DNA from: Coptis chinensis
Lineage: Eukaryota > Streptophyta > Magnoliopsida > Ranunculales > Ranunculaceae
Assembly (NCBI GenBank): GCA_015680905.1
Contig: CM027378.1
Span: forward strand, 60,475,501 to 60,539,500
Direction: 5' to 3'
DNA length: 64,000 bases
The notes beneath the pieces are model-generated. The model was not told the DNA's origin. It ran no database searches and worked only from the letters and a program-made list of their open reading frames with translations. Below are positions 1 to 64,000 of the stretch, one piece after another (the first letter of the stretch is position 1; each line of letters begins with the position of its first letter). A program made the translations under genes and the position numbers.

Positions 1-586
1 TTGATTCTTAAGAGTTAAGTCTTCTATATACAAATGGAGGAGACAAGATCCACATTTTCGTGCATAGGCTGAGGAGCCATGTTTTGGGCAAGAAAATCGG
101 GCCCAAAGCCCAATTTCTTCAGTCCACAAACCCCTTTCCAGCCGGATTTGACTTCAGCAGAATTTTAATCCACTTTTGCTCCTCTGATTAGGTCAAGGCT
201 TGGATCATTGGAAAGATCTTTCCGAGACGGTCGTTTTGATATAAGGTAGGCCCAATTCTGAGGTCTGAGCCCAAAGATACGGTCTTCGGAAGTTCTGCTG
301 ACTTTTGTGTGCTATTTCTGCCCTCGTTGACTTTGACTTTTCAACATTGACCCGGCTTTTTAAAGGCTTTTTCTCCTTGAATCTTGACCTTTAATCACAG
401 AACTCCTTAGCAACCAACCCTTGCTCCTTTATCTCGCGAAAGTGACACATTTATGCACATAATTGACTCCAAAGCCTGAAATACATAAAAACACGTAATC
501 AGCATTAACTCTTATTTATTACTCGGATAATTGGTTTAAAAGTATTATTGTTAAGGGGTTAAAACTACAATTTTGGGCTCTTATTA
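1..586 (-). mobile_element. LTR fragment, gypsy family A (copy 1)
   Basis: This is the 5' part of a long terminal repeat read on the minus strand; it runs off the left edge of the window. Its 5' end near 586 matches the TGATAAGAGCCC start of the copies at 25792 (minus) and 61867 (plus), with one change in the first bases. Long collinear similarity to 14.6-15.0 kb and to the reverse complement of 61.9-62.4 kb, roughly three quarters identical by eye, shows one old family with well-diverged copies. No coding region lies in it. It could be the partner 3' LTR of the 5.1-25.8 kb element or a separate insertion. Confidence 0.75.
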
Positions 587-721
587 GGTTTCTTGTACCT
601 AATAAGCCTAACGTTTCTGTAATTGCTATTTGGCATGATCAACCTGGAGGATCGTGTTGCCCCGGACTTCGGATTTCCTTGTATCTTCTAGTGCCAAATC
701 GTGACATTGATGTGACATTAT

Positions 722-2224
722 CTAGTCACTGCGGACCTTACATACTCCCATTGGCGTTGGAAATTTCAATGCCTGGTGGAAGGTGGATACAATAGCCTGA
801 TTTGCGTGGATCCAATCCCTACCGAAAATTGCATTGTAACAAGAACCACAATCAACCAGAAGGAAATTTATCCTGACAGATTGATGCCCAATCGTGACAG
901 GGAGATGAACCTTTCCAATAGCATGGGCTAGTTCTTCGTTGAATCTAATGATTGGGTTATGGTCTTCTATGATCAGGTCCTCTAATAGTTTTATTTTGGA
1001 GTAAGCCCTAGTGAATAACACGCTAGCTGAGCTTCCTGTGTCGATAAGAACTTTTTGCACCCTAAAGATTCCTATCCATGCAGTAATGACAACATCGTCA
1101 TTGTGAGGGTAATAAACTCCCTTCTCGTCGTTCTCAGTGAACTTCAACTCGTGGCCTTCATAGGTCTCCGTATTGATACCTTGGTTAAAATTGAAACTGT
1201 TGACCTGGTAATGATCTTGTATATAACGAAGTTTCAAGTGAGTTTCTAGCTTTCGCTGACGGCAGGAGATGCTATCAATACGTGTGTGGCATACATCGAT
1301 AACGTTGTGTTCAGCCAAGTTGATATAGGCTAACCGAGTTTTGGTTTGAACAAACTTAGTAAGCTGTCCATCGTCAACGAGGCGCTGAACTTTTTTCTTT
1401 AAAGCTCTGCAGTGATTTGTTTCATACCCACTATCATTGTGATATCTACATTTTTTATTTTTGTCCTGCCTACCGGTAGGATCTTCTGGTAGCGGCCGAG
1501 CTGGCAATAACATTTTCTTAGTTTTGATTTTTTCATACAGGTCTGCAAGGCTAAGAGTCAAAGGGGTGAATACCTTTTCGTCTAGATTTGGGGCCGTATT
1601 ATTCTTAGTACTCCTCTTGTTACCTTGATTGATAAGCTTATCCTTTTTGGAATCCTTGGAAGCGGGATCTGCGCCATCTTTTCTCTGTCGAGATTTTTGA
1701 TCATCTTCTACTCGAACATACCCTTCAAATTGGGTGAATAGATCAGAGAGGGTGGTGGGTGGCTTTCGAGTAAGAGAGTTGTAAAGTCCATCTCTGTCGT
1801 TATGAAATGCTTGATAAAATGCCTGTATTGCAAAAGCATCACTGACATCCTGAACTTCGGTGTGAAGCTTCCTGAACCGTCGTACCGAACTCTTAATTGT
1901 TTCACCTTTCTCCATAGCGAGATTGAATAGTGTGCTTGGACTCTTCTTCGTTTTCATATTGTATTGAAAACGTTCAACAAATATATCACTGAGCTTGGTA
2001 AATGAATCAATCGAATGTGGCGTCAACTTGTTGAACCAGGACAGTGCATACCCTTTCAATGTTGCTGGAAAAATACGACACATTAATGACTCATGAAATT
2101 CCCATAAGGTCATAGCTGCTTGGTAGGTCATGACGTGCTCGTTTGGACAACCATCCACATCATCATAAGTCGGAAGAGGGGGGATGTTTGAATGCCACAG
2201 GATGAACACAGTCCCTGATGTCAT
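722..2224 (-). CDS. gypsy Gag-protease reading frame
   Basis: This is an open stretch of 500 residues. Residues about 45-175 fit the plant retrotransposon gag (capsid) domain, including ALSWFNKL and the helical stretch that follows. A Lys-rich linker comes next, then a Cys/His motif near residues 260-275 (CRYHNDSGYETNHC). An aspartic protease follows with the active-site motif LIDTGSSASVLF near residue 390 and FGRDW about 75 residues later. Gag would form the cytoplasmic particle and the protease would process the polyprotein. Upstream gag sequence continues to 3278. This is a retrotransposon fossil, not a host gene. Confidence 0.85.
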   Translation of the reverse strand: MTSGTVFILWHSNIPPLPTYDDVDGCPNEHVMTYQAAMTLWEFHESLMCRIFPATLKGYALSWFNKLTPHSIDSFTKLSDIFVERFQYNMKTKKSPSTLFNLAMEKGETIKSSVRRFRKLHTEVQDVSDAFAIQAFYQAFHNDRDGLYNSLTRKPPTTLSDLFTQFEGYVRVEDDQKSRQRKDGADPASKDSKKDKLINQGNKRSTKNNTAPNLDEKVFTPLTLSLADLYEKIKTKKMLLPARPLPEDPTGRQDKNKKCRYHNDSGYETNHCRALKKKVQRLVDDGQLTKFVQTKTRLAYINLAEHNVIDVCHTRIDSISCRQRKLETHLKLRYIQDHYQVNSFNFNQGINTETYEGHELKFTENDEKGVYYPHNDDVVITAWIGIFRVQKVLIDTGSSASVLFTRAYSKIKLLEDLIIEDHNPIIRFNEELAHAIGKVHLPVTIGHQSVRINFLLVDCGSCYNAIFGRDWIHANQAIVSTFHQALKFPTPMGVCKVRSD

Positions 2225-2375
2225 TTACAAAGGGTGAAAATTCTGGACCTCACATTGCCCTGTTCAAGAGGGGGTCGTCTCGAATGGTTTGCCTGGTCAC
2301 GGCTTGGTTAATCAATTCCTTAACCCTTTGATCATTCATATTCTCATAGCTATCTTCATCTTGATTCTCTTCTCT

Positions 2376-3278
2376 CTAGATCTGTTCATCACGGGCTAAG
2401 ATTCGATTGGGATTCGGTTGTTGCCGACATTCAATTCTACCCCGCCTTCTCCCTGCCACTCTGTTAGCAGGTAGTGGACTCTCATTCCGATTTGTGCGTT
2501 GGGATTCATATCTTGATCCGGACACTTCCACGGATGCTGGTGTTTCCAAACTGGAACTCAATGCAGTTGCTGGCATTCCAGATTGTTGTGACTGGTGTGT
2601 TTGAGGATTTGTGCCCAAACGATCCCAGACATTGTTTGACTGTGAATGAGTAGGGACAGGCACGATAAGGTGGATAGTCTAGCTTTGGCTTGGATCTCTA
2701 ACTCGACTATTATTGTGAATAAGGTTTTGGCCATTGTTAGGATCTTTGCGCTGTCCCTGTTCGGCTCGTTGCCTTTGCCTACGTTTAGACAAAGGGGACT
2801 CGACCGATTGGTGCTCCTCAGGGTCTCTGGGCCGTTTGCCTAGTTGATTTCTCTAATTCTCATTTTCCACAACTATTCTTGTCAAAATAGAGATAAGAGC
2901 TGGATCCGATTGGTATTGCAGGCTCCAGATGGAGGCGCGTGGGTTAGCATGTCGGCCTCCCCGGCCCCTTCCAGGATGTCGTGCAGTAGCATTATGGGTG
3001 GGTTCAGCAAAACCATCCCTGACGTGTATTCTGGCAGCTCTTGTGCTCCGCATAGCGTTGCGGCAAGGGACACATGGATTAGATCCCCGAGTCCCTAGTG
3101 GCTCCAGAGTGTGTGGGACTGCTTCAGACAATCTGTTTCCTCCATTCTGAGAGAAAGATCTACGACGGCTCGACTGCCCTACCTCTGTAGTGGTGCCTGG
3201 AACAGTCTCCATGTTCTGCCGTGTCGCTACATGCCGATTGGGAGCTTCTGAATTACTCATCGCAATTTGTTCAGCCAT
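2376..3278 (-). CDS. gypsy Gag N-terminal region (fossil)
   Basis: Minus-strand readings of 141 residues (2853-3278) and 95 residues (2376-2663) lie just downstream of the PBS and upstream of the gag core. The first begins MAEQIAMSN and is rich in Ser, Arg, Asn and Gln. That composition and the position suit the disordered N-terminal arm of plant gypsy Gag. No catalytic motif is present. Identity rests on position and composition, so it is less certain than the gag core. Confidence 0.5.
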
Positions 3279-3350
3279 GGTAACAAGGACATATGGAAAA
3301 TAAGGCCAAGAATATCAAGCTCCAAAGGAAGACCACGTGGTCGTGGGTTC

Positions 3351-3370
3351 GGTCCCCACAGACGGTGCCA
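3351..3370 (-). promoter_or_regulatory. Primer-binding site of gypsy element 1
   Basis: On the minus strand this reads TGGCACCGTCTGTGGGGACC, a common plant gypsy PBS type where a tRNA 3' end would prime minus-strand DNA synthesis. It lies directly inside the LTR edge and upstream of gag. The same PBS type appears at 57.37 kb and 59.4 kb. Confidence 0.8.
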
Positions 3371-3371
3371 A

Positions 3372-3947
3372 AGAATATCGGGGAAAAAAGTTAACTTGAC
3401 ACTCCCGATGTAATGGTGCTTCCGAAAGCTCGAAAGAGATAAGATTAGGTATTTTGGAAGAAGAGATACTGCACCACCATTCTGGTTGCCTACGTACCCA
3501 GTGATGAATCCGGGATCAAGTCTCTTAAAACCTAGTTCTGGAGGCTGCAGAAGCCTCCGTATATATAGCAATCTCCTGCCTTCGTGGCCAAGAAAGTGAT
3601 TCTCAGAGATTACCTTCCTTGATAAATCCTAGTATAATCTTATTTAAAATAGGATCATTCCTCAATATTTCATTCTATCCTTATGCAAGATCTTATCGGA
3701 TTGCACTAGGATTCCTCACCTTTGTGGATCGGGTTACTAGATCAGAATCATCCGGACGGATTGGATCCATGAACTTGGGCCACCCGGATGGGCCCTGGAC
3801 CTGTTGTGAACTCTGACAGATTAAAGGACCGGATGATCCAAAAGTGTTTATTTGACAGCCACCCGACTAATCTACCGCTGGTCCCACTCTCGGTCCATGG
3901 TCCGAGTACGTTCTAGACCAAAAATATGATGTAGGGTACACACAACA
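3372..3947 (-). mobile_element. 5' LTR of gypsy element 1
   Basis: The inner edge is fixed by the PBS. The outer edge, where the plus strand reads ...CACAACA, is a guess from the TG...CA rule. On the minus strand a TATA-like CTATATATAC lies at about 3558-3568, roughly 190 bases from the inner edge. This is where an LTR promoter would sit and supports the reading as U3-R-U5. The U5-like part contains GGGTACGTAGGCA, a phrase common in plant gypsy LTRs. No partner LTR is in the window. Confidence 0.6.
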
Positions 3948-5439
3948 GGTCCGTTTCTGAATCTTTGGAATAACATCCTTAAGTAGGTCCTCACATATAT
4001 GTCAAGACAAAAACACTCTGATTTTCCCACTTAAGTTTCGCTCACTCCAGTGTGTAGTGGGCACATTTTACCTTACAATCTCAATGACGTACAAGGAAGC
4101 CGAATTCGATTAAACACATCTGCCACTTACTATCACAGTAACTTATTCATAATTGAGTTAGAGGTCTTTATTAGGTGTTGCAGGGATTAGGTGATGGTTT
4201 AAGAAAGAAGGAAATAGATATTAAAAAGGACAAGTCTGAGATAATAGAGTCTTCAAAATATGTAACTAGAGAAAACCTTGTTTTACTTTGCTTCTACACT
4301 TTGTTTCTATCCTTGGCAATTTTTTTTCTTTTTCTTTTGGCTTTTAACTCCTTTGATTCTTTTTTGGAGTTCTAACTTTTTATTTTATTTATTTATTTAT
4401 TTATTCTTTGGATGGAAACTTTATTTTCTTTTCTTATTTGAAGCAATTAACAAATTCTTGGTTTTCCATAGGTCTTTCTTTTTTCTTTTCTTCATTTCAT
4501 CTCTATTCTCAGACTCATTCAAAAATGGGTAGGCTGATTTATTTATTTTTTTTTTTTATAAAAGGGTAAAAGATTTGTGGTTTATGAAAAGACTAAAGAA
4601 AGGCTCAGAGGGGCGACTAGCGGAAAATAATTTCATATAGGTTTGAATTTCTTACTTTATCGATCCAAAAAGGGTCTAAATTCTCGCTTAGGATACGATA
4701 TAGTGATCAAGCAAGTGGACGTGTGATTTCTCTATTCGGAATTTACTTCTCCCTTGTGTCATTACTCAAATATTTCACTTATAAGATTTTTAAGCTATAT
4801 TCTCACAGGATTTGTAGAATAAGTACTCTAGCCTAGATTTCAGAAACTTACTGCCAATACAAACATAGATGCTCACTATTATATATTTATAGAAAGATTC
4901 AATGATTATTACCTACATATTAACCTAAGTTTCTAAAACCTATTCTAATTTAAGAGTTAAAGTGAAACATCTAGACTACTATCATCACAAAAAAAGAAAC
5001 AATACCAATATTCCTAAGTGCATCGTATAATTATTTTTTATTTATATTTATATTTTTTACTAAAAAGTAAAGTGCATATTATACATATATATCCTACTCG
5101 GTGCCTAATTTTTGCAAATGTTTCTATCCCACCCCCAAACAATCGAATGCTTTGTCCTCAAAGTGTAAAAAGATAAGGAAAGAATTTATCATAGAAACGT
5201 TGTAAAATTTGGCAGTACCTGTAATAGAAAGATAATATGATAACATGAAGCATAATTAAACTGTTACGTACTAACTAACACAAATTCTACTGGAGTAAAC
5301 ATGACAGACAAAGAGTGGTAAAAAGATTTGAAATGAAATACCAAAATACGCCACCCCCAAACAAAATTTGAAAACTCTTTATTAGTTTGAAAAATTTTGT
5401 GGCTTATACACTATTAAGGTGGTATTTTACAAAAATTTA

Positions 5440-5448
<9 letters not shown>
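3948..5448. other. No gene seen; AT-rich, partly low-complexity
   Basis: No convincing coding region is visible. 4310-4560 is very T-rich and contains a TTTA microsatellite near 4382-4404. From about 5130 the text 'cacccccaaac ... tgtcctcaaagt' resembles the untranslated region found in plant gypsy elements, so the right part probably belongs to the family-A element that continues to 25.8 kb. The left part is unassigned. Confidence 0.5.

Positions 5449-5518
<70 letters not shown>
5449..5518. repeat. (TA)n microsatellite
   Basis: About 35 uninterrupted TA dinucleotides follow a short A run. The length is probably polymorphic. Confidence 0.95.
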
Positions 5519-5520
<2 letters not shown>

Positions 5521-5522
5521 TC

Positions 5523-5620
5523 TTTTAAAGTCAGATTCCCCTAGACTTAATGTGGGGTCATTTTAAGTCAGATTCCCTAGACTTAATGTGGGGTCGTTTT
5601 AAGCCAGATTCCCCTAGACT
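5523..5620 (-). repeat. Three tandem copies of a ~37-bp retroelement motif
   Basis: The phrase around GTCAGATTCCCCTAGACTTA occurs three times with a period of about 37 bases. A single diverged relative (GTCGGATCCCCAAGGCGTAA) lies at about 52012-52035 in the family-B gypsy element. The motif is therefore a shared piece of a gypsy untranslated region that was locally triplicated here. Confidence 0.7.
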
Positions 5621-5639
5621 GTGCACACCCCCAAACAAA

Positions 5640-6427
5640 CAAAAAACTGGGGTGGCACAAAAATGGATGATGCATGGTCAACTATAAACTAATAGCCGAA
5701 AGAATTGGGGGTCTAGCCATAAAAACATGATACTAAAAATACTCCCAAACAGAATGAAGTTGTATAATTGGAAGCAATCATGTAGAAGGATGAATGAAAA
5801 CTTATGCAACCTATCAAAGAATATATGCAAACCATCATGTTGTAGCTGTTTTAAAGAGTTAGAATGAACCAAAAGATGAATTAGTGATACTTTAGGTGAG
5901 AAAGGAATGAAATATGGATCCTGATGTCTTTCATGAGGCTCAGATGAGAAAAAATAAGACAAACTATGTTTCTCACTAGACTCGGTCAAAGCTTGACTCT
6001 CAACTATAGGAATGGTGTACTAATGGGACTGTGTGCTAGACAAACACTCTTCACCTTCAAGGTTGAAAAAATTATAGAAGGTCTCTGAGGCAATTGGCTC
6101 AAGTGCAAATTCGAGGTTCCTCTAAAATGGTGGGTGAATGGATGGCTTAGTTGTGGTAGATGGTTGGATTTAGGAGGTGGTAACTCAGGTGGATGGTGGT
6201 CGGTTGGTGGTTCATCAGTTGGTGGGATCCTCAGCTGCCAAACTAAATTGAGATTCACATTACGCTAAAGAAGTTACTTCGTTTAATTCATGCATATTAC
6301 CTTGTTCATGCCTTAGATTAGAATTGTTGATATCTATTTCCTCACTCTCGTCCTCTAAAACAATATAAGGTTCCAAAACAAGTCCTAAACAGTCGTCTTC
6401 AAGAATTTCTTCATCTAGGCTTTATAT
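5640..6427 (-). other. Gag-flanking/untranslated part of family-A gypsy element
   Basis: Minus-strand readings here are Pro-rich (for example PPTDEPPTDHHPPELPPP near 6.2 kb) or acidic (near 6.3-6.4 kb). They resemble the low-complexity parts that follow the gag core in plant gypsy elements. The region lies immediately left of the CACTA-2 insertion. The other side of that insertion also carries gag-like sequence, so both appear to be parts of one element. No enzyme motif is visible. Confidence 0.4.
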
Positions 6428-6699
6428 CACTGTTATAAACAGTGACAAAAAGTCTCTTGTCACTGTTTTTTTTTTTTCTAAAACCGTGACGGAATGGGGT
6501 CATTTTTTTTTCAAACCCCTCACAAATAATTCCTCTAGAGAAGCCTATATCCACCACATAAAACCGTAACAAACACTTAAAAGTAGTCACAAAAAAGCAT
6601 ATCATTTGTGACGGTTATAACAAAATAGTAATGTAATCATCTTGTAACCGTCACAAAAAGGACAACTATTCATGACGGTTTGGTTAAAACCATGATAAA

Positions 6700-9000
6700 T
6701 GTATATATTGTTTTAAAAAAAATATCGAATACACGTGAAAAAAATACCTCACATGGGATTGGACATGTAATAAGCCACTCTGAATATTATCCATTAAATT
6801 TCAAGTAACATTTATAAAATGCTAATTTCATTGAATTATCGGCCAATTCCCTTGGATAACCAATATATATTTGTATATTCCAAAACATAATGAAGTAAAT
6901 AATACATTCCCAATGCAATACATATAAATTAAATCAGCCAAATCCAATTGAAAAAAAGAACCTTATCTTGCCCAAGTCGATCACCCACGTGTATGTCTTA
7001 AGCTTTGTGGTTGTTCTGCATCTGGTTTTCATCTTGAGAATAGTTCATAATACATTCTTGGATGAACTGAACAAAGTCTATTCGAACGTCACTCCAGTAT
7101 CTCCTTGTAGGTGTAAGCCGTTTTACGACCAAGATTCTTTATCTAATATATATATAATAAACCAATCGTATAAAATAATTGGAAAAGTTACATGGTGCGT
7201 CCTTACAAAAGATACATTGACATATTAGAATCTCCAAGTATCCAATGTGGTATTAAGTTATGCTGGAAGCAAAGCTAATTTCTCAATAAATATATATATA
7301 AAAGACACCAGCCCAATCTATGGATTCTTTGGAAGCAGGGTTTACAAGGTCCTACAGATTAATATGCCAAATCAACACCTAATAGTGGATGGTACATGTA
7401 ATGCCGCAAAATCAAATAAAGATTTTGACGTGTTAATAAGACTACGTTCAAAATTAATAAATTAGGATCAACGATAAATCATCATATTTTTTTTTCTACA
7501 AAAAATCCGACAGAGTTTCCTTTGTATTTTCAACATTTCATATACTGAAAACCTGTCATAACCTGGAAATCAAAATAACATAATATTCATATATCAACCC
7601 TTCCAAGTTATATATATAACTTTACCTAGTTTGAAAACCAAAACATATCCACTGCTAACCGATTTCTTACCTAAATCGGCGTTTCACACTTGCACACCAC
7701 TCCATATATGACATCATATATAAATTTTAGAGCAATTATATATATTATTTGGTATTGGATATCATATATAAATTAAAGTCATGCAATATAAGCTGCAATT
7801 ATTTATGTACAAAGAAAAGGAATCAAAATAATATACGAAATAGGAAGCCACTACCTGTAACAGATATTAAGGTCACTTAACAACCCATATGATTCCAAGA
7901 CGCTTCTTCTAAGGTTTCACCTTGATTCTTTATTATACTCTGAATATAGGGGGAACTTGTTCGTCCCTTTTGTTTACATTCCGACGATCTATATTAGACA
8001 CGTAATCCATTTGATTGATAAAAATTATAAATAATACATCAAGTAAAAATGTTAACAAACACCAGAATTACGTACCTTCCTCTGCAAGTGAACCTTACTG
8101 TTTACTTAGAATATCCTCAGTATCCGTTCCCAAATTCTGAGAAAACTCCTAGTGCATCCTTTTTATAAAACTAACTTGCGGGCTCTACTTAGTTCTTGTA
8201 CTTCAAGGCTTAATTATGTTCGTCAGTGAATCTAGTTCCTCCTCTTTGTAGCTAGATGTGTGCTTTCCTCCATTTTCATCATATGTCCTTCTCTGGAAAT
8301 TAACCCACCCATTCCTTTTTTCTACTCTTTAACTATGTTGCATGATATCGTTCAGTTTCCCTCCAATAGCTTGCTTTAAATTCCAAGATGAAAATACCAT
8401 CTTTTGAATATGGACATATCCATCCTAAGGCTCCTGGACGTACCCCTTTCTTTTCCTCCTGTTTGCTAAAACTTAATTTACATGATAAGCTTCTCCGGTA
8501 CATCCCCTTTATATCTTGTATGCATATATGGTGGAGATTGAATCGCCTGACTTGGTGTCGTTCTTTTCCTCAAGCTTTGCTTCTTTTAATCTTTATTAGT
8601 TACATGGCAAGGTGGGGAGGTATTCCTTTCTTGTTGATTGAATCAACCATCATAAGGCGTTAATAATAACAATACCAATATTCTCAATGTTAATAAAAAT
8701 AGAACTCGTTCACCACCAATTAAATACCACTTGCATTATTTCCAAAGAGCTATAGCAGTTGACCAGCCATAAATAAAAAGAATACATTTTAATCAATTTG
8801 ACGTACTAAGAATAAAATGCCGCAAACAATAAAATTTATATCTAGTGGACATAGCTAATAGTATCATTCACATGGCAAACCAGTTAAATGGAAACACAAA
8901 ACACTTACCTGGTGTTGAGGAATGCTTGGTAATATCCTTAATTAGCTTTCTTCCAAAATTCCCCGCAGCTGGATAGCATAGAGTTTTGGGCAAAAACAGA
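6700..9000. other. Interior of CACTA-2, no recognised gene
   Basis: The region is AT-rich with short open stretches only (86 and 72 residues at 6968-7465, 91 residues at 8388-8663). None shows a motif I recognise, and neighbouring frames do not extend them. No transposase signature was seen. It may hold introns or UTRs of captured genes. Confidence 0.4.
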
Positions 9001-9044
9001 AAAAAAGAAAACTCGTTCCTTTTCAACCATCTTCGATTCAAGCG

Positions 9045-9320
9045 ATGGCATCTTCTTCAATTTCTTATTCTCACAAATCCCCAACTTGCTGTGTTCTCAC
9101 TAGGAGTGATTTCCATTGTTCAAAGGCATAATAGATGTCAACAATTCAAGATAACAAGCATTGGTATTCAAGTGATCCAGCACAAGAAACGGAATTTATT
9201 CCAGCAAATAGTTATAGGTTTTGATATATTGTAACTATCCTTGAATGCTTATGTTGTAATTGATTTCAGGCAAGGTGATGAGGCGTCCCTTTAAAGAGTT
9301 TTAAGAGATGGTCCTACTTC
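9045..9320 (+). pseudogene. Possible captured plant gene 5' fragment
   Basis: An ATG at 9045 opens a 28-residue reading starting MASSSISYSHKSP, Ser-rich and basic without acidic residues at first, like the start of a plastid transit peptide. It is closed by tandem stops. An intron-like stretch ending in ATTTCAG then GCAAGG follows near 9270. The context (interior of a CACTA element known to hold other exons) makes a captured 5' exon plausible. The family was not identified and the reading may be chance. Confidence 0.2.
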
Positions 9321-11573
9321 AATAAAAAGGATTGAGTAACAACTAACCCCACTCCCATATTGAAATTTGAATGAAAGAAGATTTACAGGAAACCCTTTTA
9401 GATAGTCTCATCCTCAAGACTCCTCGAGTCAAGTTTTTGATTAAGTTGAGAGAGAGAGAGTGGCAAATTTCGAGGGGATGAAAAACCGAGAGATATTACT
9501 TCCCTCCGAGAACGAGAGGAGCGACCACCACTTCTTCTTTTCTTTTCCCTCTCTCCCTTTTCTTTCTTTTTTTCTTCCCTTCGTGTCTTACACTTAGGAC
9601 CAAAAGCCCATGCAAAGCCCACCTCATGCTTAAACTTTGATAAATTGATTCAAAAGCAACATAATAAATTACAGCTATATAAATAAAATATTTTCTTGCA
9701 CAAAATAATATTCAATACATGTACAAAATTACCGAAAAGTCTTTGAGAAAGTTCCGTATTATTACAGTACAGGAGGCCATTATTAACATAGTGTCAACAC
9801 CTAAATTATTCACAAACTCACGTAATGTCATAATAGGTTGTCAAACGACAGTCTTAGAATAATACCCATGTGCCACAAGCCCAAGGCTACAATTTGTATT
9901 GTAGTTTCAAACTGCTATCATATCTATTTCCAAGGGGGGTCCAAGGCGAAACTATATAACCTAGTACCTTGCCCCACTCTGATCTGTTGTGTTAGAAGGC
10001 CTTAGGTCAAAGAGTAATCGTAAACATTTATTGAGAAACATGACACAACATTAAGATGTAAAGGAAATATGGGAAGACGAAATGCATAAGAAATAAACGT
10101 ACACAAGATTGTCTACACAATGACATTCACTTTATTGAAGTAGTACCTTAACACAATTTGTCATAAACCTCCATTACTTAAGAGAAAAATAGGCAGAAAC
10201 TGCTTGCATGTCACCAATCTTGTCCAATTTCTTCAGCTAAACTCTGTTGAGCAAACAAAACATTCATGGAGTAAGGATTTAGGTTTTCATACCGAACGAC
10301 ACAATGACATGCAAACTGAATTTTGAAATAAAGTAATTAGTTCATGTATAAACTCAAGAATATGGGACACCCAAGTGGAGGATAGTCAGTTAGTCACTCG
10401 TAATGACTAAAATCTGTGCACAACAAAGACATAGAAAGGGAAAGGAAAATAATTCAAGGCTTCTGATTGTATCTTTACCCTGGAGATGTTTGGGGAACTC
10501 GAAAAACATCGGAAGTTCAACAGTGTCCATATGGCTAGAATTGATCCAGACTGCCACTCAAGCTAACTTGTGTGTATCCTCACCAGCATCTCCAATGTTA
10601 TCACCTAAGAGCAAAAATCACATAATAATAATTGCTTTTTTATAATACAACGCCTTAATCTTTTATGGACAGAAGACTACATATACCAAACAAAAAGGGA
10701 GTGGAGAAGAGATTACATCAACTTTCAGTGTCAATATACAGCCAACACCCATAAGTCTAAAAGTTGGAAACAATTAGGGGATAAATAAATTGTCCAAATT
10801 TACATAAGAAATTGAAACTGATTGAACCTCCGTAACATAATCTGTTGAAGTGAAAACCAGTGGGATTTGCTCCAAATGTCACTGTTCCAACCATGCAAAT
10901 TTAGCCAATAAACAAACGAAGCTAGTGTTCATAACCTGCAGAGGATGCAAACATTAAAAGCAAACAATAACCAGTAAAAAGACAGCCCCATATACAAGTT
11001 TCTAGGTTTGTCATTAATGTATCAAAATTATTCTAAATAAAGAGATTGAAAATACCTTGATGAATGGGATAATAAAGGATTTCAAATTGAGGATTTTATT
11101 GAAACCCCGTTGAACAAATTGGTGCTCCAAGCGCAAAGATTTAGGTTGAATAGCTGGAACTTAATAGAAGTGAAAAGAAAAAAAAATGGAAAAAAAAATT
11201 TGGATTGAAATACGAAGAGACAGATGAGAGAAAGCAGAACGGAGCGAGAGCTTACCTTGTCTCCACCCTTTCAGCTATATAAAAGAATCGCCTTTTACTT
11301 GAAAAACAACCCTAAATCAATGAACGCCATTTTAAATAACTGCCTTGCGGTTAAATCTAAGAACAATATGGAAGGGAGAGGGTATGTACCTTTGGTCTTC
11401 AAAATTATTTCCTATGAAAACAATTTATCAAAATTTGATTTGTACCAGTAGTACAATGTTTAAATGTATTAAAATCACTATATTAATTCATGGGGAAAAC
11501 CTTAGGCATAGTTATGATTTCATTCCTCATAATTATTAAAACTCATTATTGAAGTGAAGTTTTGATTTTATAC
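9321..11573. other. Interior of CACTA-2, no recognised gene
   Basis: There is a purine/pyrimidine-biased block at 9450-9590 (GA-rich and CT-rich runs) whose 74-residue minus-strand reading is low-complexity Arg/Lys/Glu/Ser. The rest is AT-rich with short open stretches and scattered splice-like signals. I could not match any of it to later exons of the TBL2-like gene. Confidence 0.4.
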
Positions 11574-11990
11574 CTGTAGCCAAATTGTGAGCATCATAAG
11601 AGAAAGAAATAGCAGTGACAGAATCACCATGTCCTTTCAATGTATTTACATCCAATGGATGATGTCTTTTAACTTGATCCTGCACAAAAATTTTCCAACA
11701 ATTTAAATTCCACAATCCCCTAACTAACTAACTAATCCATAAATCAACAAACAAACCTTATCAGAACCGTGTGAGTAAGGTTTCAAGTGAGTTTTCTTTG
11801 AGTTAAACTGAGAACCTTTCTTTGATTTCTGAACTGCCGCATTTCCAGTGTCTGGTTTAACAATCGATTCAACTTGAGATTTTTTCTTACGAAAGTAATC
11901 GGAAAAGAAGAGAAGAGCTATTACGGATCCAAGTAGAATTGAAATAACTAAAACTTCTACTATTCCCATTTTTATATTTTTATCCATCAT
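11574..11990 (-). pseudogene. Captured exons 1-2 of a TBL2-like WD40 gene
   Basis: Exon 1 (11990-11757) starts MMDKNIKMG. It encodes a single membrane segment (VLVISILLGSVIALLFF, about residues 13-29), then a basic linker (YFRKKKSQVES). It ends at a GT donor after ...SHGSDK. A short intron (11756-11680) ends in TTTTGTGCAG. Exon 2 (11679-11574) continues in frame with HHPLDVNTLKGHGDSVTAIS, the first WD40 half-repeat, and ends at a GT donor in phase 1. This is the start of plant transducin beta-like (TBL2-type) membrane-anchored WD40 proteins; the full protein is several hundred residues. A CT-rich 5'UTR to about 12110 is also present. Later exons were not found, so this is a fragment carried by CACTA-2, not a working gene. 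Confidence 0.65.
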
Positions 11991-12840
11991 TGAATTAGTT
12001 CCAAATGAGAGAAGGAGAAAGAGAAAAAAGAAAAAGAAAAAGAAATGGTTAATTGGTGGAGGCAGACGAAGCTAAGTGGGTGAAGGAGAAAGTTGGCTCA
12101 TTTGGAACTGTCTAGTATTTTTTTTTTTCTAAGTGTGTTTAGTTTTGGGATTATTTTAGACGAGATTTTTTTTTTTCTTCTGGTGCACGTAGCCATGTAT
12201 GGGCTGGAAGTGTTTGTAGGAAGCGGGAGTCTGAACGTGGGCTCACTAGGGTGTGTTTTTGTATATAAGTAGTTATTTTTTAGTGGAGTTATGGTGCAAA
12301 CCGAAAACTAAATGAGGTAATTTAAGATGGTGACATAAAGTGCGGGATTATGTAACTGTTTTGGGAGAATAGTCACAAATAATCTTCAATACATGAATTT
12401 TTCCCAAGAAAAAAAGATTTGTGATGGTTCTAGATCCGACAGTCACAAAAAGCATTTCAAAACAATCATAAAAGCCCTTTTAAGCCATTTGTTACCATTT
12501 CGAACAGAATAGTCACAAATAACATTTTAAAACAGTCACAAAAACCCTTTTTTCTACTAGTGTTGGTTGTGTGGTTTTGGTTGGTATGGTGTTTGATAGT
12601 CATAGTTATTGGCGAATGGATATGATATCAGTTCTTATTGGGATATGGCGTTTGAGTGACTCTGGTTGATCTCGTACTATGATAGGTTAGGTTGAGGCTG
12701 AATAAATATGGGACATGAATGGGCGGTGTGGTCTGGATCTGAAACGAAAAAGTGTTTGGTTCGTTGTACGCACTCATCACGGAACTAGAAATAGACGACA
12801 CTGGTTGACTCCATGTATAGTTTGGATGACAAGAAAACTC

Positions 12841-13074
12841 TTAATTATATTGGTTACTATAAAAATTTGAAAATGGAGGCTTATAATTATAATTATATCC
12901 TATAGTAGGTCCAAACTCTTGGTATGATGGACACTGAGAAACCCAATGGTAAGGACTACCACAGCATGAACATGGTGAAGGGTTTGCATAATAATCACAT
13001 GATTGTTGGTCTACATATTGATATACCATATTGGTTTTTCTTAAAAAAAATATTATAGGACAATTAATATGCAA
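12841..13074 (-). CDS. Gag-like fragment with zinc-knuckle-like motif, family-A gypsy
   Basis: This is a 77-residue minus-strand reading. It contains CSCCGSPYHWVSQCP, a Cys-Cys-His-Cys spacing like retrotransposon nucleocapsid knuckles, followed by a Tyr/Asn/Pro-rich tail. It lies between the PBS-proximal leader and the CACTA-2 insertion, where gag is expected. It is a fossil piece, and I infer no function beyond RNA binding by Gag. Confidence 0.5.
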   Translation of the reverse strand: MHINCPIIFFLRKTNMVYQYVDQQSCDYYANPSPCSCCGSPYHWVSQCPSYQEFGPTIGYNYNYKPPFSNFYSNQYN

Positions 13075-13429
13075 AAAACTCTAACTATAAATTTCTAGAT
13101 AGGCAATTATTTCTGCGTTTATGAGAAACCAATATGGCAGGTTTATGCATAGCAGATCTTAATCTCATGCAAGTATTAAGTCTAATAGGCAATTCCTAAT
13201 GAGCATGAAAAAATTAGCCTGATTATTACTAGAAATAGAATCCTCTGACGGAAGAAATAAGGAGTGAGGGAAAGAGTACTTGAATGCCTCCTTGCTTCGC
13301 GTGTGAATAGCGTCTTGTATACGCAATCCCAGTGTATTTAAGAAGTTGAAAACACTGAATATAAAATAATTTGAACAAAAGGAGAGTCGACAACTAACCT
13401 GTGAATCGGGCTTTCTTCAGAAGGAGATT

Positions 13430-13690
13430 GGGCGCGCTCAAATATAAGGCAGCCAAGGTGCGTGCACACTTGGAAGAAGGGCGCGTACGCGCTTAGTATT
13501 AGTGTAAAGAGGGCACGGGCGTGCTCAGAGTGCACAAATCCGGAGAATTCCAGTACACTTCCAGGAGTAATTTTTCTGTTTCTGGGAGACAGGTGCGGGC
13601 GCGCTCAAATAGACTGCAAATAGGGCGCGGGCACGCTCCTGAGTACAATTCCGAAAATATCCAGTAGACTTCCAGGAGCAATTTTCTGTT
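13430..13690. repeat. Tandem ~110-bp units with GC-rich GGGCGCGCTC motifs
   Basis: Near-palindromic GC-rich motifs (GGGCGCGCTC, GGGCGTGCTC, GGGCACGCTC and relatives) recur at 13430, 13470, 13515, 13597, 13622 and nearby. The phrase 'ccagtaNacttccaggag' repeats about 110-125 bases apart, so part of the region is a tandem duplication. It lies in the leader of the family-A gypsy element and stands out against the AT-rich surroundings. Confidence 0.7.
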
Positions 13691-13797
13691 TTTCTGAAAA
13701 ACACAAACACAGTTAGAACCAAACAATGGGTGGGTGGGTGAATTGGGATACATAAAATTGAAAAACGAAGGGAAACTAATCTAAACAATACTAAGAT

Positions 13798-13810
13798 GGC
13801 AGCGGCGCCA
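13798..13810 (-). promoter_or_regulatory. Primer-binding site of family-A gypsy element
   Basis: The minus strand reads TGGCGCCGCTGCC, one base off the TGGCGCCGTTGCC type that pairs with the 3' end of plant tRNA-Asp. It lies 2-3 bases inside the LTR end at 13813. The same 13 bases recur at the PBS of the family-B element (55776-55788). Confidence 0.8.
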
Positions 13811-13812
13811 TT

Positions 13813-15027
13813 TGATTAAAAGTAAAAAGACAGTTTCTTACCCTATGAATAATTATTTATGCTAGGAATAAGAAAGCTATTGGATTCTATGTTTAGATCA
13901 AAGTTTCTACTCTCGTTTATCATGCAATATGGTGGAGTAAATATTTTGTTCCACTCTTAGTTGTTTAGACATAACAATTTCAATAGTTTTAACAATTCTA
14001 CGTAGATCTATGAGAGCAATAGATTGTAATTTTACTAATATGATAAAAATAACTAATTACGAAGATTTAATGGTCTAGTTTATACTAAGGCAATTTACTA
14101 CGAAGATTTTAAATGGGAAGAAGGGATTAGGGGGATTTGATATTCACCTAGATAAATTCCTAATATGCTAGTGTAGATTATTGCAACTCTAACAAATAAA
14201 GATTAAGTATTTGATCCCTAACTATTCATGGCATCTCTAACAAATAATAATTAGCATGAGAGGAAGTTTAACCCATTCTCATAGTGAATAAACTAACCTC
14301 TAGATTGAAACTCTTGAATAAGTAATAATTCTAACTAACACATCAAGTCTTCATCAAAGCTTTAATCAAATCCCTCTAATGGAGGTTTAGCTAAGATTCA
14401 TTAGACTATCATAATTAAAAGAATAATAATAAGACATCATAGAAACAATAACAATAACTTGGCTTTTATTAATGGTGGCTAGGCTAATAAAACATAAACT
14501 AGGTTGAGAGAGAGAGAGAGAACCCTAATTTACAACTAAATTAAATAGGGGAGTAGCCAAGTTTTGTTTAGCCTTAACCCTCTTTATATAGGAGAGAGTT
14601 AGGTTTACAATTTCGTGCATGGGCTTTGGAGCTATATTTTGGGCCATTAAATCAAGCGTAAAACCTAATTACTTAAGTCCAAAAAGGGTTTCTCTTCTAG
14701 AAATTACTGTAACAGCCTTTTCGTCCACTTTTACTCCTCTGATTAGATCAAGTCCTAGACCATTAGAAAGATCATTCCGAGTCGGTCATTTTGACATACA
14801 GTAGGTCCAATTTTGAGGTCTGAGTCCAAAGATACGGCCTACAAAAGTTCTGTTGACTTTTATGCTCTATTTATGCCCGCATTGACTTTGACTTTTCAGC
14901 TTTGATTGGGCTTTAAAAATGCTTTTTCTCCTTGAAACTTTGGCTTTAATCATAGAATTTCTTAGCAACCAACTTTTGCTCATTTCTCTTACAAAAATTA
15001 TATATTTCTTCACATATTTGACTCTAA

Positions 15028-15030
<3 letters not shown>
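13813..15030 (-). mobile_element. Family-A LTR, main part (left of LINE)
   Basis: This is the R/U5 and most of the U3 of the 5' LTR on the minus strand. A TATA-like CCTATATAAAGAG lies near 14582-14594. The stretch 14600-15030 is collinear with 1-480 and with the reverse complement of 61.95-62.4 kb. The LTR stops abruptly at the LINE poly(T) and resumes at about 25679. Confidence 0.75.
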
Positions 15031-15059
<29 letters not shown>

Positions 15060-15064
15060 GACTA

Positions 15065-15081
15065 GGGGTTTACGGGACCCC
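15065..15081 (-). other. LINE 3'-end stem-loop
   Basis: The minus strand reads GGGGTCCCGTAAACCCC, with the four terminal G:C pairs (extendable inward by a T:A pair) closing a short loop. It lies 5 bases before the poly(A) tail. The second LINE at 63557-63573 has the same arrangement. Plant L1 elements of the stringent type are known to keep such a 3' hairpin for recognition by their own reverse transcriptase. Confidence 0.65.
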
Positions 15082-15145
15082 AACCTTTATTAATGGCAAC
15101 TTCTCAAGTACATCTTTCCTTCTTTATCCTCTTTGATCAGTTCAC

Positions 15146-15760
15146 TTAATTTTTTATCCATGGGGGAGATAAAGAACATACATTGGTTACAACACTGGAT
15201 CTATGAGTAATACAATTACTACTCATTTTAGATAAGTAATCCGCTACTTGATTTCCTTCCCTAAACACATGGAGGAATTGAACTTCTACAAAATTTCCTA
15301 GTTCAACCCTAATCTGAGCCACTAAGTTCTTGCAGTACCATGGTGCTTCTTCCTTCTTGCTCAAAATTTGGATCACTCTCAGCGAATTCAACTGCACTTG
15401 CACTCTTCCTATATGCATAGCTACCACACCTTCCAACCCTTTTAGCACGCCAAGCAATTCTTGCTAAAGTACTGAACATTTCGTAGAATTTCCACTAAAC
15501 GCTAGCATGACATCTCCATTCCGATCCCTTAGAGCACCCCCATACCCTGCTATCCCATTCTGAACTGACCCATCTGTATTTAGAGTGGGAATATCATTTA
15601 CAGGCTTCTTCCATTTAATCCAATGGCCCGCACTTTGCTTGAAATTCATCCATATCCCTAGCTTTGATAGGACAGTGCAAACAGCTTCACCCACCCTGAC
15701 AGATTTCAACGATTTCCCCAAGTAGACTTTCATATTGTTCAACGCCTTTATGCTGACCAC
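15146..15760 (-). pseudogene. LINE ORF2 C-terminal RNase H domain
   Basis: Two minus-strand readings (15464-15760 and 15146-15457) together cover an RNase H domain of the type found at the C terminus of plant L1 ORF2. The first has LNTDGSVQNGIAGYGG, with the first catalytic Asp and the Gly-rich strand. The second has the helix-strand text VQLNSLRVIQIL, where Asp is expected in place of Asn, and ends FREGNQVADYLSK, the usual final motif with its Asp. The frame changes between the two readings. The domain is separated from the rest of ORF2 only by CACTA-1. Confidence 0.8.
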
Positions 15761-16531
15761 TTCTGCATATAGGAATCTCTTTCACTTCACTCACCAGTTT
15801 CTTTCATTCCATATTGCTTGAACAACAACACAAGTTAAAGCCCTTATCACTTCTGACGCAATAGAGTTTGGTGGACAGATACGCATCATATAATACACTA
15901 CTACAAAAAAGCACATTAACCACGGTTGGTCAACTGGTATATACCACCATTTTCCTAATAACAGTGGCTTATAGTCATTTACCACGGTACAAAACACTTT
16001 TCTAGTTTTGGAACAAACAAATACCACTCATTTCGTAAAACAGTGGTATATATCGTATATAATACAACATATACCACAGACTATCAAATAATTCCTAATT
16101 TATTTTTTGGTATGCGTATACCCCACCATTTCATTGCAAACAGTGGTTTATATTTTGGGAAAAATTACACCTACCGTGACCAAAGTAGTTCTCCAAAAAA
16201 TGATCAGAGAAAAAGTCAGAATAACAAGAAAATAAAAAAGGAAAAACCCTTTTGTTTATAGCAAAACACATATTTTCCATCTCCCACTTCTCTCTCTCTC
16301 CCTAATTCTGCCACTAGGGTTCACGAGTTGATGAAATTAGTTGACCAAAAATTGTAAACTTGCCACGCACTAACTCCCTACCTCTACACCAATACAATAT
16401 CAACTTCCACCCCTCTTCTCGAAAAACCAAAACAAATAATTCAATTGCTACGAGGAAGAAGAAAGAGGATTGCAAACAGTGTTCCAATCTCGGTTTCAAA
16501 GAGAAAGATGGAGGATGAGAAATGGGTAAGA

Positions 16532-17212
<681 letters not shown>

Positions 17213-20200
17213 ATTTATAGTAGTTTGAAAGCTCAGACCTGTGATTTTATAGATTGTGTAGAATCCTAATCAAAGCCTTCAACTTCAATTACCAACTCTC
17301 GTCCAAATGTGGAAGGTTGATTGACATTAATTAAGAAGATCCTTTTTAGTTATCCAGCAATATACGTCTTAGGGTTTAATTTTTGTTTAAAAAACTAAAC
17401 TTTCATACAAAGGTAGAAAGTTAAAATTGATTGAGAGTGCATTTTGAGTATCGCAGTCTATTAAACGTCTCACATTTCTTATTAATGTAGCTATAACTAT
17501 CTAATGCGAGAGAGTTACAGTTTGTCTTGTACTGTATTCAACAATAGAGATCTCCGCTTGATGAATATAGCAAAACTAAGATTGTGACGGAGGTTGGCTT
17601 AGAGACAGCAGGAAGTTGGTTGTTTATGCTAAGTATGTCAATTGTGAGATTGGAGGTTGGCGTACTTGTAAGTCTAGCCTACAGGAGATATTCTAGCAAA
17701 CCAAAGTTTAAAGGTTGCATTACCTTCGTCATTTGAGAATGCAGCAAAGTTTATAGGTTCGATCATCTTCTTTTGGTACTGGAGCATATCTCTTTGGAGC
17801 ATATCTCTTGTTGGTGTGTACTTATATAAGCATCATATTTGTAAATAAGTAGATATTCTATCATATATCATATTTAACTGTTAAAATCAACAAGTTCAGG
17901 AGGATAAAACATTTTCTTCCCCAATCCAGCTTCATTGCATTCTAGGTTATAGGATTGGCCATCATTCTTTTGGTTTCTATGTCTCATTGTGATATTAAGT
18001 TATAGGACTGGGATAGTATTTTTTTTGTGTCTGTACTTTGTGTTTGTTTTATTAGTTTCTGGCTTTGGGTGGGTTTGTGATTCCTTAGCGTTTTCATTTG
18101 TTCGCCATTTTTCTTTTCATTCGTAATACTGTTGCTTACCGTTTTAACTTTGCGATGTACCTTTAATCAGGTTGCTACAATGGTAATTCTAGGAAAACGG
18201 AATTTGGTTGTTATTTGTATATTTTTTTCTTGGTTAAATTGGGTTTTAACTGTAGAAAGATGTGTTGTAATTAATTTGCTTATGCAAACTAGGATATCTC
18301 TGTTTTGTTGAACTCTCAATGGCTATAACTTTGGTTGACGATAGAAATTGGGTTTCTTGACTTTCTTCTATTTCCACAATTCAGTTTTGTTTAATCATTT
18401 TTTTGGGAATAATCATATCCTTCTAGTGTTCTTGCAAGAAGTGATTTGCAATGTATGTATAAGGTAAAAAGTCGTCAGTTAAGTGGTGGCATGTGCTATC
18501 TTTCGCGATGGTCATTGCACAAGCATTTCAAGCTCATAACTAAATGGCAAAAGAGGCATTCGGTCTGACTTTTAACATTGCTTTTTATGTTTATTTGACT
18601 TGCTGCACTGCTTGTAATTTGTCTTGCCATGTTGGCCACCAGGTATAGTCCCTTTTCCAATTTAGTTAACTTTTTTATGAGAAAGTCTGGATTGATGAAT
18701 CCATCTTTGTTGCCCCTTTTGTTTATGGATTTTTGTCTACTGTTGGAGACAGATAGAATTATTCAGGAAGTGGTTACTTTTAGTTTATGGTTTGTCTGTA
18801 GCCTTTATACTAACTTACTTGCACTGGCATGTATTATTAATATTCCTGGATTGACATAATGCTTCTATGTAAGTGTGTGTCTTAAGTGTTTTCTTTTGTG
18901 TGCACACAATTACGCAGTGCTTTGATGCAGGCTTCTAGAAGGTCCATTTTTTCTACTCTTTTGCTCAACAGTATAGATGGTTAGCTTCAATTTTTGTTAT
19001 GCATACAATCCTTTTATTTTGCCTTTTGATCATCTTAGATCCAATTTTTCTGGTCATGCTATGACTTACCCATAAAGCCCTAGTCCAATTATCACAACTT
19101 GTAATTAATGTTTGAAATTGTACATGACTGTATGAAGGGTTTTAATAATATAATATCAATTTGGTTGCAGAAACAACACCTTGATCGCGGAGGTGAGCTT
19201 GTTTGTTGTTCAACTCAGTTGGTTTATAGAAGACTTAAATATGACATTGATATATATATTCAGTAGTATCAAGGCATGTGAATAAGATATTATATAATGT
19301 AGTCTACATTTGTTTGGAAGTTTTTTCGGTACTTTCAGTTTTCTTCTTCTGAAACTTGAGCGGATGCAACACTTTTGGTCTTATATTTCTATATGGGTAA
19401 AGAGACAAATCATTTATAGTTATTCGATCTTTTTGTTCTTATGCCTCTTCTGAACAACTCTTCTCTTGAATAAATATAGGTTTATGGAAAAATTAGAACT
19501 ATTTGTGGTATCAGTTATCGATAACTACATAAACTATATATGCTTGGAAGTCTTATGCTCTTATTTTATAACTACATAAACTGCATATGTTTGGAAGCTT
19601 CCGGCCTTATCTTACTTTGTTCTTGTTTGAAATTTCATTTTGTGCACTTGGTTGCCTTTATTAAATTGTTTGCTTCGATTGTCTTTGTCTGCAGATGAAC
19701 TTGTCTTACTTGAGACATTTGCTTGGTAAAATCAAGCCTTGGCTAATTGGCTTAGATGGATATATGTGGGATGTGGAGTAGATTGGATATATACACTAGA
19801 AATAATTGAAGCTTGTTCAGATAATTCTTTTGAAAATAAGGTATAAGTCGTCATACATTAGCATTCTCTGTTTTGTGTTACTCTTAATTATTTAGTTATT
19901 ATATTACCTTTTGATCTTTGATCGTGCAGATGACAAATCTAACCCTCAAATATACATACACACAAGAGGAACTTGATGTTGTTCGACTTGAAATTCTTAG
20001 ATTCATCCAGCATAATGGAGCGTTCGAGCTAAGCATTGTGTCTTAGCTAGGTTTTGACCGAGAGTCAAGGTTTGGTGCTTGGTTCCATTATTTTGGTGTT
20101 TTAGATGGAACAAGTAGATTGCTCTTTTGATTAATGGAACAAGTTGGTCATTATTATTTTGATGTTTTAGATGAAACACGTAGATTTGGATGGTTCTTTC

Positions 20201-20420
20201 ATTATTGATGACTCGAAAAAGTTCAAAACTCTTTTAGCAATTCAATATCTTTGTGTTGGATGTCTAAATTTTTCTTTTATTTGTTGCACTATGAAGTGTT
20301 TATTTGAGCAATGTGTTTTTAAATCCAGTGTGGATATATATGGTGAAAATGGGCAGGTTGTAGTTTGAATGAATATGATCAGAATCAAATAATTAGGGGC
20401 TTTTATTATTTTTTTTTAAA
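17213..20420. other. Interior of CACTA-1, no recognised gene
   Basis: This is T-rich, intron-like sequence with only short open stretches (for example 76 residues at 18629-18859). Several PolyT-AG acceptor-like and GTAAGT donor-like strings occur, so more captured introns or UTRs are possible. No protein family was recognised. Confidence 0.5.
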
Positions 20421-20729
20421 ATGACTATAAACCACGGTTTGGTAAGAACTGAGGTATAAGGAGTTTATATTCCCCACAGTTTTTATCCAACCGTCATATT
20501 CCCCACGGTTATCATCGAATAGAGCATACTGTTCAGACTATTAACCACGGTTTGGAAATCCAAATACCACAGTTTTAGTCAAAACCGTGGTATATAAGAG
20601 GTACTTTTCCCTACGGTTTTGCTAAAAGTATTTGTCACGGTGGTTGTTACCACGGTATGAAAACAGTGGCTAAAGGCTTTTTACCACTGTAAATAACAGT
20701 GGTATATGAGCTTTTCTGTAGTAGTGATA

Positions 20730-22698
20730 CCATTCCTCATCCGAGTTTCTAACCCTTCCTGGTAACCTCATCGCCTCTTTGAAGCTTTGCCAGACAAGTT
20801 TAGAGTACGAACAGTCGAAGAATAGGTGGGTAAACTTTCATCATGCATATCGCACAGACAACACCTAGATTGCCCGATCACTTTCTTCTCCATTAACCGA
20901 TTTTGGGTCGGAAGAGATCCTGAGAATAATTACCACACGGTGAACGAGTGTTTAGGCACTAACAACTTCCTCAACACAATCTTGTACCATTTTACCTTAC
21001 TTCTCACATTCTTAAGGGTTGCATACGCTGAGGATGCAGTAAAAACTCCTAAGCTGGTTGGGGTCCAAATAACTTGGTCTTCAGAGATGTAAGAGTTTAT
21101 CTCTGTATTTATGATCCACTCCTTCACTTCACATTCTGGTAGATCAAGGATACTTCGTGCCCAAGACCCATTTTCAATTACTAAGCTAACTAATGCATCA
21201 ACTGGCACTACATCCGCAAGGAGAGACTTTGCAATCGGGTTCAGGAGCAGGGGGCTTGAGCACCATGGGTCATGCCAAAAGCTAGTACCATTACCATTAG
21301 CTATACTGTGTCTCACATAGTTCCATGCAGTTGCCCTATTCTTAAGGATACCTCTCCACACCCATGAGCAGTCTTTCGGTGCTTTTATTGTCCAAAACTA
21401 CTTCTTCCTGATGTGATTTGCCCATGCCCATTTAACCCATAAGCATTCAGTTTTTTGAGCCAATTTCACCACTAATCCACAATATACATCATAATTCCAC
21501 ACTCTTGGATCAATCAAGCCCAGCCCTCCATATTCTTCATCAAGTCTGAGCTTAAAATGACTTGCATGGTGTATTTTCTTCCCCATACTTGGCCATGCCC
21601 ATATGAATCTATTGCATAGCTTCGCTACCTTATCAAGTACTGTCTTTGGGAGCACAAAGGTTGTTGCCCAATAAGTTTGAAATGATGACAACACTGAATT
21701 CACTAGTTGCACTCTTCCTACTCTGTTCATATCCTTATTTTTCCAGTTGGAAATCCTCCCTGTGATCTCCTCAATAAGTGGGAGACACTCTCGTATGCCT
21801 AGGCTTGTTGCAGTGAGTGGCAGTCCCAGGTAGGTGACCGGTGGAGTAACAAGAGAGATATTCATAGCCGCTGCAAGTTCTAGCCCTTCCTTTTCTGACA
21901 TACTGCCAGTTAGGAGTGTTATCTTGGCATTGCTGAGTTGAAGTCCTGTAGCCTTAGAGAAAGAGTGCAATGTGTCCTTTATAGCCATCATGGATTCCAT
22001 GTTACCTTTATAGAACAATAGAACATCATCAACAAAGAATAGATGTGATATGACCATCTTTCTACACTTTGAGTGGGCTAAAATCCTTTTTGATTGTAGT
22101 CCTTGAAGAAGAAATTCTGTCTCAGCCCTCTCTTCCCTTGAAAGTAGCTTTCAGGTGATCCATTTATCAGCAGAGAGAAAAATGGAGAAGCATAGCACAT
22201 CTGAAGCCATTCGATAAAAAGAGTTGGGAACTTAACCTTATGAAGAATAGCTTCAAGTGCTTGCCAGGAAACAGAATCATAGGCTTTCTGGATGTTTAGC
22301 TTAATCACACATCTTTTCTGCCCATACTTCCTTGAGTAGCCTCTAAGAAGTTCATGCGCCATCAGAAGATTATCTTGGATTGACCTTCCCGGCATAAATG
22401 CAGATTGGGGGCAAGATACCAAGGAGGAAATACAACTCTTCATCCTATTTGTTAGTACTTTGGAGATGCATTTATAAACAATATTACAACATGCTATAGG
22501 TCGGAAAGAACCCACATGCGAGGCATTTTTCATCTTTGGAATTAGACACAGAAAAGTTGCATTTATACCTCCTGTAAGCTGCTTGTGGCTAAAAATATAT
22601 TTGATGGCTTTCGTGAAGTCTTCTCGAATAATGTCCCAGCTATTCTTGAAAAAACACGCATTAAAACCATAAGGTCTTGGAGCCTTATTATCCTCCAT
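20730..22698 (-). pseudogene. LINE ORF2 reverse transcriptase and zf-RVT region
   Basis: The 22698-22078 reading contains DNKAPRPYGFNACFFK (RT start block), then FRPIACCN and KAYDSVSW (motif A with its Asp). The 22057-21398 reading begins SHLFFVDDVLLFYKG, the FxDD catalytic motif C. It continues through the thumb with YLGLPLTATSLGIRE and the conserved RISNWKNK. The 21361-20930 reading, MWRGILKNRATAW...FWHDPW, is the linker region typical before zf-RVT. The three readings lie in different frames, and the conserved RT block before FVDD (KGLRQGDPLSP type) is disrupted after GLRQ, so the gene is dead. CACTA-1 cuts in at 20729. Confidence 0.9.
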
Positions 22699-22748
22699 AT
22701 CAAACAGAGCCTCTTTTATCTCCGTGTCACAAATAGGGTGACTAGCTG

Positions 22749-24053
22749 CTAGCTAATATCAGGATCTACCTCTTTAGTAGTAATGCTACTAAGGAATTTA
22801 GCATCACAATCAGCATCTGACGACACTCCCAGGAGCTCTTTGTAATATACCTGGAAAGCTTCAATTACCTGTTCTCTGCCTTCCCTTCTGGCTCCATGCA
22901 CATCAATTATACTCCACACAAGATTTCTGGACTGTTTTTCCTTCAAGACATTGAAGAAAAACTCACTACACTTATCCCCAAAACATAGCCAATCTATATC
23001 TAATTTATGATACAATTCTGCTTCCTCTAGATTTAGCAACTGGCATAGTTTTTCCCTTATTGTAAACTCTTGTGCATTGAGTGTTAGATCAAGAGGTGTT
23101 AGATTAAGCCTTTCTTGAACCTCCATCAGCTCAATCTTTGTGGCCGTTACAAGTCTTTGAGTGTTAGAACTGAATTTTCGTGCCCAACCCTTCAACACCC
23201 CTTCCAAGCTTTTGAGTTTACTTGCTAACATGAACGGATGACTCCCATGATCAGCCATACCCCAACACTCTTTAACTGTCAGCTCAAAATCCTGTAGCTG
23301 AGTCCACACATTATAGAAACGAAAAGGAGGGTGTCGTCTACCTGTTGCCATGAAACTAAGCACCAGAGGGCAGTGGTCAGAGAGACCTTCTGTTAGAATC
23401 TCCACCTTTTTCGTTAGAGGATTTGATGACCAAGAGACATTTATCAGACATCTATCGATCTTAGACCACTTCCTTACATTATCACCACCACTGTTCCATG
23501 TGTAATAACAGCCAGTAGCTGTATGATCAAACAATCCTTCCACATTCAGACAACTGGCAAAAGGAAGGGTTTCCCTTGGGTGAACAGCTCTATCCCCTGC
23601 TCTTTCATGTGAGAACGGTACATTATTAAAATCTCCCATCACACTCCAAGGTCCCTGAATCCCTACACTCAACAATTTCAGCTCCTTGCACAAAATGAGC
23701 CTTTCTTGCCCCTTATTGCTTGCATAGACGACAGTTAAAAAGAACGAGAACCCATATTGTAGACTGTGAACCCTACAATGAATAAACTGGGCTCCTTCCA
23801 CTTCTCTTTTTACATCCAAAATGCTCTTATCCCATGTCACCCATATTCGGCCATTTACACCACTCGAGTAATTATGTAAGATTCCCCATGATGGGCAAAC
23901 CATTCCAGCAATATTGGGATACTTCTCCATCCTTACCTTCGTTTCCAAAATTCCCATACAACTCATCTTATTCTCCACAATCAACTTATTCAAATTCCTT
24001 GCTTTATTGTATTCATTTAACCCCCTGATGTTCCAGCTACATACTCTAATCAT
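22749..24053 (-). pseudogene. LINE ORF2 N-terminal apurinic-like endonuclease
   Basis: This is an open stretch of 434 residues starting MIRVCSWNIRGLN, the standard start of plant L1 ORF2. The endonuclease/exonuclease/phosphatase fold is complete by motif: N8, E37 (ILETKV), D141 and N143 (VMGDFNN), D200 (KIDRCL) and the SDHCPL motif with D226-H227. This domain nicks target DNA for target-primed reverse transcription. The reading stops before the RT domain, which continues in another frame. It follows the ORF1 end by 15 bases. Confidence 0.9.
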
Positions 24054-24068
24054 TTAAAAAATATTTGT

Positions 24069-25502
24069 TTAATGACCTCGTCGTTTCTGACGACCTTTGG
24101 ACCTTCCCCTTCTTTGTTTCCTTGGTGTAGTTTGGGACTCTGCATTTTTTTTCTTCGGTGCCCTTGTTTGGACAGGGGTACTCACACTGGCCATTTCCAT
24201 CTGAATAGGAACAGGAGCCATTCTCAGTGGAGACGGGTTTGCCATCATATCACTGAAGTGTTCTGGTTCAGCTTCTAACAAATCATCCTCTTCCAAATCA
24301 GTCAACTCCTAAAAATGTTTCTCTCAGCTGTAAACATGCCATTCTCTGGGTGACCTTGTAATAGGCCTTGTGTTAGGCCTTGCACTCCCTCTATTGCTAG
24401 GACTTCTGGACTGCCTGTTAACTCTTGGAAAGTGCATTCTACTCTTCCAGGGGATACCAGTTGAATATGAGTCGGACATTCCACTACTTGTGGCTGCTGC
24501 TCAGAGCTTCTTTGTTCCTCCAAAGTACTCCCTTCCCCATCAACATATTGGCTCCTGACATCGACTGTTTGAGTTACAACAGTAATGGCCAATTCCACTT
24601 CATCTAACCTCCGAACATTGGTATTCCCTTCCCCTTGTTGTCCAGTTACTCCACTCGCAGACTCTCCCCTATTTGGTACTTCTCTCTGAACTCTTGGTGC
24701 ATTTGTCTGCCCATTCTGCCTTCTTTCCCACACTCTCCTGATCCTCACACCACACTGAGTTGTTTCATGCCCAAACCTATTACACTTTTCACATGACAAC
24801 GGCTTCCATGGATACTCTAGAGGGATTACAATGTCTCGAGTGCCAGCTTTAATCTTAATAGATTCTTTGTAGCTATGATTAACAGGAAATTCAATGCAAA
24901 ATTGGGCAAAGGATAGCCGTTTTCTCTTTGCCATAGCTTCATCCATGAATTTTGGGGTTCCACCAATCAAACTGGTGAGATATTATAGTCTATCGAATGT
25001 CCACATCTCCTTTGGTACATCCAGTAGCTTCACCCATATCAGAATTGTGGCCACCTCATTTTTATAGTTGTCTACCTCCACTGACCATGGCTTTATGATG
25101 AACACTCTCCCCGCAATGAACACCGGTCCCCTTTCCAGTACCATTTGCCGATCTTTAGCACTGGTAAAACTCATATAAAACACTTCCTTATCAGTTGTTA
25201 TTTCAAATGATCCTTTCAAATTCCACCGTTTCTCCAGCATAGCCTTCACAGTGAGAAAAAACAATCTTTAATTTGTCCACAAAATACCCCACAAGATGCT
25301 CATCCCATTGTTTGATACCTTGTTCAACAAGGTCCTCAGGAACATCCACTACACCATCAATAATAATAGGAGAGAACTCCTTGAAAACTACATTTGAATC
25401 TTGTCCTCCTGACCGGCCAAACAAGGAACTCCATGAACTATTTGTAGTACTCCTCTGGTTTGTATCATTTGCAGATTCTATTGGGTTACTGGAGGATGCC
25501 AT
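24069..25502 (-). pseudogene. LINE ORF1 (DUF4283-type domain with zinc knuckle)
   Basis: The start MASSSNPIESAND at 25502 is followed by SSLFGRSGG, typical of plant L1 ORF1. The 25264-24983 reading (EKRWNLKGSFEITT...VLERGPVFIAGRVFIIKPW) is a DUF4283 domain, the RNA-binding core of this protein. Next comes WKPLSCEKCNRFGHETTQC with a CCHC knuckle. The end (24305-24069) is a basic tail (PRKQRRGRSKGRQKRRGH) fit for nucleic-acid binding or nuclear import. The pieces lie in several frames, so at least two or three lesions separate them. The protein would coat LINE RNA. Confidence 0.85.
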
Positions 25503-25678
25503 GTCATTTGAGCTCTCCTTCCTTCTCTGAACTCATACTGTAGGCAGTGTAGGATTTTACCAGAAAATGAATAAAGCTTGAACTTTGTTCGGATAAGCGA
25601 GGGAAACTGAGAAAGTTTTAACTAAAACAGGTAATAAAAGGAGCACTGGATCGCAGACTTAACTTAACTACCGTTAGT

Positions 25679-25792
25679 ACTAATCACCTTAACAAAGCAC
25701 GTAAACATTACTAACTCTTATTTACTATAAATATAATTGGTCTAAATGTAATATTATTATGAGATTAAAATTACAATTTTGGGCTCTTATCA
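25679..25792 (-). mobile_element. Family-A LTR, 5' end part (right of LINE)
   Basis: This is the first ~114 bases of the LTR on the minus strand, from TGATAAGAGCCC at 25792. It is collinear with 480-586 and with 61867-61985. It continues the LTR interrupted at 15030. Confidence 0.8.
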
Positions 25793-26096
25793 GTAATGTT
25801 AGGAGAGTTGTGACATTGAGAGATAGAGAGAAACCAAGAAGAAGAATGGAGAAGAATAGAGGCTTGAATAATTAAGTTATAGATAGAGAGATATTGATTA
25901 GGGTTAGAGTTATTGTTCTCTTCCCAAAATTACATATTTATACTAACCTACCTTGGGTGTGAAGTAACCCAAAACATTAGAATAGAAACTACTAGATATG
26001 GGAATAAAAACTACTAGATAAGGATGAGTTTGACTTATAGTCCACACTTATAGAAATGTGGGACTTTATATATGTCAATTACCTCCTACTCTAATA
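25793..26096 (-). mobile_element. 3' LTR of the copia element
   Basis: The inner edge is set by the polypurine tract. The outer edge lacks the first ~20 bases seen in the other LTR (TGTTAAATTCCATG...), as expected if a gypsy element inserted near that end. It keeps the intact Helitron target site ATTTA^TACTA at 25936-25945. Confidence 0.75.
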
Positions 26097-26825
26097 CTCC
26101 CCCTCAAGCTGTAATGCAGCGAATTATGCAAATTACAGTTTGAAGTGCAGAAAGAAAATATAAGAATACAGCTCCCCCTTTCATAGAGAACTGTCTTTAG
26201 TGGAAGAAATGTTGTCAGTGTAGGCAATGGCTTAACCTGAATACTGAAGTTGTACCACAGGCACAAACTGGAAATATGAGTGCAGTTTAGGCGTGACTGC
26301 AACCTGAGATTGAGATGAATTCTAAATAGTGCAGTGATGGCATGACTACAACCTGAGAGATTAATATTGAATAGTGCAATGATGATGTGACTGCAACCTG
26401 AGAGATGAATAGAAAGCTCATGATTTTCAGCCAAAGAGCTCAACAAGAGATAGTAATAGTCAATGAAACACCTGAGTACCGGGCACCACTACGGCATAAA
26501 AGGAATCAAAACTTGAAAAGCTAAACCATCAACGACAACAACATATAATAAACTCCTCAATAAGAAGGCTAAAACATAAAGCCGTTGAAACACCATAGAA
26601 CTCAGAACCATGACATTAAAGGAAATCAAACTCTTACAAATGAAAGAACTTATCAACCAACTAATAATCAAGAATTCTACTAAATCATATTAGTTGAGAC
26701 GAGGAGAAACTGCTAAAGAATATGGAAAACTGGACCTGAATACCTGAAGTGAGGGGGCACATGCCCTCTGATTTGCCTTTGGGAAGGGGTGCATGCCCTC
26801 AAATTAGAACTAACCGGTTGACTTT

Positions 26826-26915
26826 TGTGAACAGTACCAGTGAACAGTGAGATGAACAGTATCGTGAACAGTACGATGAAGAGTAACGATGAACAATACT
26901 AGTGAATAGAGGAAG
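26826..26915. repeat. Degenerate minisatellite of GTGAACAGTA/GATGAACAGT units
   Basis: Phrases such as GTGAACAGTACCA, GTGAACAGTGAGA, GATGAACAGTATC and GTGAACAGTACGA follow each other every 12-16 bases, in the interior of the copia element. Nearby (26.75-27.2 kb) are several GC-rich motifs (GGGGCACATGCCC, GGGCGCGCTC, GTGCGCCCC) like those at 13.4-13.7 kb. Confidence 0.7.
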
Positions 26916-27508
26916 ATAGAAAGAATAATTCCTCACGAGATAGAGGTCATGTGCCCCTATAATACTTCAAACAAACAACTTGAAGAATATAACAAATACT
27001 TTGAACTGAAGAAAATGCAAATTTAGGTTACTGGAGGTCAGGGCGCGCTCTGAGATTGTGGAAAACTGAGACTGCGGAAGCGAAACAATACTAAAAGATA
27101 ATATTGAGACAAAGAGATTGTGGAACCTTGAATACTGAAGAGGGTGTGCGCCCCTTGACGAAGGCACTCTACAGCGCGTGCGCCCCCTATATCACTTAAT
27201 TCAAACCATGGAGAATAATGAGACAAAGAGATTGCGGAATCGAAACAACTGTAAGAATCAATATTGAAAACTGATATACGAAACTGGAACCTTAAAACTT
27301 CATATCTCTGTCCTAATTTTGTGAGAAAGATTAAAACGTGAATTGAATACTTTGAAATTTCTTCTTGTGAGAAAGAGAAAGATTGAAATTTGAATTGAAT
27401 ATTGAAAATTGAAAAGGACTTGATTTTGTTTTTGATTTTGATTTTTTTTTATATTGATTTTGAGAGATTCCTCTTCTAGCATACTACTGAACTTTGATTT
27501 GAACATGA

Positions 27509-27521
27509 CGCTTTGATACCA
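27509..27521 (-). promoter_or_regulatory. Copia primer-binding site
   Basis: The minus strand reads TGGTATCAAAGCG, close to the TGGTATCAGAGC used by plant copia elements to pair with initiator tRNA-Met. It directly abuts the LTR end at 27522. Confidence 0.8.
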
Positions 27522-27685
27522 TGTTAAATTCCATGTTAGCAGTAATGCTAGGAGAGTTGTGACATTGAGAGATGGAGAGAAACCAAGAAGAAGAATATAG
27601 GCTTGAATAATTAGGTTATTAAGAGAGAGAGAGAGATATTGATTAGGGTTAGAGTTATTGTTCTTTATCTAGAGTTACATATTTA
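27522..27685 (-). mobile_element. 5' LTR of the copia element, interrupted by a Helitron
   Basis: It matches 25791-25940 almost throughout (AGGAGAGTTGTGACATTGAG and so on), with a purine block of GA repeats. It stops exactly at ACATATTTA (27677-27685), where the Helitron CTAG begins. The rest of this LTR (TACTAACCTACC...) is not seen again in the window. Confidence 0.8.
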
Positions 27686-27696
27686 CTAGCTATTAA

Positions 27697-27715
27697 GCCC
27701 GACCTATGGCCGGGC
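27697..27715 (-). other. Helitron 3' hairpin
   Basis: GCCCGACCTATGGCCGGGC on the plus strand: an 8-bp stem with one mismatch and a 3-base loop, 7 bases from the CTAG end. In Helitrons this hairpin helps end rolling-circle replication. Confidence 0.88.
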
Positions 27716-27851
27716 ATGCTACCTTGATAGTCCAATATCTGCTTGAATAAATAATAAATAGTCCAAGTAAAGCCCATTAGATAGATTTATTTAATATTAG
27801 TAACTTTATCGAACTTGAAATCCCCAAATCTCTTGGACTTATTTTTGTTGT

Positions 27852-28050
27852 TTAATAATAGAATTTTGTTTGAAGTTATGCGAAGATTATATTGCGACTA
27901 TTTACAATGTAAAACTATACTTATTTTTTAGATTTGTTCAATGCATGCTTGTTTTTTAATAATAGAATTTTGATTGAAGTTATGTGAAATTGTTCAATGA
28001 AGCAAAGATGATATTGCGACTATTTTCAATGCAAAACTATACTTGAACTA
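27852..28050. repeat. Diverged tandem duplication inside the Helitron end
   Basis: TTTAATAATAGAATTTTG, GAAGTTATG, ATATTGCGACTATTT and AAAACTATACTT occur in the same order at 27852-27926 and again at 27955-28046. The second copy has an insertion of about 15 bases. Confidence 0.75.
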
Positions 28051-28304
28051 TGTTATTTTTAAGATTTGTTCAATACATTTATATCAAATTATTTTATTTT
28101 AATTTATTTGTTTTTTTTTTAATGTGGGTTGTATACAAATGTGGACTTAAGTCATAAGCCTATTTGGTAATCTGTAATATAGACCAAATTGACGCAAACA
28201 GTCCAACTTTATCACTTAGGCCCATAATGCACTTCTTAGGGCTACAGTGCATCTTAGACATACCCATTTAATTGTGGTTGAGTCAAATTTTTTAATTAAA
28301 ATGT

Positions 28305-31300
28305 TGATTGGAACTATAAAGTTCGTATTAACCAACCGAACTATTATTTATCTGATACTATTTATCAACGTATGTGGAGTTTATAGTGAAAACAAATAGC
28401 GTATCTAAGAAAAAAAATGTACGGACAACGTGAAAAGCCCAAAGTCTTCTAATTATGTATGTATTTTAAGAAAACATAATTTTTGGGCCATAGTCGTGTC
28501 CTTGGTCAGAGCATTATTTATTAAGATCTTTTTGTTCATGAATAAACTTGCACTTAAATTACATACTAAATAGTTAAGTTGTGATGATGTATGCATGTAT
28601 AAACTTGCATCCAAAGTCTTCTAATTATGTATATATTTTACAAAAGCCCAAATTTTGGCCCATAGTAGTGTCCTTGGTCAGAGTATTAATTATTAATAAC
28701 TTTTTGTTCATGTATAAATTTTCACAGGAGTTTATAGTGAAAACGAACAACGTATCCAGCAAAAAAAATGTACGAACAACGTGAAAAGCCCAAAGACTTG
28801 TAATTCTGTATATATTTTACAAAATCCCAAACTTTGGCCCATAGTCATATCCTTGGTCAGAGTATTATTTATTAAGAATTTTTTGTTCATGTATAAACTT
28901 GCACTTACTGATAAGTGCTCAAAAAGTGCTATTTAACCCTCGATTATGCCTCTTGTTTAGCCATCTTAGTGGACTAATAGTGTTTGTAAGTTATGTTTTA
29001 TGATTCTACAGGTGAAAGAGAGAGTTTTGTGGAATATTAGAGAAAAAAGGGTAAAACGGAGCAATTCAGAGCATTAAGGATCACATGGGAAGCCCGTGGA
29101 CAATCATGGGGAAGACCAAGGAATTGGAGCTATTAAATATGCGACTTGGACCTATTTTAAAGCCTATTTGGAAGCCCAAGGCCAAAGGATTCATTGCTTG
29201 GAGCAAAGCCCGCAAAAGAGGATAGAAGGATAGAGTAGAAGAGACAAAATCGGCTAATGCGCCCGATGCATGGATCGAAAGGCCCGTGACGATTTATCGC
29301 GCCCGAGAGACGATGCATAAAATGCCCGCGACGCACGGATCGGATTAATCGTAGCCAATTTTTTCTTAGTTTTGGAGACGAAGTTGGACTCTGAAAGAAG
29401 TCTATTTGTATTAGGAAATAAATGACGGTTTGGAATGCTTCTAGAGCTCATTGTAACCTCTATAAATAGAGGACCTAAGTGCCTCACGTAATTGGCCAAT
29501 TCACTTATATTCTTGTCTCCAGAACTTGAGGCAGAGAGAGATTAATAATAAAAGATCGATTTTAACTAGCCGAGTCTTAATAAATTAGTCTTTCTAGTCT
29601 TATGTTCTTCGACTTTTCTCCTTCTTGTTCTTCGTGTTCTTCCTTCTTTATGGAAGACTAATCTTCTCCTTCAAGGGAGGAGATGAAGCCAGTGCTTAAG
29701 GTTTAATGATTCTTCTGGTTCATGGTGTTCTTCAATCAGGTTAGTTCTTTATGTTTTTAGTTATTAGTTCCATTGCCCACACCAGGGGATGGAAGTATAG
29801 AATAGGATTTATATTTTGCAATATTAATATCATGCTAGTGTTCTTTACTTTTCTTCTAGTAGAATAGTTCTTTAGAGTTAGGGAAGTATTCTTTGTGTTG
29901 CCTTAGAAGGGGTAGCTCAGGGAGTGGCTGCCTAAGGGAAGTATTCTTTGTGTTTGCCTTAAGTGGTGATTCATTGAATGGCCGCCCTGTTAGGAAGTAC
30001 TCTTTGATGTTGCACTTGGTAATACATTGAATGGCTGCCCGAGCTTACATAAAAGGAAAGAAGATATTAATAGCAAAAACATAGGAACAACCTTAAGTAG
30101 AGTTAATTGTTAACGATGTTTCATCCAAGAGGGCATCGACACTCGCTCGATTGCCTAATTGTGGTCTACTTGTAAGAACAACCATGAAGCAGAAGGTCAT
30201 AGATTAAAAGTATTGGTGGATTCTAATCTCTTAAATTCCCAATCTTATAAATTCTCAATAGTTTAGTTTAGTATTAGAATCTATAATCTCTACAATCATA
30301 CTTTTTAATCCCTTAAATCCCCTTTCCAGTCATGTCCTCCACATAACATACACTTAAAAGTGGAACAATAACCTACTCATCCCTTACTTATTGAGAGATA
30401 ATTAGGTTTTGATACGCTTCTATTTTGTTCAACGACCATACACCATCTACATACACAAAAAGAGGCTGGTCACTTACATACTGAGTCGTTAAGTTGTGAT
30501 AGAAGAAGAATTAACGAATTGGAACGATAAAATTTGTATTAACCGAACTATTATTTATCTTCTACTATTTATCAACATTAGTGGAGTTTATAGTGAAAAC
30601 GAATAGCGTATGCTACAAAAAAATATGTACGGACAACGTGAAAAGCCCAAAGTCTTCTAATTATGTATATATTTTACAAAAGCCCAAACTTTGGCCCATA
30701 GTTGTGTCCTTGGTCAGAGTATTATTTATTAAGAACTTTTTGTTCATGTAAAAACTTGCACTTACATACTAAATCGTTAAGTTGTGATGGAAGAATAATC
30801 AACTAATTGGACTGATAAAATATTTCTTAACCGAACTATTATTTATTTTCTACTATTTATCAACGTATATGGAGTTTATAGTAAAAACGAACAGTGTATT
30901 CAGCAAAAAAAATGTACGAACGACGTGAAAAGCCCAAAGTCTTCGAATTATGTATGTATTTTATAAAAGCCCAAAGTCTTCGAATTATGTATGTATTTTA
31001 TAAAAGCCCAAACTTTGGCCCATAGTCCTGTCCTTGGTCAGAGTATTATTTATTAAGAACTTTTTGTTCATGTATAAACCGGCACTTTATCGAGTTTATA
31101 GTGAAAATGCACAATGTATCCAACAACAAAAAATGTATGAACAACGTCAAAAGCCCAAAGTCTTCTACTTATGTATGTATATTACGAAAGCCAAAACTTT
31201 GGCCCATAGTCGTGTCCTTTGTCAGAGTATTATTTATTAAGAACTTTTTGTTCATGTATAAATTTGCACGTGAGTTTATATTAAAAATGAACAGCGTATC

Positions 31301-34300
31301 CAGCAAAAAAATGTACGAACAATGTAAAAAGCCCAAAGACTTGTAATTATGTATGTATTTTACGAAAGCCTAAACTTTGGTCCATAGTCGTGTCCTTGGT
31401 TAGAGTATTATTTATTAAAAACTTGTTGTTCATGTATAAACTTGCACTTACATACTAAGTCGTTAAATTGTGATAGAAGAAGAATCAACAAATTGGAAGG
31501 ATAAAATTCGTATTAACCGAACTATTATTGATCTGCAATTATTTATCAATATATGTGGAGTTTATACTGAAAACGAACAGCGTATGCAGAAAAAAAATGT
31601 ACAAACAACGTCAAAAGCCCAAAGTCTTCTAATTATGTATGTATTTCACAAACGCCAAAACAATGACCCATAGTCGTGTCCTTGGTGAGACCGTCAAAGT
31701 ATTATTTATTAAGAATTTTTTGTTCATGTAAAAACTAGCACTTACATACTGAATCGTTAAGTTGTGATATAAGAATAATCAACAAATTGGAACTATAAAA
31801 TTCGTATTAACCGAACAACTATTTATCAACATATATGGAGTTTATAGTAAAAACGAACAACGAATCCATGAAAAAATTTTTACGAAAAACGTCAAAAGCC
31901 CAAAGTCTTCTAATTATGTATGTATTTTACAAAAACCCAAATTTTGGCCCATAGTCGTGTCCTTGGTCAGAGTATTACTTATTAAGAACTCTTTGTTCAT
32001 GTATAAACTTACACTTACATAATGAGTCGTTAAGTTGTGATAAAAGAAAAATCAACGAATTTGAACGAAAAAATTCGTATTAACCGAACAATTATTTATC
32101 TGCTAATATTTATCAACATATGTGAAGTTTATAGTGAAAACGAATAGTGTATGCAGCAAAAAAAATATACGAACAACCTGAAACGCCCAAAGTCTTCTAA
32201 TTTTGCATGTATTTAAAAAAGCCCAAACTTTGGCCCATAGTCATGTCCATGGTCAGAGTATTATTTATTAAGAATTTTTTATTTACGTAAAAACTTTCAC
32301 TTACATACTGAATTATTCAGTTATAATGGAAGAAATATCAACGAATTGGAACGATACAATTCCTATTAATAGAACAATAATTTATCTACGATTATTTATC
32401 AACGTATATGGGGTTTATAGAAAAAACGAGCAATATATCAAGCAAAAAAAATGTACGAACAACGTCAAAAGCCCAAAGTCTTCTAATTATGTTTGTATTT
32501 TATAAAAGCAAAAACTTTGGCCCATAGTCGTGTCCTTGGTCAGAGTATTATTTATGAAGAACTTTTTGTTCATGTAAAAACTTGTATTAGAGTTTAAAGT
32601 GAAAACGCATAGTGTATCTAGCAAAAAAAATTTACGAACAAAGTCAAAAGCCCAAAGTATTCTAGTTATGTATTTATTTTACGAAACCCCAAACTTTGGC
32701 TCGTAGTCGTGTCTTTAGTCAGAGTATTATTTATTAAGAACTTTTTGTTCATATATAAATTTGCACATTAGTTTATATTGAAAATGAATTGCGTATACAG
32801 CAAAAAAAATGTACGAACAACGTAAAAGGCCAAAAGACTTGTAATTATGTATGCATTTTATGAAATCCCGAAGTTAGGCCCATAGTCATGTCCTTGACCA
32901 GAGTATCATTTATTAAGAACTTCTTGTACATGTATAAACTTGCACTTACATACTGAGTTGTTAAGTTGTGATAGAAGAAGAATCAACGAATTGGATCGTT
33001 AAAATTCGTATTAACCGAACTATTATTGAAATGCTATTATTTATCAACATATGTGGAGTTTATAATGCAAACGAACAACGTATGCAGCAAAAAAAATATG
33101 TACGAACAACGAGAAAAGCCCAAAGTCTTCTAATTATGTAAGTATTTTACAAAATCCCAAACTTTGGCCCATAGTCGTGTCCTTCGTCAGACCGTCAGAG
33201 TATTATTTATTAAGAACTTTTTGTTCAAGTAAAAACTTGCACTTACATACTGAATCGTTAAGTTGTGATAGAAGAATAATCGACGAATTGGAATGATAAA
33301 ATTCGTATTAACCGAACTACTATTTATCAACGTATATGGAGTTTATAGTAAAAATGAATAGCGAATCCATCAAAAAAATTTACTAAAAACGTCAAAAGTC
33401 CAAAGTCTTCTAATTATGTATGTATTTTACAAAAGCCCAAACTTTGGCAAATAGTCGTTTCCTTGGTAAGAGTATTATTTATTAAGAACTTTTTTTCATG
33501 TACAAACTTACACTTACATACTGAGTCGTTAAGTTGTGATAGAAGAAGAATCAACGAATTTGAATGATAAAATTCGTTTTAACTGAATTATTAGTTATAT
33601 GCTATTATTTATCAACATATGTGGAGTTTACAGAGAAAACGAACAACGTATGCAGCAAAAAAAAAATGTACGAACAACGTGAAAAACCCAAAGTCTTCTA
33701 ATTATATATGTATTTTACAAAAGCCCAAACTTTGGGCCATAGTCGTGTCCTTGGTCAGACCGTCAGAGTATTATTTATTCATAACTTTTTGTTCATAAAA
33801 AAACTTGCACTTACATATTGAATCATTTAGTTGTGATAGAAGAATAATCAACGAATTGGAACGATAAAATTCGTATTAACCGTACTACTATTTATCAACG
33901 TATATGGAGTTTATAGTAAACACATATAGCGAATCTATCTAAAAAAATTTACGAAAAACGTCAAAAGCCTTCTAATTATGTATGTATTTTACAAAAGCCC
34001 AAACTTTGGCAAATAGTCGTGTCCTTAGTTAGAGTATTATTTATTAATAATTTTTTGTTCATGTATAAACTTACACTTACATACTGAGTCGTTAAGTTGT
34101 GATAGAAGATGATTCAACTAATTGGAACGATAAAATTCGTATTAACCAAACTATTAGTAATATCCAATTATTTTTCAACATATGTGGAGTTTACTGTGAA
34201 AACGAACAGCGTAAGCAGCAAAAAAAAATACGAGCAACGTAAAAAGCCCAAAGTCTTCTAATTATGTATGTATTTTGCAAAACCCGAAACTTTAGCCCGT

Positions 34301-37300
34301 AGTTATGTCTTTGGTCAGACCGTCAGAGTATTATTTATTAAAAACTTTTCGTTCATGTAAATACTTGCACTTACATACTGAATCGTTAAGTTGTGATAGA
34401 AGAATAATCGACTAATTCAAACGATATAATTCGTATTAACTGAACTACTATTTATCTGCTACTATTCATCAACGTCTACGGAGTTTATAGTAAAAACGAA
34501 TAGCGTATCCATCAAAAAAAATTTATGAAAAACGTCTAAAGCCAGAAGTCTTCCAATTATGTATGTATTTTACAAAATCCCAAACTTTATGCCATAGTCG
34601 TGTCCTTGGTCAGATTATTATTTATTGAAAACTTTTTGTTCATGTATAAACTTACACATACATACTGAGTCGTTAAGTTGTGATAGAAGAAGAATCATTG
34701 AATTGGAACGATAAAATTTGTATTAACCGAACTTTTATTTATCTGCTATTATTTATCAAAATATGTGAAAACTAATAGTGTATGCAGCAAAAAAAATGTA
34801 CAAACAACCTGAAAATCCCATAGTCTTCTAATTATGTATGCATTTTACAAAATCCCAAATTTTGGCCCATAGTCGTGTCCTTGGTCAGAGTATTATTTAT
34901 TAAAATAAAAATTCATGTAAAAACTTGCACTTCCATACTGAATCGTTAAGTTGTAATGGAAGAATAATCAACGAATTGGAACGAAAAAATTCGCATTAAC
35001 CGAACTATTATTTATTTCCTATTATTTATCAACGTATAAGGAGTTTAAAGTAAAAACGAACAGCGTATCCTGCAAAAAAAATGAACGAACAACGTCAAAA
35101 GCTCAAATTTTTCTAATCATGTTTGTATTTTATAAAAGCCCAAACTTTGGCCCAAAGTCATGTCCTTGGTCAGAGTATTATTTATTATGAACTTTTTGTT
35201 TATGAATAAAATTGCACTGGAGTTTATAGTGAAAATGCACAGTGGATCCAGCAAAAAAAATTTACGAACAAAGTCAAAAGCCCAAAGTATTCTAATTATG
35301 TATGTATATTACGAAAGCCCAAACTTTGGCGCGTAGTCGTGTCTTTAGTTAGAGTATTATTTATTAAAAACTTTTTGTTCATTTATAAATTTTCACATAA
35401 GTTTATATTGAAAACAAACTGCGTATCCAGCAAAAAAAATGTACGTACAACGTAAAAGGCCCAAAGACTTGTAATTATATATGTATTTTATGAAAGCCCA
35501 AACTTAGGTCTATAGTCGTGTCCCTGGTCAGAGTATTGTTTATTGAGAACTTCTTGTTCATGTATAAAGTTGCACTTACATACTGAGTCGTTAAGTTGTG
35601 ATAGAAGAAGAATCAACAAATTGGAACGATAAAATTCGTATTAACTGAACTATTATTGATATATTATTATTTATCAACATATGTGGAGTTTATAGTAAAA
35701 ACGAATAGCGTATGCAGCAAAAAAAAATTTACGAACAACGTGGAAAGCCCAAAGTCTTCTAATTATGTATGTATTTTACAAAAGCCCAAACTTTGGCCCA
35801 AAGTCGTGTCTTCGGTCAGACCGTCAGAGTATTATTTATTAAGAACTTTTTGTTCATGTAAAAACATGCACTTACAAACTGAATCGTTAAGTTGTGATAG
35901 AAGAATAATCAACGAATTGGAACGATAAAATTCGTATTAACCGAACTACTATTTATCTGCTACTATTTGTCAACGTATATAGAGTTTATAGTAAAAACGA
36001 ATAGCGAATCCGTCAAAAAAAAATTACGAAAAACGTCAAAAGCCCAAAGTCTTCTAATTATGTATGTATTTTATAAAAGCCCAAACTTTAACAAATAATC
36101 CTGTCCTTGGTCAAAGTATTATTTATTAAGAACTTTTTGTTCATGTATAAACTTACACTTACATACTGAGTCGTTAAGTTGTGATAGAAGAAGAATCAAC
36201 TAATTGGAACGATAAAATTCGTATCAACCGAACTATTAGTAATATGCTATTATTTATCAACATATGTCGAGTTTACTGTGAAAACGAACAGCGTATGCAG
36301 CAAAAAAAAAGTACGAACGACGTGAAAAGCCCAAGTCTTCTAATTACGTATGTATTTTACAAAAGCCCAAACTTTGGTCTATAGTCGTGTCCTTGGTCAG
36401 ACCGTCAGAGTATTATTTATTAAGAACTTTTTGTTCATGTAAAAACTTGCACTTACATACTGAATCGTTAAGTTGTGATAGAAGAATAATCAACGAATTT
36501 GAACGATAAAATTTGTATTAATCGAACTACTATTTATCTGCTACTATTTATCAACGTATATGGAGTTTATAGTAAAAATGAATAGCGAATCTATCAAAAA
36601 AAATTTAAGAAAAACGTCAAAAGCCCAAAGTCGTCTAATTATGTATGTATTTTACAAAAGCCCAAACTTTGGCAAATAGTTATGTCTTTGGTCAGAGTAT
36701 TATTTATTAAGAACTTTTTGTTCATTTATATACTTACATTTACATACTGACTCGTTAAGTTGTAATAGAAGAAGAATCAACTAATTGGAACGATAAAATT
36801 CGTATTATCTGAACTATTAGTAATATCCTATTATTTATCAACATATGTGGAGTTTACTGTGAAAATGAACAGCGTACGCAGCAAAAAAAAAATGTACGAA
36901 CAACGTGAAAAGCCCAAAGTCTTCTAATTATGTATGTATTTTACAAAAGCCCAAACTTTGGCCCATAGTCGTGTGCTGGGTCAGACAGTCAGTGTATTAT
37001 TTATTAAGAACTTTTTGTTCATGTAAAAACTTGCACTTACATACTGAATCGTTAAGTTGTGATAGAAGAATAATCAACCAATTCAAATGATATAATTCGT
37101 ATTAACTGAACTACTATTTATCTGCTACTATTTATGAACATCTACGGAGTTTATAGTAAAAACGAATAGCGTATCGAACAAAAACAATTTATGAAAAACG
37201 TCGAAAGCCAAAAGTTTTCCAATTATGTATGTATTTTACAAAATCCCAAACTTTGGCCCATAGTCGTGTCCTTGGTTAGAGTATTATTTATTAAGAACTT

Positions 37301-40300
37301 TTTTTCATGTATAAACTTGCACATACATACTGAGTCATTAAGTTGTGATAGAAGAAGAATCAATGAATTGGAACGATAAAATTTGTATTAATCGAATTAT
37401 TATTTATCTAGTACTATTTTCAAAATATGTGAAAACTAATAGTGTATGCAATAAAAAAAATGTACGAACAACCTAAAAATCCCAAAGTGTTCTAATTATG
37501 TATGTATTTTACAAAATCCCAAACTTTGGCTCATAGTCGTGTCCTTGGTCAGAGTATTATTTATTAAAAAAGAAATTCATGTAAAAACATGCACTTAAAT
37601 ATTGAATCGTTAAGCTGTGATAGAAGAATAATCAACGAATTGGAACTAAAAAATTTGAATTAACCGAACTATTATTTATTTACTATTATTTATCAACGTA
37701 TATGGAGTATATAGTAAAAACGAACAGCGTATCCAGCTAAAAAAAAGAATGAACAACATCAAAAGCTCAAAGTCTTCTAATTATGTTTGTATTTTATAAA
37801 AGCCCAAACTTTGGCCCATAGTCTTGTCCTTGGTCAGAGTATTATTTATTATGAACTTTTTGTTTATGGATAAAATTGCACTGGAGTTTATAGTGAAAAT
37901 GCACAGTGTATTCAGCAAAAAAAAAATTACGAACAAAGTCAAAAGCCCAAAGTATTATAATTATGTATGTATATTACGAAAGCCCAAACTTTGGCGCGTA
38001 GTCGTGTCTTTAGTCAGAGTATTATTTATTAAACACTTTTTGTTCATGTATAAATTTTCATATAAGTTTATATTGAAAACAAACTGCGTATCCAGCAAAA
38101 AAAATGTACGTACAACGTAAAATACCCAAAGACTTGTAATTATATATGTATTTTATGAAAGCGTAAACTTAGGTCTATAGTCATGTCCCAGGTCAGAGTA
38201 TTGTTTATTGAGAACTTCTTGTTCATGTATAAACTTGCAGTTACATACTGAGTCGTTAAGTTGTGATAAAAGAAGAATCAACGAATTTGAACGATAGAAT
38301 TCATATTAACTGAACTATTATTGATATGTTATTATTTATCAACATATGTGGAGTTTATTGTAAAAATGAATAGTGTATGCCGAAAAAAAAAATGTACGAA
38401 CAACGTGAAAAGCCCAAAAGTCTTCTAATTTTATATGTATTTTTCAAAAGCCAAAACTTTGTCCCATAGTTGTGTCTTTGGTCAGACCGTCAGAGTATTA
38501 TTTATTCAGAACTTTTTGTTCATGTAAAAACTTGCACTTATATACTGAATCGTTAAGTTGTGATAGAAGAATAATCAACGAATTGGAACGATAAAATACG
38601 TATTAACCGAACTGCTATTTATCTGCTACTATTTATCAACGTATATGGAGTTTATAGTAAAAACGAATAGCGAATCCATAAAAAAAAATTTACGAAAAAC
38701 GTAAAAAGCCCAAAGTCTTCTAATTATGTATGTATTTTACAAAAGCCCAAACTTTAACAAATAGTCGTGTCCTTGGTTAAAGTATTATTTACTAAGAACT
38801 TTTTGTTCATGTAGAAACTTACACTTACATACTGAGTCGTTAAGTTGTGATAGAAGAAGAATCATGTAATTGGAACGATAAAATTCGTATTAACCGAACT
38901 ATTATTAATATGCTATTATTTATCAACATATGTTGAGCTTACTGTGAAAACGAATAGCGTATGCAGCAAAAAAAATATACGAACAACGTGAAAAGCCCAA
39001 ACTTTGGCCTATAATCGTGTCCTTGGTCAGACCGTCAGAGTATTATTTATTAAGGACTTTTTGTTCATGTAAAAACTTGCCCTTAGAGACTGAATCATTA
39101 AGTTGTGATAGAAAAATAATCCACTAATTTAAACAATAAAATTCGTATTAATCGACCTACTACTTATCTGTTACTATATATCAATGTCTACGGAGTTAAT
39201 AGTAAAAACGAATAGCGTATCGATCAGAAAAAATTTATGAAAAATGTCGGAAGCCAAAAGTCTTTCAATTATGTATGTAATTTACAAAATCCCAAACTTT
39301 AGCCCATAGTCGTGTCCTTGGTCAGAGTATTATTTATTAAGAACTTTTTGTTCGTGTATAAACTTACACATACATACTGAGTCGTTAAGTTGTGATAGAA
39401 GAAGAATCAATGAATTGGAACGATAAAATTCGTATTAACCGAACTATTATTTATCTTCAAGTATTTATCAAAATATGTAAAGTTTATAGTGAAAACTAAT
39501 AGTGTATGCAGAAAAAAAAATGTACGGACATCCTGAAAAGCCCAAAGTCTTCTAATTATGTATGTATTTTGCAAAAAGCCAAACTTTGGCCCATTGTCGT
39601 GTCTTTGGTCAGAGTATTATTTATTAAAAAGAAATTTTCATTTAAAAACTTGCACTTACATACTGAATCGTTAATTTCTGATGGAAGAATAATCAACGAA
39701 TTGGGACGAAAAAATTTGCATTAACCGAACTATTATTTATTTACGATTATTTATCAACGTATATGGAGTTTATAGTAAAAACGAACAGCATATCCAGCAA
39801 AAAAAATGAACGAACAACGTCAAAAGCTCAAAGTCTTCTGATTATGTTTGTATTTTATAAAAGCCCAAACTTTGGCCCATAGTCGTGTCCTTGGTCAGAG
39901 CATTATTTATTATGAACTTTTTGTTTATGAATAAAATTGCACTGGAGTTTATAGTGAAAATGCACAGTGTATCCAAGAAAAAAAATTTACGAACAAAGTC
40001 AAAAGTCCAAAGTATTCTAATTATGTATGTATACTACGAAAGCCCAAACTTTGGCGCGTAGCCGTTTCTGTAGTCATAGTATTATTTATTAAAAACTTTT
40101 TGTTCATGTATAAATTTTCACATAAATTTATATTGAAAACGAACTGCGTATCCAGCAAAAAAAATGTACGTACAACGTAAAAGGCCTAAAGACTTGTAAT
40201 TATATATGTATTTTATGAAAGCCTAAAGTTAGGTCTATAGTCGTGTCCCTGGTTAGAGTATTGTTTATTGTGAACTTCTTGTTCATGTATAAACTTGCAC

Positions 40301-43300
40301 TTACATACTGAGTCGTTAAGTTGTGATAGAAGAAGAATCAACGAACTGGAACGATAAAATTCATATTAACTGAACTATTATTGATATGTTATTATTTATC
40401 AACATATGTGGAGTTTATAGTAAAAACGAATAGCGTATGCAGCAAAAAAAATGTACGAACAACGTGAAAAGCCCGAAGTCTTCTAATTATGTATGTATTT
40501 TACAAAAACCCAAACTTTGGCCCATAGTCATGTCTTTGGTCAGACCGTCAGAGTATTATTTATTAAGAACTTTTTGTTCATGTAAAAACTTACACTTACA
40601 TACTGAATCGTTAAGTTGTGATAGAAGTATAATCAACAAGTTGGAACGATAAAATTTGTATTAACCGAACTACTATTTATCTGCTGCTATTTATCAACGT
40701 ATATGGAGCTTATAATAAAAATGAATAGCGAATCCATCAAAAAAAATTTACAAAAAACTTCAAAAGCCCAAAGTCTTCTAATTATGTATGTATTTTACAA
40801 AAGCCCAAACTTTAACAAATAGTCGTATCCTTGGTCAAACTATTATTTATTAAGAACTTTTTCATCATGTAGAAACTTACACTTACATACTGAGTCGTTA
40901 AGTTGTGATAGAAGAAGAATCAACTAATTAGAACGATAAAATTCGTATTAACCGAACTGTTAGTAATATGCTATTATTTATCAACATATATGGAGTTTAC
41001 TGTGAAAACAAACAGCGTATGCAGCAAAAAAAATGTACGAACAACGTGAAAAGCCCAAAGTTTTTTAATTATGTACGTATTTTACAAAAGCCCAAACTTT
41101 GGCCCATAGTCGTGTCCTTGGTCAGACCGTCAGAGTATTATTTATTAAGAACTTTTTGTTCATGTAAAAACTTGCCCTTAGATACTGAATCGTTAAGTTG
41201 TGATAGAAGAATAATCAACTAATTCAAACGATATAATTTGTATTTAACGACCAACTATTTATCTGTTACTATATATCAATGTCTACGGAGTTTATAGTAA
41301 AAACGAATAGCGTATTCATCAAAAAAAAATTATGAAAAACGACAAAAACCAAAAGTTTTTCAAGTATGTATGTATTTTACAAAATCCCAAACTTTAGGCC
41401 ATAGTCGTGTCCTTGGTCGGAGTATTATTTATTAAATTTTTTTTCTTCTTGTATAAACTTACACATACATACTGAGTCGTTAAGTTGTGATAGAAGAAGA
41501 ATCAATGAATTGGAACGATAAAATTCTTATTAACCGAACTCTTATTTATCTGCTACTATTTATCAAAATATGTGAAGTTTATAGTGAAAACTAATTGTGT
41601 ATGTAGAAAAAAAAATGTACGAACAACCTGAAAAGCCCGAAGTCTTCTAATTATGTATGTATTTTGCAAAAACTCAAACTTTGGCCCATAGTAGTGTCTT
41701 TGGTCAGAGTATTATTTATTAAAAAGAAATTTTCATTTAAAAACTTGCAGTTACATACTGTATCGTTAATTTGTGATGGAAAAATAATCAATGAATTGGA
41801 ACGAAAAAATTCGCAATAACCGAACTATTATTTATTTACTATTATTTATCAACGTATATGGAGTTTATAGTAAAAATGAACAGCGTATCAAGCAAAAAAT
41901 ATGTACGAACAACGTGGAAAGCCCAAAGTCATCTAATTATGTATGTATTTCATAAAATCCCAAACTTTGGCCCATATTCGTGTCCTTGGTCAGAGTATTA
42001 TTTATTAAAAACATTTTGTTCATTTATAAACTTGCACTGGAGTTTATAGTGAAAACGCACAGTGTATCCAGCAAAAAAAATTTACGAACAAAGTCAAAAT
42101 CCCAAAGTATTCTAATTATGTATGTATATTATGAAAGCCCAAAATTTGGCGAGTAGTCGTGTCCTTAGTCAGAGTATTATTTATTAAAAACTTTTTGTTC
42201 ATGTATAAATTTTCACATGAGTTTATATTGAAAACAAATTGCGTATCCAGCAAAAAAAATGTACGTACAACGTAAAAGGCCCAAAGACTTATAATTATGT
42301 ATGTATTTTATGAAAGCCCAAACATAGGCCTATAGTCGTGTGCCTGGTCAGAAAATTGTTTATTGAGAACTTCTTGTTCATATATAAACTTGCACTTACA
42401 TACTGAGTCGTTAAGTTGTGATAGAAGAAGAATCAACGAATTGGAACGATAAAATTCGTATTAACCGAACTATTATTGATATATTATTTTTTATCAGCAT
42501 ATGTGGAGTTTATAGTAAAAACAAATAGCGTATGTAGCAAAAAAAATGTACAAACAACGTGAAAAGCCCAAAGTCTTCTAATTATGTATGTATTTTACAA
42601 AAACTTTGGCCCATAGTCATGTCCTAGGTCAGACCGTCAGAGTATTATTTATTAAGAACTTTTTGTTCAAGTAAAAACTTGCACTTACATACTGAATCAT
42701 TAAGTTATGATAGAAGAATAATCAACGAATTGGAATGATAAAATTCGTATTAACCGAACTACTATTTAACTGCTACTATTTATCAATGTCTACGGACTTT
42801 ATAGTAAAAATGAACAACGTATCCATAAAAAAAAATTTACAAAAAATGTCAAAAGCCAAAAGTCTTCTAATTATGTACGTATTTTATAAAAGCCCAATCT
42901 TTGGTTCATAGTCGTGTCCTTGGTCAGAGTATTATTTATTAACTTTTTGTTCATGTATAAACTTACACTTACATACTGAGTCGTTAAGTTGTGATAGAAG
43001 AAGAATCAATGAATTGTAACGATAAAATTCGTATTAGCCGAACTATTATTTATCTGCTACTATTTATCAACATATGTGAAGTTTATAGTGAAAACGATTA
43101 GTGTACGCAGCAAAAAAAAATGTATGAATAAATTGAAAGGTCCAAAGTTTCCTAATTATGTTTGTATCTTACAAAACCCTAAACTTTGGCCTAAAGTCGT
43201 GTCCTTGTTTAGAATATTACAAAACCCCAAACTTTAGCCCAAAGTCGTGTCCTTCATGTAAAAACTTGCACTTTAATACAGAATCGTTAAGTTGTAATGG

Positions 43301-46300
43301 AAAAATAATCAATGAATTGGAACGATAAAATTCGTATTAACCGAACTATTATTTATCAACGTATATGGAGTTTATAGTAAAAACGAACAGCGTATCCAGC
43401 AAAAAATATGTACGAACATCGTCAAAAACCCAAAGTATTCTAATTATGTTTGTATTTTATAAAAGCCCATACATTGGCTCATAGTCATGTCCTTCGTCAG
43501 AGTTTTATTTATTAAGAACTTTTTGTTCATGTATAAACTTGCACTGGAGTTTATAGGGAAGACGTACACTGTATCCAGCAAACAAAAAATTTGAACAAAG
43601 TCAAAAGTCCAAAGTATTTAAATTATGTATGTATATTACGAAAGCCCAAACTTTGGCCCGTAGTCGTGTCCTTCGTCAGAGTATTATTTATTAAGAACTT
43701 TTTGTTTATGTATAAATTTGCACATGAGTTTATATTGAAAATTAACTACGTATCCTGCAAAAATAATGCACGAACAACGTAAAAGGCCCAAAGACTTGTA
43801 ATTATTTATATATTTTATCAAAGCCCAAACTTAGGCCCATAATCATGTCCTTGGTCAGAGTAGTATTTATTAAAAATTTCTTGTTCATATATAAACTTGG
43901 ACATACATACTGAGTCATTAAGTTGTCATAGAAGAAGAATCAAAGAATTGGAACAAAAAGTTCTATTTAACCGAACTATTATTGGTATGCCATTATTTAT
44001 CAATATATGTGGAGTTTATAGTGAAAACAAACATCGTATGCAGCAAAAAAAATGTACAAACAACGTCAAAACCCAAAGTCTTCTAATTATGTATGTATTT
44101 TACAAAAGCCCAAATTTTGACCAATAGTCGAGTCCTTGGTCAGACCGTCAGAGTATTATTTATTAAGAACTTTTTATTCATGTAAAAACTTGCACTTACA
44201 TACTGAATCGTTAAGTTGTGAAGGAAGAATAATCAACGAATTGGAACGAAAAAATTCAAATTAACCGAACTATTATTTATCTATTATTATTTATCAACAT
44301 ATATGGAGTTTATAGTAAAAAAGAACAGCGTATCTAGAAAAAAATGTACGAACAACGTCAAGAACCCAAAGTCTTCTAATTATGTTTGTATTTTATAAAT
44401 GCCCAAACTTTGGCCCATAGTCGTGTCCTTGATCAGAGTATTATTTATTAAGAACTTTTTGTTTATTAATAAATTTGCACTGGAGTTTATTATGAAAACG
44501 TACAGTGTATCCAGCAAAAATAATTTACGAAAAAAGTTAAAAGCCCAAAGTATTTTAATTATGTATGTATATTACGAAAGCCCAAACTTTGGCCCGTAGT
44601 CGTGTCCTTAGTCAGAGTATTATTTATTAAGAACTTTTTGTTCATGTATAAATTTGCACATGAGTTTATATTAAAAACGAACTGCGTATCTAACAAAAAA
44701 AATGTATGAACAACGTAAAAGGCCCAAAGACTTGTAATTATGAATGTATTTTATGAAAGCCCAAACTTAGGCCCATAGTCGTGTCCTTGGTCAAAGTATT
44801 GTTTATTGAGAACTTCTTGTTCATTTAAAAACTTGCACTTACATACTGAGTCGTTAAGTTGTGATAGAAGAAGAATCAACGAATTGGAACGATAAAATTT
44901 GTATTAACCGAACTATTATTGATATGCTATTATTTATCAACATATGTGGAGTTTATAGTTAAAACGAATAGCGTATGCGTAAAAAAAAATGTACGAACAA
45001 CATGAAAAGCCCAAAGTCTTCTAATTATATATGTATTTTACAAAAGCCCAAACTTTGGCCTATAGTTGTGTCCTTGGTCAGACCGTCAGAGTATTATTTA
45101 TTAAAAACATTTTGTTCATGTAAAAACTTGCACTTACATACTGAATCGTGAAGTTGTGATAGAAGAATAATCAATGAATTGGAACGATAAAATTCGTATT
45201 AACCGAACTACTATTTATCTGCTACTATTTATCAACGTCTACAGAGTTTAAAGTAAAAACGAACAGCGTATCTATAAAAAAAAAATTACAAAAAACATCA
45301 AAAGCCTAAAGTCTTCTAATTATGTATGTATTTAACAATAACCCAAACTTTGGCCCATAGTAGTGTCCTTGGTCAGAGTATTATTTATTAAGAACTTTTT
45401 GTTCATGTTTAAACTTACACTAACATACTGAGTCGTTAAGTTGTGATAGAAAAAAAATCAACGAATTGTAACAACAAAATTTGTATTAACCGAACTATTA
45501 TTTATCTGCTACTATTTATCAACATATGTGATGTTTATAGTGAGAACGATTAGTGTACGCAACAAAAAAAATGTACAAATAACTTGAACAGCCCAAAGTC
45601 TTCTAATTATGTATGTATTTTATAAAAGCCTAAATTTTGGCCCAAAGTCGTGTCCTTGGTCAGAGTATTATTTATTTAGAATTTTTTGTGCATGTAAAAA
45701 CTTGCACTTTAATACTTAATCGTTAAGTTATGATGGAAGAATAATCAACGAATTGGAACGAGAAAATTCATATTAACCGAACTATTATTTAACTACTATT
45801 ATTTATCAACGTATATGGAGTTTATAGTAAAAACGAACAGCGTATCCAGCAAAAAAAATGTAAGAACAACGTCAAAATCTCAAAGTCTTCTAATTATGTT
45901 TGTATTTTATAAAAGCCCAAACTTTGGCCCATAGTCGTGTCCTTGGTCAGAGTATTATTTGTTAAGAATTTTTTGTTTATGAATAAATTTGCACTGGAGT
46001 TTATTATGAAAACGCACAGTGTATCCATCAAAAATAATTTACGAACAAAGTTAAATGCCCAAAGTATTTTAATTATGTATGTATATTAGAAAGCCCAAAC
46101 TTTGGCCCGTAGTCGTGTTCTTAGTCAGAGTATTATTTATTAATAACTTTTTGTTCATGTAGAAATTCGCACATGAGTTTATATTGAAAACGAACTGCGT
46201 ATCCAGAAAAAAAAATGTAAGAACAACGCAAAAGGCCCAAAGACTTGTAATTATGTATGTATTTTATGAAAGCCCAAACTTAGGCCCATAGTCGTGTCCT

Positions 46301-48570
46301 TGGTCAAAGTCTTGTTTATTGAGAACTTCTTGTTCATGTATAAACTTGCACTTACATACTGAGTCGTTAAGTTGTGATAGAAGAAAAATCAACGAATTGG
46401 AACGATAAAATTCGTATTAACCGAACTATTATTGATATGCTATTATTTATCAACATATGTGGAGTTTATAGTGAAAACGAACAGCGTATGCATCAAAAAA
46501 AATGTACGAACAACATGAAAAGCCCAAAGTCTTCTAATTATATATGTATTTTACAAAAGCCCAAATTTTGGCCCATAGTCGTGTCCTTTGTCTGACCGTC
46601 AGAGTATTATTTATTAAGAACATTTTGTTCATGTAAAAACTTGCACTTACATACTGAATCGTGAAGTTGTGATAGAAGAATAATCAACGAATTGGAACGA
46701 TAAAATTTGTATTAATCGAACTACTATTTATCTGCTACTATTTATCAACGTCTACGGAGTTTATAGTAAAAACGAACATCGTATCTATAAAAAAAAAATT
46801 ACGAAAAACGTCAAAAGCCAAAAGTGTTCTAATTTTGTATGTATTTTACAATAGCCCAAACTTTGGCCCATAGTCGTATGCTTGGTCAGAGTATTATTTA
46901 TTAAGAACTTTTTGTTCATGTTTAAACTTACACTAACATATTGAGTCGTTAAGTTGTGATAGAAAAAGAATCAACGAATTGTAACAACAAAATTTGTATT
47001 AACTGAACTATTATTTATCTGCTACTATTTATCAACATATGTGATCTTTATAGTGAGAACGATAATTGTACGCAGCAAAAAGAATGTACGAATAACCTGA
47101 AAAGCCCAAAGTCTTCTAATTATGTATGTATTTTACAAAAGCCCAAACTTTGGCCCAAAGTCGTGTCCTTGGTCAAAGTATTATTTATTTAGAATTTTTT
47201 GTTCATATAATACTTAATCGTTAAGTTGTGATGGAAGAATAATCAAGGAATTGGAACGATAAAATTCATATTAACCGAACTATTATTTATCTGCTATTAT
47301 TTATCAGCGTATATGGAATTTACAGTAAAAACGAACAGCGTATCCAACAAAAAAAATGTAAGAACAACGTCAAAAGCCCAAAGTCTTCTAATTATGTTTG
47401 TATTTTATAAAAGCCCAAACTTTGGCCTATTGTCGTGTCCTTGGTCAGAGTATTATTTATTAAGAACTTTTTGTTTATGAATAAATTTGCACTGGAGTTT
47501 ATTATGAAAACGCACAGTGTATCCAACAAAAATAGTTTTCGAACAAACTTAAAAGCCCAAAGTATTTTAATTATGTATGTATATTAGAAAGCCCAAACTT
47601 TGGCTCGTAGTCGTGTTCTTTGTCAGAGTATTATTTATTAAGAACTTTTTGTTCATGTATAAATTTACACATGAGTTTATATTGAAAACGAACTGCGTTT
47701 CCAGCAAAAAAATGTACGAACAACGTAAAAGGCCCAAAGACGTGTAATTATGTATGTATTTTATGAAAGCCCAAACTTAGGCCCATAGTCGTGTCCTTGG
47801 TCTGAGTATTGTTTATTGAGAACTTCTTGTTCATGTATAAACTTGCACTTACATACTGAGTCGTTAAGTTGTGATAGAAGAAAAATCAACGAATTGTAAC
47901 GATAAAATTCGTATTAACCGAACTATTATTGATATGCTATAATTTATCAACATATGTGGAGTTTATAGTGAAAACAAACATCATATGCATAATAAAAAAA
48001 TGTACAAACAACATGAAAAGTCCAAAGTATTCTAATTATATATGTATTTTACAAAATCCCAAATTTTGGCCCATAGTCGTGTCCTTGGTCAGACCGTCAG
48101 AGTATTATTTATTAAGAACATTTTGTTCATGTAAAAACTTGCACTTACATACTAAATCGTTAAGTTGTGATAGAAGAATAATCAATGAATTGGAACGATA
48201 AAATTCGTATTAACCGAACTACTATTTATCTGCTACTATTTATCAACGTTTACGGAGTTTATAGTAAAAAATGAACAGCGTATCTATAAAAAAAAATTTG
48301 TGAAAAATGTCAAAAGTCAAAAGTCTTCTAATTATGTATGTATTTTACAATAGCCCAAACTTTGGCCCATAGTCGTGTCCTTGGTCAAAGTATTATTTAT
48401 TAAGAACTTTTTGTTCATGTTTAAACTTACACTAACATACGGAGTCATTAAGCTGTGATAGATGAAGAATCAAAAAATTGTAACGATAAAATTTGTATTA
48501 ACCGAACTATTATTTATCTGCTACTATTTATCAACATATGTGAAGTTTATAGTGAAAATGATTAGTGTAC
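28305..48570 (+). repeat. Satellite-like tandem array with higher-order structure
   Basis: About 18.7 kb of head-to-tail repeats all in one orientation (a solo LTR at 28909-30472 is excluded from that length). Full monomers are about 288 bp and share GAGTCGTTAAGTTGTGATAG, CGTATTAACCGAACTA, AAAGCCCAAAGTCTTC, CATAGTCGTGTCCTTGG and ATTTATTAAGAAC. Short monomers (~181 bp) lack about 105 bp, between TTGCAC and GAGTTTATA. Full monomers alternate in two types, one with the extra ACCGTCAG after TTGGTCAG. Short monomers come in pairs, and their spacing gives higher-order units of about 0.94 to 2.67 kb. No gene is present: the recurrent 60-110-residue open stretches are frame shadows of the repeat. The left end is in the Helitron, and the right end is cut by a gypsy LTR. 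Confidence 0.93.
28909..30472 (+). mobile_element. Solo LTR of gypsy family B inside the array
   Basis: It starts TGATAAGTGCTC and ends ...GGCTGGTCA. It is flanked on both sides by CTTAC (28904-28908 and 30473-30477), a 5-bp target duplication. Removing it and one CTTAC restores the satellite phrase TTGCACTTACATACTGAG. The 1564 bases are homologous to the inverted LTR at 48571-50162. No internal region is left, which is the usual outcome of LTR-LTR recombination. Confidence 0.93.
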
Positions 48571-50162
48571 TGACACTCGCTCTTTTTTGTGTGTGTAGAT
48601 GGTATATGGATGATGTAGATAGATGATGGTCGTTGAACAAAATAGAAGCGTATCAAAATCTAATTATCCCTCAATAAGTAAAGGATGAGTAAGGTATCGT
48701 TCCACTTTTAAGTGTATGTTATGTGGAGGACAGGACTAGGAAGGGGGTTTGAAGGATTAAAAACTATGATTATAGATATTATAGATTCTAATGCTAAACT
48801 AAACTAAACTAAACTATTGAGAATTTATAAGAAAGAGAATTCAAGAGATTAGAATCCACCAATACTTTTTATTCAATGACCTTTTGCTTCATGGTTATTC
48901 TCACAAGTAGACTACAATTAGGCAATCGAGTGAGTGTCGATGCCCTCTTGGACAAAACATCATTAACAAATAACTCTACTTAAGGTTATTCCTATGTTCA
49001 TGTTACTAGTATCTTCTTTCCTTTTATGTGAGCTTGGGCAGCTATTCAATGAATCACCATCTAAGGCAAACACAAGGAATACTTTCCTTACTCTAAAACA
49101 CTACACAACTAGAAGAAAAGTAGAGAATAATAGTATAATATTCAATTATAATAAATATAACCCTATTCTAGCATTATATTCAATTGCAATAAATAAAAGC
49201 ATGTCACTAGCAAATATTCAATTGCAATAAATAAAACCCTAAACTAGCATGATATTCGATTGTAATAAATAAAAACCTTAATCTATACTTCCATCCCCTG
49301 GTCTGGGAATTGAAACTAATAACTAAAAACATAAAGAACTAACCTGATTGAAGAACACCATGAACCAGAAGAATCATTAAACCTTAAGCACTGGCTTCAT
49401 CTCCTCCCTTGAATGAGAAGATTAGCCTTCCATAAAGAAGGAAGAACGAGAAGAAGAAGAGTCGAAGAACATAAGACTAGAAAAAACTAATTTATTAAGA
49501 CTCAGCTAGTTAAAACCGATCTTTTATTATTAATGTCTCTCTGCCTCAAGTTCTGGAGACAAGAATCTAAGTGAATTGGCAATTTACATGAGGCACTTAG
49601 GTCCTCTATTTATAGAGGTTACAATGAGCTCTAGAAGCATTCCAAACCGTCATTTGTTTCCTAATACAAATAAACTTCTTTCAGAGTCCAACTTCGTCTC
49701 CAAAACTGAGAAGAAATTGGCTATAGTGTCGATCAATGCGTCTGGACGCACTATTCATCCATCTCAGACGCATTCAATGCGTCTGGACGCTCGATCCATG
49801 CGTCCCAGACGCATAAGTCTATTTTGTCTCTTTTGCTCTATCCTTCTATCCTCTTTTGCGGGCTTTGGTCCAAGCAACGAGTCCTTTTGCCTTGGGCTTC
49901 CAAATAGGCTTTAAAATAGGTCCAAGTCGCATTTTTAATAGCTTCAATTCCTTGGCCTTCTCCATGATTGTCCACTGGCTTCCCATGTGATCATTAATGC
50001 TCCGAATTGCTCCATTTTATCCCTTTTTTTCTAATATTCTACAAAACTCTCTTTCTTACCTGTAGAATCTTAAAACATAACTTACAAACACTATTAGTCC
50101 ACTAAGATGGCTAAACAAGAGGCATAATCGAGGGTTAAATTGCACTTTTTGAGCACTTATCA
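48571..50162 (-). mobile_element. 3' LTR of family-B gypsy element
   Basis: 1592 bases bounded by TGACACTCGC (48571) and GCACTTATCA (50162), i.e. TGATAAGTGC...GTGTCA on the minus strand. A run of CTAAA units lies near 48793-48815. The GC-rich GCGTCTGGACGC motifs at 49730-49815 correspond to a strongly diverged GC-rich block in the solo LTR (29250-29345). The outer edge abuts the satellite array. Confidence 0.88.
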
Positions 50163-52192
50163 CAACTCCTAACTAGCCTTTTACTAGTCTCTTAGCAAAT
50201 AAGATAAAAATAGATAAGTGATCAAAATCACACCCTAATAACAAAAATAAAATTCTAACTCACTTTCGCAGGCATCGCGATTGCATTTACCATATGCAAC
50301 AAGGCTTTAAACCTTTAAGTTCCCCAAAAAGGACGAGTTATAGTCTCGTGAGGGTTTTCAGGTGATATACCCACAAAATCAATCAATAGCATGTTCAAGA
50401 ATGATAGTATTTTTCAGAAAGAGAAATTCCATACCCACTTAGTGCTTACTCCAACAGACAGTATCCATTGCGAACTACATTGCTGCAAAGACTCATAGAT
50501 TATGATGGGAGATAGTAAAAATTGACAAAATTCTCAATCAAGGCTTATGTGTGTACTTAGTCAATCTCTTATACTCTCATATCCAAGAAACGGAATCCCT
50601 AGTTTACCTTTAGACAGAAAATCTCGACTTTCAATCCTCACCGGTCATATTCTCAACAAAGAATCTCTCAGAAGATGGTCTACTATTTTACCTCATGTAT
50701 GTGGGGAAAAGAATAATGCATACGAACATCCCACATACTACCTTGAAAAATAGACTTCTGAATGAAAGTAGTCTCATGGAAAGAATGTCAATCACATATG
50801 AAGTGTCGGGTCCTTCACTTTAGCATCCTCTCACCTATTCTAGACTTCGTACCATACTGTAGTGATAAGTCATGGATTGTAACTTGGCTTGGGTATTGGT
50901 TTATGAAGGAGAGGTAAAAAGGATTCTAAGGTTGTTTTTGAAAACACTAAGGGTTTTGCTTCTTTCTTTGGAAGATTTCTTCAAATTCTGTATTGCAGAG
51001 AAAATTCTTCCTTTGTCTTAGCTTTTCCATCCATTTTGTTCAACATTTTTTTTTTTTTTAACTCAGTGGTATATCCTTGATTAGTACTGGATATGCTTGT
51101 TTTCCACTAGCTTCTTTCACTTTGAACAGAATGATGGTCTTCATTGTATCTCTCTAATATTTCCTTGTACTCTTCCTTTTGTGGTCTTTCTTCCTTCTTG
51201 TGCCTCTCGTATTCTCAGAAACATATGGGTATGGCTGATAAAGATTTTGGCTATACTCCTTGTCTGGAGTTGGGTAAAGGATAAAGGGTTTTGGAAGAAA
51301 ATGGCTTATTGTAAGGCTCAAAAAGGTTTAATATGATGGTCCTACTAGGTGGGATAAAGGCTGAATGGGTTCACTACTTGACTTATCAGTATGATACTCT
51401 GTTTCGAATAGACTACAAGACCTAATGGCTATCTCCCCAGTTGATATCACTTCATGATTAACCAAATCAACAAATAATGAAACTATATTACAACGACATA
51501 AAGAACTGAAAGATGTTGAGTCACTAAGACTCGGATTTTTCTCATAAGAACTCTCCAAAAAATGGGTATAAAGCTCAAGTCTCACCGGCTAAGTTTAAAA
51601 ATTCTACTTCCAGTTTACTAGGGGTTTAAATCTCTCTTCTAGCAAACGTACACAAAACTGACCAAGTACTATGGTGGTGCCTTGATAAAGAATTCTATCA
51701 ACAAGAACTATGTCCGAGCATAATAAATAGTCTAAGCGGTAATGAAATCAATAATATCAACTATCTATCAAACTCAACACTAAGCAGTATAGAATTTATA
51801 TCCCAGACTCATCATTAAAATTCATTTTTCTCATGCTGCTGATATAGAAAAAAAATATTTTAATTTTTGAAAACTAATTTTCGAAATTAATTTCTCAAGT
51901 ACACCCTCCCCCTACTTATGCAAGCATTGACCTCAATGTATAAAGAAGTAAATGAAATGGATGAGAAAAAAAAGTAGGATATTACCATTGATCTTTGAGT
52001 TTTAGGTCCTTTTACGTCGGATCCCCAAGGCGTAATGTATTATCAATTTGGAGTGAGGAGATCAGATTTTCTTACCCAAATCTGACGAATGTTTGGAGGA
52101 CGAGGAGGTCTCACCTTGTGGGTTGTTAAAAATACTCCTTGATATCTTTGGAAAGATTACTTGGTGAAGTTGCTTCTCTACCATGAACTATT
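50163..52192 (-). other. Untranslated 3' region of family-B element
   Basis: There is no recognisable pol sequence; only short open stretches are present. A motif related to the triplicated one at 5523-5620 lies near 52012-52035. It is the stretch where reverse transcriptase, RNase H and integrase would be coded in an autonomous relative. Confidence 0.65.
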
Positions 52193-53371
52193 TCAGTCCG
52201 ATGATTGTGTGATAGGCCTTGTGGTTCCTCCTCGTGTAAAAGATTGACGAAAATCTTTCTTTCTAACAGACCCAATAATATCGATGTGCCCTTTACCACC
52301 ACAATAATGATAATGGATGTCTTGGTTGATCGCTCCAAGGTGGGCGGTAGACCGGTTCACATACTTCTCTCTTTTCGACAATGATGGTGTAGAAGAGACT
52401 TCAATAGTGCAATGCTTCTTATCAATATGGTCTACTTTCTGCTTCAGAAGACTCATTTCAGTTTCTAGATTCTGTTGTTTTTCCAAAACTTCTTTAAGCT
52501 GATTCTCTAGTAATTGATTTTTCTGGGCAGAAGTCTGTTGTTCATCCTGAAATGTAGAGTTCATTTTCTCAAGGTATGATACTCTCTCTGCCAATTTTCC
52601 ATTCTGCTCACTTAAATCCTGAATTTTCTGTAGAGATTCCAAGAACATGGCTAGCAACGCCACTGTGGTGTGGTTCTCAAGTTCATCACAGTTTTTTGTA
52701 GATTGAGCACTCTCAATTGTATCTTCGAATGGGAAGGATTCTTGTATCATGCTATCAAGGAAGTACACCTCTCCACCTTCGGTGTCATCACAATCCTTAT
52801 GCGATAGGTGAAAGATATTTATGTCCATGGACATCTTACCAAAGTTGATCTTCATTTCACCGTTATGACAATTTATCAAAGCTTTTGCGGTAGCGAGGAA
52901 AGGTCGGCCTAGAATAATTGGTATTTTATCAAAGGCTTCCTGGGTGTCTATCACAATGAAATCCATTGGATAGTAGAAATCGGCTACTTGAACAAGAACA
53001 TCCTCAACTATGCCTCTGGGAATCTTAGTATAACGGTCAGCTAACTTCAATTTGACTTTTGTAGGCTTTAGGTTCTCCAGGCCCAACGCTTGGTACACAT
53101 GATATGGCAAGAGATTAACACTAGCATCAATGTCTAAAAGAGCATTACCCGTGAATTTTTCTCCTATCTTGCATGATATTGTAGGACTTCCTGGATCTTT
53201 GAGCTTGACTGGAGCTTGCTGATGGATAATAGATGTTGTTTGTCCAGCTAGAAACGCTCGCTTTGGAACATGAGTACTTCTCTTTATGTTGCATGCATCT
53301 TTCAAGAATTTGGCATATGATGGCAACTGCTTGATCGCTTTGAAAAGGGATATTGATGTTATCTTTCTCAA
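52193..53371 (-). CDS. Gypsy aspartic protease fused to a coiled coil
   Basis: This is an open reading of 392 residues. The N-terminal half is a gypsy retropepsin-like domain: TISCKIGEKFTGNALLD, then LLPYHVYQALGL, PTKVKLKLADR and the second signature IPIILGRPFLATAKALI. From about residue 230 to 330 there is a long heptad-like coiled coil (LEKMNSTFQDEQ, KNQLLENQLKEVLEKQQN, LETEMSLLKQKVDHIDKK). A small Cys/His patch (HYHYCGGKGHID) follows. In autonomous gypsy elements the reverse transcriptase would come here. The protease would process Gag; the coiled coil may serve particle assembly or be acquired host sequence. Retroelement fossil. Confidence 0.75.
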   Translation of the reverse strand: MRKITSISLFKAIKQLPSYAKFLKDACNIKRSTHVPKRAFLAGQTTSIIHQQAPVKLKDPGSPTISCKIGEKFTGNALLDIDASVNLLPYHVYQALGLENLKPTKVKLKLADRYTKIPRGIVEDVLVQVADFYYPMDFIVIDTQEAFDKIPIILGRPFLATAKALINCHNGEMKINFGKMSMDINIFHLSHKDCDDTEGGEVYFLDSMIQESFPFEDTIESAQSTKNCDELENHTTVALLAMFLESLQKIQDLSEQNGKLAERVSYLEKMNSTFQDEQQTSAQKNQLLENQLKEVLEKQQNLETEMSLLKQKVDHIDKKHCTIEVSSTPSLSKREKYVNRSTAHLGAINQDIHYHYCGGKGHIDIIGSVRKKDFRQSFTRGGTTRPITQSSD

Positions 53372-53386
53372 ATGCCTCTTTCATCT

Positions 53387-53773
53387 CTAAAATTGCTTGT
53401 CCTTTTGCTTTGAGCAAAAATATAGGAAAAAGGTGCCTTTGGTACAAACATATCGGCATGTGTTTGCTCTTCTTTCTTTTGGCATTCTTGCATATCTTGT
53501 CTTGGTCATCTTGACAAATGGGAGTGGAAAGGATTTCCCCACTTCCTTTTGAACTTCATTTGAAATCTTGACCAATTGCTCAGAGTAAATGTCATCATGA
53601 GAAGGTAAGTCAACCTTGTTGTCTATCTTCAATCGATCGAGAGTAGTAATCGAGTTGACATGATCATGGAGTTGATCAAGATTACTAGAAGTTGTCCTAA
53701 TGTGGCATACATCTTCACTCTTCAATATTGGTTCCAATAAGCTAGGTTGAGTAGCTTGTGTCTTTACAAACAA
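53387..53773 (-). CDS. Reading between gag and protease, family-B gypsy
   Basis: 128 residues between the gag and protease readings, partly overlapping a 104-residue reading (53145-53459). The text SFPLPFVKMTKTRYARMP and the neighbouring IPFQSDQAVAIICQIL resemble the spacer of plant gypsy polyproteins just before the protease. No catalytic motif is visible. Confidence 0.45.
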   Translation of the reverse strand: MFVKTQATQPSLLEPILKSEDVCHIRTTSSNLDQLHDHVNSITTLDRLKIDNKVDLPSHDDIYSEQLVKISNEVQKEVGKSFPLPFVKMTKTRYARMPKERRANTCRYVCTKGTFFLYFCSKQKDKQF

Positions 53774-53795
53774 AGCGGTGGTGAGTTGGTCGACC

Positions 53796-55238
53796 TTAAG
53801 CCTCTAGAGACTCCATTCTAGAACATTGACTTGCACGAGATTGCCGGAGATTGGTGAGACCGCGTGCAAGAAGCTCTAGAACACTTTCAAACTTCTGATT
53901 TTTCCTCTGTGATAGCAAAGTAATTGCATTCTCCAGGTTGGCAGGCGTGGCATAATTTCTCCTAGGATCAGGCACTAACTCTCCACTTGTATTGGAATTT
54001 TGTTGAGAATATAATTGTTGTTGAGGGACCAACTGTGAAACTTGACTTGTCTGTGGGAATATAAGTTTGATCTTGAGAACACGGGGTCCAAAGCGATCTC
54101 GTCTCCAATAATTACCTTGAAAGTTATTACCACCTTGGTTGGGCCTCTGAAATGAGTTAATATTGTACTCTCCAACTGATGCATGTTGATAGTAAACAAG
54201 ACATTCTAGAGTTGCATGAGAAGTGTCCGAACAGACCTTGCAGCATTGGCTAGCTTGCATGACTGGGAAAGATTTAGCTTGAGACTTGTTGATCTTGGAT
54301 GGATTCATGGAGAACTGATTGAATTTCTTACTCAAAATTTCAATGCTGGTGGCTAGGCTGGCCAATGTAGACTTCAATTCTTGATCTGCTTGTTCATGTG
54401 CTTGATAGCCAAATTGCTTTGGCTCCCCCTCCATGCTAGCGACATCCTCGTTGCTAGTAGTCCATTGTTGTGTTTCTTCAGCTAAATTCTCAAGAAAGTT
54501 GTAAGCTTCCTCTCCATCCATGGATGTAAACTTGCCTTTGTGCATTGACTGTATCATTTGCTTGTTCCTCATCGAGAGTCCTCGATAGAAAAAATGAGCC
54601 AGTGTGCTCTTGTCGTATCCATGATGTGGACATGAGACTAGCAGATTATTGAATTTCTCCCAGCTTTGATGATATTCTTCAATCACCTTCCCTTTGAAAT
54701 TGTTGATGGCTTCCTGCATGGCATCTGTCTTCTGGGGTAGGTAGAACTTGTTCATAAACTTTGTTCTCAACTTCTCCCAGTTGTCTATTGAATTGATCGG
54801 CTGTGCAGTTAACCATTCAGATGCTTTACCTTCGAGTGAGAGTGGGAACAGAATGATTTTGATACTCTCATCCTTGATATTCTGGTTCTTGAAAGTTCTG
54901 AGAACTGATAGAAATGTGTTCATGTGAACATTGTCTAAACCGTTGAACTTTGGGAGCATAGAGATTACTGATGCTCTAAGCTCAAACTGGTTAACTTCTG
55001 TTTCTGGAAAAACAATACTGTTGGGTGGGTTTCTAATGATTGGCAAATAGAAATCGCTCAACTTCTTCCTCTGTTGTGCTTGCATGGGTGGGATAGCTTC
55101 AGAATTATTTAGATTCATAACACCTCCATCATTTCTTGCGGCCATTGTTTCAATCTCGTCTAGTATTCTTGTGAGTCGGTTGTTAAACCTTGTCCACTGT
55201 TGTGTTCTTACCGGACGATGATATGGACGACGGGGCAT
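53796..55238 (-). CDS. Gypsy Gag protein, family B
   Basis: This is an open reading of 480 residues starting MPRRPYHRPVRTQQW, about 540 bases downstream of the PBS. Residues about 105-225 match the plant retrotransposon gag domain (LFPLSLEGKASEWL, WEKLRTKFMNKFYLP, YHQSWEKFNNLLVSCPHHG, LAHFFYRGL). Near residue 335 is CKVCSDTSHATLEC, a CCHC-like knuckle. A Gln/Asn-rich tail follows. It would form the cytoplasmic virus-like particle and package element RNA, possibly also in trans. Other gag-pro parts lie just downstream. Confidence 0.88.
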   Translation of the reverse strand: MPRRPYHRPVRTQQWTRFNNRLTRILDEIETMAARNDGGVMNLNNSEAIPPMQAQQRKKLSDFYLPIIRNPPNSIVFPETEVNQFELRASVISMLPKFNGLDNVHMNTFLSVLRTFKNQNIKDESIKIILFPLSLEGKASEWLTAQPINSIDNWEKLRTKFMNKFYLPQKTDAMQEAINNFKGKVIEEYHQSWEKFNNLLVSCPHHGYDKSTLAHFFYRGLSMRNKQMIQSMHKGKFTSMDGEEAYNFLENLAEETQQWTTSNEDVASMEGEPKQFGYQAHEQADQELKSTLASLATSIEILSKKFNQFSMNPSKINKSQAKSFPVMQASQCCKVCSDTSHATLECLVYYQHASVGEYNINSFQRPNQGGNNFQGNYWRRDRFGPRVLKIKLIFPQTSQVSQLVPQQQLYSQQNSNTSGELVPDPRRNYATPANLENAITLLSQRKNQKFESVLELLARGLTNLRQSRASQCSRMESLEA

Positions 55239-55775
55239 ACACTAGAAAATTTTATGCGAAAATGACGAAAAACTATCCAACTATGCTTGAATGCAATTAA
55301 ACTAATATGCAACTATTCTAAATTATACTAATATGCAAAACTACTTTCCTTCAACTGGGTTGGGCTTTGCAGCTAGTATCTCGCCCGTTGTCTAAAGCTG
55401 TCTCTTCTAGGGTTATGGTGAATCACTTGGATTGCTTAAGTACCACGTCCCCACGGGCGATAGTCCGCTTATCAAGATTCGGACAAAAACACTAGAGTTT
55501 GATTTTTATTTGTGTTGGCTTACAACTTCAATTGTTGAAAAGATCCTAAATGCAATTATACTAGAAAGCAATAAAACTAAACTAATTATGATGCAACTAA
55601 ATTAAGAATGAAATAAAAAGAATGAAGATTCGACTAACCTGGATGGTAGATCTTGTCTTGAGATCTCCTTCAAGCTTCTCTCTTTCTCAAAAGGATGGAT
55701 GATTGCGGCTAAAATTACCTTAAGATCCAAACTTCTAATCTTGAAAGAAAATGTTAAACATAAACAACTTAAAAC

Positions 55776-55788
55776 GGCAGCGGCGCCA
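55776..55788 (-). promoter_or_regulatory. Primer-binding site of family-B element
   Basis: The minus strand reads TGGCGCCGCTGCC, followed by G. It differs by one base from the complement of the plant tRNA-Asp 3' end and is identical to the family-A PBS at 13798-13810. It lies two bases inside the LTR edge at 55791. Confidence 0.85.
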
Positions 55789-55790
55789 TT

Positions 55791-56308
55791 TGACACTCGC
55801 TCCTTTTTGTGTGTGTAGATGGTATATGGATGATGTAGATAGATGATGGTTGTTGAACAAAATAGAAGCGTATCAAAACCTAATTATCCCTCAATAAGTA
55901 AATGATGAGTAAGGTATCGTTCCACTTTTAAGTGTATGTTATGTGAAGGACAGGACTGGAAAGGGGGTTTGAGGGATTAAAAACTATGATTATAGATATT
56001 ATAGATTCTAATGCTAAACTAAACTAAACTAAACTAAACTAAAGTATTGAGAATTTATAAGAAAGAGAATTCAAGGGATTAGAATCCACCAATACTTTTT
56101 ATTCAATGACCTTTTGTTTCATGGTTGTTCTCACAAGTAGATTTCAATTAGGCAATCGAGCGAGTGTCGATGCCCTCTTGGACAAAACATCGTTAACAAA
56201 TAACTCTACTTAAGGTTTTTCCTATGTTCATGTTACTAGTATCTTCTTTCCTTTTATGTAAGCTTGGGCAGCTATTCAATGAATCACCATCTAAGGCAAA
56301 CACAAGGA
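55791..56308 (-). mobile_element. 5' LTR of family-B element, partial
   Basis: It is collinear with 48571-49085 at about 96.5% identity by eye. The CTAAA run has more units here than in the 3' LTR. The match stops within CACAAGGAAATAC, where the next gypsy element begins. The remaining ~1.07 kb of this LTR does not reappear in the window. Confidence 0.85.
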
Positions 56309-56323
56309 AATACAACATTTCCT

Positions 56324-57788
56324 TGTAGTGTTGAAGGGTCTTTGTGCTAAAGTGTGGAAATGACAACTTTTTAAAAAGTGAAATACAACATTTCACTAAT
56401 AAATCATGCCTGTAGTGTAATATCTATAACATTTTACTTAGGAACCCTTGCCTTCAGCACACGGGATGTGTGAGCCTCAAGCCTAGGACACAATTAACTA
56501 AAGTCAACACGCGGCTTCAAGTACACCTCTAGGCCTCAATTGCATCCTCCTAGTAGGGATAACATTGTTATAAACTTGGCTAGGAGACTCTCACATGTGT
56601 ACAACCTATTTAATACATTATTTGTATAGATAATAGTGTAACACTAAAAAAAAAGGCATACCAACTGCAAATAGGTTATGTTATGCAAGATAACTACAAA
56701 TAGGTTATACCAACTGCAAATTGGGCCTAATATCATAGAGGTCCAAGGGCTTTGACCTAAAAGATGAAAAAGGAGAGAGAGAAGAGGAGAAAGGGAGAGG
56801 AGGTGGCAGTGAAGGGAGAGGAGGAGAACTACGAGATAGCTTGATCTTTCGAGAAGTCTCGGGGGTACATAGGCAGCCCCAAAGGGGTTCAACTGAGAGG
56901 TTCAAAGGGGATGATGTCTCATTTTCACGAAGGGACCGAGGAGAGAGGAGATGTGAGGTTAAAGGGTATGAATAATTTAGGACCTATGAGATGGCATGTC
57001 CTCGGGTCCGAAGTAGAATAAGGAGAGGGAAGCGCGAAACACCAAAGCAAGTCCGTGGAACCCTAGAAGATGGTGGGCCACATAAGGACAGAGACTGAGG
57101 GGGTGTTAAAGTCAAATGAAAGGCAAGATAAGAAAGGAGGAACGAGAAGTATATGAGCAAGGCCGTGGAACCCTAAAGGGACAGGTGTGAGGGAGCTGAC
57201 CGAAGGATGGATGGCAGATTAGTGGATGGAAAGAGAGGGAAGAGGATATAGAAAGGAACAGTGAGGAGAAAGAAAAGAGGAGGAAAAAAAAGAAGAAAAG
57301 GAGCGAGGAGAGAAATAAGAGAGAAAAACATAGAGGAACTAAGATTAGGGATATTCGTGTCGACACATTTATTGGTGTCGTCTGTGGGGACGAGTTGGTC
57401 CATGATCTGTTAAGAAGAGAGAAAGTAGACTATGGCTACTGTAGCTAAGAGAGGGAGAGGAAGAGGAAGAGGGAGGCCCAAAAGGGTGAGGATTGAAGCC
57501 ATCGAGGAGAAAGTAGTGAGTGTTCAAAATAAAGAAATGGAGGAGGAGGAGGTCGACGACACGGCGGCGAAAGCGACCAAGTTGCTTCAAGAAGAGATAG
57601 GGAGGCTTAGAGAGGAAAATGATGAGTTGAGAAGAGAAAGGGAAACCACTCAGGGGAGAGTAGGAACAGAAGCACCTGAGAGTAGTAAAGTGGAGAGACG
57701 AAGTGAAGAACCTCCTTATGAACCCGAAGTGAACAACGCAGAAGGTATCACCATGGAAATGGTACAGGAAATGATCAAAAGGGAGAGG
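56324..57788 (+). mobile_element. Gypsy family C, plus-strand partial copy (LTR, PBS, gag start)
   Basis: An LTR-like region of about 1.04 kb ends ...TCGTGTCGACA near 57365, followed by a PBS-like TGGTGTCGTCTGTGGGGACG (57373-57392) and the gag start at 57432. The LTR start is uncertain: TGTAGTG occurs at 56324 and again at 56411. Gag homology to the facing minus-strand copy ends near 57788, where that copy's sequence begins. Broken fossil. Confidence 0.7.
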
Positions 57789-57815
57789 TCACTAACTCCA
57801 GATCCTTCGGAGTGA
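57432..57815 (+). CDS. Gypsy family-C Gag N-terminus (plus copy)
   Basis: 127 residues starting MATVAKRGRGRGRGRPKRVR, a basic arm. An acidic/coiled segment follows (LLQEEIGRLREENDELRRERE), then PPYEPEVNNAEGITMEMVQEM. The last ten or so residues leave the homology shared with the minus-strand copy. Position after the PBS and matching text at 58843-59350 (minus) identify it as Gag. Fossil fragment. Confidence 0.75.
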   Translation: MATVAKRGRGRGRGRPKRVRIEAIEEKVVSVQNKEMEEEEVDDTAAKATKLLQEEIGRLREENDELRRERETTQGRVGTEAPESSKVERRSEEPPYEPEVNNAEGITMEMVQEMIKRERSLTPDPSE

Positions 57816-57882
57816 ACTCTATCCTGCCGTTTCCCTTACCGCCCCCTGGAACATGTTGTGGACTATTTAGAACCTCATTTAT

Positions 57883-58371
57883 CTACTGCAGACTGGCTGT
57901 CCTCCTCACCTTATCTCTGTGGGCCTTCCTCCCCAGCATTTCTCTACTAAAAATAACATTAATCGTACCCAGGATCCTAGCCGCGGCCGGAACTCTTTCA
58001 ACCGGCTGCACCTCCTTGATGAACTCCTTCAACTTCCTTTTCCCAATCATTCTCTCTACTAACCATTGCAACGCAAAGCACTCATTGGTGGCATGATTCC
58101 GGACCTGATGATATGCACAAAATGGCTTTCCCTCTATTTCCCTGGGTGTGCTCCGCGGTGCTTCATAATACTGTTGTCCATTGATTAATGGTAAGATCTC
58201 CTCCAACGATTTGTTCAGCGGTGTTAGCTCTGTTTCATGGTAAGGTTTTCTCTCCATGTATTCTCTTCTGGCTTGCTCCCTACCTCTCTCTGCTTTCTGT
58301 GTCTCCCCCCTGTAGGTTCCCCCTTCTCGTGCCACGGTTTTTTCTTTGTCTCTCTGGTCCTCCACTCCCAT
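57883..58371 (-). CDS. Gypsy family-C Gag C-terminal part
   Basis: 162 residues. A charged stretch (EGGTYRGETQKAERGREQ) is followed by TPLNKSLEEILPLI and a Cys/His motif (CAYHQVRNHATNEC) typical of this plant gypsy lineage. KRKLKEFIKEVQ comes next, and then the linker towards the protease. RNA-binding Gag C terminus by family. Fossil. Confidence 0.75.
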   Translation of the reverse strand: MGVEDQRDKEKTVAREGGTYRGETQKAERGREQARREYMERKPYHETELTPLNKSLEEILPLINGQQYYEAPRSTPREIEGKPFCAYHQVRNHATNECFALQWLVERMIGKRKLKEFIKEVQPVERVPAAARILGTINVIFSREMLGRKAHRDKVRRTASLQ

Positions 58372-58842
58372 GGCATGTACTGACTTCTCAGGCTTCTTGT
58401 GTTCCTTACTATTCCTCTACAAAATGTCCTCGTATCTTATGTATCTCTCTACTTTCAGATATAGGGCATGTAAGGTAGTAACCTCAATCTTAGACATTGA
58501 ATCATGGACTCTAGTTCCCTATTTCAACCCATGCTGGAACGCTATGACCGCAGTGCGCTCATCCAGGTTTTCCAAAACTCGTAGTGTCTCTTCCTTAAAC
58601 CTGCACAGAAAATCCCTAAGTGTCTCAGTGGGCTTCTGCTTTACATTAAAGAGATCCGTGACATCCACTACCCTTTTTTTCTGATGGATGAAGTGATTTA
58701 CGAAGGCCTACTCCAGTTCCTCAAACCTTTGTATACTTTGCGACTCTAGTCGATAATACCAGTCTGAGGGTCCCCCTTTCAAACTGGCAGGAAACATCAT
58801 ATAACAGAGTCCATCGTACTTTCCCTCTTGCCATAGTGGCAT
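58372..58842 (-). CDS. Gypsy family-C Gag core region (fossil)
   Basis: Between the two open readings the minus strand still resembles a plant retrotransposon gag core, by position and by short matches around the aromatic YRLESQSIQ-type text near 58.73 kb. The reading is not continuous. It is assigned by its place between the N- and C-terminal gag parts. Confidence 0.5.
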
Positions 58843-59193
58843 CTACTGCCTGAAGTGGTGCAAATGGTCCGCCGGATCTCCTTTTCCATCGTATCTCTTA
58901 AACCGAGATTGCGTGAACCTCTTCGGTACCTCGGAATTCCAGACTGAGTCAGCCAGTGGGTTCTGATTCAAGATGGCCACCACCTTCTTTGTTGCGCCAT
59001 GTTTTTCCTTTTCCGCTGTGCGGTTTGCCTCTCTGTCCCTTTCGATCATTGCTTGTACCATTTCCATGGTGATACCTCCTACGTTGTTCACTTCGGGTTC
59101 ATAAGGAGGTTCTTCGCCTTGTCCTTCCACTTCACTACTCTCAGGTGTTTCTGTTCCCGCTCTCCCCTGAGTGGTTTCCCTTTCTCTTCTCAA
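58843..59193 (-). CDS. Gypsy family-C Gag N-terminal part (minus copy)
   Basis: 116 residues, closely similar to the plus copy (PPYEPEVNNVGGITMEMVQ). It continues beyond it into AVAILNQNPLADSVW-like text and FKRYDGKGDPADHLHHFRQ, the start of the gag core of this lineage (KRYDG-GDPxxHLxxF). Fossil. Confidence 0.8.
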   Translation of the reverse strand: MRRERETTQGRAGTETPESSEVEGQGEEPPYEPEVNNVGGITMEMVQAMIERDREANRTAEKEKHGATKKVVAILNQNPLADSVWNSEVPKRFTQSRFKRYDGKGDPADHLHHFRQ

Positions 59194-59398
59194 CTCATCA
59201 TTTTCCTTTCTAAGCCTCCCTATCTCTCCTCCTCATCCATTTCTTCATTTTGAACACTCACTACTTCCTCCTCAATGGCTTCAACCCTCACCCTTTTGGG
59301 CCTCCCTCTTCCACTTCCTCTTCCTCTCCCTCTCTTAGCTATAGTAGCCATACTCTACTTTCTCTCTTCTTAATAGATCGTGGACTAACTCGTTCTCA

Positions 59399-59423
59399 CA
59401 GACGACGCCAATGGCGCCGTCTG
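59399..59423. repeat. Near-perfect palindrome formed by two facing PBS sequences
   Basis: The minus-strand PBS of the family-C copy (59410-59392, TGGCGTCGTCTGTGAGAAC) and a plus-strand PBS-like string (59412-59430, TGGCGCCGTCTGTGGGGAC) abut with one base between. They make a 25-base palindrome with one mismatched pair and a central odd base. Confidence 0.85.
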
Positions 59424-59430
59424 TGGGGAC

Positions 59431-60810
59431 ATAACAAAAAGTCATTGGTAATGAGTACAAGGTTGTTCAGATTTTGAGGGCTGGGTCGAGATTCTGGAAG
59501 ACGATGTTCTATGTGCTGTTGGATGGGTGACAATCGCTCGGGTCTATTTTGATGTTGGTTCTTCAGTTGGTTCGGGTTTTTGGTGATGAAGGAGATTGAG
59601 ACTCAGTGCTTTTCCATCAACCAGTGTATCAAGTGGCGATGAAAATCGAGTGATTTGATGATACTGATTTCATTAAAGGTGTGGGATTTTTAGTGGGGAT
59701 GAAAACCAAGTGATTGGTAGTGTGTGGTGGCTGATTCGGTGGTGACCGATTGGGTGGTGGCGGAAGCTGTTGAGGAAGGAGAAAGAGACTTCTATCTAGT
59801 GCTCCCCGAAGTTGAGTAACCCTTTTAGGCAGTTAGGTTTGGTTTAGTTAGGGCCTATTCTTAAGTTGTTGTAGGCTGGGCCCTTATCACTTCAAGTGAC
59901 TAATGTGGAGACCAAATAGGAGGGGCGGTTCTGAGAGAGAAAAGACAAGGAGTTTGAGAACCTCCGACTTGGCCGGAGGAGTGATTTGCTTTTGTAGGTG
60001 TATATCGTTCGAGACAATTTGGTGTGTGTGATTTTGTTCCATTGACAAAAGCCAGAGCTTACACAAGCATTTTTAGCTTTGCCACTTTGTATGTGCCGGT
60101 GGGATTTTAGTTTGTGCCTTAGTTGCCAGTTGCCACCAACCCCATAATATGCCTTATCTTAGATGAATGTTATCAACTATTTGCAGCTTTGGGGGACATA
60201 TTTGAAAGGTCATAGGGGATCTCTTTTGAGATATTTCTTCTGCTGAAGGGTAGCACCAAATTCCCCATCTTTATCAATGTTTCACTTGGTGCTTTTCTGG
60301 TTTGGTGCAGATTATTATTAATTGTGTGGGAACTGGCGGTGAAGTGTGTGGGTTGGTGGATTGACTATTGAGAGAGAAAGAGGGAGTGTTTTTATATGTG
60401 GCGAGATTATATTGTGAAGTGAGGAAGAGAATTTAATGATGGAAAGAAGAAGATGAGGTAGTTACTCTGTCACATGGTGCAAGCAAACAACAAGAAATAA
60501 GAGTGAACTCAGTTTTTCATCCATCTCAATTCTCAAGCTACTATCTATAAGTTTTATGGATAAATTTCTAAAGTATAGGTTGAGTTGTCTTAAGTCCCGG
60601 CTACTATTTATTTGCCAAGTTGGGAAAACAATTGTGTTGCTAAGGCTTTGCATGGGAAGTGAAGGGCGGGGATACTTAATTGCAATTAACAAGTTCCAAA
60701 TTGCATTGCTGCAGGAGCACAGATTGCGTTAAGAGTGGACTATTATTATGTGATTGATGAAGACGAAACGAGATTAATTGTTGTTGTGCCTGTGATGTTA
60801 ATTGCTCGTC
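59431..60810 (+). other. Unassigned region after the plus-strand PBS
   Basis: There is no long open frame. The sequence is GT-rich on the plus strand (many GGTTGG and GTGGTGG strings), unlike the AT-rich neighbours. It could be the interior of a non-autonomous LTR element whose 5' LTR is missing, or captured host sequence. I recognise no domain in it. Confidence 0.4.
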
Positions 60811-60945
60811 ATGGGGGATTCTTGTAGCGAATTGCCGCAGGACATTCTGTTTCGTATACTCTCATTGGTGACTATTAGAGATGCTATCAAAACAAGGGTG
60901 TTATCTGCGAACTGGAGAATTCTTTCTGCGTTCACATCCCATTGA
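60811..60945 (+). pseudogene. F-box protein N-terminal fragment
   Basis: A 44-residue reading starts MGDSCSELPQDILFRILS and continues with TIRDAIKTRVLSANWRIL, then a stop. This is the first two-thirds of a plant F-box of the F-box/LRR/FBD type (LPxDILxxILSxxxxxDAxxTxVLSxxWR). In intact proteins the motif binds SKP1 in an SCF ubiquitin ligase. No LRR or FBD sequence follows. It is a captured or decayed fragment in unassigned repeat DNA. Confidence 0.75.
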
Positions 60946-61866
60946 AGTTGAGTTGGTTAGCTGGATGCGGCTGATATGGAGTAGCACCTTCCGACAAATT
61001 ATGTGGAAAATAATGTCACCGTGGCTTTGAAATTTGTTTTTTCTTTCAGCGTGGGCTCTTTCTTTTATTTAGTTCAATTTTCTTTTAAAGAATATAATTA
61101 GATTTGATTTTCCTCACAGGGTGTGCTACACGTTGTTATGCAGGTACTGTACGCTTGATATGTTGCCATTATATAGAAGTCAGTTTCGATGGTGGATACG
61201 AGGGGTGTGAACGACTGGTTCTCTGTGAATTTGGATGCAGTCCATGGTTGTGGTGGTGCTAGACAAATGGGGGCAATGATGTAGTAAGTTGTGTGTCACG
61301 AGTTTAGCTGAGCTTGCACATACGAATGAGGGCAGATGGGAGGAGCCATCTGTAGACCCACATGTAAATATAGAATTTGGGGCAGTTGGATACGTTTTGC
61401 GCTATCAAACATAATGGAACACCACCACTGTCAATAGTTCCATCCACAGATCCGCAACTACGAGCCCAGTGCCGACATCCTATCATACATTCAACCTTCA
61501 ACCAGAGTACTTTTTAATCAATTTTAGAGCGGGAGCAAGAGTGTTCGACAACGTCGATGGCGAGGGAGTTCGAGGTAGAGAAAGGATGAGATCAATAGGT
61601 TGGGACGAAGATCAATGGCTTAGAGCGTCCGAATATGGATGGTAAGATGATTACAAAAAAGGTGGAGAGACATACACCGCAGTAGGTAACTCATTTCTTT
61701 TACCGTCATGTATACGGATGAGTAGTGACTCGGCCGTCAACCAGAGTTACATTGGGGGCAAGCAAGCCTTGTCCCTATCCTTGGCAGAGATGTACGGGGG
61801 AACATATTGGGATTGTCACCAGACCTATATGTATGTGAGGCTGATCTGGTAACGTGGAGATGTATG
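60946..61866. other. Unassigned region up to a family-A LTR
   Basis: There is no convincing gene. A short plus-strand reading near 61230 (VNLDAVHGCGGARQMG) recalls the start of an RNase H domain but is too short to call. The region ends at the LTR start at 61867. There is no clear polypurine tract before the LTR. Confidence 0.4.
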
Positions 61867-63531
61867 TGATAAGAGCCCAAAACTATAGTTTTAACCCCTT
61901 AACAATATTACTTTTAGATCAATTATGTGATTAATAAGTAAGAGTTAGTACTGTTATCGTGTTCTTATGTATTTCAGGCATTGGAGTCGAATACGTGCAG
62001 AAACGCATCCCTTTTGCGAGATAAAAAAGCAAAGGTTGGTTGCTAAGAATTCTACGATTAAAGGCCAAGATTCAAGGAGAAAAAGCCTTTTTTAAAGCTC
62101 GGTCAAATCTGAAAAGTCAAAGTCAACGCGGGCAGAAATAGCGCACAAAAGTCAGCTAAACTTTTGAAGGCCGTTTCATTGGACTCAGATCTCGGAATTG
62201 GGCCTACCTTACGTCAAAACGACCGGTTCGGAAAGATATTTCTAATGGTCCAAGCCTTGACCTAATCAGAGGAGCAAAAGTGGACGAAAAGAGCTGTTGA
62301 AGTCATTTCTAGCTGAAATGCCCTTTGTGGACTGAAGTACTGAGGTTTTGGGCTCGATTTTCCGGCCCAAAACATAGCTCCAAGCCCATACACAAAATTG
62401 TAGATATTGTCTCTTCTATATCAAGAGACAAAAGCTTAGCTCTTAAGTTACTAAGTTTTACTTCATAAAAATTAGTTTTAGAACTATAAGTACTTAGTTT
62501 TTAGTTAGTTTTTAGTTAGTCAATTAGTTTTAGTTAGTTTTTAATTAGTAAATGATCAAAATACTTAGTTTTAATTCATTAGTTAGTTTTAGATCTAGTT
62601 AATTAGCATCAAATTAGTGTTTAGAACAAAATTTAGTTTTTAGAATTAATAATTAGTTTGTATTTCAAGTTTTAGTTTCTAATTCAATATTTGATTCATA
62701 GATTTAGTTTGTCTTAAATTGATAATTAGTTATTCACAATCTTAGTTCTAAATTAGTTTTAAATCCAGTTTTAATCCATTTTGAATCATTATTATTATTG
62801 TTCAAATAGATTAATAGAGTTTAGTATTCAATTCAATAATTACTTTTTCTTTACATTATGTCTTCCTTTCATTATTTTAGTTTAATTAATCCAATGATAT
62901 TAGGCTAACTCCCCCCCCCCCATTAGAGGGAGTGATTATGAAACCTAATGAGGAATAGATTGCTTAGTAGAATTACTTCATTGTGTATGTATTTCAATGA
63001 GTTTAGTTTATTGTATGACTTTCAAAATAATCATATGATAAATTAAACTAGGGATTGTTGTAATTAAGTTGAGAGACTTGGTAGTAATAATCCTACATGC
63101 TAGTAATAATGACTATAGAGATGTAGGTTATTGCTAGGGATGATAAAGGTTGAGGCTTTAGGTTGAATCGTTGAGTGAAAACCTAAATATGATCTCTTTT
63201 CAATGAATAATTCGATTCTTGCATGAAACTAGTTATTAGGTGGATTGATTACTCTTCTATATAACTTTCTCTTCCATCAAAACCTTATTTTTATTAGTTT
63301 AGTTAATTTAGATTTATTTGAATCCATAGTATAATCGTAGAATAGAAATTTCACATCACACATTACTCTCACCATTATTTCTTTATGTTTGATTAATTGA
63401 ATTCGTTTAGTCTTGATAGATTAAGAGTTGAACGAATCCTGACTCTCTATATTGTATAATGAATTGAGAGTAGGAATATTGATTTAAGCACTTATTTATG
63501 TGATTGATTATTTGTGTTTATGCATAGATAG
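61867..63531 (+). mobile_element. Family-A LTR (copy 3), plus strand
   Basis: It starts TGATAAGAGCCC and is collinear, in reverse orientation, with 1-586 and with 13.8-15.03 plus 25.68-25.79 kb. A TATA-like TCTATATCAAGAG lies near 62414. The body has an AT-rich TTAGTTTT-repeat stretch (62460-62800) and an 11-C run near 62910. It is interrupted by a LINE at 63532 and runs on beyond the window, so its 3' edge and PBS are not seen. Confidence 0.75.
62460..62810 (+). repeat. Low-complexity TTAGTTTT-type repeats in LTR
   Basis: TTAGTT, TTTTAGTT and TTAGTTAG strings recur irregularly for about 350 bases inside the family-A LTR. This extra stretch probably explains why this LTR is longer than the 1.33-kb copy. 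Confidence 0.75.
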
Positions 63532-63556
63532 TTTTTTTTTTTTGAAACGTTTATGA

Positions 63557-63573
63557 GGGGTTAGGCAGACCCC
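63557..63573 (-). other. LINE 3'-end stem-loop (second copy)
   Basis: The minus strand reads GGGGTCTGCCTAACCCC, again preceded by GTT and followed by CT, as in the LINE at 15065-15081. It lies 13 bases before the poly(A) tail. Confidence 0.65.
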
Positions 63574-63585
63574 AACTTGTATTGA

Positions 63586-63981
63586 TCAAACTCTTTGGTA
63601 TAACTTACCAATAACATCTTCCTCCACTATTACATTAAGCTCATACGTAAGTGGAGGCACACTAACAAAAGTAACTCCTGGTTTTATAATTCTATCCCGA
63701 GTAGTACTAGACTTAGCCAGCAAATATGCCGCTCTATTCTTTTCCCTATACATGTGGGACACACTAGCTGAACCAAACTGGTTCATGAGCCTCCAGATGG
63801 CTTCCACTGTGTCGAGGCAGTACCAAGGACTTACCTCATGTCTGTTTATCACTTGGACAGCTCTTAGAGAGTCGGATTCAACCAAAATCATATTACAATT
63901 CACACTTAGAGCTGCCAAAAGACCCGCCTCTATTCCTTTTAACTCTTGGATAATCACTGATCGTAAGTTAACATTACCCAT
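63586..63981 (-). pseudogene. LINE ORF2 RNase H domain (partial)
   Basis: 131 residues. ELKGIEAGLLAAL carries the catalytic Glu of RNase H, MILVESDSLRAVQVIN the next Asp, and HMYREKNRAAYLLAKSS the final helix motif, where Asp is expected but Ala is read (N-R-A-A-Y). The arrangement matches the C-terminal RNase H of plant L1 ORF2. The N-terminal strand lies beyond the window. The altered last catalytic position suggests an inactive copy. Confidence 0.82.
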
Positions 63982-64000
63982 GTATAAGAGTATAAGAGAC

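Follow-up and report, generated by a model that had tools for sequence, protein, structure and literature searches.

An array of 74 satellite units with higher-order structure begins 619 bp inside the exact 3' terminus of a Helitron in Coptis chinensis, and this Helitron interrupts a long terminal repeat (LTR) whose divergence from its sister copy provides a clock for the insertion. The locus, found in a stretch of 64,000 nucleotides of contig CM027378.1 (the window), is a good one-sided case of the known partnership between satellites and Helitrons; birth of the satellite from the Helitron is not shown by this window. The comparison of sequence divergences leads us to favour, tentatively, the idea that the Helitron brought an array that was already diversified and that may then have grown in place by unequal exchange.

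Results

The Helitron end and the LTR that it broke comprise the following features.

25785..26110, minus strand: 3' LTR (left copy) of a presumably copia-like element, limits approximate (self-BLAST, alignment)
27524..27685, minus strand: rest of the sister 5' LTR, broken by the Helitron between A and T (self-BLAST, alignment)
27686..27715, minus strand: Helitron 3' terminus (sole match of the terminus scan in the window; fold; empty site)
27686..28304, minus strand: Helitron 3' segment of 619 bp between terminus and array, its similarity to the monomer undetectable

The earlier note had described the Helitron end as precise, and it is indeed exact to the base, with 619 bp separating it from the array. 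On the minus strand, a GC-rich hairpin of 19 nt (27697-27715; eight pairs, one of them G-T, and a loop of 3) is followed by 7 nt, by CTAG (27686-27689) and by a T outside the element, the last Helitron base being 27686. The distance of 11 nt from the end of the hairpin to the terminus lies within the range of the criterion used (a GC-rich hairpin of 16-20 nt, 10-15 nt before the 3' end), and the CTAG at 27689-27686 is of the CTRR form in which, according to the available text of PMC6591975, Helitron 3' ends terminate, mostly as CTAG. The terminus scan of the whole window gave this one match, against a mean of 0.1 and a maximum of 1 in 40 dinucleotide shuffles. Another hairpin-pattern match, in a GC-rich contig of the non-plant collections, lies in apparent coding sequence and was taken as chance. 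The Helitron 3' segment contains a diverged direct duplication (27845-28078), and the window holds no second copy of it (best match elsewhere, E 0.009 over 57 bases). None of the 26 stop-to-stop frames of at least 110 aa, some of them scanned within shorter limits, matched a Helitron replicase/helicase; the 5' part of the element lies beyond the window.

Self-BLAST pairs 25787-25940 with 27536-27685 as sister LTRs. A stretch resembling a PPT by the left LTR and a PBS-like sequence adjoining the right one, both read by eye, belong to an element (around 25785-27685) that we take to be copia-like. In the paralogous LTR, the empty A/T target site is intact between 25940 and 25941. For an insertion that splits A from T and duplicates no target bases, this shows the 3' side, the 5' side being beyond the window. 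The missing half of the broken host LTR was not found in 28305-64000, so that all of 27686-48570 lies inside the insertion unless there has been rearrangement. The proposal that the array is housed within a Helitron thus holds as far as adjacency goes, and the array is apparently inside by contiguity (broken LTR, empty site, missing LTR half); the Helitron is seen on one side of the array, with its 5' end out of view.

To the right of the Helitron segment, the array and the elements that interrupt it are arranged as follows.

28305..28908, plus strand: Helitron-proximal array edge, with partial, irregular and more diverged units
28909..30472, plus strand: solo LTR, gypsy-type, inside the array, with the target site duplication (TSD) CTTAC on both sides
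30473..48570, plus strand: main array of ten s1-started higher-order blocks, nine complete and the last one cut
48571..50165, minus strand: gypsy-type LTR cutting the array, right limit approximate (3' LTR of a minus-strand element)
55791..56309, minus strand: second LTR of the same gypsy-type element, truncated; no array units are seen between it and the window end

The tandem array at 28305-48570 is borne out, with head-to-tail units of 287/295 bp and 179 bp. It had been described as never leaving a single unit before being cut by an LTR at 48571. The cut is correctly placed; the continuity is broken by the solo LTR, which shares its gypsy-type family with the LTR at 48571, and the units come in two lengths. 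Because the solo LTR sits inside, the array sequence amounts to 18,702 bp and not 20.3 kb. Most long units measure 287-297 bp, and the 179-bp consensus is the 287-bp consensus minus 108 bp; both consensus sequences were built from 69 of the 74 units (48 long, 21 short), with five units of odd length excluded, and over-long segments of 560 and 573 bases were divided by hand at 275 and 285. On the right, the array is cut within a unit by the LTR starting TGACACTCG at 48571, and its true right edge is beyond the window. Elsewhere in the window, no match to the monomer was better than E 0.37, and no Rfam family reached its gathering score anywhere in the window.

On the left, the array matches the monomer consensus from 28307, directly after the Helitron segment, with nothing additional visible at the joint. 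This bears on the idea that a Helitron was truncated and its 3' end fused, through deletion or recombination, to a satellite array that had existed independently elsewhere, which would make the arrangement one-sided and accidental. Recombination with standalone arrays is one origin of one-sided arrays in the available parts of a review (PMC12628747) and of PMC8268682, and such a fusion would agree with the presence of Helitron sequence on one side of the array only, with the lack of similarity between Helitron segment and monomer, and with array classes older than the insertion (see below). It does not fit as well with a joint free of extra sequence, nor with Helitron-proximal units that are diverged and partial like those of a natural array edge, although an old fusion would give the same. 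We regard this origin as a serious alternative, though less likely than not. A false joining of the Helitron segment to a satellite contig has to be weighed as well, as long arrays are error-prone in assembly, but the edge units are partial and irregular, and the solo LTR with its intact TSD and the ordered blocks look real; an assembly artefact is therefore hardly to be expected.

The higher-order structure that had been suspected is real. Independently of any class labels, none of the 74 units has its direct neighbour as best match. Mean identity is 0.900 within class (330 pairs) versus 0.839 between direct neighbours (73 pairs), so that units resemble their counterparts a block away more closely than the units beside them, as is required of a higher-order repeat. 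The classes follow the order s1-s2-A-B-(C-B)-C-D-E-F, and the blocks, which vary in length (936, 1498-1514, 2061-2095 and 2630-2664 bp), all draw on these classes in this order. Knowing the class of one unit leaves 0.40 bits of conditional entropy for the class of the next; 1000 label shuffles averaged 2.36 bits and never fell below 1.98, a test that is only descriptive because the class seeds were picked after the identity table was known. When the units are grouped by average linkage without seeds (k=8), s1, s2 and D remain for the most part separate, and A/C/E and B/F fall together. The best match carries the same class label in 70 of the 74 units. Labels are weak near the Helitron, where the assigned class leads the second one by 0.011-0.023 in units 0-2 and by less than 0.01 in units 3, 5, 6, 7, 9 and 13.

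A derivation of the monomer from the Helitron segment was rejected, as the Smith-Waterman score of 27688-28304 (617 of the 619 bases of the segment) against the 287-bp consensus was equalled by 81 of 200 shuffles on the plus strand and by 22 of 200 on the minus strand. Helitron 5' ends carry a motif of the TCTMTAYTA type, which also has a 14-letter form. On both strands of the 287- and 179-bp consensus sequences, the best match to the TCTMTAYTA-type motif has 7 of 9 letters and is equalled by 264-472 of 500 shuffles; the 14-letter motif is at chance level in the two sequences (127-499 of 500). A hairpin followed by CTRR is absent from the 287-bp consensus. The unit stretch GCCCAAACTTTGGCCC, which resembles the terminal hairpin by eye, was dropped as a candidate relative because no CTRR follows it.

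These searches bear on the model of Xiong et al. (2016), as described in PMC12628747, PMC8268682 and PMC7348941, in which truncated Helitrons form a rolling-circle tandem, the units being Helitron 5' parts and one edge bearing the 3' end. A single 3' end does stand at one edge of the array, and the pattern has been described in plants (PMC12628747 and PMC7348941, in the portions available). Against this, the TCTMTAYTA-type 5' motif does not rise above chance in either consensus, a hairpin followed by CTRR is missing from the 287-bp one, and the graded local homogenisation described below is unlike the outcome of one burst. We judge this origin very improbable.

Mean K2P divergence is 0.175 between classes (2370 of 2371 pairs, one with fewer than 120 aligned sites having been dropped) and 0.109 within class (330 pairs); direct-neighbour units, compared without labels, average 0.183 (73 pairs). 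The host LTR pair has a K2P of 0.089 (95% 0.043-0.147), a clock based on 144 sites that takes LTR and satellite to evolve at equal rates. The within-class value is reached by 1083 of 5000 LTR bootstraps, and the value of about 0.135 for the closest pairs of classes (A-C and B-D) is reached by 269 of 5000. As the classes differ from one another about twice as much as the two host LTRs do, the class variants are probably older than this Helitron insertion, while the amplification of blocks can be contemporary with the insertion or later; both statements are drawn from sequence divergence. Fusion of an old standalone array to a Helitron end predicts the same clock result.

The clock also bears on the birth of the satellite in place, by tandem duplication of internal Helitron sequence after the insertion. 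Such a course agrees with the location of the array and with a within-class divergence that the age of the insertion could accommodate, but not readily with the between-class value, which only 13 of 5000 LTR bootstraps reach. Exchange within the array lowers divergence, so that this bias runs in the opposite direction. A faster satellite rate or conversion between the LTRs would inflate the apparent age of the classes. On balance, a birth in place appears improbable to us.

Divergence between copies of the same class increases with distance (Spearman 0.31, a value reached by 0 of 1000 position permutations), and it is higher for pairs with units 0-10 (K 0.126) than in the other three groups (0.105-0.110). 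Because nearby copies of a class are more alike, local unequal exchange fits better than one rolling-circle burst. The suggestion that a satellite had here been born from a rolling-circle transposon is therefore not supported: no Helitron sequence was detected in the monomer, the classes look older than the insertion, and homogenisation is graded and local.

Discussion

The reading that we prefer, that of the Helitron as carrier of the array, can be put as a sequence of events. A Helitron in minus-strand orientation entered a copia-like LTR at an A/T junction, as its terminus and the empty site show. Judging by the clock comparison and by contiguity, its body may have borne a short tandem array that was already diversified. 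After arrival, the array would have grown to at least 18.7 kb, presumably by repeated unequal exchange or by local duplication of blocks of several units. Such growth could account for the s1-to-F higher-order blocks of variable length and for their local homogenisation, a pattern that is plain in the array. The array was subsequently invaded by two LTR retrotransposons, of which one survives as a solo LTR and the other cuts away the right side, as the solo LTR and the cut at 48571 show. The Helitron would thus have been the vehicle and the landing place, but not the maker of the long array.

The comparisons that follow refer to the parts of the cited papers that were available. In the oyster Crassostrea gigas, arrays of Helitron-associated satellites likewise border conserved ends of Helitrons, in some cases at just one side. 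The longest element-associated array of Cg170/HindIII (CgiSat01) has 89 monomers of 164-166 bp (PMC8268682). Unlike CgiSat01, the array described here has mostly long units of 287-297 bp, a higher-order pattern, a plant host and a canonical Helitron terminus; the C. gigas case rests on recurring copies, ours on a single locus. The Cg_HINE elements, non-autonomous Helentrons, share satellite-like repeats with our locus, located centrally between the Helentron ends, in arrays that average 3.6 monomers (13 clusters) and reach 29.3 (PMC7492417); here there are 74 units, one end is seen, and the structure is that of a Helitron and not of a Helentron. DINE-TR1 and other Helitron-derived repeats of Drosophila offer a further likeness, as internal Helitron repeats grow into satellite arrays there (PMC9659126, PMC10783647), with genome-wide evidence in animals as opposed to one plant locus. 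Closest in host are the tandem truncated Helitrons of plant centromeres, whose units have repeated 5' ends (Xiong et al. 2016, as described in PMC12628747 and PMC7348941). They share with our locus a long plant tandem array with a single Helitron 3' end at its edge. They differ in that our monomer is without a recognisable Helitron end and, by the TCTMTAYTA-type motif, does not carry one 5' end per unit.

Literature searches for monomer strings and for the two unit lengths returned no paper, and among the papers listed in broader searches no plant paper describing the monomer was seen. Exact monomer patterns of 24 and 26 bases had 0 matches in the viral_contigs and genome_contigs collections, and blastn of two units (573 bases) gave no match among plasmids; plant DNA is not expected in any of these collections, so that these negatives carry no information on the plant.

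The locus bears on the question of how satellites originate and reach new sites. One edge of a long array that has an age structure of its own is fixed here to a base-exact terminus within a datable LTR, which allows a clear test of the order of ages (variants older than the insertion, amplification not), and each further copy in the source genome would lend itself to the same test. A bolder and, for now, unlikely idea is that a plant Helitron family carries this higher-order satellite as internal cargo and seeds it, already diversified, at new sites, where it grows into arrays of tens of kilobases. If this were true, Helitrons would disperse complete higher-order repeats rather than single monomers.

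The Helitron 3' terminus

Support for the Helitron 3' end proposed in the earlier note is now stronger than it was there. When both strands were scanned for GC-rich stems of 7-11 pairs with CTRRT following within 3-9 nt, one site only was returned in the window, at 27686, compared with a mean of 0.1 and a maximum of 1 in 40 shuffled windows. The minus-strand terminus, GCCCGGCCATAGGTCGGGC-TTAATAG-CTAG|T (last base 27686), agrees with the 3' features given in PMC6591975, namely a CTAG end, a 16-20-nt hairpin 10-15 nt upstream and an AT target. It is flanked by a copia-like LTR that is interrupted here; the sister LTR runs unbroken through the insertion point (TTTA|TACT, 25940|25941), with the empty site between A and T.

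The copia-like LTR pair that supplied the empty-site reference (25785-27685) has about 1.4 kb between its LTRs, and no Pfam match was obtained in its three frames of at least 110 aa. At 20930-25700 (approximate limits, minus strand) lies a decayed LINE-type element whose broken frames match endonuclease and reverse transcriptase.

To the right of the terminus lie the following features.

27686-28304, minus strand: 3' segment of the Helitron
28305-48570: satellite array of tandem units
28909-30472: solo LTR of 1,564 bp inside the satellite, with a CTTAC TSD at both ends
48571-56309, minus strand: gypsy-type element whose LTR cuts the array at 48571

The missing half of the interrupted LTR (sister 25941-26110) could not be located in 28305-64000 (best E 0.69), and its exact pattern has a single occurrence, at 25941. 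By contiguity, the array therefore sits in the Helitron insertion, barring deletion or fusion. No 5' end of the Helitron was located within the window. Within the 3' segment, 27845-28078 holds two direct copies of a stretch of about 102-130 bp, which are 72% alike and do not match the satellite monomer.

Structure of the satellite array

An ungapped anchor scan divided the array, 18,702 bp of sequence proper, into 72 segments, two of them double, giving 74 units. Aligning 48 long units gave a consensus of 287 bp, and aligning 21 short units gave one of 179 bp, five odd-length units being excluded from both; removing 108 bp from the long consensus yields the short one. The monomer is absent elsewhere in the window (best E 0.37 outside the array). 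The note's picture of an array that keeps to the same unit throughout needs one correction, as the solo LTR breaks it. A perfect 37-bp tandem duplication within one unit (30928-31012) is perhaps a recent small slippage event.

The solo LTR and the LTR at 48571 belong to one family and run in opposite directions (K2P divergence, K, 0.089 over 1444 sites). The gypsy-type element's own LTR pair gives K 0.034 (509 sites); the second LTR of this pair is cut short at 56309, with other sequence beyond. The element matches gag (59.1 bits, frame 53796-55238) and, slightly under the cutoff, protease; the scanned frames gave no polymerase match. In the right flank, 57371-57787 and 59033-59412 are inverted copies of each other, about 380-420 bp long and 82% alike. 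Three related repeat copies of about 450-580 bp, 77-82% alike, lie at 7-584, 14580-15028 and 61869-62447, the last inverted relative to the others.

The units fall into eight variant classes (s1, s2 and A-F); class assignment has small margins close to the Helitron and for the block at 31037. The array starts at the left with A B C A F. Ten blocks follow, each opening s1 s2 A; of these, nine run in full to F, and the tenth is interrupted in E by the LTR at 48571.

Complete blocks of the array
s1-s2-A-B-E-F: four blocks, 1,498-1,514 bp
s1-s2-A-B-C-B-C-D-E-F: two blocks, 2,630 and 2,664 bp
s1-s2-A-B-C-D-E-F: two blocks, 2,061 and 2,095 bp
s1-s2-A-F: one block, 936 bp

Class-order entropy is 0.40 bits versus at least 1.98 in label shuffles, a test that is descriptive rather than independent because the classes were defined after the identity table had been viewed. 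In a label-free comparison, the direct neighbour was the best match for none of the 74 units. Mean identity was 0.900 for units of the same class, 0.845 for units of different classes and 0.839 for adjacent units. The highest block-to-block identity occurs among blocks close together (0.937-0.947 for those at 44432, 45946 and 47444; 0.926-0.932 for those at 35169, 37833 and 39894), and units of one class diverge more the farther apart they lie (Spearman 0.31, a value reached in 0 of 1000 permutations). This pattern is what unequal exchange ordinarily leaves in a higher-order satellite. Since A, C and E are mutually similar, as are B and D, with F nearest B, an older two-unit period probably underlies the array.

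Origin of the array

The proposal that the satellite was born from the Helitron is unsupported, with four results against it. The Helitron segment has no similarity to the monomer beyond chance. The satellite unit carries nothing above chance resembling the Helitron 5' motif, and the long unit contains no hairpin with CTRR, in which they differ from the truncated-Helitron tandems described in plants. The other two results are the class divergence given below and the graded local homogenisation seen in the amplification.

The LTR pair holding the Helitron gives K 0.089 (95% 0.043-0.147), a clock of 144 sites that assumes equal rates and is open to conversion between the LTRs. Classes differ by 0.175 and direct neighbours by 0.183, roughly double that value, and 13 of 5000 LTR bootstraps reach 0.175. 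The least diverged class pairs (0.135) are reached by 269 of 5000 and so are not firmly excluded. Within-class divergence (0.109, reached by 1083 of 5000) fits amplification around or after the Helitron insertion.

Most likely, the Helitron brought a short array, already diversified beforehand, which then grew at the landing locus. A later fusion between the Helitron end and a standalone array would account for the same observations and is a plausible alternative. As for the probable order of events, the copia-like element would have inserted first and the Helitron would then have entered its 5' LTR. Next, in either order, would have come growth of the array and the first gypsy-family insertion (the later solo LTR), before the gypsy element inserted at 48571 and more sequence was inserted or joined at 56309.

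For oyster satellites, PMC8268682 and the review PMC12628747 discuss arrays with a Helitron on one side only and propose aberrant rolling-circle replication and recombination with standalone arrays as origins. The longest element-associated array of oyster CgiSat01 has 89 monomers of 164-166 bp (PMC8268682), so the array of 74 units here is large but has a parallel. Among the papers listed by a literature search that covered mostly open-access work, no plant case of a higher-order satellite beside a Helitron terminus was noticed.

Birth of the satellite from a rolling-circle transposon is not shown. The array beside the Helitron end belongs to a known type of satellite-Helitron association, and as a real, well-defined feature it merits a genome-wide check.
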